From positions 48,605,469 to 48,669,468 of the forward strand of contig OZ020485.1 in assembly GCA_963971405.1 (NCBI GenBank): 64,000 nucleotides of DNA. The letters are read 5' to 3'. Made by a program: the position numbers and the translations under genes. The notes under the pieces are model-generated. The model saw nothing but the letters and a program-made list of their open reading frames with translations, did no database searches and was not told the DNA's origin. Every line of letters starts with the position of its first letter. The first letter of the stretch is position 1. Shown here piece after piece: positions 1 to 64,000 of this stretch. The stretch is from Psococerastis gibbosa (lineage: Eukaryota > Arthropoda > Insecta > Psocodea > Psocidae).

Positions 1-690
1 TCACCCACTTTCCTATGTAATTGCTGAGCCAGGTTGCCCATAGAGCCCTGACCAGACCACCTTGGAACCTGCAGTACCGCACTCCTACATTACCACTCTC
101 TTTTCCTGAATATTTTACCTCAAATCCAGAAATTTCTTACTTTACCTCAACCACTTTTCCAGTGATATATAGGGTCACTACTCGCTGGAGGCTTCATTAT
201 AGAATCAGGGATTCTGCTGAGTCAGGTTACTCATTGAGTCCCGAACTAACCAACTTTAATCCTGTAGTACCGCACTCCTACATTACCACTCTCTTTTCCT
301 GAATATTTTACCTCAAATCCAGAAATTTCTTACTTTACCTCAACCACTTTTCCAGTGATATATAGGGTCACTACTCGCTGGAGGCTTCATTATAGAATCA
401 GGGATTCTGCTGAGTCAGGTTACTCATTGCGTCCTGAACCAACCAAATTTAATCCTGCAGTACCGCACTCCTACATTACCACTCTCTTTTCCAGAATATT
501 TTACCTCAAACCCAGAAATTTCTTACTTGACCTCAACCACTTTTCCAGTAATATATAGGGTCACTGGAGGCTACATTATAGAATCAGGGCTTCTGCTGAG
601 TCAGGTTACTCATTGCGTCCTGAACCAACCAACTTTAATCCTGCAGTACCGCCCTCCTTCATTACCACTTTCTTTTCTTAGAAACCAGGT
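1..690. repeat. Satellite array, 193-bp monomer, about 3.5 units
   Basis: The same block recurs at exactly 193-bp spacing: the GAATATTTTACCTCAAA segment starts at 108, 301 and 494. Copies differ by scattered substitutions, and the third lacks a few bases near 565. The array runs off the left edge, so its full length is unknown. The open frames at 21-302, 355-558 and 527-712 are products of the monomer and not genes. Confidence 0.9.
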
Positions 691-880
691 TCCGCAGAAA
701 AATTATTCCTGAAATTTGAACCATTTCTCTTTTTTTGCCCCAAGAACCAAACTATCAAGGGGCAATTGACCTATTGGGGTTTTTTTTTGACATTAACAAC
801 GACTACAATATGGGAATTTAGAAAAAAAACACTTGAGCCGTTTTTGAGAAATATTTTTTTAGAAGTTTTCTTTTGTTTCT
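691..880. other. Non-coding spacer
   Basis: AT-rich sequence with homopolymer T and A runs between the satellite and the next tandem repeat. No gene or element ends were recognised. Confidence 0.5.
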
Positions 881-1078
881 GGAGGTTAAGATCCCTGGAA
901 ATTGAGTTACATCCCAAAAAAAATCCTTGGACATAAAACCGTGTAAAAATTCAAAACACTTCGTATACCAGGCAAGTCGCGGCTGCGGAGGTTAAGACCC
1001 CCTGAAAATTGAGTTATCCCAAAAAAACTCCTTGAACATCAAACCGTGTAAAAATTCAAAATATTTCGTACACTAGGC
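881..1078. repeat. Tandem repeat of about 103 bp, interrupted by the hAT transposon
   Basis: Two adjacent units start GGAGGTTAAGA at about 884 and 988 and both contain CGTGTAAAAATTCAAAA followed by a segment ending in AGGCAARTCGCGGC. The second unit is broken after 1078 and resumes at 4907-4935, on the far side of the hAT element. It is therefore the insertion target of that element. Confidence 0.8.
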
Positions 1079-1864
1079 CAGTGCCGGGTTTGGCTATGGG
1101 GCACTGTGGGCCCGGGCCCCAGGGCCCCCACAAAAATGGGGCCCCCACAAAACGAAAAAATACAAATAAAAAATTGAAAAAATTAAAAAAAATCAAAACA
1201 GATAACTTTTTAAATTTTCGCGGGAAATTCGAACGCATCGTGGCATTAATGACTCATTTTTGATAAAAATTTAACAAAAAATGAAGTATGTCCACTCCTG
1301 CTCTGAAACCACGATTGTTTTGCTTCATTAAATACAAATTGAAAATTTGAAATCAAATTTCTAAATTGAAACTACTTTTATCAGCACTTTCTGGTTGGTA
1401 TATTGTTAAGGTAAGTAGCATAAGTTAATTCTTATATTAGAGGCGGAAGTACCTAATAGTTGTTCTTTATAAGATAAGGTCCTTATTTTTCGTATTCTGC
1501 GCCCATTTACCACAATTCACAGAACGCATCAAAACTTTGTAAGCCTATTAATTTTAATACGAAATGTGCCCAGCCACGTGGTCGCCACAAAATCGAGCAC
1601 GTTATAAATATAAAATTCATTGGTCTAAAATGTTATATGTCATAAAATGTTATATTATAAGACGCATGATTCGGAATTTTGAGATGTTTTATACAAAAGG
1701 GGATAAAAAATAAAATGTATTCGATTTTGTGGTGACCACGTGGCTGCACATTTCATCTTAAGTAGGGCAATAGGAACAAGTGGACTAGATAATTAGGCTC
1801 TGGCTAGTGAGTTCTGAAAAAACTAATTTATTACAATTTTTATTTTTGATTCCGTAGTGAAATA

Positions 1865-4614
1865 ATGGATCGTCACAAGGGAAAACGCGAATATGCAAGC
1901 GGCAGTGAAAAGCGGAAAATCGCAGCAGATAAAGAAAACAAAATTCAAGATGTTTTATCTAAAACGCGCCGTATAACGGATTTTGTAACAAAAATAGAGA
2001 CGGGTCCATCTACTCCTAGTTCTACTTCTAATTTTGTTGAAATGATGAGTGGTGATTCTGATTTTCCTGCATCTTCTCAAGTTATTGCTAGCCCTACCCA
2101 AGAGGTAAGAGTTTGACTTTAATTACTTAATTAAGGTGACCGCAATCAAAAATTACCGACCCCACTCACCCCAGTAATTCTTATGGAATTAAAAATGGGG
2201 GACTCCTGTTAATTTACTGTATGAATTAAACCTACCTAAACTTGAGTCGGCCATGCCGAAAGGATTGTTTACAAAATTAATTACAACTGTAATTGTTTTA
2301 CTTGTAGGCAGTAATTGATAACAATGACGAATCCGAAAATACTGCTGATGATGGATTTTGCAAAGAAAATGACGTGGGATTGTGGCCAGCAGTTCTTAGT
2401 CAACAACACATCGACTATTGGATCAAGAAAGGAAATTTGGAAACTCAGCATTGTAATGAAGATATTTTGAAAGAAAAAAGCTTGGGACAAGTAGATGCAG
2501 TGAAAAGAAGAAAATGCCATGCAAGTTTATTCCTTCGTCAAACTCAGGCAGGCAAGTCTATAAGCCGCTCTTGGTTATGTTTTTCACCTAGTACGGGGAA
2601 GCTATACTGCTTTTATTGTAAATTGCTCTGCAAATCAGCAAATCAGTTTTCAACTGAAGGGTTTGCTGACTGGAAGCATGCGTCTGAGCGTTTGAAAAGA
2701 CATGAAACTACCGTAACGCATTTGCAAATAGTTTGCCAATTTAAGCATCTCTCAAACGAGGCAATGCGTATTGATCGTGAGTTGGCCACACAAGTGAAGG
2801 AGAGCATTGCTTATTGGCGAAACGTTCTAAACAGATTGATTTCCGTCATAATATTTCTTTCTGGACGAGGACTTGCCTTTCGAGGGGACAACGAAATTTT
2901 GGGATCAACCAAAAATGGCAATTATTTGGGAGTCCTTGAGCTAATTGCACAATATGATCCGTTTTTAGTAGGCCACTTAGAGAAGCATGGAAATCGTGGC
3001 AGTGGTAGTGGCGGCGTTAACTACCTATCTGCCCACATTTGCGAAGAATTAATTGCGCTGATGTCCACCAAAGTTAGCGATGAAATAATTAAACGCTTAA
3101 AAGCCTGCAAATATTATTCGGTTTCGGTAGATTCAACAACTGACGAAGGCCATATAGATCAAATGACTGTGATTGTCAGGTATCTAGAAGAAAGCACACC
3201 AAAGGAAAGATTTCTTAGTTTTATGCCAAACCAAGGCCATAAAGCTAAAGAATTATTTGATGGCCTCAACAAAGTTTTAAAAAAGTTCGGCCTGGATTTG
3301 AAAGATATTCGTGGGCAGTCGTATGACAATGCTTCCGCTATGAGTGGAGAATATAGTGGTCTACGCACTTTGGTGCTAAATGAGAATCCTTTGGCTTTAT
3401 GGGTTCCATGTTTCAATCATTCCCTCAACTTAGTGGGCACAAAAGCGATGGACTCCTGCTCCCAATCGAAATTATTTTTTAGCTTTCTTGAGCAAATTTA
3501 TGTATTTTTTACAAGTTCCACAGCTCGGTTCAACGTCCTTTCAAATGTTCTAAAAAGTGCTGCGAAGAAGTATGGCCACAACATACCAGTGCCCAAAAGA
3601 ATCAGTTTAACCCGGTGGTCCTCAAGAGCGGAAGCTACTAATAGCCTAGTTTTGGGCTATAACGAAATACGAGAAGTCCTTAAAGATCTCTCCGAAGAAG
3701 ATGTCCAAGCAAGTGGACTCTATTTGCAAATTACCACGTTGGAGATAGCAATTTACGCTGTTCTTTGGAACGATATACTGGCAAGGGTGAATGCAGTAAA
3801 CATCAATCTCCAGAATCCAAGAATCGACATTAATACTTCGATCAGTGTGATGGAGTCCCTTAAGATCTTCATTGGGGAATTTAGGGATTCTTTCCAAGAA
3901 TATGAGAAAAAGGGTGTTGAATTGTGTGGGCACAATTCTTATAAATCGGAAACTTTGCGGAAGCGGATCCGAAATGTGAGGCTAAATCCTTTGGATTATG
4001 GGAAAACTGAGGAAGCTGAATTCAGTCATAGCGAGAAATTCCGAATCGAAAGTTTCATTCCCATAATTGACCAGTTTATGCAATCATTGGATCGGAGAAT
4101 TTCAGCATATGAAGACATAAATAGGAAATTTGGATTTTTACAATATTTAGAAAAAATAAGCCCTGATGATTTGAAAACTAGGGCAGAGAACCTGGTGAGT
4201 TGTTACACAGGTGACTTGGACGGTAACTTGTACTTCGAGCTAGTACAGTTTCGTGAGTTTGTGAAATTATTTGTGATAGATGATGCACAAAAAAACAATA
4301 TAATCGAAGAAAAACGTATCAGTTTTGAACGGTTCATGTACAATTTGATTTTAGAAAGAGGAGTAGCTGATAGCTTTCCCAATGTAGAAGTACTTTTGAA
4401 GATGTACTTAGTTATAATGAGTGGCAACATAAGCAGCGAGCGATCTTTTTCCGTACTAAAACACATAAAAAATCCTCGTCGCACCAGTTCTTCTGAAGCT
4501 CGGCTTAGCCATCTTTCAATGCTGAATATAAATCACGACATAGTGGCAGCGTTAAATTATGACGATATAATTGACAGTTTTGCTGTAATAAAGAGTCGAA
4601 GAGTGCATCTTTAA
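1865..4614 (+). CDS. hAT transposase (ZMYM1/DUF4371 type), two exons
   Basis: Exon 1 is 1865-2104 and exon 2 is 2308-4614, with donor GAG|GTAAGA and acceptor TTGTAG|GCA, both phase 0. The product is 848 residues. The N-terminus (1-100) is basic and then Ser- and acid-rich. A TTF-type zinc finger lies at about 166-220 (Cys pair in YCFYCK, later His residues). A DUF4371-like catalytic RNase-H-fold core follows, with the first Asp near 355 (SVSVDSTTD) and the second Asp near 420 (GQSYDNASA). CFNHSLNLVG is the usual Cys/His motif. The hAT C-terminal dimerisation segment lies at about 776-822 with SSERSFSVLKH, whose Glu is the expected third acidic residue. Known members cut and paste their element through these acidic residues. 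The length is normal for the family, no frameshift was found, and the gene lies within matched terminal repeats. Confidence 0.93.
2105..2307 (+). other. Intron of the hAT transposase gene
   Basis: A 203-bp AT-rich intron with GT-AG ends. The reading frame closes shortly after 2104 and reopens just before 2308, so splicing is needed to join the N-terminal basic region to the zinc-finger region. Confidence 0.85.
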
Positions 4615-4906
4615 ATAAATTAAAATTTTGTGTTTATAATTAGGTACCTATTAATTTATTCCTTTTAAAAATACACCGCAGTGTCTACAGCTTTAGTTGA
4701 GTAGCCCTTAGGCTTGTATTGTACTATTGACTTGACTTTATATTACTAAGAATCGCTTTTCTTTTTTATAATGATTTTGCAACCTGTGTCACCATTTTAT
4801 AATTTATTGTGGGATATTCGTCTAAGGGGATTAGAAATTTCTCCCCGAGAAAGGGCCCCCACATAATTCGGGCCCACGGGCCCCCACAAGCCCAAACCCG
4901 GCACTG

Positions 4907-5035
4907 CACTAGGCAAATCGCGGCAGCGAGAATGACTTTAAATTTTTGTTCTATCGTATTATTAACCCCACCTAGCGGAGTTAGGGCTATAAAACCCTCT
5001 CTTACACTCAAATAGGAAGGGACCGCCTGCTTTAC
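4907..5035 (-). repeat. Rest of the ~103-bp repeat and a dispersed CTCCGCTAGG repeat
   Basis: 4907-4935 continues the repeat unit split by the hAT element. About 4965-5035 is a reverse-oriented copy of a dispersed short repeat (CTCCGCTAGGT core, ...GTAAAGCAGGCGGTCC end) seen in + orientation near 15015-15110, 21717-21815 and 37195-37255. Confidence 0.6.
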
Positions 5036-6035
5036 ATGTCCTCCGAAGCATGGTCAGAAAATGTAGCAAGTGCAGGAATCGAAGCAACAACCTTTCCGGT
5101 GAAAGTCAGTGTCTGTACCACTACTCTTCATGTCCTGACTAATGAGAATCGTCGTTTAGAGCCGATTGCAGGAAAAAAGCCTCATAAAACCTTCAATAGC
5201 CTCATGAATTTGAAATATCAATCAGAAAGTTGTCAAAAATATCAAGACAACCAGAAGAAAATTTTCTGAGCTATCTGATATGATGTTTACGGGTTTACCT
5301 CTTTCTAATGCAAAATGGCCACAGTTATTTAATTTGATTTGCGCAAAAAACTATTGGTGTGCTGGTGTCCCGATGAAGAAGTTCATACACCGAAATTTCG
5401 ATGAGAATTTGTGCGAACTTGACCGAATCAGTCTGATTTGAACATCAGTCTGATGTTTTTGACCGCTCTACGATCAATATTTCATATGAAAATCAACTTT
5501 GTACAAAAAACGTTATTAAATAATAATACAAATGTAATCCAGCCTTGGGCTCACCTTGAAATTATGTAAGCACAACGAAGTGTCAAACTGTGTTTAGGAA
5601 CAAGCTTTGACGTGTGGAATAGCGGCCATTGCCCACTGGGGTACAACTAATTCGAATATTTCATTCACGCAAACTTGCCCAACCACTTGTGGAAGGCGCC
5701 ATCTTTTTTTCGACTGTAGATGAGTTTTTATTGCAACTTTGTTGCTTTTGCAATATGTATTAGTAGTCATTTTGTAATTGTTATTTCGCGCTTCTGGCTG
5801 CGTCTACAGTGTTGCTCTGCGGGCCTATTATGCCGTTTAATTAACCTATTCCTGGTATTAAAAATGTTAGCAGATCATTTTTGAATAGAACTTTCCATTG
5901 TAAAAATATCTTGTTTGCATATTTAATCCCAGCTGATTGGTGCAAGCCGAGTTCCGAAGAACCACTGCATTTCCACAAACTATTGCCAACGACTGCCGTG
6001 TAAAATAATCAAAATTGACCTTTTTCTACTTTCAG
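5036..6035. other. Upstream intron of dachsous; no exon seen
   Basis: No cadherin-like translation was found in any frame here. The 5036-5269 open frame matches no family I recognise. The stretch ends in a good acceptor, TTTCTACTTTCAG, at 6023-6035. Earlier dachsous exons must lie left of the window. Confidence 0.6.
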
Positions 6036-6517
6036 ATCACCGCGGGAACTTAACCTACCGCATACCTCCAGGCGTCGCAGGCGACAAATTCACCGTCGAC
6101 CCCACAAAAGGCACCGTCACGACTCGCGGGCTACTCGACCGGGAGACCCAAGACTTCTACTCCGTCCCCGTCTATATTAGCGAGAAGGAACAGCGTCGTC
6201 CTTCGGACGTGGCCATCGTTCAAGTAACCGTTCTCGACGTTAACGACCACGAGCCTACCTTTCGTCCTGGCGCCTGCTACCCTCTTCGTGTGCCTGAAAA
6301 CTCTGAACTGGCTGTTATCCACAAAGTGGTGGCTTCGGATTTGGACACGGGCGCGGGGGGTGAAGTGACGTATTCGATTACTAGCGGTAATGCGGGGAAT
6401 AAATTCAGTATTGACTTGCATTCGGGGTTGTTGAGTGCGCGGCCACTAGACAGAGAAGCACACGCCAAGTACAATTTGGTGATCACTGCGCAGGATCGTG
6501 GTTCGCCTCCACTTCAG
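6036..6517 (+). CDS. ds: dachsous exon a: end of one cadherin repeat and most of the next
   Basis: Acceptor at 6034-6035 and donor CAG|GTAATA at 6518. The exon enters with two bases of a split codon and leaves at phase 0. The translation shows GLLDRET, then VLDVNDHEPTF closing the first (partial) repeat, then ACYPLRVPEN and PLDREAH of the next. The GC-rich coding sequence contrasts with the AT-rich introns. Confidence 0.93.
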
Positions 6518-9500
6518 GTAATATTTTTTTTCTTTAATATCATTCAATCTTGTTTAGATCTTCACCTGTGGACCTATAGTGGTTGAATATTTAGAAGAGA
6601 GTTCTAAAAAAAAACGAGTGATCTCACAATGATGCCGTTCCCTAATCTACGATTAATGTACTAATTTTTAAAATTAAAGTAGGCGCATCAAAGTCCCATA
6701 TTCGGTAAGGTATTCGCCCAGTTAAGTCCGCAGGACCTTCAATTATCAATATTGAAATGAGTATGGCTACCAAATTTATAAACGTAATTTTAATAGCCTA
6801 ATTCCACCAGTTTTCCCATAGACAGGACGGATTTGTGCGGGGGTGTACAGGTATGTCCATAAAGCTCTTTCTCCGTTACCGCCTGGCTTAATGATATTAA
6901 ATAATTAATAAGTTGTCTATATGCGAAACATAGTATTTTCCGACACCAAGGTTTAAGGTTTAAACGCTAATATTGTATGTTCCCCTCATCACATACTCTA
7001 CTATTTTTCCAATAAATATGGGAAAATGGGTTAAATTTGTCCAATTTTCATCTAACTTCTAATGTCGATTCACTATGCCAATAACCATTGACAGAAAATT
7101 AGGAAACGCGGTAGCGCACGAGCCAGGTGTTCCGAGACCGGAAGTTGAAAAACTGTAGACGTTCCGAAACAATTTCCTTAGACCTGTATACTTGCCTCGT
7201 TTTTAAAGAGTACCGTGAGGAACATTTCTTTGAAGAAAAAAACCGCAAGTTAACCAAAATTTCAAGGTTGAACCTATTTTACTGGGCTACAATCTACTGT
7301 TTTTCTAATCTAATTTTGTGTAACTGTGTATTATACCATATTCTGTTTAACTTTAAAAGTCATTTTCCTTACTATTTATAAGAACTATTTTAGATCGACC
7401 ATGGCCCATTAGCCCGCATATTACTAAGCCATCATTCTCAATGTTGATTCATTAATAGTAAGAGCAAAAGAGAATTTATTTACAAAATCATATATACATC
7501 ACTATACGTCAGCCTTTCTCTCCCCCCTATAACGTCTTGCAGACCTCGATCCTGAAAGTTCTAGGCCATCAGGCTCATCACCTATAGAATGCGCAAATGA
7601 ATCCAAACAGGTGCTTTATCAGCCACACATACCTAGACCTAATTAACGACCACGTAAAACCCATATGAACGCTTTATGGCACGGGAATGAGGAAACTCAT
7701 TCTCCGTGAAAAATTCGAAAAAAATTTCTTTAGAACGTGAGTAATAAAATGTTTGTACTTTATTTGGATTTGGAACGCCCTACGTTGTGACGTAATTTTG
7801 CAGTTGTGTGTGTAAATTAATCGCTTTAGTATTGTTGTCGAGACATTTAGTGCTTTAATTCTGTGCTTATTGCTTCCTCATTGAACAATGATTGTTGAAC
7901 ATGTCCGATGCAAGGCTGCAATGAAGTAATTATATAGAGAGGCATAGTTTAGAGTTGATGCTACTGAAAATGTACACGATGAGAAGATACAACGGCATTG
8001 GGCTACAGACAGCAAGCAATTTAAGCGCTGGGCACCATATTTCTGCTATTCGACTTTGTCTAATGTATGTAGAATGGTCTCAAGGACCCTCTCAAGTCAT
8101 GCCAGAGGGATTCTCAAGATGCCATTAGAATTAAAAAAATTGGCCTATGGGGTACATAGCTTATTTGCATTTTATTGGACCAAGGTCTGTTTGCAAACAA
8201 ATGATTAGTTATTTATTTTTATGTACAACACCAGAATTTCAGTTTTCGTTGTTTTCTGAGCGCTATAGCGAACCCTAAGTTTTGCGTCTGCTGGCTTTAT
8301 CCAGCAGCTGACGCTATAGCTTTTTGGCGCCGTCACTGGCACTAGATGGGCGAATAGTTCACCAGCGTGCCTTTTTTCACATATTGTAAACAATAAAAAT
8401 GGCAAGACACCAACTATGTTTGCGTATTAGATCAGTCAAGCTAGCCTTACCAATGATTAAGGAGGGGTAGGGGGTAGGGAACAAGAACGTTTTGAACTTT
8501 AGGAATAGGTTGGCCTCCTTGCCACTGTGGCGACTGAATTAGAGAGTCATTGGAAAAATTTCGTTGGGAATCCCTGTTCTAGAGTCGAGTCTAGTCTAAT
8601 ACCACATTATTCGTTACTTCCAGGGTTCCTGCAACGTTCCAGTCATCGTAGATGACGCAAACGACAACGATCCCCAGTTCTCGCAGCCCCGGTACACCGC
8701 CCATCTGTCCGAAGACACTCCCTTGGACACAGCCGTTCTTACCGTGCAAGCAGTCGATGCAGACATCGGTATTAACGCAAAAGTAGTCTACTCACTCGCC
8801 AACGAGAGTCACTGGCTTTTCAAAATTGACAACAAGACTGGAGTCATCTCTACATCGGGGTAAGCCAATCAATCATAATTTACAAGCAGTTGCCAGGATG
8901 TGATTTGAGAGCATCCTCTACTTCCTCCTGTGTCTCCACTTCCTCCTATCTCTCTACTTCTTATTATTCAGCACTTCCTCTCATACCAGTCCCACCCCTC
9001 AGAGATCGTCCTAAATTTGTATGTTAATTTAATATTTTTAATTATAATTTAATGGATATTTTGGATACAATCACTATTTCCTGTGAAACCTGACTTTGCT
9101 TTTTCATCTACTTATCCTTCTTGCAATGCCTCTTCTATCAAAGATAGGCGATCATCATTTGAAATTTAAACAAGTAGATACTGTACCTCGGAGTCCCCAA
9201 AAGGAAGAGAAGTATGTACAGTATAGAATGTACTTAGTCATGATGACTGTACTTGGGATGTGCAGTGGTTTTTCGTTGCCTTCTGCACCCTTATGCTATT
9301 GACTATTGAGTTCCTCCACCGTCCCAACCCCAGAACAAGAGAGTGCTCCAGTAGTGATTGCTTATGTATTAGCGGTAACCATTCGCCCCGTCACATAGTC
9401 TTCCTTGGGCTACTGTGGATTTTTCTAGACAAGCCTTCGCCACCAGACTTGCCACCACACCCTCCGATTATGCCACTGATTGATCGGGGACTGCTATATT

Positions 9501-12500
9501 CGCAGCTAGCCCCCATATCTGGTGGGCTTTTCCCTATCCCCGCAACCCCGCTAGTAGCCTGCAGCCCTTAGCTTTGCTTTTAAATGGGTAATAAAACGGT
9601 ACCCCCTTTATATAAGACGGGGATGTGACCCCCCCCCCCCCCCCCCAATCACAGCGAGGCATAGCCCATTTTGGCTTTCCTATAGGAAAGTTCGCCATAG
9701 ACCACAAACGTGGCACGAAACCTTGAGATGACCGCGGGAAGAGGTTATTAAAATGGCACTTGTATGTAACTTTTAGCATAGTATGCCGCCTTCGTGGCAT
9801 TCATCGTACAACTGTTATACTACCAAATAAATTCATGCCCCATTACAAGTCTGACTTGACTTGCAATTTATAGCTCCACTTGTCCAATACAATGCTAGAC
9901 GGTTTGCTATCAATGTGACAGTTTTTCTTTCAAAAGTTTTCAAAAGATTCTTTATGATTGGGTACAGACTTGTAGGCTACACAGTATGTACACTTACCCA
10001 CAGGACGAACCGGAGGGCCTACGAAATGAACCGTTATGAGCTAACTCACATAGGTAATTTTCGTATTTATATTCTTCTTTTATCTTTATCTATCTTGTTA
10101 GTACCCCCCCCCCCCTGATGGTGTCAAGGCACTATCAATTCCAAACGTGTAATTCTGTTTAATTCTCAAAATTGAAAATGTCGACTAAGATCGATTTCGA
10201 TGGCAAGGTGTTAGCGTGCTTGTGCTTGTGCGAGTCTCTACACGCCATTCGATCGGAGACGTATCGTAACTCAACATGGGTACTAACGTACAGAGGCGAG
10301 AAAAGAGGTCAATCGATTCAAATTTATTAAATTGTTTGTATGCTATTAACTTTTAATACAAAAAAAAAGTTATAAACAAAATCAGCCATGTGCAATAGGT
10401 TTTCTTACTTATTGTGGACCGCCCAGTGGCATCGCAGAGTCCCTGCCAAATCGTTCCCACAGTACTACGAGTATATACACTATCATGAGGGTTAATTTAT
10501 ACTAGTCCAATAAATACATAACCATAATATTGGAAAATCTTGTAGAACAATTTAAGTATAGTATACGGAAATATAGATCTATGTGGATTATTATAATAGG
10601 TCGTAAGTAGTTATGTAGACTTTTATGTCTACATGCCACTTCATTTACTGCGATGCTTGTTTTAATTACTGGATACGGCTGTTTCTTACATCTTATGGAA
10701 TCTTACTGTTTTATTATGTCAGTAGTGTCATAAGCACCTGACTTGTGTCGCTGGGTAAAAATAATTTCATATAATTTTGTCATAATAATACTTATTTATA
10801 AAATATATTGTACATACTAATAATTATTACTTACAGTCACAAAACACCATTATTTAAAAAAGAGAACTTATCCTAACTAAATTTATTTATTTATATTTAC
10901 TCCATTGGCCATACCAAAAGGGAGGATGGATTTTTATTATATTGCCGAAGATACAATACAGTCACAATGATTTGACACATTTCTGGCTAAGACATGGATA
11001 TGGAATTCCACAGAAAAAAGAGCTGCTTTGTGTGTAGAAACACCGTATAAAAGTGAACGGGACTTAAACACCCTGGAGTCTTTAAGTCTCAAACACCCTG
11101 GAGTCTTTAAGTCTCAGGTACATTTCACAAAGCTGTCTGATTTACTCACCACTTTTTACGAATCATCATACATGAACTGTGTTTGAATTACGGCCCAATT
11201 TAGGCCTATTTCCCAGCCTAATATGCCATACTTCGTCATGTTAACGAGCCATTGGGTTTCTAATATTGTACAGTGCGAGTAGTTTTGAATAATATTATAT
11301 TGAGGACATGTCAAGTTTTTTTGGTCTGGGCATAGCTTGTGGAAACAGAGTGGTTATTGTGGCAAATATTGACTTGTAGCAACATGCAGTTTAGTAAACC
11401 TCGCTCAGGCGCCCATTCCACCGACCGGCTAGGGCTATTTACAAAAACGGTGACGTGGTAGCAGACATTCAAGACTAGGGTGCCGTTTCCACCGACCTCG
11501 CATTGCAGAATGCAAATGACATTGACGGAAATTAGAATTTTTCTTTTTATAGAAATCTATTAAAATGTCTGTACTTAACATATCCCATGACGCCATTTTT
11601 TAATTTTAGTTTGTTTGTGATTTTACTGTATGATCATTAATCAATTTTAACTATGGCATAGAGGAAAATAAACATTTCCGTCAATTCTGTAATGCGAGGT
11701 CGGTGGAAACGCCACCTAAGTCTTGAATGTCTGCTACCACGTCACCGTTTTTGGAAATAGCCCTAGCCGGTCAATGGAATGGGCACCTTATGTGCATACG
11801 CAGGAGTTGCAACCTGAAAAAGGGTTCTCTAAAGTGAAATAAAAAAATAAAATGCATGAAATATCTGGTAAACAGTTAGTTTGAATTCCTCTGGAAAGCG
11901 CGGGAAAACTTCACAATTTTAAAATTCTTTCATTAGTGCTATTTCGTTAATTGATGTTTGCAATCACGATACCAATAATCATAAGCTATTAATTTAATCG
12001 TCAATTAATAAAATATCTATAGCACCCATTATAATTGATCCGATAAAAGGTAAATAAACAAATGGATATTTAATTATTACTGTTAAATTAATGGTGTGGT
12101 GGGCGAAGATACTCTCGACTAGGGTGGGCTACCTTAGCCTACCATTGGCTGATACATCTTATATCTTTTGTATACACATGCACTAACTTATACATCCTGT
12201 ACATTTGAACTGTATATCGTTGATTGGTACAGTTTTATAACATTGGACAGTCTACCTACAGTGGCGGGTGCAGAGGGGGGGGGGCATGACTCCCCGAGAA
12301 AAATACTATATAAAAGGACATTCTAAACAAATACCTTAGTATGGTAACATGAATATGTCTTCCATGTTTAAATTCTAAATTTTACTGCTGTAAAAATTGT
12401 AAAACCCCACTTTTTTTCACTTATATTTTCAAAATTTTCCTCCGGGAGTACCCCGGACTCCCCCCCCCCCCCATTGGTGCCTATCTGCATCAGGCGCGTG

Positions 12501-15500
12501 GACTTTTCAAGTAATGCCCTGTAAATTAGTGTTTCGCTAAAAAAAAAACTCACCAATTGCACAATCACTAAATATTAATTTGGCTTGGTAGCCTACACCC
12601 ACTTTTCCCGGAATGGCCCCTCCGAAAATCTGTCCTGGACCCGCCCTTGTCTAACTTACAGAAAAAAATCTCAAAATAAGTGTGCAGTCCTGCAGTGGCT
12701 CCAATATGTATGAGAAATGAAAAAAAGAACTAAAAGAAAAGAATTAAGAGGATGGGTGGCTGAGAGCTTGAGATGTAGGCCTGCACGCATATACATATTC
12801 AGACAGAACAATGCCTGAATGCTAATTATAAAACAGACCCCAAAATAAGTCACGCGGGTACCTAGCAGGGCCGTAGCAACGTACCTACCAGACCATCCAC
12901 AGCGCATGCAGTAAAGTGGCAAAAGTCGTTTCTTAGTTTAAGCGGGTAGTTCTCGCCATGGAAATTAAATTAAATAGAACGGCAGGAATGCGGAAAATGG
13001 CTGGGACACATCGTAAGAATGTCATGCCGGAAAAGATGTATACAAAGCAAGCATGACAGGAAGACGATTGGCCGGACGTCCTCGAAAATGCTGAAAGAAT
13101 GAGTTGGAAACTGACCTTCGCGAGTCCGTAGATGGTGGAGCGTTGTACAAAACTAAGATGGCTGGAGGAGTGTTGTCGAGCAGGCCAAAGCTCATCAAGG
13201 GCTGTAGAGCCAGAGGAAGAAGAAGAATGACAGGAACCGTAATGGGGACCGGTTAACGATAAGCCAACTATCAGAGACAAGTACCAGCGTAAAAATGTGT
13301 GAATGTGTGAGAAAATGAACGTGAATTGAATTAGTGTGACTGTTAGCGTGAATAGAAGGTATGGCTAATATTTGTTTCCACATACGTCAATGGTAAATGT
13401 GAAATTGACGTTTTAGCAGACATTAAAGACATACTAAAAATGTCTGCTACCACGTCAAAACCATATTTACCATTGACCATTGACCTATGTGGAAACCCCG
13501 CCTTATGAATGTAGTTTATTGTATACAAATATTTCAATTAAACTATCGTTAATATGTTCAGTTAGGTGTAAGAAAGAGCCATAGGCCATAATCTCCCTGT
13601 AGGCTATCTACATTTTTTTTCATTAAAGATGTGATTACTATTGTATTATACTATGATATTATATATTATATATAATATAGGCATATAAAGTATGCAAATG
13701 GAAGAATGGCGGATCAACGGGGGAGGGGGGAGTCACGGGGTTCATGACCCCCCCTAAATTAGTAAATTCAAAAGATAATAAAATATATTTTACAAAAACG
13801 AATTCTCGGGAGGGTGGGGGTATAGGCTGCACACCTACTCACACAACTTAACTTGTGACCTCCCCCCTAAATTTTCTGCAGGATCCGCCCCTGTAATGGA
13901 AGAACTTCCAGCTTCCTCCGGTCAATTTTCTGGTAACCGAGTTAGCCTGTCCGGTACCTATTGAATTGATCTTTTTTCGCCGAAATTTTGTAAACCCCTG
14001 ACTGAGACCATGACTCAGTGCCAATTGACTTGCATTAAATGTAATTTCAGGCATTATTTTATAAAATAAAAAAGAGAAATTATAGGGTTTAAATTATTTT
14101 TTCTTCGCTTTAAGTGTAAGAACAAGAAGCGAGGATATTGCATAGTCATTCTGGCCACCATTTCTTCTAACCCCTTCGATGTAGAGGATGACTCCCGAGT
14201 CCCTTTTGAGACCTTTGGAAGCCACTTTATTGTGTGCTTTATCTATTGTGTAATTGATAAGTCATTGACTTAAAATGGTTCCCATGCAGATTAAAAAAAA
14301 AGATTCGGATGATGAGTTTGGTGCGAAGTTTTTTATTCTGCTAATTTGCTTGAATTTCAAGTATTCTTCAAAAGAGCAAAAGCTCTTAACTTCTTATGTC
14401 TTGACGAATTTTTAGTTTTTGTGTCTAGTCTGAGGCTTCATAGCCTATTGTTGAAGTAAGATGTACGATTTGATACTAAAGGTTAAGGCATAATATTAAG
14501 TAGGTATATATTGTAAACAAATGACGACCGTCTTTGGCGAAATTAATTAATAAGGCCTACTTATTCTAAACAAAAAAAATTGAGTAGCACATTCCATCCA
14601 AAAATTGTATTATTTCTAACCCTAAAATAAGTTATTTAGTATGGCTCTATATTAGACAGGTATCGTCATCCACCATTTTGATTCCATTTTAAGTCTGGTG
14701 TATAAGCAAAGCATTGGGTGTTTACCAATTTATTTTTAGAAATTTATCGTTGTTTACTATTGTTATTTTAAAAAAAAAACCGTCAATTTCGACTTAATAA
14801 CACTAAAATATTTTTTTTAATCCGGATTCTGATAGTAAAACTGCGTTAATATATTGCGTATATTTTCCGAGCGAGTGAATGTGTATTTGGCGGAACTGCC
14901 AATGATATAAAAACTTCAATTTCTGTAAATTGACAGATTTAGAGTTGTGTCCTTTTCCTTCCGAAGTAGCGATTATACAGTATATAGTAGTGAGACTCCG
15001 ACTTTCACTTTCAGTGCATGTAAAGCAGGAGGTCCCTGGCATACCTAATTGAGCGTAATCGGAGAACCATGACTCCGCTAGGTTGTCTAAGTAATAGAAC
15101 AAACAGTCATTATTTATTTATATTATTTAATAACTGCATGTGGCCGAACGATGTAGTGGGGCATTTCTTGTACATTCTTCTTCCTCTTTTAATGCCCCTT
15201 CTATCGAAGATTGGCGATCATCATGGCAATTTAGACCTTGGACTCTACTGTTCTGAAAAGGGAAGTCTTGCTCTTGCCAAACAACTGCCTCAGGTTTTTC
15301 AACCAGAATGTTCATCTTCAGCCGGTAGCCTTCTGTCCTTCTATCTCCTCAAGGATTATTACATTCACAAGGTGATAATGTTCCTCATCACATGGTCCAA
15401 AAATGTTTGTTTCAGTTTCTTAACCGTCACATATATGGCTCTCCCATCGATATTTCCTTTAAAATTGTTTTGTTTTACACTCGTTTGGTTTCCCCTTCAG

Positions 15501-18500
15501 TTTGTCTCTTAAAATATGACGTACAAGTTCAAATATTAATTATACTGTAGCTCTAATAAAAAAATGTTAACCCTAATTACAGTTCTGTTTAAAAAAATGT
15601 AACATACACGTACACCAAGAAACGAAAAATGGTTAGCGTGCCTGTCCTTGGTAGTCTGTGGTTTTTTTGTAAGCAGTGGTACCATCATGAGGACATTGTA
15701 CCACGGAGCAATCACTAGTAATGATAGTTTACCCGCCATGCCCATCATAATTAAACGCATTTTCGCCGCCATATTTTCTATACCGGGCTTAATTAAAACT
15801 GCCGATTGCAATTTGTGATTGACTAGCTCTGATATTATTCACCACGTCTTACTCAGCCAGTTTTTGAAATGGGAAATTTTTTTTCTGATTCAATTTTATT
15901 TTATATGTTGAATCGGATTTAGTTGTTAATGTGTATCCTCCCTCTTCGCTATTTCTGGATTCGTTATTAGTACGGTAATGTAAGAGTTTCCGACTCACAG
16001 GATTTTTATTAGTTGTCAGTGGTTATGGGGAAAATTGCGGGAAGCTAGACTACTAGTATATTCAGATAGTTTTTAGAGATTTAGATGTTATTAATTGGAT
16101 TGATGATTTTTATTGATTTGGTACGGGCAGCAATTGTATACTAGCTCCGCCCTCAATACCGGGGTTAATGCGCATGTGCTGTGTAGATCTTTACATATTT
16201 GTATACGATATCTTTGAATACCTGGGGTATTACAATATCTTATTGTAGGGATTGTAGGGAGTTTAATAGAGGTAAAAAAAAATTAGTTCGCACTTCTTTT
16301 CGTCGGGGTAATTTTTTCGATGAATCGCGGAAAAGCTTGTGGCTTTTGGAAGATAGTGACGCAAGTGACAAATTTGAAATTTGAAAAAAGCAAAATCAAT
16401 AAAATTACAAATGTTAAAAACTCCCGGAAAATATTCCACGTAATCTTCTTCGTACCAACATTCACTGAACTGCAATATGGGTTAATTGTAAAAGTGGGCC
16501 GAAAAGCCAAAATTCACCCAATTTTCTTTCTTACAATACCAGAAACTGAAAAGTCAAACATCTGTTTCCATGGCTGAAAACTTACCAAAAGTTACCGCAA
16601 TACAAAATAAGTCAGCTTCTCTATTATCATTAATGCTGGTATTATTATGGGCGTACTTGTAGTTTGGCACCGTAATGTAATGTAATTAGCATTTAATGAC
16701 GACCAACACCGACTACGAATGGAAATGGGCAAGCTCAGACATGCTTACTATTGCAATTTTAGCAGGGGTTTACTCGACTTCCTCTAGTATGGGAACAAGT
16801 TCTAATTCTCCACAAATTTTCTCATTAATTTTTATATTCTTTTAATTTTCAGATATTTTGACCGAGAGATACGAAGCGTCTATGACTTCCAAGTGGTTGC
16901 AACAGACGGAGGCCGCTACGATGCCCGGTCCCAAAAGGTCCCCGTCCAAATTACAATCATCGACGTCAATGACAACGAACCTGTGTTCGCGGCGCATCCC
17001 TTCACCACGCAGACCCCCGCCTACACCCCTGCCGGCACCAGCCTCGTCACCGTCCAGGCAACAGACGCGGATCTTGGCACTAACGCCGAAATCCTCTACT
17101 CCTTCGTTAACGAGGCTCCCAACAGCAAATTCAAGATCAACCCAACAACCGGTGTTGTTACAGCAAGCAACAGCCTATCAGCCGATGCTGGAAGATTGTT
17201 TCACCTCGAAGTCCTCGCCAGAGACCGCGGGAATCCTCCCCAAAGTGCAACCGGGCTTGTGGAAGTGCGCGTAGGTGATTACAGTGATACGGCCACGTTG
17301 CGGTGCCATAATGCGACATACCGTGTTCGTCTGCCGGAGAACGCGTCGCCCGGGCGAGAAGTGGTGCAAATTTCGGCTGGTCGTCTGGACGGACGACGTC
17401 AGAAGATTCGATATGATTTTGCGCGCGGGAGTTACGATGGAGCGTTTAGTATTCATGCTGATTCGGGGTTGGTGCGTGTGCGTGATAGAAGCCCTCTGGA
17501 TTACGAGACTGTGCACAATTTTTCGCTGACTGTGATGGCTGAGGCGGATAATACGTTGTTTGGCTACTGTGATATTCAAGTGGTGCTCGACGATCAGAAT
17601 GATAATGCGCCGAGGTTTACGCAGGAGCAGTATTCGGCTTCTGTTTGGGAGGGTAACAACAAGGGGACTTTTGTTATGCAGGTATGGAATTCCGTCTGTT
17701 CTCCCAGCAGTATCACGTGTCCTCTTAAATGCAGTTCTATCTAATCTGAACTTAGAGCCGTTTGATGGATAGTGGGAAACCATTCGTTGCTGTAACGAGC
17801 CGTCAGGCAATTCTTTGCTGTGATGTACTCTCTCTGCAAGACTCTCTAGTCACTTCTACTTTCTTCTAGAACCTCTTTAATTTGGTCCTGTTTTTGGTGA
17901 CATACACCAGGATGCAAATCCCATTTGGAGTCTGGAGGATCCTCGGCTGTATCTTGATCTCTCAATTTGTTGCCCGTGTCGGCAGCGCAATGAAAACACT
18001 CATACAGGGTATTTTCTTGCATATTTAAGCACCTTAGAATATCAGCAGCTCCATGCCATTCTCTTTAGTACTAGCACTGAATTATACATAAATAGCTTCA
18101 ATGCACACAGCAGCCGACAAGATCCCAGTCCGTTTGGCTAATAATATGCTCTTCGAAGTAACCATGTAAGCTATCCTAATCCTCAATTACTTTGCTCTCT
18201 TTCAGGTATCTGCTACGGACGTGGACGACGGCCAGAATGCTCACATTCTATACCATATTGTTGACGGTAATCATGACAACGCCTTTGTTATCGAGCCACC
18301 TTTCAGTGGCCTGATCAAAACCAATATTGTTCTTGATCGAGAAATTCGCGATACTTACCGTCTGACCATCATCGCCACTGACGAAGGAACTCCGCAGCTC
18401 ACTGGCACTACCACTCTCCGAATCAACATTGTGGATGCAAACGACAATCAGCCAACATTTCCTCCACACAGTATTATATCTGTCAGTGAAGGTAAGAAAC

Positions 18501-21500
18501 AATAAATATACTATCCTAGAGTGTAAGTCTCTTTGCCATCTTCCTATCGCCATCCGTATAACTGTTCGATATGCGGTCCTCTACCTTTCTTACCGTCACA
18601 GCCGCCTCAAACAACTGGACTTATAAGAACGGTCTTAGGTCCTGTCTATTGATGATTTCTTATATTTCAGCATTGGTTCTTAGGCCCATACTAATGCAAA
18701 TCTTCTTACAGGTGCGGAACTAGGAAGTGTTCTTACAGTAGTCACAGCCAATGACGTCGACACCAATCCAGCGCTGACCTATTCGTTCGCGGACGGCACG
18801 ACGACCACCCCCGAGTTCAGCATCGACCGGTTCAGCGGGAAAATCACGCTCGGGCGGCACCTCGACTTCGAGACTCGAGGCGAGTACTCGCTCGCAATCA
18901 CGGCGTCGGACACGGCCCACACAGCCAACACCACGCTCACCATTCGCGTCACGGACGTCAACGACAACAAGCCGGCGTTCCGACAGCCCAGCTACCACGC
19001 CTCCCTGCCAGGTACGTGCGCGTAAACTGCTTAAGGTTCGTTCACATAAGCGAACACAGTGTTGTATTGACCAACGGTTAATTCTGTTAAATTATACGTC
19101 TTAAATTATTAAATTTCGCTTGGACTACAAACAACACCATTCTCACAGATACGCTGATCGTAGGCCTATATTTTATTGAGCACAGACAACATTACACACA
19201 AATCAAGTTTGCGTTAGGATCAGATAGGCATACTAAACAAATTCTACCCTAGCCAGTCGCTTGCAATTTATTGGTAGGCCATAAAGTTCTATATATATAT
19301 GGGAGATAAGGGACATTCGTCGCTTGCCGCTTAAAATATTTTTTGAATTTCTTACCCGCCAGATCTTCTTCAACCAGTCGCTATTAAAAAATGCCGCAGC
19401 TGGCATCTGAAATTCAAAATTATTTTGGCGGGTGCGAAAATACAGTCGCCACTGTACGCAATAGCCTAAGTTATTACAGTTCTTCGATCGCATTGTGTGT
19501 GGAACAAGTAAAAAGCAGCTACTAATGCTTAAAAAAGGCTACTAAGGTTAGGGCTCCTAAGCCCTTAAAAACTGCCCCTCTTTAGAAAATGTAAGTCCCT
19601 GAGTCGCCGATTTTTGAAAACTGCAACTCACAAAAGGGTACAAAAATGTGACCATTTAGTATAACCGTATAAGTCCATTTTTATAACCAGTGATACTAGT
19701 CCTAGATTATTATGCAATGCGGTATACGATAGTGAGAACGGTACTTTAGGCTCCCAACTGTCATTTCTAAATCAAGGAGGAACTGCGCCCTGTGGTAATT
19801 TGTGGTATTCCTTTCGGACTGTTTCTTGACCTCCAACAATTTCTTTATGGCAGCCTGCTATTTTAGACATCTGTAAAACTCACTCTAGTAGGCTCGTTGC
19901 CAATGTCTTAAGTAGGCATGCGCGGTGGTTGTCATACAACCCTGTTTCAATCATTTTATTATTTCCTGGTATCTACCTCTAATTAATTTTTTTACAAAAT
20001 TTCTAGGAGTAAGTAACTATTCTGATCGTATAGAGATAAGAGATAATCGTTGAAGAAATGTTCCTCTACGTTTTAATGCATATAATATTGTATGCTGCCA
20101 TTATAACTAACACGGTTTGCCCACAGTTTTGTAAGAAGCTGTTAAAGCAACCTAGCCAATTGAACATCTTCTAGTGCACTTTTTCCATGGCCAAACGTAG
20201 TTAGCGAAGGGGCACAGTATGGAGCAGTAAATTAAAATACTCGTGTAGAGGAAAGATTATACTAAAATATGTCATAGGATTGATGTCTCTACGATTTAGG
20301 CCCGGGGGGGGGGGGGGTGTCACGTGACCGCAGAATGTTACGTCATTTGTGATGCCGATTGCCGGGGAGTAGCCGGCAGTTGGGGAACTACTGCCAGTTG
20401 TACAAGGGCGGACCCAGCGGAAAATTTAGGGGGGTCACAAGTTTTTGTAAGTTTAAAAGGTAATTTTGTTGTTGAAAAGTTGAGTTTTTCAATTTTTGGT
20501 TTTTTAAACTATGTATCTTATGAATTTACTCATTTAGGGGGGTGTCATGACCCCCCGTGGATCCGCCATTGCAGTTGTATTGGTGGTGACGTCATTTTTT
20601 GTCAGCAATGTCTACAGGCGTTTAGGCTCTTGTAAGCCACAGTTCAAAACACCAACATTTTTTTTTTTTTTAATGTTTAATATTTACGGTTTTTCCATGC
20701 AAAAACATATTGTATTGTTAACCTATAAGTTACCAATCTAGCATATTTTATATTCTATCGTTGGTAAAGTAGCCTATTACGACTAATCCTTGTACACCTC
20801 AAAATGCTTAGGGAATTTTTTCTAATGACACCTCTACGTGATCGATTTTTAATGTGATATTTGATTTGTTACACCTGTGAAACTTTCCACCTTCTACTGT
20901 CAGTATAACAAGGAATCTCCCGATTTTTATTATTCATAAAATTTGAAAAACAAATCTTGCCAACTAATTCATTACTGTGTAGCCAACCATTATCCATCTC
21001 TACTGTATTCTAATACAAACTATACAGCGGGTCCATCTATTTAATGGGCCCACTATACATAGTCGACAATCTAATTAGCACATGCTATCAGAAGCCGAAT
21101 CGCATAAGCTATAACTCTGAATTATTCCATCATTGATTAGGTGTGTGTACTAAAGTCGGGGAAAGAGAATTGAACGTGACGTCACTGGGCCCATAAATTA
21201 GACGAGCCATTTCATTGCGACTCCTTATTTAGCATGTCTTATTAATACGTGAGCTCTGCCAAGCCCTGCTGTTCTCGGCCACTTGCATTTTTCATCTTAC
21301 ATTCCAGATTCAATTCTTACTAGCCAGCTTCAACTGTGATTTGACTGGAGTAGTTGGCTAATTTCGTAGAAAACATTTATGGTGTTTTAAGCTTACGAAT
21401 ATTGGCCCAAACGACGGAATTTCATATACAAATTTGAGTTTTTTGCGTGAGCTCTGCCAAGCCCTGCTGTTTTCGGCCACTTGCATTTTTCATATTACAT

Positions 21501-24500
21501 TCCAGATTTAATTCTTACTAGCTAGCTTCAACTGTTATTTGACTGCAACAGTAGCAATGCTTCGCTTATTTCGTATAGAACGTAATATGGAGTTTTAAGC
21601 TTACGAATATTGGCTCTAACGACAGAGAATTTCATATACAACTTTGAGTTTTTGCGTGAACTCTGCCAAGCCCTGCTGTTCTCGGCCACTTGAATTTTTC
21701 ATCTCACATTCCAGATGTAAAGCAGGCGGTCCTGAGTCTTCCTAGTTGAGTGTAAGAGTGGGCTTCAACTCCGCTAGGTTGGCTTAATAACAGAACAAAA
21801 AAGTAAACATTTATTTATTTAGAATTTTAAGCTTTCGAATATTGGCTCAGATAACAGAAAAATTAATAAAAACTATTCTTATAACTTTTTTTAATTGGTT
21901 TTTACGAAATGTCTGTTTGTCTCTCGGCTTATCAGTCTGTCTGTTCGTCAATTTGTGGGCAAACAACTCGGTGGATTTTGATGAAAATAAGCATGCAAAA
22001 TCTTTTTTTTTCTCTCAATTACTAATAGTCATCTAGATATAATTTACCCACACTGTAACTTAATAGCCTAGGAACTGTAACCTCCAGATTTTGTAGAAAC
22101 ACCCACCGTTACTAACCGAATACCAACACGTCAAATCCCTGTTATGTGAAGGAAACTTTTATATTCATTAACAGCAGTTTTACTTGCTTTTCATGTGCTT
22201 GTCAATACGTCAGTTATGCGAGTACGTTCTTTTATTGGGTACTCATACATTAGATGGAATTTCCTTATAAAATGTCGATAAGTTGCGTTACGGTGTATGC
22301 GTAAGCGTAATGCAACACGTTTGCTTCCAATTAGTCTTTGCTACAGACATGGAATAGTGATTGATAGTGTGACTTAATTTTGTCGCTCTTTATGGACTAA
22401 TTAAAGGAAAATATTCCCACTTGGTATTGACTTACTGACTGACTTGTAGTTGTCTGTTGTTAGACATATTATTTTAAGTTTGTTGCGTTCGGCTGCACAA
22501 TATGATTGGCTTATTTCTTTCCTATTTAAGTGCTTCTCCCTAAGATGTATAATACTCATGTCTTAAAAATATTGCCATCCTCTATTTCCAATAGGATTTC
22601 AGCTGACTTCAGAAAAATGACAGGTCTCTTGCCGCTAATTTTCTGGTCCTTTAGCAGTTTAGCCCACAGCTCTTCTCTCAATTACACTAATCCATCGTAT
22701 AGCCATCTTAGCTGGCACCTCTTGCAACTGACCTCTTCGATATCAACTATTTCGATTTGGGGACCTCATTCTCTAATGACCCGCTATTTCCAAATGTCAC
22801 TTATAAATGAGGACTGCTTCTAATGATCTCACACGCCTGTGGTCGTAACTTGGTAGCCTCTCATTCATTGCTGTAATGTCACACATTAAAATGATATTAA
22901 TACCATCTGCTTTATAATTATTCGTCACCGTATTTTATTTTTAATGCTCATTTAATGGGCCTAACATGGTGGTATACATTTTAAATACAGTCCCCAAATA
23001 GTACGAAAACAATGATAAAATTTATGTTGATGCGTTATGTATTTTTTTTAAATAATGATAATTTAATTCTACTAAGAGATAATATAATATACATTTGGGT
23101 CCGGAAGGTTACTACTTATCCCTTATCGTACTAAAAAACGATAGCATGTACTGTCCATGCCCTAAATTGTCTATAATTATTGTCAACATAAAAAGTGTGC
23201 AATATTATATAGGCTACTAATCCCTATTAATTTTATTATTTCAGAAGGCAACAGCGACGCAAACTTTTCCGTTCTCCAGGTCAACGCTACTGATGCCGAC
23301 AGCGGAAAAAATGCTGAAATACAATATTCCCTGCTGAATGCAATCAAAGGGGTCTCCATTGACCCGTCAACTGGCATTATTTACGTCAATAGAAGTGCCC
23401 TGCAACTTCCTGATGGAATGAAAGATATAGAGCTGAATGCTGTTGCCCAAGATCTGGGAGTGCCGCCTTTGACTAGCAGTGTTCCTGTGTTTCTCCGTGT
23501 TAGCAATGAAAGAGGGCAAGCGCCGCATTTTACACAAGAAGAATACCAGTAAGCAGTGATTACATTCCATAACATATTGTTCTTCTCATCAAATTTCTCC
23601 GGGAAAAATGTTTCCAAAATTTACAAAATGTGACAATCATAACAAAAACGTTTTTATGCATAGGCTCTTGAAATAGATAGCCAGAAAAATGTGGATTTTT
23701 TTCACAATCGAAGGCATTCTATCTCCTAGCCTATAACTGATATGGAATAGAGTTAATATAAATTCTGCTAATTCTGCTAATTTTATCTTTCAGAATTCGA
23801 ATCCGTGAAGACAGTCCAAGGGGAACAATAATTTTGAAAGTTGCAGCAGTCAGTTCTCGAGATGTAGCTCTAACAGAATTTTCTATTTTGTCTGGCAACG
23901 AAGAAGGCATTTTCCAAATCCTAAGGTATGTACTGGTATCTAAGGCACATTCCGGGCACTTTCTTTGTGCTTTTAAGTAGGTACGGTATTGTGTCATGCG
24001 AACTTATGATCTCTCTCAGCAATGGTTAATACACAATAATGCCGACTAGTTATCAGTAAGGACTGTCTAATCAAATGTGAACATTCAAAACGAGAATTCG
24101 AGTCATTTTAGGAGTCAAAACGCTGAATTAGCCCATTTAAAACAAAATTTACGTATTGCAGTGTATTCCTGTCTGTTTTGAATACCTACTTATAAATGTT
24201 CAGTCAAACAATCTCTGATATAGAGTAAGGAACAATGTGCGTAGTCAGTACCAAGTTATAAAACAAGTAAAATAGGTACTTATTCTTTGTATTTCGTTCC
24301 AGTCCAAGCGGTGAAATAGTGCTGCTGAAGGAAACGGATAGAGAAAAGCGAAGCTCCTACGCCCTGCACGTCACAGCAGGTGGTAACAATGCGACAGTTT
24401 TCGTGTCCATCGACGATGCCAACGATAACGCTCCAGTATTCCAAGGTATCGATGCAACAGGGGGTTACAGCGTTGAAGTATCAGAGTCCCTTCCTGTCGG

Positions 24501-26664
24501 ATCACCTGTCCTCACACTTACGGCCAATGACACCGATCTTCTAGGAGGTCCGAACACAGAATTGTGGTTTGAAATTCTTGCCGGGAATGATGCAGAAACG
24601 TTTGTTCTTGAGACAAGGACTGGTGTTCTTCGAGTCAAGAATGTCCTAGATGCTGATTCAGGAAGAGCCGAACATTTTCTGATTGTTCGTGTTTCTGATA
24701 GTGCGACAGCTCCTGATCATCCTCTTTCCAGTGTGACTCGGGTTACAGTCAAGGTATCAGATGAAAATGACAATGCTCCAAAGTTTCCTGTGAAGGAATA
24801 TCTGGAAACTGTAGCTGAAAATGAACCTATTGGGGCAAGTGTTTTCACTGCAAGAGCGGTTGATCTGGACGTTGGAGTCTATGGCCGTGTCAATTACTCG
24901 ATTGTCCCTAATGACGAAGACTGCTGGAAGCTCTTTCGGGTTGACCATGACTCTGGCGTGGTTTTTACTAACGTCGTCTTCGATTATGAAAAGCGTGATA
25001 GATGTTCCTTTACACTGAGAGCTGAAGACTATGGTGGAACAAGAACGGAAGTTCGGGTTCGTGTAGAAATTGAAAGTCGCGACGAGTTCCACCCTCAATT
25101 CACGGAGAGGACCTACAAGTTCTTCATTCCTCCACCATCTAGTAATGCGTTGCTTCCTCTCGGATATGTCATCGGTAGCGTACAAGCAACTGACCGGGAC
25201 AAAGGGCCGGACGGCAGAGTCGTTTACATGTTAACCACCCAACAGACATACTTCAAAGTTAATCGGACTACTGGTGCAATTATGGTGAAGAAGAAGTTGG
25301 ACCATTCTGGGTTAGATGTTAGTTTCATAGTGACTGCATCTTCAGGAAAGCAAGGGTCATTAACTAATACAACGGTTGTAGAAATAGTGATTGACCCCTT
25401 GGCCGAGCCAGGAACTAATCTTGCCAGTAATACGACGATAGCAGCTTCCGGTGGGCTCGCGGATTGGGCTTTGGGTCTCCTTATAGCACTTATTCTAATA
25501 GTGCTTGTGTTTGGTGGTGTTTTCTTGTTCCTGCACATGCGCAATCGTAGACACAAAAAGGTGAATAAGCCCGCGTTAGCTTCTGGGGCTGTTGGCAATG
25601 ATGGCTTTGTTGATCCAGGAGCATTCGATACAATACCCATACGGGGGACTGCAGCAACGAGTCAATTTGCACCACCCAAATACGATGAGATTCCACCTTA
25701 TCGAAATACAAGCAGCTCTGGCGCTGCAACTACCTCTGAACTGAGTGGTTCTGAACAGTCTGGGAGTAGCGGAAGAGGATCCGCAGAAGATGGTGAGGAT
25801 GTAGAAGACGAGGAGATTAGAATGATTAACGAAGGTCCGCTGCAAAGGGATGGCATCCACCGAACGCAGCTAGACGAAGACAACATTTCAGATGTGTCAG
25901 TACATAATACTCAGGAATACCTAGCTCGGCTTGGTATCGTCGACAACCCAGAGACTGCTCCTCACCCCGTCGACCAGCTGCACTTGTTTGACGAAGAAGG
26001 CGCTGCTGAAGCCGATCTCACAAATTTAATTTATGCAAAACTGAAGGACGTAGGTGCGGGTAGTGAACGCGGTAGTAACGACGATACGAACCTTAGTGCT
26101 ACCGTGGACCACGTGATTCTCGGTGGTTTCGATGTTCCGGTTGGTGGCGTTGGCACCCAGCAACCCTCAATGACTGGCAGCCTGTCCTCGATTGTTCATA
26201 GCGAGGAGGAGCTAACGGGTAGCTACAATTGGGACTATTTACTGGACTGGGGTCCCCAGTACCAGCCGCTAGCGCATGTTTTCTCCGAGATTGCCCGTCT
26301 CAAGGACGATACGGCGAGTGTGCAGAGCACCAACAGCGGCTCAACGAGCAGTAAGGGGAAAGGGCCCGCAGCAGTGAAAACGTTACCGCCTCCCTTGTTA
26401 ACCAGCGTTGCGCCCCGGAGCATAGCTGCGCCGGCAATTGCGCCTCGCGGTCCTCGCACTAGTCATCACTCCGCGCTTCCGCGGTCCCCCATTAGCCATG
26501 ACCCTTCTGGGTTCAGCACTTCCACAGCCATGTCCCCTAGTTTCTCGCCGTCTTTGTCACCCTTGGCGACGAGAAGCCCTTCGATATCCCCCCTAGTAAG
26601 CCCTGGCCACATTCCAAGGCCGGCCCAACGTGCCACTATCGCCGAGACTGAACTCAGGATATAG
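6036..26664 (+). CDS. ds: Dachsous-like giant cadherin, 3' half, eight exons
   Basis: Exons are 6036-6517, 8624-8859, 16853-17681, 18206-18491, 18712-19011, 23245-23548, 23794-23925 and 24303-26664. All have GT-AG borders and matching phases, giving 1642 residues. The product starts inside one cadherin repeat and continues through eleven more, then one transmembrane helix and a ~375-residue tail. Repeats carry the Ca2+-binding signatures LDRE and DxNDNxP. The tail motif NWDYLLDWGPQYQPLAHVF identifies dachsous and not fat or other protocadherins. In known animals Dachsous binds Fat between neighbouring cells and feeds planar polarity and Hippo growth control. Full-length family members have about 27 repeats and more than 3000 residues, so roughly half is missing to the left. 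No frameshift or stop was seen in the coding part. Confidence 0.95.
6518..8623 (+). other. ds: dachsous intron
   Basis: A 2.1-kb AT-rich intron. It holds a short dispersed repeat near 8160-8215 (also near 55008-55072). I saw no transposon ends or RNA gene, and the minus-strand frame at 8205-8405 matches nothing I know. Confidence 0.7.
8624..8859 (+). CDS. ds: dachsous exon b: cadherin repeat junction
   Basis: Acceptor TTACTTCCAG, donor GG|GTAAGC at 8860, phases 0 in and 2 out. It encodes IVDDANDNDPQF, which ends one repeat, and RYTAHLSEDTP through FKIDNKTGVIS of the next. The split glycine codon joins it to YFDRE in the next exon. Confidence 0.93.
9105..9200 (+). repeat. Dispersed repeat (GATTGGCGATCATCATGG family)
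   Basis: Shares GCCTCTTCTATC..AAGAT.GGCGATCATCAT with copies near 15165-15310, 30168-30215 and 51897-52020. It has no coding potential. It may be part of a SINE or a LINE end, and the class is not resolved. Confidence 0.6.
10178..10290 (+). repeat. Dispersed repeat; empty paralogue of the 58.5-kb insertion site
   Basis: GATCGATTTCGATGGCAAGGT and the following ~90 bp match the sequence flanking the hAT-like MITE at 58554-58734. Here the copy is uninterrupted, so it shows the pre-insertion state of that site. Confidence 0.75.
11406..11788. mobile_element. Palindromic Harbinger-like MITE, copy 1
   Basis: Long inverted arms (GGCGCCCATTCCACCGACCG on the left, its imperfect complement on the right) enclose a second, inner inverted pair (TTTCCACCGACCTCGC...GCGAGGTCGGTGGAAA). 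A near-identical copy lies at 47270-47655, with TTA at both ends. Here the flanks read TCA and TTA. A 3-bp TTA-type target and no coding sequence suggest a PIF/Harbinger-type MITE. Confidence 0.8.
12259..12649. mobile_element. hAT-like MITE with homopolymer tract
   Basis: Ends CAGTGGCGGGTGCAG and complementary CTGGACCCGCCCTTG. Flanks TCTACCTA and TCTAACTT agree at 6 of 8 positions. Poly-G and poly-C tracts lie inside the ends. Non-coding. Confidence 0.7.
12955..13232 (+). pseudogene. Non-LTR retrotransposon reverse transcriptase tail, broken
   Basis: Frames in turn read WLGHIVRM, then GR.SS, then VEQAKAHQGL followed by a stop and SQRKKK. This order is typical of the extreme C-terminus of arthropod LINE reverse transcriptases. 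The frame changes at least once and nothing upstream survives, so it is a dead 5'-truncated copy. Confidence 0.75.
13374..13496. mobile_element. Short palindromic element related to the Harbinger-like MITE
   Basis: Arms GTTTCCACATACGTCAATGG and its imperfect complement enclose TAGCAGACATT / AATGTCTGCTACCACGTCA, the same core found in the 11406 and 47270 elements. No target duplication is clear. Confidence 0.65.
13705..13894. mobile_element. hAT-like MITE with perfect 8-bp target duplication
   Basis: Flanked by AATGGAAG at 13697-13704 and 13895-13902. Ends AATGGCGGATC and GGATCCGCCCCTGT. Interior poly-G/poly-C stretches and no coding sequence. Confidence 0.82.
15015..15310 (+). repeat. Two adjacent dispersed repeats
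   Basis: 15015-15130 is the GTAAAGCAGG...CTCCGCTAGGTTG family. 15165-15310 is the fullest copy of the GATTGGCGATCATCATGG family. Both recur elsewhere in the window. The open frame 15069-15512 spans the pair and is not a gene. Confidence 0.65.
16853..17681 (+). CDS. ds: dachsous exon c: more than two cadherin repeats
   Basis: Acceptor TTAATTTTCAG; donor CAG|GTATGG at 17682; phase 0 out. It contains YFDREIR, IIDVNDNEPVF, a repeat ending in the degenerate VRVGDYSDT in place of DxNDNxP, then RLPENA, PLDYET and LDDQNDNAPRF. The weakened third linker lacks the Asn/Asp ligands expected for full Ca2+ binding. Confidence 0.95.
17682..18205 (+). other. ds: dachsous intron
   Basis: A 524-bp intron with canonical ends. 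No repeat or gene recognised. Confidence 0.8.
18206..18491 (+). CDS. ds: dachsous exon d: one cadherin repeat
   Basis: Acceptor CTTTCAG, donor G|GTAAGA at 18492, phases 0 in and 1 out. Encodes VSATDVDDGQN, VLDREIR, and VDANDNQPTF, followed by ISVSE, the start of the next repeat. Confidence 0.94.
18712..19011 (+). CDS. ds: dachsous exon e: one cadherin repeat
   Basis: Acceptor CTTCTTACAG, donor G|GTACGT at 19012, phase 1 on both sides. Encodes GAELGSVL, HLDFETR and VTDVNDNKPAF, then SYHASLP. Strongly GC-rich compared with the flanking introns. Confidence 0.94.
20403..20571. mobile_element. hAT-like MITE with perfect 8-bp target duplication
   Basis: Ends CAAGGGCGGACCCAGCGG and complementary CCGTGGATCCGCCATTG. 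Flanked by identical CAGTTGTA at 20395-20402 and 20572-20579. 169 bp, non-coding, with G- and C-rich inner tracts. Confidence 0.9.
21248..21870 (+). repeat. Tandem repeat, ~200-bp unit, three copies, the last disrupted
   Basis: Units begin CGTGARCTCTGCCAAGCCC at 21248, 21446 and 21655 (spacing 198 and 209). In the third unit the middle is replaced by a dispersed CTCCGCTAGGTTG repeat (about 21716-21818), after which the unit resumes with AAGCTTTCGAATATTGGCTC. Confidence 0.8.
21885..22025 (+). repeat. Fragment of the hairpin-ended repeat family
   Basis: TTTTTACGAAATGTCTGTTTG, a CTGT-rich stretch and GGTGGATTTTGATGA match the inner part of the copies at 48-62 kb. Neither hairpin end is present. 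Confidence 0.7.
23245..23548 (+). CDS. ds: dachsous exon f: one cadherin repeat
   Basis: Acceptor ATTATTTCAG, donor CA|GTAAGC at 23549, phases 1 in and 2 out. Encodes EGNSDANFSVLQVNATDADSG and ends in RVSNERGQAPHF. Both the LDRE position and the DxNDNxP linker are degenerate in this repeat. Confidence 0.92.
23794..23925 (+). CDS. ds: dachsous exon g: short exon within a cadherin repeat
   Basis: A 132-bp exon with acceptor ATCTTTCAG and donor AG|GTATGT. Phases 2 in and 2 out fit both neighbours. Encodes IRIREDSPRGTII through NEEGIFQIL. It was placed by phase and homology to the N-terminal half of a cadherin repeat. Confidence 0.9.
23926..24302 (+). other. ds: dachsous intron
   Basis: A 377-bp intron. 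Nothing else recognised. Confidence 0.8.
24303..26664 (+). CDS. ds: dachsous last exon: final repeats, membrane segment, cytoplasmic tail
   Basis: Acceptor TTTCGTTCCAG. The exon finishes one repeat (IDDANDNAPVF), encodes two more (linkers VSDENDNAPKF and the degenerate ESRDEFHPQF) and a last membrane-proximal repeat. A hydrophobic helix then follows at about 25466-25537 (WALGLLIALILIVLVFGG), next to a basic stop-transfer RNRRHKK. The tail has a Ser/Gly- and acid-rich stretch, then VSVHNTQEYLARLGIVDN, then NWDYLLDWGPQYQPLAHVF at about 26227-26283, then a Pro/Ser-rich end. The conserved tail segments are the dachsous signature and the part expected to contact cytoplasmic partners. Stop TAG is at 26662-26664. 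Confidence 0.96.
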
Positions 26665-26727
26665 CCCCTACTCTCATTTTAGGACTTTTAACTAATTTTT
26701 TGTACATTTTCTGTGTATAGCCTAAGT

Positions 26728-26733
26728 AATAAA
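26728..26733 (+). promoter_or_regulatory. ds: Polyadenylation signal AATAAA for dachsous
   Basis: First AATAAA, 64 bp after the stop codon. Other AATAAA motifs follow (for example 28249-28254), so longer 3' ends are possible. Confidence 0.6.
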
Positions 26734-28339
26734 CAACTGCTATCTTACCCCATTTTGTGCGTTGTCTGCTTCAATGCTTGTTATTCGAAAAGTGAAGAAA
26801 AACCGAAAATATGGAGTAGCCTCCGTTTCAAAACTAATTGATGTTCAATGAAATCTTAAAATTTAATAAATAAATTATAAGTAGGTAAGGCAACTAGTAC
26901 GGTACGTTTTTATGTACTTTATTCAGCTAGAATTTCATGTATGCCTATCCACAACAACGACATAACGACTGGCACAGTGGCCCCACCTGGACAGTTGTAT
27001 ACAGGAGAGATGACAGCAGTTGCCCCTACCTAGAATATATTTATAATTTCTAGTGAGAACTGCTATGTCTTCTTCGGCCAATCAGAGCATGTAAGACTTT
27101 TGAATAAACCCAGGTTCAAAAAATGTATAAGAAATCACTTGCTGTACCACGGTTATTACACGATGGAAGAAGTAAAGGGAGGTCTAAAATCTATTCTACA
27201 TGTGTCAGCAAGATTTTGGTTATTTAGGAGGGTATATGGAATTTTGTGTTTTGTTCTTTTATTGTATTTTGATGTTTTCTGCCGATATTATTGTATGTAT
27301 TTATTTATATCATCAATTGTATTGTGCGAAATATACATTATTTATTCATTTATTATCATGCCTTGCAGCCACGACGCGATTTGTTGTTATTTTGAAATGG
27401 TTCAAGGTTGATGGGTCGAAGAAGACGTGGCACATGGCAACAGATACAAAGAAAGTATCCTTGCTGGAAACGAATGTCCCATTTCCTCTATGTATTGTAC
27501 TAGAACTCTAGCACCGACCCGCAGCCAACTAACAAAATGGGGGTTTATACAGTAACACGTTGTTTCTGTAAGTGTTTTTTCTCGAATGGTTTTCAATGCT
27601 TCAGTATTGTTTTTTTTATAGTAATTCTGTCAACCAATGTATACGTTTTCTGTGCAACTAGCTCAATTTTAATGGTAGAATTAAAAATGCCACTGTACTG
27701 TAGCTATTTAAAAAATGGTTCCTAACCTGGTACGTTAGTGTGCATACACAGTACGAGATGTACTAGTAATATGCGTTGTGTATACTCTTATTAAATGTAC
27801 AGTTGTAATTTTGATAAAAATTTGTAAAGACTTCTAGAATTTAGCTGATCGCGATACGAGCGATTTTGCCATATTTCTTGCTGCAATTTATAAATTAGCC
27901 TATTGTCAATGAATGAATGATTGAATGAATGTGACAGTCTGAGTGATAACTAGCCTGAAACTATAGATGTGTGTGAATGTTGTGGAGAATGTTTATGTAC
28001 CGTACGTGTAAAATGCTCTCTGTTATACAATAATATTGTTTTTAAAAATTCAGAGGCGGGAACATTGCAATTTTTGGTATAGGTATTTACAATGATTTTA
28101 CCTTTTTTTCAATAATAAAAAAAACTCGAAGAGATATAGCCTACCTCGTGTAATAAATAATTATGCCTGCCATGAAACATGGGCTATTGAGAGGAACTGG
28201 AGGACCTCAATAACGTACTGACGCAGACAATTGTATGATCTTTCGTTCAATAAAGTCGTTTCAATTCAATGCAATCTGTGATCTATACTATACTCTTGAA
28301 CCATGATACATACTTTAATTACAGAACCTTATAGAGATT

Positions 28340-28406
28340 CAACGTTGTGTGTGACCTGTGGGCCCTCACCGTGGCCTGGGACTTTACTACTACTACTACT
28401 ACTACA
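28340..28406 (+). mobile_element. 3' fragment of the 240-bp SINE family
   Basis: GGGCCCTCACCGTGGCCTGGGACT followed by an (ACT)6-type tail corresponds to the end of the SINE copies at 36172-36411 and 56737-56976. Confidence 0.65.
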
Positions 28407-28409
28407 GAT

Positions 28410-28545
28410 TCAGATGATGCTGCAGAATGTGGGGTGATGGGTTGTGGTATATATGAGAGCGTTCTTCCAAACGTTTCGTTAACGTCTGCGGTTGACATAT
28501 TCAGTGGTACTGCGTAGACTTCTATGCCGGAGGCTCAGTAGCCAC
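28410..28545 (+). repeat. Degraded copy of the fold-back element
   Basis: TTCCAAACGTTTCGTTAACG and CTGCGGTTGACATATTCAGTGG match the interior of the elements at 41610-41850 and 50575-50810. The right arm is not recognisable. Confidence 0.6.
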
Positions 28546-30167
28546 TGTGGCAGGAACATTTGGAAGTATTCTTTCCCATAGAACACATCCCACTAGCCCT
28601 ATTTCGACTGCTTTATCGCCTTTATCAGCTTTGTTACGCCTAAGACTCGTTCCCATACTTGGTTATGTCTAGCTAACACCTGTTTCAATGACAATGGTAT
28701 GTATGTCTGAACTTGCCCATTGGCACTTGTAGTCGGTGTGGATTGACAAAGGCTAAAAATTTATTCGGAAACAACACCAATTTATAATACCCTAAAACCG
28801 ATGGGTTCGTGGGGCCTTATAAGTAGGTCTACCTCCTTAATAAGCCCTCAACTAATGACAATAATAGCGGGCCTAACTTATTTTTACTTAATTAGGCTAT
28901 ATTTCAATTGTTTTAATGTCTTTTTGTATTTAAACGAAATTAAATGGCTCAAACCCTTGCCTATTTACAAAAAAAAAGACTAATTTTCGACTACTCTAAT
29001 GAATGTACTGTACGTGCATATCTAGGCCTAGGCTATTTTGTTTTTCTTTAAATAACTTGTAGTGCTTAGCTACGAAATTAATTTTACCCGCAGTAATTGT
29101 TTTCACATATTTGTAAACTTTTGTAGCCTAGACTATTTTATTTTACTCAAATTGAGTATCACCTACCTTTACAGTTCTAGGTCTACTGTTCATACCTAGG
29201 CTATAAGTTTTTAGCCTGCCTATTTACAGGTTTAATTTGGGCTAACTGCCGTTTTTACCTTGTCTTTTTAATGATATTATAAAAGCTTAGTGTGCTAAAG
29301 CTTCACTATAGATTTTCTAAGAATGTGTCTCATTTTAACTGTTTGTAAAAAGTTGAGCTTAGTGTGGATTCTACTATATGGCCAATAAAGGACTTGATAA
29401 AGCTCACCATAATATAACATATTATGTTTACCGCAAACAATTCCGCAAAAAAGTTCACTATAAATTGTCAAATCGGCCTGAATAAACTTTAATGTAACTT
29501 TTGCCGGTCACTGTAACCTTGAACAAAGCCTTGTTAAATTTATATAAGAAATTCAAAAAAATAATGACAAAAAATGAAAACTATGTATGAAACTATTTTT
29601 AATTTTCTATTTATATACCGAACTTGACGTGTACCTCAGAATTAAATTAGTACATTTGGCTTAGCCCTTTTGTAAAATTCTCAGATTACTCAATGGAATG
29701 CCACTTACCATATGGTAAACAAGACGAAAACTGTAAGCATATTAAATTTATCAATAGTAAACACATTAGAAGCATAGTTTTTTTAACATTTCAGTTCGTA
29801 CAATTTCACAAAATTCTCATCTTAAGTATACCGGTAATTCCGAAGTTAAATTATTTTGTTCTAACTTATTGAATGTTATACTAAGCCTGACTTCAATAAA
29901 TTATTTTGCATTGCATGGGCCTACCTCTTGTCTTTATGTGACATTCGATGATTTTGTAGCAATAATTATTGAGCTTCATCGATTGTAAGATCCTTGTGAT
30001 ATGTCTGTTTTGAAATGTGTCTAATTTATAAATAAGATAGTCAAAACATGTTAAATTAAAATGGTTATTTTTTTTAAACCTACTAAGCTATGGCCTAATA
30101 GCTGTACCCTATACTGTTCAATATACTTAGGCCCTGTTCTAATAAAGCTACTAGTAGTACGGTACTT

Positions 30168-30215
30168 CTTTATATGCCTCTTCTAGCGAAGATTGGCGAC
30201 CATCATGGCAGCATG
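30168..30215 (+). repeat. Dispersed repeat fragment
   Basis: GCCTCTTCTAGCGAAGATTGG and the following bases match the family at 9105, 15165 and 51897. Confidence 0.55.
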
Positions 30216-30958
30216 CGGCCGGATGGGGTCGTTGGCATTGCACAAGGGACCTATGGCCTAGGGATCCATAAAAAGTCCTTCAGGACATGACAGAAGTTCC
30301 ACGAGAAACACTATGTTTCCATATCGTCACTGATACTGCAAAATGTTGCATGTGAAAGAAACTTACTTTTTAAGAGCAAAAAAAACTATCTTATTTATTT
30401 TTTATTATTTGTATTTATTTATTGCTTCCTTCCTATTGGCTGTTGACAAGCGACCGTTTGTTAAAAGGTGTATTCATTTATTTTAGACGCCATGTTGTGT
30501 TAACCTGTAAATCTCATTTACTCATACGACATTTTCCATTATCGCCGACGATATGCTAAGTATAGATCAGAGTAGGATAATATATTATTATAACATACAA
30601 TGTTTAAAAATCTTGTCCCAATAAGTCTGAACTACTCGTTGGTCAGAAACCATGACGTGACGGAGTCCATAAGGCGGCTATTCCACTTGTCCATAAGCCG
30701 TCATTTATGCATCAATAATAAGTCTACCATTTTTATTATAACTTAACTTATATAAGTTAAGTATCTACATGATAGTCTCCTTAAAACAAAAATCTCATCA
30801 ATTATTGATGCACAAATGACGGAATATTGACAAGTAGAATAGCCGCCTAACAACACTAGGTATGTAAGGCACCAATGCCAGGGGTCGACCATACAATGCG
30901 TTACAAGTGGGAGACTACAAGCAAGATATGAGATGTGAAACCTGCTTGTCTTGTGTAA

Positions 30959-31215
30959 CAGGCACGTGGCCGGGGAGGGGGCTGAAGCCCCCCCCCCCCC
31001 CCGAAATGTAAAAAAATTGCATTGTTCAGTTTGATGTTTGATCTGTAATTTTTTTCTCTCTTTAAAAACACTAAAACTGTGTTTTTGCATGTAAATTCTT
31101 AAGAATTGGGGGGGGGGGGGTGACCCACCGTTTTACTGGGAGTATTCCATACCCCCCCCCCCCCGATCCCTTGGTAGTTAGCCCCCTCCGAAATAAAATC
31201 CTGGCTACGTGTTTG
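30959..31215. mobile_element. hAT-like MITE with perfect target duplication, next to a LINE-like end
   Basis: Ends CAGGCACGTGGCC and complementary CTGGCTACGTGTTTG. Flanked by identical TTGTGTAA at 30951-30958 and 31216-31223. Long G and C tracts inside. The sequence right of it (TAAGGCTGCTCTTGTTGCCC) also occurs in the LINE tail at 40057-40280, so the element probably landed in such a tail. Confidence 0.85.
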
Positions 31216-32670
31216 TTGTGTAAGGCTGCTCTTGTTGCCCCATTATCTGGCCTTAGCCACGCGATGTGGGCTCTCTTGATTTCAGCTACTATCGTAGGTT
31301 CTCGGTACCTCTATCATGTAGAGCTCATTTCTACGGATACGCCACTCTCTCTGAGCCTCCCTCTCTCCCTGATTTAACACTGGTCAGTGGTCGGGGTATC
31401 TTATGCTCCCACTGTTCAAGCAGCTCGACCACCACTACTCCAACCTATACTAAGGTGTACACTATTGCATAACCGACCTTCTGCAGAAATTGGTTCAATC
31501 TTAACTTAGAGGGTGGCAGGAATGCATAGACATGTATTTGCAGAATCTCCTTGAAATGATTTGGCATTTCCCCTGCCGGCGTGCCGGGGTGGCTGCTACC
31601 ATCCCTCTGACAATATTGGAATCTAGAATAAGATTGAATTTATTCCAAACATTCGGTAATGGTAAATCGTGCTATTGTAGTTGATTTTTTGTCTATCTAA
31701 TGTCTACTAATACATATTAATTATTAATTTAACGTACAAAAATATTTATTTATTTATGGGCGTGTGCTTGTGGCCACACGATAGAAGTGCAACTTCACCA
31801 ATTAGTTGAAGGGCCCGGTAGAAGAGGGCATTAAGACCTAATTTAAACCCCCTCCCCCAAATTTTATCATGGTAGAAGTTGTCATAATATATTGTATGGC
31901 ACCAATGCACATATTATGCTTCAAGGATCCGATAGGAGAAAGTGATAGATGAAAGCACACAGGAAAGGGAAACCCCCAAAAATTGTACTTAAGGAAGAGA
32001 GAGAGAGAGACACTATGGGGCCTGAGCGAACCTACCAAAGTAAGTTATTAATTTAAATTTATTTAAAAAAAATTACAGTACAAACACTTGAACGAACACA
32101 ATACTCAGCAAACTTATAAATGAATAAAACCTATTTTACAAAAAATAAGAACTAGTCTATTCGAGGGTGGTATTGTAGTGAGTACCGCGTTACGACCAAA
32201 TGAACAACTTGCATAATATTAGCATTTCCCAAGATGGTGCACCTTTGACTCACAGTGATTGGCGGGTTGAATCCCAATATACCGCCCACGTTTAACTTAT
32301 TAAGAGGGGCACATCGCATCACTTTTAACTCCTGAGCCTTAAAGGTATATAATTTAAATTGCGGTTAGGACCTCAACGATTGTTCATGTTTATATGTATA
32401 TGACGAATTGATATGAAGACCTTCTTACATTAGACTCACAAAGGATTATGTCTGGCTCGATACCGGTACTCACTACAGACACTACAGTGCTGTCAATGAT
32501 CAGAATATAAAGATTTCATATGTAAATTTACAATAGCTTACACTACAGTGCTCAGATTACAACGTCAGATTGTTTTCGGTTCTTCCTGCAGTAATATAAC
32601 TACGCAACCATGCACTTCAATCTGTAATCTGTTTCAAATGCTTGAAATGCTTCAAAGTTCAAATGCGGAG
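31216..32670. other. Intergenic stretch
   Basis: Begins with about 40 bp of LINE-like sequence and contains a short GA repeat near 31996-32010. The small open frames here show no recognisable domain. Confidence 0.45.
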
Positions 32671-32679
32671 GAATTATGC

Positions 32680-33960
32680 TCAATACACAATTATCATCGA
32701 GATGACGCTTGCAATGCTTTGATACTTGCTTGAAACGCCAGCTATGCTTACAATGTCATGTCTGCGATGAACCTAACTCCAAACATCCAGGAAAAAATTG
32801 CGCCCGGAGCCCAACTACCGTACCCTACTTGACGGAGCTGTGTCCCAGACAGAACTTTTAGTCACCAACGACAAGGCCATCCAGGCCGCAATGTTTTGGA
32901 TCAATGTGTCCTAGGCCCGGACACGTTAAGTATAGGTACCTAAGTATATCTTCGTTGTTGATATTAGCCCCATCTCAGGATCGTTGTGAGGTTTATTCGT
33001 GAAGCTTGCAACGCTTCAATGATTACTAGTCATGTCTTCGTTGTTGTCAGTCACTTTTGCAATGCTTTCTAGCCACACTAAGGTTGTTATTAGATGCATT
33101 CTCATTGGGCCCAGTGGTGACTCGGTTGCAAGCCATCGATGCATACTAGTCTCCGCTGTTATGCTTAGGCCTACTAGTAATGTCTTCGTGTCTTCGCTGT
33201 TGTTGCTGTTATTAGCCACAAAATCGTTGTGAGGTTTATTCGTGAAGCTTGCGACGCTTCGATGATTACTAGTCACGTCTTCGTTGTTGTCAGTCACTTT
33301 TGCAATGCTTTCTAGCCACACTAAGGCTGTTATTAGATGCATTCTAGTTAGGCCTAGTAGTGGCACGCTTGCGATGCTTTGACGCTTAATAGACATATAT
33401 TTAAGTTGCTTTCCTGCCACAACAGCGTTGTTTTTGGTCTATGATGGCTTCGATGCTTGCTGATCACGGCGGCTATGTTTACAATTAATGTGTTCGTTTT
33501 TATTAGAGACATCTGGAAAGTGTTCTAACCACAACAGCCTTGCTGTATTGCTGCCGAGCACGGCTCCTGCGCTTGCTAGCCAATTCTGTCTTCGTTGTTA
33601 TTAGCCACGCATGCGATGCTTCCTAACAACAAGAGTGCAGTTAAGCCCGTCTTCGTTGCTACTATAGGCATGCATGCGATGCTTAATAGTCACAAGAGTG
33701 CTGTGACGCTTATGGTGCTTCGATTCTTTGCTGGTCATGTCAGCTATGTTTAAATTGATGCTATGTTTAAAATGTTTCGATGCTTTCTAGCCACAACAGC
33801 ATTTATATTATTATATATTAGTGACGCTTGTGATGTTTACTGGCCACGTCTTCGATGATACTAGCCACGCCTGCGGTGCTTATTAGCCACATCTAATTTT
33901 TTGTGAGTTCCGCCGTTGAAGCTTCCTAGTCATGCTTGCGACGCTTTACTTATGTGGTAC
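32680..33960 (+). repeat. Degenerate minisatellite region (GCGATGCTT / TAGCCAC motifs)
   Basis: Short phrases such as CTTCGTTGTT, TTGCGATGCTT and TAGCCACA recur dozens of times in varied order. Within it, a clearer duplication of about 120 bp occurs at 32981-33105 and 33222-33345 (spacing 241 bp). No stable reading frame spans it. Confidence 0.7.
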
Positions 33961-34310
33961 GTCTCTGTGAAATCGCTGAATTCAGCTATGTTCATGCATC
34001 TTTGTTCGTTGTGGATATACTTTTTGAACTTGCAAATGAGCTTTGGATCACATTCCTTCTTTGTAATGTATCTGTAAATGAAAAAAATGTACATGTCAAA
34101 TTACTATGACATGGTCTTGGTTCTTGGTTATTGTGTACTCGGCACTTATGAGCAGATATAGTGGGAAAACAGATTAATGCACTTCATACCTGGGTCAATT
34201 ATTTCAGGCTAGCAAGGTATGGTTTTTCGGCATATTTCATGACGCATCTCTGTACACTCACAGAAAATACACTTCATTTAAATGATCTAGTCTGGGTGAA
34301 ATGATCTAAG
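33961..34310. other. Intergenic stretch
   Basis: AT-rich; nothing recognised. Confidence 0.5.
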
Positions 34311-34466
34311 CAAGGCCACAGCCAAGGGGGGGGGGGGTCCGGACCCCTCCCGAAATATTTGCAGCGTACACTAGATAGAATGGAGTTTTAAATATATTGA
34401 AGCCACTTTACCTCCGGTGGCGTCAGATGGACCCCTCCGGAATAAGACCTTCTGGCTAAGGCCTTG
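34311..34466. mobile_element. hAT-like MITE with 8-bp target duplication
   Basis: Ends CAAGGCCACAGCCAAGG and complementary TCTGGCTAAGGCCTTG. Flanks GATCTAAG and GATCTATG match at 7 of 8. A related copy in reverse orientation lies inside another element at about 61534-61698. Confidence 0.85.
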
Positions 34467-34823
34467 GATCTATGACAGGGGTATATGGCCAAATGGTTGG
34501 CCATGGGCCATGGAATTTCAGTGGAGCCAATTTGGTGAGGGGAAAAATTCTGTCATTAAAACAGTAGGTACTTTTGTTTCTGCAGTACCAAGCTTTGATG
34601 CGAATAGAAACTTCTAGTTTCGACATTTAACATTGACGACGCCTTGTCTGTAAACAATACTTTCTAAGGGACTACAAACTTTTTCGGTGAGATCCCATGA
34701 TCCATCTATCTATACAATTATATTTTGTGTTACAGTATATACCCGAAAAAAGGGAATCAAGAAAAATCAGGAGAGTAATCCATCGTGTTACCTCTACACT
34801 AACTGGGGCCGTCAGTTACAAAG

Positions 34824-34960
34824 TTATAACCGAAATGTAAGGAACTAGAAAAATCTGGACTTGGCGGGATTCTGACCTCGCCGGGGCATCGTCTGACAAA
34901 GCATATGTCGTGGGTTCGAACCGAGTCCAGGTTTTTCGAGATCCTGTAATTTCGGTTATA
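34824..34960. mobile_element. Palindromic element with tRNA-like core
   Basis: Arms of about 45 bp (TTATAACCGAAAT...CTGGACTTGG and its imperfect complement) face each other. The core 34857-34928 is 72 nt, can pair GGACTTG with CGAGTCC, and carries GGGTTCGAACC, a pol-III B-box-like motif. The other tRNA arms do not fold, so it is not called a tRNA gene. A half copy lies at about 39090-39135. Confidence 0.6.
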
Positions 34961-35037
34961 CCTAAGTTAATTTAATGACAGTATTAAATACCACATAATG
35001 ATACAATATATTGTATTAGTTGCAGCCCCTGTGAAAA

Positions 35038-35244
35038 CCAACAGGGCGAGATGGGGCCAGATAGAGGCAGACAGCCACACAATACCCTGTGCTCGTGTGG
35101 TCAGAGGCTGGACGCGGGCCACTTGTTCTAGTGCAGCTTATGTCCAGCCCTATGAACCAAAGACAACCTGTGGGAGAGCTACAGCGCAGCCTGCAATTTC
35201 ACCCGATTCTGGGACGTTTGCTTGGACACGAAAAATAAAGTAAA
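35038..35244 (+). pseudogene. Non-LTR retrotransposon 3' coding end, broken
   Basis: In one frame it reads LCSCGQRLDAGHLF, a stop, CSLCPA; in a shifted frame DNLWESYSAACNFTRFWDVC. The Cys/His knuckle and the following Leu-Trp segment are typical of jockey-like reverse transcriptase C-termini. A stop and a frameshift show it is dead. Confidence 0.7.
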
Positions 35245-35441
35245 TTGCACGTTGCCCTGAAATGGCATAGCCTATATAAATCGCGAATCGCGTTGGGTGT
35301 TGATTCCCTAAACTTACTTTCGCATATAATGTCTATAGGAGGTTGTCTCTTCAAAGCTTTCTGTCAATCTAGTGATAAAGCGTACCATAGGAAAAACTTA
35401 GTGTGGGTAGGAGTTACCATATAAGAATAGGCTACGTCAAC

Positions 35442-36137
35442 TTACTCGTGATCAGCTGATGTGAATCGTAATTCGCCCCTCCTTTGCTTCTTACATTTCA
35501 AATTGTCCATCCAACAGTCACATTTGTACGACCCGTCACGGAGTCTCCGGGCTTCGAAATGAGATGGGCATCGAATGTTTGGAGTCCTACAGTTATAAGA
35601 GACTGGAGCCTGATCTGAACTGGGTTTAGTTTGGTCGGAACTGGGCTTAATTTGGGCCGAAATGGTTGTCACAGTTGAGGCCGAAGTGTTTCTATTATTA
35701 GATGATATGGTTGCAGGTGGAACTGGAATGGTGACATTTATCGATGTTGCAGTTGGAACAGAAGTGATTTTATTATTAGAGGATACGGCTGGAGGTGGAA
35801 CTGAAATAGTGACATTTAGGGATGATGCAGTTGTAGTTAGAACAGAAAAACTTGCATTCGTGGATGTTAAGGTTGCAGATGGCACGGGCAAGCTGTTATT
35901 TGAGGATGATAAGTTTGCAGATGGATCGGAAAAATTTGTATTTGTGGATGTGGTAGCAGTTGAATCTGATGAGTTTGTAGTTGGAACTGGTTTGATTGTA
36001 GTTGGAACTGATGCGCTTGTAGTTGGGGCTGTTGTTGTTTTAATTGGAACTGGAGTGGTTGTAGTTTGACTCTGCTTGACACATTCACATTCAGTGTGGT
36101 TGTCAAATTGCAGTTCCTCATTAACGTTTTCACCATG
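35442..36137 (-). CDS. Pvf: Pvf-like last visible exon: knot end, mucin-like linker, Cys-rich tail
   Basis: Acceptor TTTTTGTTTCAG precedes CATGGTGAAAACG at 36137, phase 0. The exon starts HGENVNEELQFDNHTECECV, supplying the last two knot cysteines, then about 150 residues rich in Thr, Ser, Pro and Asn. The linker contains an internal repeat of about 78 bp (SLNVTISVPPPAVSSNN / SINVTIPVPPATISSNN) and a KPSSDQ duplication. The tail is Cys- and Arg/Lys-rich. The frame ends in TAA at 35444-35442. However, CGA|GTAAGT at the same place is a strong donor, so the exon may instead end at 35446 and splice onward. Open frame upstream of 36137 is SINE sequence and not coding. Confidence 0.82.
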   Translation of the reverse strand, partial: HGENVNEELQFDNHTECECVKQSQTTTTPVPIKTTTAPTTSASVPTTIKPVPTTNSSDSTATTSTNTNFSDPSANLSSSNNSLPVPSATLTSTNASFSVLTTTASSLNVTISVPPPAVSSNNKITSVPTATSINVTIPVPPATISSNNRNTSASTVTTISAQIKPSSDQTKPSSDQAPVSYNCRTPNIRCPSHFEARRLRDGSYKCDCWMDNLKCKKQRRGELRFTSADHE

Positions 36138-39100
36138 CTGAAACAAAAATGGTTGGTTAGAGTGCAAATAAGCCGGCCGCCATACCAAGTTGAATCCAGC
36201 GGACCAGAGCAGGTTCAAAGCTGCAGATAAATTGGTCGTGTGCACAGTGCCGGTAGGGAAACATGGTAGGACATGTCCTGGTCACCTCCGAACTAATCGT
36301 GTGACTTGACTGTGTTTCCCAAGTGGTTCGGAATCCACTATAATCAGGAGGTCCACTGGAGTCCTATGGGCCCACACCGTGGCCTGGGACTGTGTCAAAC
36401 CATACTACTACTAGAGTGCAAATAAATAAAAACTTAATTAACTAATTACATCAGCAGTAACCTTTTGATTCCACTCTCTATCTATCTATCTATCTATCTA
36501 CCTGAAACAAAGTGAAAGTGGCTCAAAGTGTTTTTGTTTCAGCTAAACGTAACGTAAGTTATATACCGTATGTACGCCTCATGGGTACACAAAGGGCGTC
36601 ACTTATTCATTTTCTCTTTGACAGGTCGCCATCTGTAATCATAAAACTACGGCCTTTCAGACACGTCACATGTTATTCCATCCCTCTACGACCAATGTTA
36701 ACTGAGACATGCATTTTTTAAGCATCCTCCAGGAACCTAGCTACCAAGTATCAGGTTGGGGCTGTCTACATTGACCCGGTCGATCTGATTGACTTGCCGT
36801 CGAAGGATATGATTGTCTTTGCTAACAAAGGTAAGGGTTGATGTTTTTCAACAGTTTATTAATTGGCAATGTTCACAGTAAGAATAATTGAGGTAGGTAC
36901 GCTGCTGTGATGCCAATAATTATGCTGTTGAAAGGGTCCCAAGATCTATGTCAGCTCAACACTCTAAATAGTAATAATCAGATAGACCTCTCTCTGTGAG
37001 CAGGCCAACGACCTGTCCAAATCATTATTGGTGGAGACACCCTCCCTTTGCAATTCTACCACCATAGCAGTACAGGCCAGGGCATGTAGAGTAGTGGTAT
37101 ACGTATACGGACTTCCACCCGAAAAGTTACTGGTTTTAGTCCCATACTCATTATATTTTCCAGCCATGCTTTCAGGCCTTCTTAATTGATCTTTATAGCC
37201 CTAACTCCGCTAGGTAATAGTAATAGGTAATAGAACAAAAAAGTATTTATTTCATATGACGTTTCAACCCGGATTAAGTAGATCCGCTACTGTTAGGCGT
37301 ACTTTAGCTTGACGAGAGGGTAGGACAGGGCGGCGGCTTGTGTGGTCCTCCCCCGGGGCTAATGCCATGAATAATAACCACTTGTACAACGTTCTGGACG
37401 GTTGCCACTCTATTAAGATACACATCAAGGCTCAATTGGGTCCGCACCCTCCCCGAATAAAAATTAATTTAAACGCCCCACCGGAATGTACCGCTACACA
37501 TCTTCGAGTAATACTCGTCGAGTAATAGGTACTCGTCGAGTATTACGTTCAAAATCAAATTTCAAAGTTGATAATGATAGCAGAGCCCTCATTGATAGCA
37601 CTCGGGATAGAAGAATTGTTTCTCTACTGCTTGAAATGAAGAATCTGGCTGCCACTTACATAGTTACATAATTAATTTAAACGCCCCACCGGAATGTACC
37701 GCTACACATCTTCGAGTAATACTCGTCGAGTAATAGGTACTCGTCGAGTATTAAGTTCAAAATCAAATTTCAAAGTTGATAATGATAGCAGAGCCCTCAC
37801 TGATAGCACTCGCGATAGAAGAATTGTTTCTCTACTGTTTGATATGAACAATGTGGCTGCCACTTACATAGTCTATGTGCGTGTATTATTGTGTTAATTT
37901 TAAATAGTAAATAAATACTGACTTCTTTTCGACTACTAAGCCAGAAATACATTTTGAAAATATAAGTTTTGGGCCAAACTTCAGCGTTGTTAGTAGGTAG
38001 GTACTTATTTAATTAAAAAAAAAAAAAAAACACTCTAGTTTCTAATGCACATTTTTTCGAGGATTAATACCAGTTTGTGATGGCGTAGAGGCATAGTTTG
38101 ACGAGAGCAATAATTATAATTTTAACCGTCAAAACTTTCTGTGAGAAAAAAAAAGTGTTTCTAAGTCCGCGTCTAACAGACACATGCACGAGAAAAGTGA
38201 CACATTTCTAAATATTGGCTTTTGAGATAATTCAAATTTTAGTTCTGACCATTTTTTAGTTTTACTTGTAGTACTATCGAGGCACTTAATACTTTTGAGA
38301 TGTGACAGTTTACTTGAAAGAGAAATGTAATTACCACGTCAACGCCTGGAGCACATTCCGAATTATGTCAGTATTGCCAAACTTGAAGTAGTCAAACTTG
38401 ACAATGGATCCGTGACAAAACGCAATCTTATGGAAACAAATTAAACTAGATATGTGACACTACATTCATAAAATTCGCTATATTTTCCTCGACATTTTTG
38501 TATCAATAACTCAATTTTGCAATTTTTGAAATGTGTCACTTTTCTCGTGCATGAGCGATATGCACTATTGCAATTTAGGGAATCATTTCTTCTGTGGTAT
38601 GTGACCGCAATGTTACATGGGAGGGTTTGTTAGTCCCTTTACGGAAAAAAATAATTACGAGTTTGCTCGATAAAAAAGACACAATATTGGGAAATTACTG
38701 CGGTAGAACTGCACAAATTTGATTATGCAACTCGGTCGAAAGTCGAAACCGGGTTATCAGTATTATTTGGATTCTACCAGACCAGTCTCAGCAATATTTT
38801 TAAATTACACTATTCAACTGTGAAGTCTTTCAAAAAATTTCTAATTTTTCAGTAATGGAAGTCGGATACAGAAGTCAAGTTGCTGCTGACAGTTATTTAC
38901 TTAACGTGTCCAGGCGGAACACGTTTTAAGGGTTGTCCAGTAGGTAGCGGCCTGGATGGCCTTGTTGTTAGCTGACGGTTAAGAAACGGAAACTTCAGCC
39001 AAGTGATGAACGATAAGTTATCGCCTTCTGCATGTAATAATGGAAGGGAAGATAGAAGGGCTGAGGGTGGGGACCAAAATATGAGGATATAGAAAAAACT

Positions 39101-40915
39101 GGACTTGGTGGGATTCGAACCCACGATCCCGGGGCGATATATATAAATATATATATAATATATATAAATTTATAGCAGATAGGAAATGAAGAGGCTTGAA
39201 GCGTTTGAAATGTGCTGTTACGGAAGGACCAGATGGCGAATGAAAGAGTGCTAGAGGCTATTGAAGAAGAGGGACAGCTGCTACCTCATATAAAAAGTAG
39301 AAGAGCGAAATGAGTAGGACATTTATTAAGACACATCTGGTACACACCATAATTGAGGACACAGTGGAACCAATAGGAAAGGGCGGCCGAAGAACGAATT
39401 CATGGATCAACTGAAGGAAGACGCAGGTGCTCGAACGTGCCAAGAGCTAAGGAGGAAGGCGTAGGGCCGAGAGAGCTCGCGAATGATATGCAGAGTTGCT
39501 GCCAACCAACCGTTGAAATTGTTACCCCAGAAGAAAGACAACTCACTCACCTTGTAAGCCCACACGTAGAAGGTGATGACTTCTTTGGTCTTTACTTGAC
39601 ACTCCCTGTCGTCTTCACAACAGCCCGTGTCCCTCCCGCAGCGGTGAAGCAAAAGGCAGTTGGTGTGGTAGGTGAGGTATGTCAGAGGAGGCACTACATC
39701 CTCTATGCAGATAACCCGGGGGAGAGGGTGTTTGCAGTCTGTACTTTTGGCCATTTCACTGTACGCCTCTGTGTCTGCAATGGAAATAAAAATAAATAAA
39801 TACTGCAATTAAAATCAGGCCAGCAAGGTGGCCATCGGCGACTCAGTCAATCAACGGTTCCACAGTTGTGGCCGAGCGTATTTGGGAGGTTCTCGCCAAA
39901 GGCTAACAGTAATCAAAATAAAGTTATTAGCCAGGGAACCAAGGTGACGTACGCGCGCCTGCGAATCTGTTGCATTGCATTGTTAATATATTTTTCATTT
40001 TCCAATATTTTCATTCTTTTATGTTTGCAACCATACAAGTTGGTTACTCCTTGACGCTATGGCCTCTGGAAGGCTTTGGCCTGCTCTGCCACATCGCGCC
40101 AGCCTGCGCGGTCCTGTGCTCTCCTCCGCCAGTCATCGACACCAAGGGTCACCAGATCCCCCTCGACGTCATCCAGCCATTGGATCCGTGGTCGTTCCAC
40201 TCGTCTTCTCCCTTGGGGCACCTTGTGTAAGGCTGCTCTTGTTGCCCTTAGCCTGGAATTGCTACTTACCATTTAATTGGTGCAGCCATTGTGAGGGGGT
40301 AGAGGTGGCTTGGGTAGTAGTCAAACTAATGTTTAATAGGTGGACGTTATGTCCTGTAGCACGTGGATCCATTGTGATGGGGTAGACGTGGCTTGATTAG
40401 TACTCATAATAGCAGTATTCTGCGGTCTAGTAAATGCTACTTACCATTTAATAAGTGGACTTTGTGTACTATAGTTGGAGGAGGCATTTTGATGATGGTA
40501 GAGGTGGCTTGAGTAGTAGTCGAACTCCTGTTTAATAGGTGGACGTTATGTCCTGTAGCACGTGGATCCATTGTAATGGGGTAGACGTGGCTTGATTAGT
40601 ACTCATAATAGCAGTATTCTGGTCTAGTAAATGCTACTTACCATTTAATAAGTGGACTTTGTGTACTATAGTTGGTGGAGGCATTGTGATGATGGTAGAG
40701 GTGGCTTGGGTAGTAGTCGAACTACTGTTCATTGTGATAGTGGTTGATATGGTGGCTTGGGTAGCAGTCGTGGAATCGTTTAATAGAGCGACCGTAGAAG
40801 GGGCTGACAAAGTAATATTGGAAGACGTAACTGTAACATTCTGGTCCATTATACGATTATCTTCGACTTGTTGGTCCATTTCAGGATTTTCGGTCGCCCA
40901 CTCCTCGATGGAACT
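35442..40915 (-). CDS. Pvf: PDGF/VEGF-related (Pvf-type) growth factor, 3' three exons
   Basis: Exons in transcription order are 40915-40642, 39774-39551 and 36137-35442, with GT-AG borders and matching phases (1, then 0). They encode about 397 residues. The central exon and the start of the next give the cystine-knot pattern of the family: CKHPLPRV, HTNC, HRCGRDTGCC, EC, and finally FDNHTECECV. The knot is flanked on both sides by Ser/Thr/Pro-rich, N-glycosylation-rich segments. The C-terminus adds a cysteine cluster (YNCRTPNIRC, CDCWMDNLKC). Known members are secreted dimers that activate a PVR-type receptor tyrosine kinase. The signal-peptide exon was not found and must lie at higher coordinates or beyond the window. 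The gene is convergent with dachsous. Confidence 0.85.
36158..36425 (+). mobile_element. 240-bp SINE with 14-bp target duplication
   Basis: SINE body 36172-36411 begins GCCGGCCGCCATACC and ends in an ACT repeat. Identical TAGAGTGCAAATAA flanks occur at 36158-36171 and 36412-36425. A copy of exactly the same length lies at 56737-56976. The insertion lies within the Pvf-like intron; on the gene's strand its near edge is about 21-35 bp upstream of the 36137 acceptor. Confidence 0.92.
36474..36503. repeat. (CTAT)n microsatellite
   Basis: About seven CTAT units. Confidence 0.9.
36733..36830 (+). CDS. Possible isolated exon of unknown gene
   Basis: Bounded by CATCCTCCAG and AAAG|GTAAGG. It reads NLATKYQVGAVYIDPVDLI and continues DLPSKDMIVFANK with protein-like composition and no stop; TAA lies just upstream in this frame. 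It is antisense to the Pvf-like intron. I recognise no family. It could be a real exon, a fragment of a mobile element or a retro-copied piece. Confidence 0.3.
36831..37460. other. Pvf-like intron segment
   Basis: AT-rich. Contains a fragment of the CTCCGCTAGGT dispersed repeat near 37195-37255. Otherwise nothing recognised. Confidence 0.5.
37462..37880. repeat. 208-bp tandem duplication
   Basis: Two units begin ATTAATTTAAACGCCCCACC at about 37462 and 37670. Each contains the short palindromes ACTCGTCGAGT twice. Units differ by a handful of substitutions. The matching small open frames at 37486-37671 and 37694-37897 arise from the duplication. Confidence 0.85.
37900..39090. other. Pvf-like intron segment
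   Basis: AT-rich with A and T runs; no gene or element ends recognised. Confidence 0.5.
39090..39175. repeat. tRNA-like half element and TA-rich tract
   Basis: GGACTTGGTGGGATTCGAAC and following bases match the arm of the palindrome at 34824-34960; its complement reads like the T-arm and 3' acceptor of a tRNA. It runs into a (TA)n-rich stretch at 39138-39170. Confidence 0.55.
39176..39520 (+). pseudogene. Non-LTR retrotransposon RT C-terminal remnant, copy 1
   Basis: Reads RLEAFEMCCYGR, then VLEAIEEEGQLLPHIKSRRAK, stop, VGH: the C-terminal region of RTE/related LINE reverse transcriptases (usual form LEAFEMWCYRRML...GH). Frameshifts and stops are present. Paralogous to 42790-43620 including the GTTGCTGCCAAYCAA end. 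Lies next to the Pvf-like knot exon, in its intron. Confidence 0.75.
39551..39774 (-). CDS. Pvf: Pvf-like cystine-knot exon
   Basis: Acceptor TTATTTCCATTGCAG, donor AAG|GTGAGT. The exon enters after one base of a split codon, giving GAC with the upstream exon's final G, and leaves at phase 0. It encodes STDCKHPLPRVICIEDVV, TYHTNCLLLHRCGRDTGCC, DRECQVKTKEVITFYVWAYK. This is six of the eight knot cysteines in order plus one extra Cys (VIC). The gene-family match is strongest here. Confidence 0.9.
40057..40280 (-). pseudogene. Non-LTR retrotransposon reverse transcriptase tail
   Basis: Reads ATRAALHKVPQGRRRVERP, then QWLDDVEGDLVTLGVDDWR and DRAGWRDVAEQAKAF: the standard C-terminus of an arthropod LINE reverse transcriptase. 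71 residues are open, but the rest of the element is missing. Confidence 0.85.
40257..40630 (-). repeat. Tandem copies of the Pvf-like exon 3' end, with splice donors
   Basis: GCTACTTACCATTTAAT recurs at 40261, 40436 and, at the true exon end, 40633 (spacing 175 and 197 bp). Each copy carries the AATG|GTAAGT donor on the minus strand and sequence for a Thr-rich peptide; the middle one reads SSTTTQATSTIIKMPPP before the donor. Each unit is itself two half-units of about 98 bp. Confidence 0.8.
40642..40915 (-). CDS. Pvf: Pvf-like upstream exon, Ser/Thr-rich propeptide
   Basis: Acceptor CTATTTCTTGCAG before AGTTCCATCG at 40915, donor ATG|GTAAGT at 40641. Phases 0 in and 1 out. Encodes SSIEEWATENPEMDQQVED, then a Thr/Ser/Asn-rich stretch with several N-x-S/T sites, ending PPPTIVHKVHLLN. 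Low-complexity sequence makes homology weak. The call rests on phase, strong splice sites and position upstream of the knot exon. Confidence 0.7.
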
Positions 40916-41195
40916 CTGCAAGAAATAGAGAGAGGTTTGAAGTGTTTGTAGGCTATATTTTAAATTTGTACAATTCAGAAGTGTATATCCAGGAATACTT
41001 TCGAGGCGCAGCAGTTGTTAGTTAAATTGACCCTCTGCTGGCGGAAACTTTTAGAAGATTCTCTGACGTTACCGAATTTTTCAGGTCCCTCATGCACTAC
41101 TAGTAGTTGTTATGGCAAACACAAATGGTTAAATATCGTTTAAAATAAATTTATTTATAGACTTCTTGTGATGGGGAAAGATGTGTCTAACTCAT
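40916..41195. other. Stretch upstream of the visible Pvf-like exons
   Basis: Should be intron of the Pvf-like gene if earlier exons exist. No signal peptide or exon recognised. Confidence 0.5.
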
Positions 41196-41574
41196 AGGAA
41201 CAGGAAAACCAACGGCCTTACCATGTTGATTCCATTAGAGCAGAGCATGTTTCAAACTGCGGCAACTTGGTAGTGTGCAAAGCGTTGGCAGGGGAACCTG
41301 GTGGGACATGATAACGCGCTTAGGCAGTGCAAGTCGAGTCCTGGTCACCTCCGATCTAATCGTGTGACTTCACCATGTTCCCCAAGTGGTTCGGAATCCA
41401 CTATAATCAGGAGGTCCACCCTGTTAGTCAACTCCCCTTTCCCCGAGGTGATAGAGTCTGCCCTTTGGGTGCCTCAAGTTAACAAACAGACTCACTCCCC
41501 CCGCCAGGCTGACAGGGTTGCTTAAAGCAGAAATGCTGAAAGCAGGCGTTAGAAATAACAGGAACAGGAAAACC
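41196..41574 (+). mobile_element. SINE relative with a different 3' half and 15-bp target duplication
   Basis: Body 41211-41559 lies between identical AGGAACAGGAAAACC copies at 41196-41210 and 41560-41574. Its first ~200 bp match the 240-bp SINE (CATGTTGATTCC..., CTGGTCACCTCCG, GGTTCGGAATCCACTATAAT). The last ~150 bp (from about 41420) are unrelated to that family's CCGTGGCCTGGGACT end. Confidence 0.8.
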
Positions 41575-41604
41575 CCCCAAAAAAAACCAATATTATTATT
41601 ACTG

Positions 41605-41850
41605 TAACAGCAAAGGCTTTCACGGCCGGAGTCGAATGAAGAACCAGTAGAATCCGGGCTGATGGGCCGTGGTCGAAATGAAAGCGAACTTCCAAACGTT
41701 TCGTCAACATCTGCGGTCGACATCTTCAGTGGAACTGCGAAGACTTCTAAGATACAATCTTATAATATGATGTCAACGGAACGTTTGGGAGGTCGCTTTC
41801 ATTTCGACCAAGGCCCATCAGCCCGGATTCTACTGGTTCATTATTATTAT
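41605..41850. mobile_element. Fold-back element, copy 1
   Basis: Left arm AGTAGAATCCGGGCTGATGG...GCGAACTTCCAAACGTT and its near-perfect complement on the right enclose CTGCGGTCGACATCTTCAGT. TATTATTATTACT occurs on both sides (about 41591 and 41839), a possible but low-complexity target duplication. Terminal GGCTTTCACGGCCGGAGT precedes the left arm. Class uncertain; no reverse transcriptase or transposase is present. Confidence 0.7.
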
Positions 41851-42780
41851 TACTATTTACAATTATTGTAGCTCAGCTGGGCAGAATTGTATTACCATGA
41901 TTACGAATGTTTATAAACTAGTCAGTAGTTGCGTTACAACTGTTTATGAACATGTCTGTAGAATATGCGTGGAGTAGAGTAGTTACGACAAGCATAAGAA
42001 TAACAAAGTTGAATTGATATTTACGGGGGACCTAACTTGACCCCAATTCCCCATACAGTCTGGCTGTAAAGCGTCGTGAACTTTCGCAAGTGCAAGAATA
42101 TAACTGGCTTTTTAATTACCTAATTCTTTTTAAGTATCAATTTTACGACTTTGAGTCTAACTGTTCTGCCATCTGCATTTTGGATTATTCTGATGAGTCC
42201 TTCAAGCTAATAACTTAATTTTCCTCTTCCACATAAGTTAAGTATAAATAAATAAAGAACGAAAGGAATATTTCTGTTAAATTATATAATCAAGAAATCG
42301 ACAAGAAAGTAGCCTATAAAGTAAAATCGTTAAAATATAGTCAAAATAGTTTTTTTTTAAATAGTATAAAAATATGTCATTGGGCCTCAGTGACAGTGTA
42401 GAAAGCTTGCTCTAAGGAGTAGTCTCTAAAATATTAAGGGAAGTTAGTAGCATTTCTCGCCAATCTCAGTTCAATCGGGCGTTTTGTAAGGTAGGGTAGG
42501 CAAATCTTTGTAGTATTGGATCCAGTCGCTCACACTTGGCTGTGTGTGGTGTTGGCCTTACAAGGTCTCACTTTTGCCTTGTGTGCAGTGCAGTGCAGTA
42601 GGAAGTAGAGTAGGGTCTTTTGATTATCATACCAGAAAAATGGTTGGTTCGAGCCCCTTCTTGGTCTTTTTTCTGGTGATTCGTTCTTGTTTAGGGATTT
42701 TGAGTGAATTTAATCTTACCTACATATATTATAGGCTATAAGGAATCTGTCAACTTTAAGCATCGGGAAATAGTTCCTAA
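41851..42780. other. Non-coding stretch
   Basis: AT-rich; no element ends or gene recognised. The small frame at 42544-42741 has no known domain. Confidence 0.45.
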
Positions 42781-42789
42781 AAACCTGTG

Positions 42790-43189
42790 CCTGCGGTGAG
42801 TTGTATTACATGGATGTGAAACCTGGAGTACAAGTATATCAGATAAGGAGCTGAAGCCGCTTAGAAGCGGTGGCGTTACAGGAGGATGCTTACAGAAGGA
42901 TGCTTAGGATCAGCTGGAGGGGTCACGTGACATGTGAAACAGTGCTAGAGGCTATTCAGGAAAAGAGGCAGCTGCTACCCCATATAAAATGGAGAAGAGC
43001 GAAATGGGTAGGACATTTTACATTTGTTAAGGTACCGTACGAAAATATGGTGCACACCATCATTGAAGACACAGTGGAAGGAACCAACAGAAGCGGGCGG
43101 CCGAAGAAGGTATTCCAGGATCAATTGTAGGAGGACGCAGGAACTCGAACGTACAAAGAACTGATGCAGAAGAAGCAGAACTGAGAGAG
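42790..43189 (+). pseudogene. Non-LTR retrotransposon RT C-terminal remnant, copy 2, left part
   Basis: HGCETWSTSISDKELKPLRS in one frame, then AYRRMLRISWRGHVT, QLLPHIKWRRAKWVGH and TNRSGRPKKVFQDQL in another: the end of an RTE/related reverse transcriptase. At least one frameshift separates the two. The right part, about 43567-43620, is cut off by two inserted palindromic elements. Confidence 0.82.
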
Positions 43190-43479
43190 CAGCAGCCTGA
43201 TCGAGGCGATTATAATACCGGTATTTATTTAATTCCCTGGTAATAACAATGTAAACAAGATAATTTTATAATGGAAAGTGCTATTCAAAATTTGTTGGTT
43301 TACAGCTATAATCCTAGGGTATTTATTTAACCCCGGTATTTATTTAATCCCCTGGTAATAAAAATGTAAACAAGATAATTTTATAATGGAAAGTGCTATT
43401 CAAAATTTGTTTGTTTCCAGTTATAATCCTAGGGTATTTATTTAACCCCGGTATTAAAATCGCCTCGATCAGGCTGCTG
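43190..43479. mobile_element. MITE with 32-bp inverted ends and two internal 115-bp tandem units
   Basis: Ends CAGCAGCCTGATCGAGGCGA and the complement TCGCCTCGATCAGGCTGCTG. The interior is a direct repeat: CCGGTATTTATTTAAT starts at 43218 and 43333, and the phase is kept to 43448. Inserted in the LINE remnant. No convincing target duplication was found. Confidence 0.85.
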
Positions 43480-43495
43480 GAGTATGTACATAAGT

Positions 43496-43567
43496 ACTAC
43501 CCGACCCCGATAGGATGGCACTTGGAACACAAATCGAATAAACAAAGTGTTCCGTGGTCGGGTAGTA
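43496..43567. repeat. Small fold-back, about 72 bp
   Basis: ACTACCCGACC and GGTCGGGTAGT close a loop that contains a second inverted pair, GGAACAC and GTGTTCC. Lies between the MITE and the end of the LINE remnant and is absent from the paralogous remnant at 39.4 kb. Confidence 0.7.
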
Positions 43568-43789
43568 AGTAAGTAAGCGATGAAGGATGATATGTAGAGA
43601 GTTGCTGCCAATCAATCGCTGAGATTGTCATAGTGATGTGAACATTTGGCTAGGTGTTCTGCCAGTTTCTATCACTTGCACGTACACGCTACACCGACTT
43701 TGTGTCCGTGAAATGTAGCAGCAGCAGCAGCATATGCTCAGTATTGACATATGCTCAGTATTGAGATTGTGAGCATTTAAAAGCACTGT

Positions 43790-44885
43790 AGTTCCACCAA
43801 CGATAATACAATAGAGCCTATAACCATATGCTGTTTATGACAGATAGCGGTGAAACGTCGGGGGAAATAACAAAGGAAACGTTTCCAGGATGTAAGGTTC
43901 CAATATAAAAAAAGATGCAAATGAAAAAATAAATCATAATAATAATAATAATAAATAAGCTCATAATGTGTAGCCAACAGACACAAAGTCCAAAAAAGCC
44001 ATCCCTTACAATATAAAACATAAAACAACCCCCGTGAAACAAGCAGTCAAATTGAAAAGGAGAAGAACAAAAAGCATCTTATCGATTTGTCAGACGGCCT
44101 ACGTAAAATAAATACCAAGACTGTCACAACATCGCTATTGGCTAAATTCACTTAGGCTTAGTGCAAATGGATCCAGTTTTGACACTTCAATACATTTCAA
44201 AATCTTTTCAAACAGTGCTTTCAAAGGGCCACTATGAATAAATAACACTTTTGATCTCAAAAGGCTGATCAATTGAACAGGCAGGCCTGCCAACAGAATA
44301 CAGGCACAGAGTTCGCACACTTGACCTTGACTGAGCAGCGAATGACCTTGGTATCCACCAACGATATATAGTAATAAAATAGAATAGATGGCGCCTAACC
44401 ATAAGCTAAGTATGGCAGGTAGCGGTGAAACTTAGGTGGAAATGTCATAAGAAATGGCAAAAGTGTCCAATGAAAATGTGACTAAGTTGTAGGGTTACAA
44501 CATAAAAAAGAAAAAGTCGGAAAATGAAAAACCAATTAAAAAATACAGGCGCAGTAAGTTCTGCGCACTTGACCTTGACTGAGCTGCGAATAACCACCTT
44601 ACCCCCGTGGTTTCCACTGACGATAATAAAATAAAATAGATAGTGCCTAACCATATAAGTCAAGTATGGCAGATAGCGATGAAACTTAGGCAGAATGTCA
44701 AAAGAAAGGCAAAGGTGTTCTAAGAAAATATGGCTAAGTTGTAGAGTTACAACATAAAAACGAAAATGTCGGAAAATGAAAAACCAATGAACAATTTAAC
44801 TGGCATGCAGGGTTGACAACAGAATCAGAGGCGCTGATGTTCGGTGCCCTTGACCTTGGTTCCCTGGCCATCTTAATAGCTTGAT
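43790..44885. repeat. Imperfect tandem repeat, ~255-bp unit
   Basis: The phrase CCAACGATAATA...ATAGNG..TAACCATA, GGCAGATAGCGGTGAAAC starts units near 43797, 44357 and 44610. CACTTGACCTTGACTGAGC recurs at 44320 and 44566, with a remnant near 44850. The first gap contains ~300 bp of extra sequence. Confidence 0.7.
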
Positions 44886-45141
44886 GTTGACTGTGTTCGG
44901 TTTATGGCGAGAACCACCCGCTTATGATCAAGTACAACTGCCTAATCGCCGATTGACTGAGATACGGATGTTCATCTTACCCGCCTGAGTTTCTACAAGA
45001 AATACCAATAGCTTTTACTTTTCTTTGGATTCTGTTAAGTACTTGACTGCATTGTACAATTTAACATTTATTATTTACGCTATTGTATTGAAAATCGGTG
45101 CAATATAGACTTTCTATTCTATTCTATTCTTCAACAACACT

Positions 45142-45345
45142 CAGTGGCGGGCTGGGACTGGAAATCGGATATCGCCTTCATCATCTCAAAATGCTGTTGT
45201 AATGCTTGTTATTACCACAATTTCAATTTATTTTATTTTGAAATACGCTACGATTTTTTCCTTTGAACATCCGGCCCCAAACAACTATCTTCGGTCCGGC
45301 CCACCGGGCAAATGCCCGTCTGCACGGCGGCCCAGTCCGCCACTG
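45142..45345. mobile_element. hAT-like MITE
   Basis: Ends CAGTGGCGGGCTGGGACTGG and complementary GGCCCAGTCCGCCACTG. Flanks ACAACACT and ACTGCACT match at 6 of 8. 204 bp, non-coding. Confidence 0.75.
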
Positions 45346-45360
45346 ACTGCACTATACATA

Positions 45361-45760
45361 CATTGACTCCACCCACCACATGGGTATTAGGATTATCGTA
45401 AAGAAGGACTTAAGATGCGTTTAAGTGGTTTTTGTTATGTCAATCACGCAAGGGCGCGGGGAAAGTGGCAACAGAATGGGGCCCGCCGTGTAATTACGGG
45501 CGCATTTAATTCGTGCACGTGCAGCCCACGTGAGCTCATCGCCGGTGTTTTTACGCATATTTTAAGTCCAGGAATTTTACCTCTGACATCATAATGACAT
45601 TTTTTAATGACATTTGACTTAGCTATATAAGTTGACACGCACAAGTACTCGGTTATGCCTCAGTTGAGCCGGTTATAACATTGAGTCAATTTCAAACATG
45701 ACTTTGATTATATCAATTGTCGCTTGTAAACAGTAGGGGGATTCACTTTGTGAATCAACA
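45361..45760. other. Non-coding stretch
   Basis: Nothing recognised; the frame at 45444-45644 shows no domain. Confidence 0.45.
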
Positions 45761-45761
45761 G

Positions 45762-46272
45762 TTCTATTACAGCGTTTACGGATTAAGGTAACACAGGGGT
45801 TTATTTTTTAATACCACATTATAGTAAGGTGTCAAGTGATGGTGTTACAATATGCGCGGGAAATTCAAATTAATAAATTATTGGAATGCAAGAGAATGTT
45901 TACATTGTTTTATAATTGAGCGAAATACTAATAAACATTAAAATGTACAGCTAGTATTTTGAAATATAATAAGCATTAATGTGTCTTCATCGAAGGGAGT
46001 AAAAATTGAAAACTCACCAAAAATATGGCCGAGGATAAATTTATCAATTTGAACTTGCCGCGCATTTTGCAATCATTCGTTTCAATCCATTGAATAAATT
46101 TTAGGCTATCTGAGCTTACGCTCATCGCCGTCAACGCTGTACTGTCGGAATTTTTTTTTCTTCTGAAATGCATTTCAATTTGTATTTTTTAAATGATTTC
46201 TGATCAATACACACTTATTATTATTATTATTAATAAGCCCCGGTGTTACGTTAATCCTACGTTAATAATAGG
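45762..46272. mobile_element. MITE of the CAGCCCTATTAT family, diverged copy
   Basis: The right end TTAATCCTACGTTAATAATA followed by GGGCTG pairs imperfectly with the left TTCTATTACAGCGTTTACGG followed by ATTAAGG. The inner segment AATACCACATTATAGTAAGGT to GCGCGGGAAATTCAAATTAA is shared with the copy at 63173-63528. Confidence 0.7.
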
Positions 46273-46740
46273 GCTGCACAATGCTAAACGTTTACAATTT
46301 TAAAGTCGGAAATGTAAACATCCCGAAGATACTTCGAAGGTTATAATTGTTTGGCTAAAAAATTTAAAAATCTAATTTATTTATTTATTATATAATAATA
46401 AATAAGTTTTAACCTTGAGATGCATTTGCATTTGTTATAAAATAAATAAATAAGGCCGGTACAGTACTTCACACCAAGAAATACTGTGAGTAAGCATTAA
46501 AAATCAAAATGGCTTGCGTTAATTTACGTTTTCTTAACTTTAACGATGGATTTATCGAATCCGAATTTAAGTGCAGTGCTAAATCTATTTGCCATTAGCC
46601 ATGATTACACACTCGAATATTCGGTCCAATATTTAATCGATGCAAGAAATAGTTAGAATGTTTATGTTGAAGTACACGATTTGAATTTGAATTTCCGATT
46701 TGTATTAGCCCCATATTTATTGGATCCGAATGTGTAGACG
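46273..46740. other. Non-coding stretch
   Basis: AT-rich; nothing recognised. Confidence 0.45.
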
Positions 46741-46749
46741 AATAGGGGG

Positions 46750-46886
46750 CAAGGCCGTAGCCAGGATTTCATTGGATACTACATAGTGGTTTTTATTTTT
46801 CCTCTCAAAATCCGATTCTATCTAGTATCAAGCCATTTCATTTCGGGGGGGGGGGGGGGGGTTGAACCCCTTGGGCTACGGCCTTG
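46750..46886. mobile_element. hAT-like MITE with perfect 8-bp target duplication
   Basis: Ends CAAGGCCGTAGCCAGG and complementary GGGCTACGGCCTTG, flanked by ATAGGGGG at 46742-46749 and 46887-46894. Contains an uninterrupted G tract of about 17. Confidence 0.92.
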
Positions 46887-46894
46887 ATAGGGGG

Positions 46895-47269
46895 CATTGC
46901 TTTCATATATATATGATCGAGAATACTTGATTTAACACATTCGGGATCTTCTAAATGTTGATGTTAATGTGTTATCTGGTTAGAAGTATAATCTAAGTTA
47001 ACACACAATTGCGAGTGGACGACGGGGTGAGTTATCACGCTAAGTCGAAAATATTTTACAGAATAAACAACGTGGTAGTAGCCAGGATGTTCGTGGCCCT
47101 GTTTTTCGTTCCTCATCACATGGCCATGTATGTTAGTTTCCGTTTCTAAACCGTCAGCAGGAAATTAGCCTCATTCGCCTCAGGACCTCAGCTGCACCTA
47201 AAACATGGGCCCTGTGGTCTGTTTTTTTCACGTTAGTGTTTCTGGGGGATTCCTTACAGATTAGGCGCC
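46895..47269. other. Non-coding stretch
   Basis: Nothing recognised. Confidence 0.45.
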
Positions 47270-47655
47270 GATTCCACCGACCGGCTAGGGCTAAATACAT
47301 AAGCGGTGACGTGGTAGCAGACATTCAAGACTTAGGCGAGGTTTCCACCGACCTCGCATTGCAGAATGCAAATGACATGACGGAAATTTGAATTTTTCTT
47401 TTTATAGAAATCTATTAAAATGTTTGTACGTAACATATCCCATGACGCCATTTTTTAATTTTAGTTTGTTTGTTTGTGATTTTACTGTATGATCATTGAT
47501 CAATTTTAACTATGGCATAGAGGAAAACAAACATTTCCGTCATTTGCATTCTGCAATGCGAGGTCGGTGGAAACCTCGCCTAAGTCTTGAATGTCTGCTA
47601 CCACGTCACCGTTTTTGTATTTAGCCCTAGCCGGTCGGTGGAATCCCCACCTTAA
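47270..47655. mobile_element. Palindromic Harbinger-like MITE, copy 2, with TTA target
   Basis: The body runs from GGCGCCGATTCCACCGACC to GGTCGGTGGAATCCCCACC with TTA on each side. Inner inverted pair TTAGGCGAGGTTTCC...GGAAACCTCGCCTAA. The central sequence is nearly identical to the copy at 11406-11788. Confidence 0.85.
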
Positions 47656-48049
47656 CAAGCAAACTAGTAGTTTAATATAGAACGCAAGATCTCATTCAAC
47701 GGCAATGAATCATCGCTGGTGGAACAAAAGTTTACATTTTAGATAACGTATACTTTACATTTGTGGTCTATTTTTTACACTTCGTTGGTGATGAGAAGGT
47801 CTAATAAGAGGCCAGGGGCAAAAGGGTGACTGATGGTTTTGCTGACAGCAAGCTGATGGATCACGTCAGCAGTAAATGGATAGGAGGACACAACAGCAAA
47901 GTTTGCGACGGTTCAGCGGCGACTGTAAAAATAGTCTCGTTGAGACGCAGTGACGGGCTAAGAATTTATTTTTTACTGCTACTTTATATATTCTTATATT
48001 TTGCCCAGGTTTTGTTTGGGGGGGGGGGGGCATTTTTTTTAAAACTTAT

Positions 48050-48935
48050 TGCTTTCCAATTTATACGTAGTATAAGGAAAGCTTTGTGATGGTCGAAATT
48101 TTCGATTCCGAGATTTCAACGGATTTACACGTTTTGAGGTCCCAGGAACCCAAAAAAGTGGTTTTTACGAAATGTCTGTCTGCCTGTCTGTCTGTCAGTC
48201 TATGCATCGATTTCCGGGCAAACTACTCGGTCGATTTTGATGAAATTCGGCATGTAGGTTCACAAAAATCATACCTCGGGATAATTTTTATTTATTTTGG
48301 GCTAACTCAATTTGGAGGGGGGGTTATTTTCAAAAAACAAAAAAATCATTTCTCGAAAACAGCTCCAACGATTTCTTTTAAATTCACATTTATTGTACTC
48401 GTTATTAATGTTGACAAAATGCGGGGGGTCGCTCGCCCCTTGATAGTTTGCTTCTGGGGGTAAAAAAATAAAAATAACTAAATTTTAATAAAAAATGACT
48501 AAAAAATAATTTTTTTTCGAAACATTTCAGTCGATGATTTCTACCTTCAGGCATGTGTTAGGTGTTAAATTGAGTAACGAAACTGGGCAGGTTGCTTCCC
48601 CAAAAAACTAATTGGTTTTGCACAAAAAATTATTTTTTGAAAAAATTATAGAAAATTCACGCTCAAATGAAATGCATTGCATGCCCTGTCATAATTACTG
48701 TGTGGTAATGTGTTGGTCTGACCTATCTATCATTTACCTCACCTCCAGTGACGTCAGGTGGATAACCCCCCGCCCCCCCCCCCCTTCCCGAGATGCCCGA
48801 AATTTAACTATAGAAAAATTATTGCTTTCCAATTTATACGTAGAAAGCTTTGTATACCATGAAATTACTCATTTTCTCTAGCTACTACTTGATAAATTGG
48901 AAAGCATGTTCGAGTAAACTCGGACTGGTTCTTTT
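48050..48935 (+). mobile_element. Hairpin-ended non-coding repeat, copy 1
   Basis: The left end can fold GCTTTCC-aat-TTATAC-GTA-GTATAA-GGAAAGC. The right end ATAAATTGGAAAGC complements the left and is followed by CGAGTAAACTCG, a short palindrome. A CTGT-rich tract near 48178-48200 is shared by the family. A second partial left hairpin (48830-48855) sits inside near the right end. No transposase or RT. Confidence 0.85.
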
Positions 48936-49255
48936 ATTAATGAAAGACCATTGTCTGCAGTGTTTCGGAGGGGTCCGGACTCCTTGGACCACCCCCCTGG
49001 GCACTGCCTTGTATATACTGATATGAAAAGAACAACTACTGTCTGAGGGTAGGTCCTACGATTGCTCGAGAAGTCTCTGTAAGAAATTCAGCATGCCTTG
49101 GAACATGAACGAGTATTACTTTCCAAGACTTTTCAAGTGATAGTGGGATCTGCTCTTAGGGTGTTGGTATACCTATATTCTAGGAAATAATAATTAATGC
49201 ACTAGATATGTGCCTTAGAAATGTATCAGCAAGGAATACTGCACGGCGCCGCCAT

Positions 49256-49569
49256 CAGTGCCGGATCACCAACTAGGCACACTAGGCAACTGCTTAAGGG
49301 CCCAGAGCAGCCAAATTTTAAAAAAAAGTTAATTTATTATGTAATTTTTCAAAGCTTTTCTTAATACCTTTATAAAATTTCATAATATTGTAAAACCCAA
49401 CTTTTTAAAATAGAAAAAGTTTTCCCGCCAAAACATTAAAATATTATTTAAAATATGATGTATTTTGTGTTCAGTATTATTAATTTTTCGTTGCAATGTT
49501 AGTCACCTTGCCCAGTAAGACCCACCAATTTCATTGCCTAGGGGCCCAGAGAAGGTTAATCCGGCCCTG
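49256..49569. mobile_element. hAT MITE with perfect 8-bp target duplication, resembling the autonomous hAT ends
   Basis: Ends CAGTGCCGGAT and complementary ATCCGGCCCTG, flanked by GCCGCCAT at 49248-49255 and 49570-49577. The first nine bases equal those of the complete hAT at 1079, and both have GGGCCC in the subterminal region. 314 bp, non-coding. Confidence 0.93.
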
Positions 49570-49579
49570 GCCGCCATGC

Positions 49580-50570
49580 ATACTGACGACACTTGTTTAA
49601 ATCAATTAAGGATACTAAATCTGCTCACCTCCAAAACATCGCCAGAAAACGCGGCAAATTTGAAATTTCCTATCCCCTTTTGGGCATGTTGCATTGGCCT
49701 AAACCGGCTAAACCACGGCCTACTAACCTAGATGTCTTAACTCACTCAGAAATCAGCTTTAAACCTGCAATTAAAATTAAAATATAGGTTGGACCTGTCA
49801 AGAAATCATAAATTATAAAACTAAAAACGCCAAAGAATACCTAGAGGGTACCCCCGATTTATCACGTATTAAAACAATCTCTTGAATGCTAGATAGTTAT
49901 AAATTGAACTAAAAACCCAAGAAAAATCGTTAATTTAAGGGTAAATTGAAGTATTCCAGTAATAAAGTAAATAAATTGAAATATTTAAGACAATTTTTAA
50001 CTTAATTAATATTGAGGTGCTATAGCAAATTAATAAAATTTGAAAAATTGGGAGTTCTTAAGTGAGTTGTGACAAAAGTAACAGCTTGCACATTGTAGAT
50101 GTACACAATGTTGAGATATAACGGGTTGCACGTAGATTTACACGTGGTGGGGTCATACAAAGGCCACGTGCAAAATGCCAATGAACTTGAGCATTTGCTA
50201 CTGTGTGTCCAATTCATTAGTCACAAATACATTAAAAAGTGGGAATGCAGTTTGTGCGCTACTCTTTTTCGTCAATTTTAAGAGTACGGCTGACTTTTAG
50301 GATTTAATGCAAATCGAAGTCAACGTGGTACCACTGAAGACAGGAGTAACAAACAAAAAGTACAGAAAGAAAGCAAGAAAATTGTCATTATTTTTCACCT
50401 GGTCGAATGTTGGTCCTGTCAGCCTACTCTTACAATTAATCCATAAAGGTTGGTAGGTACTGTTAAGTACACATTCAGATCAACCACGACCTATCAGCCA
50501 GGATTTTCCTGCTCGATTAATCCAAAATTCAGCTCGATAAACAACGCGTTCAAACATTGTGAATACTATA
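49580..50570. other. Non-coding stretch
   Basis: AT-rich, with a degraded fold-back arm near 50485-50515. No gene recognised. Confidence 0.45.
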
Positions 50571-50574
50571 TAAT

Positions 50575-50810
50575 TACAAAGGCTTTCACGGCCGGAGTTA
50601 TATGACGAATCAATAGAATCCGGAATGATAGGCCGTGGTCGTTCTGAAAGGGTACTTCCAAACGTTTCGTCAATATCTGCGGTCGACATCTTCAGTGGAA
50701 CTGCGTTGACTTCTAAGATTGAATCTCGGAGGCTCAGCAGGAACTGTGTGGGCAGGGGAGTACACTTTCAGAACGACCACGGCCTATCATCCCGGATTCA
50801 TCATTGTGAA
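50575..50810. mobile_element. Fold-back element, copy 2
   Basis: Same architecture as 41605-41850: GGCTTTCACGGCCGGAGT, left arm GGCCGTGGTCGTTCTGAAAG, core CTGCGGTCGACATCTTCAGT, right arm the complement CTTTCAGAACGACCACGGCC. Arm sequences match each other better than they match copy 1. Confidence 0.75.
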
Positions 50811-51790
50811 TACTCTGAACAAAAATAAAAGCATCATTTCTCCAACTTATTCGCGGTCTGCCCATTTATCTACTTCTGCCGGATGCGGTCAGCCAGCGAT
50901 TTAGCCATGTGGACTGTGTCTTGGCCGGGGGCCAGCCACTTTTGAAATTAAATGTTTTCCGGCCCAATTAACCTTGCACTTGCACTTGGATAGGTGCAAA
51001 TTTTTGAGGCCATCACTTGATATTACTGGTAGAGGATTGGTACTCGCATCTGTAGGTACTGGCTAAGTCATGCTTTCGCCCGTTTCATTGCGTCAATGGT
51101 AAGATTGTCTCAGCTTGTTCATTATCGATTGTAGCCTGTGTAGTTTGAAACCGAGGACATATATCAATTTGCCAGTGGCAAAAAAACCATACGGAACCAA
51201 TGCAATATTAATAATGTCCGAAATCCATTGGGTCGTTGGCATTGGACAAGCTATAAGTAAGTTAGGCCTAGCTCCATAAAAAGTCCTTCACGACATTATT
51301 ATTATTAAGTCTGTTTTAACCTTTGATTTTTGTTCTTTCCCCTTGTATTGTTCTACATTTTTAGTTTTAAGCGTCCGGGGCCCGCGAAGCGTTGGGCTTG
51401 GAAAGGTCGGCCCGCGACAATACCGTACAGAGAGTTATGTGTTCAATAGTCAACCAATATAAATATCAAATATCTTAAACGTATAGACAATTCCATCCAT
51501 TCATTCAATGAAATATTCCCCATTGGAAAACACACTAAGCACGAAAAACAAAATGGCCGGTGGTAAATTATGGACAATAATATTACTTGACTACTACATA
51601 ACGAAGCCCCATGTTGCGTTTATGGAGGTCAGCGTACTCAAAACTGTGGAAAGGTGAGCCTAATGTGCAATTCCCATTCGGTACCTATGTCTTTTGTGAC
51701 GTGACAGGCTTAAACCTAAAAATAATGGCCCTTTTAGTCCACTTCTCTAACACAATACCGTGTACCTAATTTGTTTTGACCAAAATAGCT
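50811..51790. other. Non-coding stretch
   Basis: Nothing recognised. Confidence 0.4.
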
Positions 51791-51807
51791 AGGTCGACCC
51801 ACCGTAG

Positions 51808-52205
51808 CTTTCAGATTCATATTTCTTCACAAAATGAAGATACGTTTTTTATTCAACCGGCTGGGTTAAAGGAGGAAAAAATTCCGCTGAGCCTGGGTTC
51901 TTCTTCTTTGTATGCCTCTTCCAGTGAAGATTGGTGATCATCATGGCAATTTGAACCATGGAGACTGCTGCTCTGAAAAGTCGTGCTCTTGCCAAACCAC
52001 TGTCTCAGGGTTTTGAACTAGCAGCTTTCAGGCTATATTCCTTAATTAACAAAATGCAGATGCGGGCTTTTTTGTAGCTGGCTGGATAAAAGGAGAAAAA
52101 ACGGGGTTCAACCAACCCTAGCAGCTAGGTCAACACACCCAAGCTTTCAGGTTCATATTCCTTTACAAAACACAGATGCGGGGCTTTTCAAAACTAGCTG
52201 GGTCT
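51808..52205 (+). repeat. Short repeats (GCTTTCAG...AGATGCGGG) split by a dispersed repeat
   Basis: Units of about 85 bp at 51808-51893, 52024-52110 and 52141-52205. Between the first two lies a copy of the GATTGGCGATCATCATGG family (51897-52020). Confidence 0.65.
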
Positions 52206-52466
52206 AATAATAATAAAGAGGAACACAATACGTTTTCGCAATAAAATGGAGGTCTGATTGACTGTTGAGAAACCGAATTATAAATCTGACACTAAAACTG
52301 CTGAAAGCTGTGGCTGAATCATTGCTCAATTTTAATTTTCAAATGACCTGTATTGCGAATTATAGAAGGCGGTGTCTATCTTATGAGACAGCGTGTCGCA
52401 AGGGGTCAGCAACCAAAATTCAGCAAACAGATGTCCAAGACATTTCGTGTTCCAACTGGCATTATT

Positions 52467-53325
52467 GCTTTCCTATTTATACGTAGTATAAGGAAAGCTT
52501 TGTGATGGTCGAAATTTTCGATTTCAGCATTTCAGTGGATTTATCGTTTTGAGGTACCAGGAACCCAAAAAAGTGGTTTTTACGAAATGTCTGTATGTCT
52601 GTCTGTTTGTCGATTTGTGGGCAAACTGCTCGGTGGATTTTGATTAAATTCAGCATGTAGATTCACAAAAATCATACCTCGTGATCATTTTTATTTTTAT
52701 TTTGGGCTTACTCAATTATGGATATATATATATTATTATATATATATATTATATATATATTATATATATATTATTATACCTTCAAAAAAATAAAAAAAAA
52801 AGTCTAAAAAATTTTTTTTTTTAAATGATTTCTTTTTAATTTAAACATATTGTAGTCGTTATTGATGCTAACAAAATACGGTGGATCGCTTGATTGATAT
52901 TTTGATTCTGGGAGTAAAAAAAAAAATAACTTAATTTTCATGAAAAATGACTAAAAAATAATTTTTCTGCGGAACCTTTCCATCGATGCTATCTAACTTC
53001 CGGTATATTTTAGGTGTTATAGAGTAACAAAACCGATCAGGTTGCTTTCCCAAACAAAGATCTGGTTTTGTGCAAAAAAAATATGGAAAATTCACGCTCC
53101 AATACATTGCGTACACTGCCATTATTACTGTGTTATAATGTATTGGTCTGCCCGTTGCAGAATAGACCTATGCAACCCCATTGATCAATTCAGAGCTTTA
53201 GGGGATGTCGAGGGATCCGAAATATAACCATAGGAAAATTATTTACTCTCAAATTACTCAAATTATCTATATACTAATTTAATAAATAGGAAAGCATGAT
53301 CGAGTAAACTCGGACCGGTTCTTTA
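52467..53325 (+). mobile_element. Hairpin-ended non-coding repeat, copy 2
   Basis: Left end GCTTTCCTATTTATACG, right end ATAAATAGGAAAGC then CGAGTAAACTCG. Both ends carry the complementary A/T change relative to the other copies. An expanded (TA)n tract occupies 52722-52782. Confidence 0.85.
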
Positions 53326-53829
53326 TTATTATTTTTGAACTTCCTCCACAAATGAAAAAATTTAAACAGATGGGTGAGTTAAAAGCGGGTATAAAAAGAT
53401 GGCTGGTCAATGGTAGTTAGTAATAATAATAAAAACTGACATTAAAATAACAAGTTAAAATAAAATAAAAATAAAAATAAAATAAACATTATAAATAAAT
53501 AACAAAAATAAATGATTAAGCCTTGTTTAGCAGCACTGTATGAGTCTTTTGTCCCAAATAAGCGACAGCTTGGGGATGCGGGATGGTATTATTATGTATT
53601 GTATTTTTGTAATATATGCTCCTTGTCCAGGGAATACTGAACAAGGAAAAGAAAGAAAGAAAGAAAGAGTAACTCCTTATGGTGGGCCCTTGAAAGCTGG
53701 ATTGTAATATTTGGGATACATATAATATAAATATACAGAATATTATATAGAGCTGGGATATATAAAATATTAGGAGGTACAAATACAATTATTTGACCCC
53801 ATGAGCCACTGACAGTATGTACATTGTCA
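53326..53829. other. Non-coding stretch with AT-rich simple sequence
   Basis: AAAT-type simple repeats near 53450-53510 and a GAAA-type repeat near 53646-53668. No gene recognised. Confidence 0.5.
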
Positions 53830-53837
53830 AACAGTGT

Positions 53838-54006
53838 CAAGGCCGTAGCCAGGCTTCACCCCCGCCCCCCCCAAATGATATGGCTTAGCACTAGATTGAA
53901 TCGGATTTTGGGAAGAAAAATAAAAACTGCTATGTCCAATGAAATTTCTGAAACATCGCTCCCCCCCCCCCCAAAAGAAAATTCTAAAATCCTAGCTACG
54001 GCCTTG
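53838..54006. mobile_element. hAT-like MITE
   Basis: Ends CAAGGCCGTAGCCAGG and complementary CCTAGCTACGGCCTTG. Flanks AACAGTGT and TGCAGTGT match at 6 of 8. Same terminal family as 46750-46886. Confidence 0.85.
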
Positions 54007-54031
54007 TGCAGTGTAACATAAGGGTTGTGTT

Positions 54032-54191
54032 CAGGGACGGTTTCAGAAAAAGTTTTCGGGGGGGGGGGGGGCGGTGGCCTGAAAAATATCGCGATTCTTT
54101 TACTTGAGTAATAATTTTATTTAATTTCCTTCAAAAGTCCATTCTCTCGGGGGGGCGACCGCCCCCACCGCCCCCCAAGGATCCGTCCCTG
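54032..54191. mobile_element. hAT-like MITE
   Basis: Ends CAGGGACGGTTTCAG and complementary GGATCCGTCCCTG. Flanks GTTGTGTT and GTTATGTT match at 7 of 8. Starts only 25 bp after the previous MITE. Confidence 0.85.
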
Positions 54192-55075
54192 GTTATGTTA
54201 GGTTCTGGGAATGAAAAGTGATGAAGAAATGTCCGGAAGTCAAACAGTGGGCAAACAGTCAATACTGTACGTAGAATAACTTAAATCCCCCTATAAAGAG
54301 CCGGACTACAGCAGTGTGTGTTTGCCCCTTCACATTTATAGAGCCCAGCGCCATTAAATAAGAACTTCCCCTGCTCTTAACAAGATAGTATCGGCTATTT
54401 TAGCACCCGAGCGGACGGCCAGTTATAAACATTAATTATGAGAGCGTCGGAATGCTGCGAGGCGGTGCGTGCTGCGGAAAAAAAAAGTTCATTAAACTTG
54501 CATTGTTAACTGTACATTTTTACGGCAGCAATACTGCAGCTGTTGCTGCATATGCATTTGTTTGACAGCTCACCACCAGGGAGTGCTTATGTCAACAGGC
54601 TCCAAATGTTTAAGTATACACGGGTAATTTGTTAGTTTTTTTGACAATACACTGTATATATACGACCACCCACCGCATTTGTACACATATGGCTTGTGGT
54701 TTAACTTTGCCATGTATCTCAAATTTGAGACAGAAAAAAAAATATTTTCCCTCTATTTTTATGATATTAAATATGGTAGTTAAAGTTTTTACAACACTAA
54801 GCTTAAACCTTTTTTTTCACAAAGTTGGAAAAATTGATCGTTGAGCTGTCATTGATGACGTGGTTAGTAGAAAAAAATATCAACAACTACCCAAATGGAG
54901 AAGTGGTCAATAGAGAATATCCTCTGGCATACCTCAGACTGATAAAGACTGATGGCTTTTGGACGTTCAATTCATTCATTGGCAACTAGATTTACTGCAA
55001 CATCGTGTTATTTGCATTTTTATAGATTTTCATTTTATTGGACATTTAGGTCAGTTTGCAAATAAATGATTATAT
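54192..55075. other. Non-coding stretch
   Basis: Nothing recognised except a short repeat at 55008-55072 also seen near 8160. Confidence 0.45.
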
Positions 55076-55081
55076 TTTATT

Positions 55082-56095
55082 GCTTTCCAATTTATACGTA
55101 GTATAAGGAAAGCTTTGTGATGGTCGAAATTTTCAATTCCGAGATTTCAACGGATTTACACGTTTTGAAGTCCCAATAACCCAAAAAAGTGGTTTTTACG
55201 AAATGTCTGTCTGTCGCTCTGTCTGTCTGTCTGTACGTTGATTTCCGGGCAAACTCCTCGGTCGATTTTGATGAAATTCGGCATGCAGGTTCAAAAAAAT
55301 CATATCTCAGGACAATTTTTATTTTATTTTGGGCTAACTCAATTTGGGGGGGGGGGGGGTTTTACTCTCAAAAAACTAAAAAAAAACGTCTAAAAAAATT
55401 ATTTCTCAAAAACGGCTTCAACGATTTCTTTTAAATTCACATATATTAAACTCGTTATTACTGCATAAAAAATGCAGGGGGTCGCTTGCCCCTTCATAGT
55501 TTGCTTCGGGGAGTAAAAAAATAGAAATAACTCAATTTTCATGAAAAATGACTAAAAAATAATTTTTCTACGGAACCTTTCTATCGATGATTTCTACCTT
55601 CAGGTATTTTTTAAGTGTTCAATAGAGTAACAAAACGGGACAGGTTGCATTCCCAAAAAATATTTAGTTCTGTGCAAAAAATTATTTAAGGAGAAATTAT
55701 GGAAAATTATTTATATTCACGCTCCAATACATTACGGGCTGTGTGTCATTGTTACTACTGTTACAATGTATTAGTAAAGTAAAGTAAATAGTAAAGTAAA
55801 TTATATTAAACCAGTAAGAATACAAATTGTCAAAAAAAAAACACATTCCCCACCACGTATATGTATATGCAATACATGTGCACGTGGGGGAACCAGGCCT
55901 TTGGATCACATCACAATAAGTTATTTTACATACTTACTTATATAGTAATTTAGTACTTATTAATTTTTTACTTAGGTCCTCGAGGGATCTGAAATTTAAC
56001 CATAGGGAAATTATTTACAATGAAATTACACATTATGTCTATCTACTAATTTATAAATTGGAAAGCATGTTCGAGTAAACTCGGACCGGTTCTTT
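55082..56095 (+). mobile_element. Hairpin-ended non-coding repeat, copy 3
   Basis: Left hairpin at 55082 and right end ATAAATTGGAAAGC plus CGAGTAAACTCG ending near 56095. CTGT tract 55206-55232. About 200 bp of extra sequence (roughly 55770-55975) lengthens this copy. Confidence 0.85.
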
Positions 56096-56724
56096 ATTTA
56101 TTGCTACTATTATTGTACTCTATAAAATAACTTGTATAATTTATTATGTGTTAATTGTAAGAGTAGGCATTTATTTAGGATAGGTATTTATTTATATTTA
56201 AATTAAAATTGGCTTAGACCATAATATAATAGTCTAGACACGGCATTCTAGATGCACTGCATGAGAAAATTAGGGCACCAACATTATGTTTATCTTTTGC
56301 CAGCGGATGACGTCACAGCCCAGATTACGTAGCAACAAAGTCTCATAGGGACTAGTTAATAATGGACCGATCGTTAAAAGTTTCTAATTTAATATTTGAA
56401 TATTAAATCATTTTTCCCAAAGTTAAAAAATGTTCCCTCATTCCAATTAATTATTTAAATAAACAAAACTAATAATAAAATAATAGGTTTGGCTGCCCCT
56501 GCGCTTTTGCCACTGTGTGACGTCATTTTATGTTGGTCCCTCGGAAATTCTAACATAGCGTGTCTAGAGTATTATATGATCTAAGAAAATGACATACACT
56601 GTTAAGTGGATATTGCTATCTCAGTATCGAATGCAACCAGTATTTTATTACTAGGCGCCAGGCGGTCTAGGCCTAGTTACATTACTTAAGTTATCTGTCT
56701 CCACAATTATTTTTATTCTATTTT
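56096..56724. other. Non-coding stretch
   Basis: AT-rich; nothing recognised. Confidence 0.45.
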
Positions 56725-56988
56725 TATTTGTTCTTAGCCGGCCGCCATACCAAGTTGAATCCAGCGGACCAGAGCAGGTTCAAGGCTGCAGATAAATTGG
56801 TCGTGTGCACAGTGCCGGTAGGGAAACATGGTAGGACTTGTCCTGGTCACCTCCGAACTAATCGTGTGACTTCACTGTGATTCCCGAGTGGTTCGGAATC
56901 CACTATAATCAGGAGGTCCACTGGAGTCCTATGGGCCCACACCGTGGCCTGGGACTGTGTCCAACCATGCTGCTGCTATTTGTTCTTA
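56725..56988 (+). mobile_element. 240-bp SINE with 12-bp target duplication
   Basis: Body 56737-56976 between identical TATTTGTTCTTA copies (56725-56736 and 56977-56988). Nearly identical in sequence and equal in length to the SINE in the Pvf-like intron. Ends in a CTG repeat where that copy has ACT. Confidence 0.93.
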
Positions 56989-57093
56989 CACTAATTTTAC
57001 TTTTATATTTGTAAAATGGGCCCAGAGCGGGCTTCTCCTTTGGGCCCCCATTCCACTTATATAATATTGTACTTGATGTAAATGTATTTTTTT

Positions 57094-57937
57094 GCTTTCC
57101 AATTTATACGTAGTATAAGGAAAGCTTTGTGCTGGTCGAAATTTTCGTCCGAAAACAACGGATTTACATGTTTTGAGGTCCCAGCAACACTTTTACGAAA
57201 TATCTGTCTGTCTGTCTGTCGCTCTGTCTGTCTGTTCATCGATTTCCGGGCAAACTACTCAGTCGATTATGATGAAATTCGGCATGTAGGTTCACAAAAA
57301 ACATACCTCGGGACATTTTTTTTTATTTTGGGTTAACTCAATTTGGGGGGTTTTATTCTCAAAAAACTCCAAAAAATGTCTAAAAACATTATTTCTCAAA
57401 AACGGCACCAACGATTTCTTTTAAATTCCCATATATTGTAGTCGTTAATAATGTTAACAAAACGCAGTGGTTCACTTGCCCCTTGATGGTTTGCTTCTGG
57501 GGGTAAAAAAATAAAAATAACTAAATTTTAATTAAAAATTACTAAAAAATAATTTTTCTGCGAAACCTTTCTATCGATGATTTCTACCTTCAGGCCTGTT
57601 TTAGGTGTTAAATTGAGTAACGAAACCGGCCAGTTTGCTTTCCAAAAAAACTATATGGTTTGGTGCAAAAAAATATTTTTTGATAAAATGATAGAAAATT
57701 CGCGCTCAAATGCATTGCGTGCTCTGCCATTATTGCTGTGTGGTAATGTGTTGGTCTGACCTATCTAGAAATTACCTCACCTCCAGTGACGTCAGGCGGA
57801 CAACCCCCCCCCCCCCCCCCGAGATATCGGAAATTTAACCATAGGAAAATTATTTACCATGAAATTACTCATTTTCTCCATCTACTAATTTTAATAAATT
57901 GGAAAGCATGTTCGAGTAAACTCGGACCGGATCTTTA
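57094..57937 (+). mobile_element. Hairpin-ended non-coding repeat, copy 4
   Basis: Left hairpin GCTTTCCAATTTATACGTAG at 57094; right end AATAAATTGGAAAGC and CGAGTAAACTCG to about 57937. CTGT tract 57206-57232. Contains a C tract near 57806-57820. Confidence 0.88.
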
Positions 57938-58553
57938 AAAATCAATTTGACTTGATTTGTCTTGTATTCTTCTCTGAATTAATGAGTAAATCTTATTCCT
58001 TCGAGGATTCAAACTACTGTACTCCCGATTGAAATGCAAGCTCGACCCCGGACCTCGCCTGAGAATACTAGATTGAAACTTGTACATGAACTTCACTTTT
58101 CCCTAACCAATGGCAACCACCGTGAAAGCCTTTGTACCGTAATCGTATGAACAGCTTCTCTTGAAGTTTGGCCAATGACTTTTGGCCATAAATTGGCGGT
58201 TTTATACACCTCATTCTTCTATTTTATGAACAGGTTTATAGATTTAAATCTACAAGCTCTGTCAACACGCTGAAGATTTTATCTGACACCTCAGTTTATG
58301 AGCCTTCTATATTTAAACAACTTGCGAGTCACCTACGCTGTTAATGATATTGGCGTAGAGAATGTAGGGAAACGGGATATTTATTGGGAAAAGTTTACTG
58401 TACTTGAATTCGCATGGAAATGGACTTGCGAATACCTGCGAATTGCGAATACCCCGACATAACACAGCAGCTACATAATATGGTAGTAATTTTTTTTTGT
58501 AAATGTCTGCCACTAGTGGAACTCCCTATCTACAGATCGACTTCGATGACAAA
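57938..58553. other. Non-coding stretch
   Basis: Only a short match (CCGTGAAAGCCTTTGTA near 58112) to the fold-back family's end; otherwise nothing. Confidence 0.45.
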
Positions 58554-58734
58554 CAGGGACGGATACAGACGGGGGGGGGGAGGGGGGTAGCTGCCCCCAA
58601 AATTTGGTAAATCTATTGTAAGTTAATTTATTACGCTCTGGTTTAATCGATACGACAAATGTTTTTCCGATTTTGATCCACAACTACCCCCCCCCCCCCC
58701 ACCCCCACCCAAAAAAGGGCTGGATCTGTCTCTG
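58554..58734. mobile_element. hAT-like MITE with in-window empty site
   Basis: Ends CAGGGACGGATACAG and complementary CTGGATCTGTCTCTG. Flanks ATGACAAA and ATGGCAAG match at 6 of 8. The uninterrupted paralogue at 10178-10290 has a single ATGGCAAG. Confidence 0.85.
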
Positions 58735-59150
58735 ATGGCAAGGTGGTAGCGTGCTTGTGTTTGTGCGAGTCTCTACATGCCATGCGATCAGAGGCGTGTC
58801 GTAACTCAACACATCATTTGCATGCGATTAACCTTTAATAAAAAATAATAATAGGGAAGGGAAATCAGATAGCCGCCAAAGATTCGTGGGTTTAAAAGCG
58901 AATTACTAAAAAAAATTGCTAGGAACAGAAATCAGAAGTCAGAACTAAATGAATATAAATGTCAGTTCCAGCCCAGCCAAGGCCGTATTTGTGAAAAATT
59001 TTAAATTACATGTGGCTTGAGACTAAACAAACTAGAAATATGAACAACATGATCATGAGCTATAAACAAACAAAAAACGAAAAATGACTAGAACTGTAAA
59101 ATAACTTCAAAAGTTCACCAAAATTCAGTTTTGCTTTCTTAAGCTCAGTA
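58735..59150. other. Dispersed repeat then non-coding stretch
   Basis: 58735-58830 continues the repeat matched at 10192-10290. The rest is AT-rich with nothing recognised. Confidence 0.5.
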
Positions 59151-59154
59151 TAAA

Positions 59155-59743
59155 CTTACTTACTTACTTACTTACTTACCAGCCAACGCCCACCCTTGGC
59201 ATTTCGGCCATTTGGTGACGCGCTGACCAGTAGCGACGTGCTATCTTTTCGAATTCGTCTTCATTTGTCGGCGTGTGGGATTAGATTTTTAATTAGCTTC
59301 GACCACAACTTTCCTGCACTGGCTTCAGTGTTTTCCCTCTGGATCCATGCTTTTATATTCTGCCTGATGGCGGATTTAGCAGAGGAGTAGGATTGAGCAC
59401 AGGATGGTTGCTGGAGGGTTGTGCTGTTTTTTGCCAGTTCGTCGGCTTTCTCGTTCCCTTCTATACCCACATGGCTTGGGATCCATTGCAGTGTAACAGT
59501 CCACCCGAGTTTTATGAGGTTAGCGAGCTTGTTACGGCATTGGATAGTCCTTAGACAGTCTGTGTGTTTGTTGGGAGTTAGTGCTATAATTGTTGCCAGG
59601 GAATCTATAAGAAACACAGCCTTTCGGATGGGTTTAATGGAGGCTAGTTTCTCGGCTGATTCGTGTATAGCTGCTACTTCTCCGTCGTAATTCGTGAGAG
59701 GGGCTCCGACAGCCACTGACCCCTGGAAGATGCTTGATGTTTA
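59155..59743 (-). pseudogene. 5'-truncated non-LTR retrotransposon: RNase H domain and 3' end
   Basis: Minus-strand frame from about 59740 to 59261 reads TSSIFQGSVAVG, GEVAAI (RNase H Glu), FLIDSLAT (Asp) and QWIPSHVGIEGNEKADELAK (His and Asp). The first catalytic Asp is missing because the element starts too late. After the stop at 59263-59261 a neighbouring frame stays open (NEDEFEKIARRYW...) to TAA at 59178-59176, suggesting one old frameshift. The element ends in (TAAG)n at 59180-59155, the kind of short tail some LINEs carry. Confidence 0.88.
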
Positions 59744-60115
59744 TATAAACTACTATTGTAGCCTCGGGCCTAAGGCTAGCTTATCTACGCTAGCTATACT
59801 GTATTTTGGATGTTTTGTGCTTCTTCGCACGTGGGTTCGACAGAAAAATACTTTCTAGCCTTAAGTCTCACCCCGGAAATATGAGACGTTTATTATTATG
59901 ATTATGATTATCCTTATTGTTATTAATATTATTATTACATACTTGCTGTATTTTGTGGAATGCTCCGTGGGGCATTAGGTGCTGACGCTCCCTGGCCTTC
60001 TCGCTCGTGGTTGGAAAGAGTTTTATAACCTAATCTCCACTACAATGATTTAATAATTGAAATAAAGTAAGCGAATTTATTTAACTTATAATAAATAATT
60101 AATAATACGGTATTA
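59744..60115. other. Non-coding stretch
   Basis: Simple ATT repeats near 59890-59940; nothing else recognised. Confidence 0.45.
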
Positions 60116-60117
60116 TA

Positions 60118-60475
60118 CTCGATTCGCCACTGGAACCGCCTACCATTGGAGATCAGGGTAGCTAGTTCACTCAGTAGCTTTAAGAAAATAATTAAACAGT
60201 ATATCTTAGATAACGCTTAGACTCTCTCCGGTCCTGTAATGGTGATGACAATGGATTCCTCCCCCCACCCCCCTATACCTTTTATCCTTCTTTTCTTCAC
60301 TACTCCTCTGTTTCCTTCTTCTCTATTTAATTTTAATAGTCTACAATGTTTTTTTTTTTTAGTTTTTAAGGTTAGCATGAAAACAAGACTTTATAGTCTT
60401 ATTGTTTGCCTTTTGTTTGCAATAAAGTCGTTTTTTCATTTCATTTTTCATTTCATTTCATTAATACGCATTGCG
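60118..60475 (+). pseudogene. LINE 3' end (CR1/L2-like tail)
   Basis: RHWNRLPLEIRVASSLSSF and KKIIKQYILDNA then stop TAG near 60219. This is the usual last segment of CR1/L2/jockey-type reverse transcriptases. A ~200-bp 3' region with AATAAA at about 60420 and a (CATTT)n-like end follows. All upstream coding sequence is missing. Confidence 0.8.
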
Positions 60476-60556
60476 CGAATTTGGGGCCTTTCAGCTCACT
60501 CTTACAAGTTACAACCATAAACGCCACAAAACCCAAAGGCCTGGGGTCTCTTAGAG

Positions 60557-60942
60557 CAGTGGTTCTCAAACTGTGGGCCACAGCGCCCAGTCAGGGGGGG
60601 GGGGGCATGGGACTTTGGGAGGAAAAATGCATTTTAAGAAAGTGTGGCCAATGACATTCCAACATAGGGCTCTGAAAGGTCCTTGGGTTAAAATTGAAGG
60701 GCCCAAACAAACTAAAAGACCTCAACGAGGAGCTGAGAGTGGCTCTTTCGCAAAATATTCGTCCCAACATCAAAAATTTGTCCGTGAAATGCAGCCATAT
60801 TTGTCGCATTAAAAAAGGAGTATTTATATATATTATATATTATTTTGTACTTTGATTTTAATTTCTTTTCCTTGTAAACTAGGTAGGGGACAATTGGCTT
60901 CTTTATGTGTGGGCCACGGCCGTAAAAGTTTGAGAACCACTG
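60557..60942. mobile_element. hAT non-autonomous element
   Basis: Ends CAGTGGTTCTCAAACTGTGG and complementary AAAAGTTTGAGAACCACTG, the terminal type widely seen in hAT-Charlie-like elements. Flanks TCTTAGAG and ATGTAGAG match at 5 of 8, so it is older. 386 bp; the small open frames inside are not conserved domains. Confidence 0.85.
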
Positions 60943-60950
60943 ATGTAGAG

Positions 60951-61484
60951 GATGAGCTCTCTTGATCTAGGCTACATTTGCAACATGCCCGATAGCCGCA
61001 TTTTTTCCCTAGCAGTGAAAGGTAGGGTTTGGTGGACTCAGGCCCTTATAGACGAGTCGCCACTCTTGGGAACGACTTTTTGTCGCTTCGTAATCCTTCA
61101 TTGCATGCACTAGGGATGGCCATCACGCTAGTCTGGCTCTGACTGTCTTTACAGAACCTGTGACAGCATTCCATGTAAGACACGAAAATTGTTATTCATA
61201 TCCAAGACATAGGTATCAGAATCCAAGGTGGCAGCATATTTTAAACAGATTACAACATACAATTTTAAGCCGAAAAAGATTATACTAGTAGACCTGTTAA
61301 GCTGACAACATCCGGGCTTAATTTAGGATTTGGTGTTGCCTAACCTTCATGACATGTCAGTAGAAGTTCAGAAAGTAGGTCGTACAGTTTTCAACATTAA
61401 ATTGGCTTTGTTTGAAGAGCCATCATCAAAATAAATTATTATATCCGAAAATAGCGAAATAAGAAAAAAAAAGTCAAATCCTCT
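60951..61484. other. Non-coding stretch
   Basis: Nothing recognised. Confidence 0.45.
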
Positions 61485-61492
61485 ATCTACGC

Positions 61493-61851
61493 CAGGGGTT
61501 GCCAACGTGTGGTGCTTGGACCACCGGTGGTCCCAGGGCCGTAGCAGATTTTTTTTCGGGGGTCAATCTGACGTCACCGGAAGTGAGGTAACTGCTCCAT
61601 ATTTAAAACTCCATTCTATATAGTGTACGCTGCAAATATCGAGGGTGAGGGGGGGGGAGGGGGGGGGGGTCCGGACCCCCTGGCCGATACCAGTCCTAAA
61701 AAATTAATCACATATTAACACCTAATTGTGGGCACAAACTACTTGATCGTGTCCCTAGAATTTAACGAATTTCCTGTCACAGCCATGGTGGTCAACGAAA
61801 AATCACAAAATAATATAGAGGATCACAGACAAAAAAGGTTGGGAACCCCTG
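61493..61851. mobile_element. hAT non-autonomous element carrying a nested MITE
   Basis: Ends CAGGGGTTGCCAACGTG and complementary AAGGTTGGGAACCCCTG. Flanks ATCTACGC (61485-61492) and ATCTATGC (61852-61859) match at 7 of 8. A second element (about 61534-61698, CAGGGCCGTAGCAGATT start) is nested inside it and is a reverse-oriented relative of the MITE at 34311-34466. Confidence 0.85.
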
Positions 61852-61859
61852 ATCTATGC

Positions 61860-62080
61860 CTTTTCACGACTCTGCTAACATCTACCTTCTTCTGGTTCTG
61901 TCTTAATTCTCCATAAGAATTAAGTTGACCATTGACCAAATTCACGTTAGGTAGGTTAGAACAGCTACGCAGCTACTCAACTAACCACTACCTACTGTTT
62001 ATCGGTCAGAGATAGTATACATTACAAACTATACCCTGAATAGGCTGTCAGTTCGAGACCCACATGGTCCTGATTTTATT
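61860..62080. other. Non-coding spacer
   Basis: Nothing recognised. Confidence 0.4.
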
Positions 62081-62082
62081 TT

Positions 62083-62893
62083 GCTTTCCAGTTTATACGT
62101 AGTACAAGGAAAGCTTTGTGATGGTCGAAATTTTCGATTCCGAGATGTCAACGGATTTACACGTTTTGAGGTCCCAGGAACCCAAAAAAGCGGTTTTTAC
62201 GAAATGTCTATCTGTCGCTCTGTGTGTCTGTCTGTCTGTTCATCGATTTCCGGGCAGACTACTCGGTCGATTTTGATGAAATTTTGCATGTAGGTTCACA
62301 AAAATCATACCTCGGAAGTTTTTTTGTTTTGGGCTGACCGAATTTGGGGTGGTTTTATTCTCAAAAAACTCAAAAAAAACTTATAAAAAAATTATTTCTC
62401 AAAAACAGCTCCAACGATTTCTTTTAAATTCACATATATATTGTAGTCGTTATTAATGTTAACAAAATGCGGGGAGTCGCTTGCCCCTTGATAGTTTGCT
62501 TCTGGGGGTAAAAAAATAAAAATAACTTAATTTCAATGAAAAATCACTAAAAAATAATATTTCTGCGAAACTTTTCTATCGATGATTTCTACCTTCAGGC
62601 ATGTTTTAGGTGTTAAGTTGAGTAACGAAACCGGACAGTTTGCTTTCCCAAAAACGTATTTGCTTTTGCGCAAAAAATTTTTTTTTTTGAAAAAATGATA
62701 GAAACTTCACGCTGAAATGCATTGCCTGCCCTGCCATTATTACTGTGTTGTAATGTGTTTTAAATATATTGAGACTACCTCACCTCCAGTGACGTCAGGT
62801 GGACACCCCCGCCCCCCCGAGACATCCGAAATTTAAGCATAGGAAAATTATTTACCATGAAATTATTCATTTTCTCTCCCTACTAATTGATAA
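62083..62893 (+). mobile_element. Hairpin-ended non-coding repeat, copy 5, right end damaged
   Basis: Left end GCTTTCCAGTTTATACGTAG at 62083; body like copies 1-4. The right end degrades after CTACTAATTGATAAAATGG and lacks the CGAGTAAACTCG terminal palindrome. Confidence 0.8.
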
Positions 62894-63172
62894 AATGGAG
62901 CTAACAAAAAGCTAACAAAGGAATGCTTACTTATTCATATTGATGCAAACCGGGGCGCCCGGGGGTTACCAATAACTACATCTTACAATGCTTGACCCCC
63001 CCCCCCCCCCACAGAAGGAACTGGGGTGGGCAAGACCAACTTTACGCCCCTGTACCTATCATATAATAATCATAATACTGTATTATGATTATTACTGTAA
63101 AAAAATATAAGTAACAGGGATCTACTCGAATATCCATCTGTATACATTAACAGTATACAACAGAGCCACAGG
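62894..63172. other. Non-coding stretch with C tract
   Basis: A possible degraded MITE (ACCGGGGCGCCC...CGCCCCTGTACC, about 62949-63057) with a C tract near 62996-63010. Not firmly supported. Confidence 0.35.
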
Positions 63173-63528
63173 CAGCCCTATTATGGCGATCTGGGATTAA
63201 TATAATACCAAAGGTTATAATACCGGGTTTATTTTTTAATGCCACATTATAGTAAGGTGTCACATCACGGTGTTAAAATATGCGCGGGAAATTCAAATTA
63301 ATGTTTTATAATTGAAGGAAATAGTATTAAACATTAAAATGTACAGGTAGAGTTTTGAAATATAATAAGAATGTTAATTAATGTGTCTACATCTAATATA
63401 AGGGAGAAAAAAAAAATTGAAAATTGACCAAAAATATACCCGACGATTAATTTATCATTGCACTCATTCGTTTAAAACAATTGAAAACCCCGGTATTATT
63501 TTAATCCCAAATCGTCATAATAGGGCTG
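63173..63528. mobile_element. MITE of the CAGCCCTATTAT family
   Basis: Ends CAGCCCTATTATGGCGATCT and complementary ATCGTCATAATAGGGCTG, extending to about 38 bp with few mismatches. The interior is shared with 45762-46272. No clear target duplication. Confidence 0.8.
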
Positions 63529-63529
63529 C

Positions 63530-64000
63530 AGGCGCCAGTTTTCAACCTGCTACAGCTGTAGTATATACTGGGCAAAGAAATAGAAAAGATGAAAATAAGA
63601 AGATGGAGGCCACAGGTTAAACTTGTGAAATAAGACTTAAATGTTCCTTTCACTGCAGCCTACACATTTATACCTAACTAGGTATAGTGACAATATAAGC
63701 TTGCGCCCACACCATAAAATGAATAGGCCGATCGCAAAGTTATGCAGTCTCGGTATAGTAACCATATTAAATAAAATATTCCAATTATCCACTCATTAAT
63801 GTTTAATGATGTTTACTTATCCGGTTATTAGTAAATATATGAAGGCGTTATTGTTTGTTTTTATGGAGAAGTCTGCACGTGGCAAGGCTGGAGTCGGGGC
63901 GCCTGTGAACAAGCGGCGTCTAAGAGGCGAGAAAATGGGTTCGACAAGGGGGAAATATTTTCCGCTGTCTGTCAAGCCGAACTATAGGACTATAGAGAAT
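63530..64000. other. Non-coding stretch at right edge
   Basis: AT-rich; nothing recognised. Confidence 0.4.

Follow-up and report, generated by a model that had tools for sequence, protein, structure and literature searches.

The window analysed here is a 64-kb stretch of the Psococerastis gibbosa genome (C2:48605469-48669468 of a 409-Mb assembly in 68 contigs) and contains a complete hAT transposon, the features of which are collected in Table 1. The two terminal inverted repeats (TIRs) agree at 15/15 bases, with a mismatch at base 16, and both 8-bp copies of the target site duplication (TSD), CACTAGGC, are perfect. These ends and the open two-exon frame of 848 residues were found as the sequence-only reading had claimed. 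Short perfect TIRs of 15 bp and a length of 3828 bp agree with the published definition of hAT elements (TIRs of 10-25 bp and a total length of 2.5-5 kb; PMC3942097). Chance can be discounted as the origin of these boundaries, since identical ends span exactly 3828 bp at 77 of the 100 listed genome places (of 170 left ends in all, window copy included). Motifs of the form GGGCCCCCACA lie close to either end and are putative transposase-binding sites. An imperfect palindrome in the 5' leader was considered as an independent nested MITE and this was dropped: a 31-mer from its arm, with as many as 3 mismatches tolerated, gave 167 genome matches, of which the 100 listed were all exact and located at copies of the hAT element (by-eye comparison). 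The palindrome is thus apparently peculiar to this element in the host genome.

Table 1. Features of the hAT element and its insertion site (window positions)
Feature	Position	Strand	Basis
Adjacent unit of the repeat that received the hAT insertion, 105-bp spacing	911..982	+	Repeat listing and self-comparison
Left TSD copy, 8 bp, CACTAGGC	1071..1078	+	Sequence
Complete hAT element, 3828 bp	1079..4906	+	Letters; genome copies with equal end-to-end span
Left TIR, 15 bp, CAGTGCCGGGTTTGG	1079..1093	+	Sequence
Left subterminal GGGCCCCCACA motifs, at 1122 and 1139	1122..1149	+	Repeat families and letters
Imperfect palindrome, 5' leader	1554..1761	.	Inverted-repeat listing
Transposase exon 1, 80 codons, ATG at 1865	1865..2104	+	Predicted from sequence
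Intron, GTAAGA...TTGTAG	2105..2307	+	Predicted from sequence
Transposase exon 2 (768 codons, then stop), with DUF4371 and a weak Dimer_Tnp_hAT match	2308..4614	+	Frame and Pfam
Candidate catalytic D355 codon (VSVDSTTD)	3130..3132	+	Motif
Candidate catalytic D420 codon (RGQSYDNASAMSG)	3325..3327	+	Motif
Candidate catalytic E791 codon (GNISSERSFS)	4438..4440	+	Motif
Right subterminal GGGCCCCCACA motifs, at 4853 and 4878	4853..4888	+	Repeat families and letters
Right TIR, inverted CAGTGCCGGGTTTGG	4892..4906	-	Sequence
Right TSD copy, 8 bp, CACTAGGC	4907..4914	+	Sequence

The element was inserted into a repeat, an adjacent unit of which lies upstream and carries the same target uninterrupted, with TTCGTATACCAGGC joined directly to AAGTCGCGG; this unit thus acts as a paralogous empty site. 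An empty allele of the window site itself was not seen in the assembly among the 40 of 8330 candidates that were scored with a joined-flank query, which found both window flanks and whose other listed matches were partial and fell on a dispersed repeat in the right flank. A search for further copies of the element within the window returned only weak matches (best E 0.059). Cadherin domains were identified in three open reading frames of the window (Pfam), and the first cadherin exon (C2:48611464-48611991) has matches upstream, at C2:48599778-48600536 and further up, as well as downstream. Since cadherin-like exons flank the element on both sides and share one strand, the insertion is probably intronic in a cadherin-like gene, which may be dachsous-like. 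In the host genome TTAGG arrays were plentiful (13,642 and 7,517 matches to six units), the 100 matches listed clustering near one end of contig C1, as would suit an arthropod.

The predicted transposase of 848 residues is free of internal stops, its stop codon ending at position 4614. In the unspliced exon-2 frame the first methionine is exon-2 residue 153, beyond residues 89-145 of the exon, which weakly match a zinc-finger model (Pfam, E 0.0053, under the cut-off), and the two-exon model, in which the intron would be spliced out, therefore fits. Exon 2 matches DUF4371 (PF14291) with an E-value of 1e-19 and 71.8 bits against a cut-off of 32.1, and matches Dimer_Tnp_hAT (PF05699) weakly, with an E-value of 0.0037 and 17.5 bits, under the curated cut-off of 21.4; exon 1 has no Pfam match. 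The DUF4371 match suggests membership of the Tip group. D355, D420 and E791, which lie in motifs that we take to be typical of hAT transposases, are candidates for the acidic residues of the DDE type, and the predicted transposase would be capable of catalysis. No match to the transposase was returned by an NCBIfam profile search at E up to 0.1, and a phmmer search of PDB sequences yielded no hAT match, its single hit (E 0.51) being a fimbrial protein. Close relatives were confirmed neither in IMG/VR viral contigs (5 pattern-matching stretches, 0 confirmed) nor in GTDB genome contigs (25 pattern matches, 0 confirmed). An AlphaFold model computed from the single exon-2 sequence had a mean pLDDT of 34 and was discarded.

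Copy number was assessed with short probes from several parts of the element. The genome contains 170 exact occurrences of the 35-base left end and 160 of a 35-mer spanning the first catalytic motif, and tolerating up to 3 mismatches added nothing to either count. With the same tolerance an inner 3' 35-mer gave 171 matches, of which the 100 listed were all exact, and the exact right-end 35-mer is present 169 times. Among the 100 listed left ends, those without a right end at 3828 bp comprise 20 with an exact right end at another distance and 3 with no exact right end. Forty of the 100 listed copies, the first in contig order with the window copy excluded, were read whole, and 23 of these are letter-identical to the window copy over 3828 bp. 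Near full length was found for 33 of the 40; across their 126,324 bp there are 10 substitutions and 0 premature stops, and four of them have amino-acid changes. The sequence-only reading had proposed the window copy as a candidate for a currently or recently active source, had suggested a search for near-identical copies elsewhere and had given, among the findings that would speak against it, that all copies elsewhere are old and diverged. The genome shows the opposite of such an old family, and a very recent genome-wide amplification is strongly supported; current activity is compatible with these results. Nothing marks the window copy as the source, many copies being equally intact; it is one among many equivalents.

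Insertions of 5-6 bp are present in L052 and L053, the latter gaining two additional residues in frame, and L080 carries a 215-bp nested insert. The same 6-bp duplication is found in L039 and in L079, which occupy unrelated sites, so at least one slightly different variant was also multiplied. The AGTACC insertion of L039 had been considered as a Tc1/mariner excision footprint (TA CCAG TA); because it amounts to a tandem duplication and is also present in L079, reading it as the mark of a lineage is preferable. The insertions of L052 and L053 are compatible with Tc1/mariner excision footprints (TA TCG TA and TA CGAG TA, respectively), the L053 type presumably resembling that of Minos; the Minos-like footprint string was not found in the available text of the literature searched.

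Transposition of the individual copies is indicated by their surroundings. The 40-nt left flanks are distinct in 100/100 cases, and five large contigs share the 100 listed copies (17 on C1, 28 on C2, 24 on C3, 20 on C12 and 11 on C13). Sixty copies were examined at the left flank alone and 40 were read whole; perfect 8-bp TSDs were detected by script in 34 of the latter and in 36 when L065, with a perfect TSD next to a mutated terminal repeat, and L067 were added by eye. No supporting point was found for the alternative that the element was multiplied not by transposition but by segmental or satellite-like duplication; the distinct flanks, the dispersal over five contigs and the TSDs found by script contradict it, and it is extremely improbable.

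Several copies are incomplete or rearranged. Internal segments are missing from L040, L057, L070, L071 and L075, with filler at the junctions of L040, L070 and L071, as expected of aborted gap repair after excision. L067 is a one-ended remnant that extends from the left end to element base 707 and then passes directly into the TSD, a form expected if repair copied from one side only. L060 is broken near element base 1100, with its right end 13.6 kb away. The L041 element ends in ATTGC in place of its last G, and the TSD copy that follows has one mismatch; end processing may have left this scar. On contig C1, L048 and L049 lie 5.4 kb apart in inverted orientation with exchanged TSDs, for which inversion through recombination between the two copies is the simplest reading; a mis-oriented assembly segment would give the same appearance. 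This last point, together with the near identity of the copies read, would also suit an assembly that had produced or exaggerated the identity by pasting the collapsed consensus of a diverse family at many sites. However, private substitutions, the 5-6 bp insertions, the deletions with filler and the nested insert of L080 are unlike a pasted consensus, and most copies have their own 8-bp TSD, which makes such an artefact very unlikely.

The age of the amplification was estimated from the substitutions in the near-full-length copies using insect mutation rates (PMC8742016). The mean age is approximately 22,000-79,000 generations at rates of 3.6e-9 to 1.0e-9, 79,000 being the value at 1.0e-9; at 2.8e-9 per site per generation it is approximately 28,000, with a Poisson range of 14,000-52,000. 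The rate of this species may differ from all of these. The 10 substitutions may include assembly errors, in which case the true age would be younger. A mean age of this order leaves room for a burst that stopped within that time. That the family was recently active and is already silenced, the burst having ended some thousands of generations ago, for example under piRNA control, with the identity reflecting too little time, is therefore a possibility to which we give somewhat less than an even chance; direct counter-evidence was not found, and the 23 unchanged copies of the 40 and the 33 intact frames do not bear on silencing.

The right end behaved differently from the other probes: it has 169 exact matches, and tolerance of up to 3 mismatches brought the total to 322. 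Two of these 153 extra matches are the right ends of L041 and L065, which leaves about 151 look-alikes. Neither the left end nor the catalytic 35-mer has a similar tail, and the look-alikes therefore probably mark the ends of a family that is related, older or non-autonomous. The presence of these more diverged sites weakens a reading with no predecessor at all; absence of predecessors holds for the hAT element itself and perhaps not for its relatives. The look-alikes, at 1-3 mismatches, may be the remains of an older related family, and would then favour an old resident that was reawakened from one surviving intact copy over a newcomer. Against this stand the lack of any diverged left end or catalytic-region 35-mer within 3 mismatches (0 of either) and the low totals at 3 mismatches of the inner 3' 35-mer and the palindrome 31-mer, only 171 and 167, of which the 100 listed in each case were exact; a reawakened resident is accordingly rather unlikely.

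The insertion sites were also compared for a target preference. The pattern nnTnnAnn is present in 23/100 TSDs against 9.3 expected (p = 4e-5), T at position 3 (49/100) and A at position 6 (44/100) being both enriched; G at position 1 (34/100, p = 7e-4) and other single positions are biased too, before correction for multiple tests. The T3/A6 pattern was first noticed in 41 TSDs and is found in 9 of the 40 fetched copies against 3.8 expected. At the other 60 sites, three of which (window copy, L079 and L080) had been viewed previously and do not have it, it is found in 14 against 5.5 expected (p = 8e-4). The motif nTnnnnAn, which is the TSD motif of the Ac group of hAT elements, is present in 15/100 (9.3 expected, p = 0.04) and is thus weaker than nnTnnAnn. 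The Mar MITEs and the Buster family share the hAT superfamily and an 8-bp TSD with the present element; however, the Buster motif nnnTAnnn (PMC3517528) was found in only 4/100 of its TSDs against 9.3 expected and is, if anything, avoided, so that the insertions do not show the Buster preference. Target preference of the Tip group was left uninvestigated in the available text of the paper that named it (PMC3942097). Neither this hAT element nor a Tip target preference was found in the available text of the literature searched (including PMC11008031, PMC8721813 and PMC4423477), which is not proof of absence.

Comparison with known systems was made as far as the available text of each source goes. 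BuT2 of Drosophila buzzatii, a Tip-group element (PMC3942097), is alike in its 8-bp TSDs, short TIRs and DUF4371 transposase, and has internally deleted derivatives as does the present family; it has a hAT dimerisation domain, whereas the corresponding match here is weak and below the cut-off, and it is 2775 bp long with 12-bp TIRs and a transposase of 643 residues in five exons, as against 3828 bp, 15-bp TIRs and 848 residues in two exons. Hermes of the house fly (PMC10368747) is likewise a cut-and-paste hAT element with an 8-bp TSD and subterminal repeats near an end, and differs in its transposase of 612 residues, which has a BED zinc finger, compared with 848 residues here. Mariner-2_DF of the fire ant (PMC6307670) belongs to another superfamily and offers a parallel in tempo, being an autonomous DNA transposon with a very recent amplification and identical copies that is reported to be currently active. 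Its 857 copies include 30 identical ones in sets of 2-11, with a diversity of 0.0051; by this measure of identity the present hAT family looks younger, since one sequence accounts for 23 of the 40 copies sampled.

Taken together, the element can be read with high confidence as a cut-and-paste hAT transposon that is autonomous and probably a Tip-group member, and that is in the midst of or just past a very recent genome-wide amplification. In the proposed mechanism, the two-exon transposase, with an N-terminal zinc-finger-like region, a DDE-type core and a weak C-terminal hAT dimerisation region, would bind the 15-bp ends, excise the element and insert it at new sites through an 8-bp staggered cut favouring nnTnnAnn. 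The gap left by excision would be refilled from a sister or homologous copy, presumably the route by which copy number rose, and aborted refilling would leave internally deleted or one-ended remnants. The element may have arrived recently from outside and may still be active today. The fuller form of this account is tentative, at a little below even odds: a natural, autonomous Tip-group hAT came into the species from outside, no longer ago than some tens of thousands of generations, and its invasion continues, with well over 100 apparently intact, practically identical copies per genome, more than one variant copied, a preference for nnTnnAnn that differs from those of Ac and Buster, and look-alike ends that are possibly mobilised.

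Most hAT elements known from animal genomes are degraded, and few natural ones are known to be active. What distinguishes the present element, which most likely falls in the already known Tip group, is its youth and intactness. The family is a good natural system in which to study an early invasion and the response of the host, its transposase can be tested without reconstruction, and records of abortive repair are kept copy by copy across it. Provided that the element is a member of the Tip group, its 100 insertion sites bear on the question whether that group has a target site of its own, as far as this is raised in the available text of PMC3942097.

The hAT element in the window probably lies within an intron of a cadherin-domain gene, in the same orientation as the gene; three cadherin-domain ORFs follow it in the window, and exons related to these are also present upstream of the window. 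The remaining annotated features are listed together with these ORFs below. The RNase H domain fragment is probably of retroelement origin, and the 279-codon open frame was without a match in the Pfam search at E-values up to 0.001.

Features of the window other than the hAT element
Feature	Window position	Strand	Basis
Tandem array, three copies of 193-bp units, 78-100% identical to the reference unit	22-677		
Cadherin-domain ORF	5996-6523	+	Pfam domain search
Cadherin-domain ORF	16806-17741	+	Pfam domain search
Cadherin-domain ORF	24271-26661	+	Pfam domain search
Open frame, 279 codons, Ser/Thr/Val-rich, repeats by eye	35445-36281	-	
RNase H domain fragment	59264-59740	-	Pfam domain search

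Genome-wide searches with the right-end 35-mer of the hAT element returned 153 matches carrying 1-3 mismatches, two of which are accounted for by known copies of the element, and no comparable tail of 1-3-mismatch matches was found for its left end or catalytic region. The remaining right-end look-alikes may belong to a related family of greater age, or may be non-autonomous passengers.

Two further genomic copies, L048 and L049, are inverted relative to one another and lie 5.4 kb apart on a second contig (C1:33137541-33150597). Their target duplications have been exchanged, reflecting either recombination between the copies, resulting in an inversion, or a mis-oriented segment of the assembly.

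Other copies carry insertions of their own. The copy L060 (C2:11153082-11166703, on the contig of the window) is interrupted near element base 1100 by an insert of ~9.8 kb. A 215-bp insert, SINE-like by eye and flanked by a target duplication of about 10 bp, was observed within the young copy L080. Because it resides inside a young copy and similar sequence occurs at window positions 36245 and 56810, this short element too was very recently active.

Much smaller insertions were identified in the copies L052 (5 bp at element base 577, of the form TA-TCG-TA) and L053 (6 bp at element base 3330, of the form TA-CGAG-TA). By their form, these look like Tc1/mariner excision footprints, as would be left after jumping into and out of hAT copies. 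Identical hAT copies could be used as a recorder of such jump-in and jump-out events.
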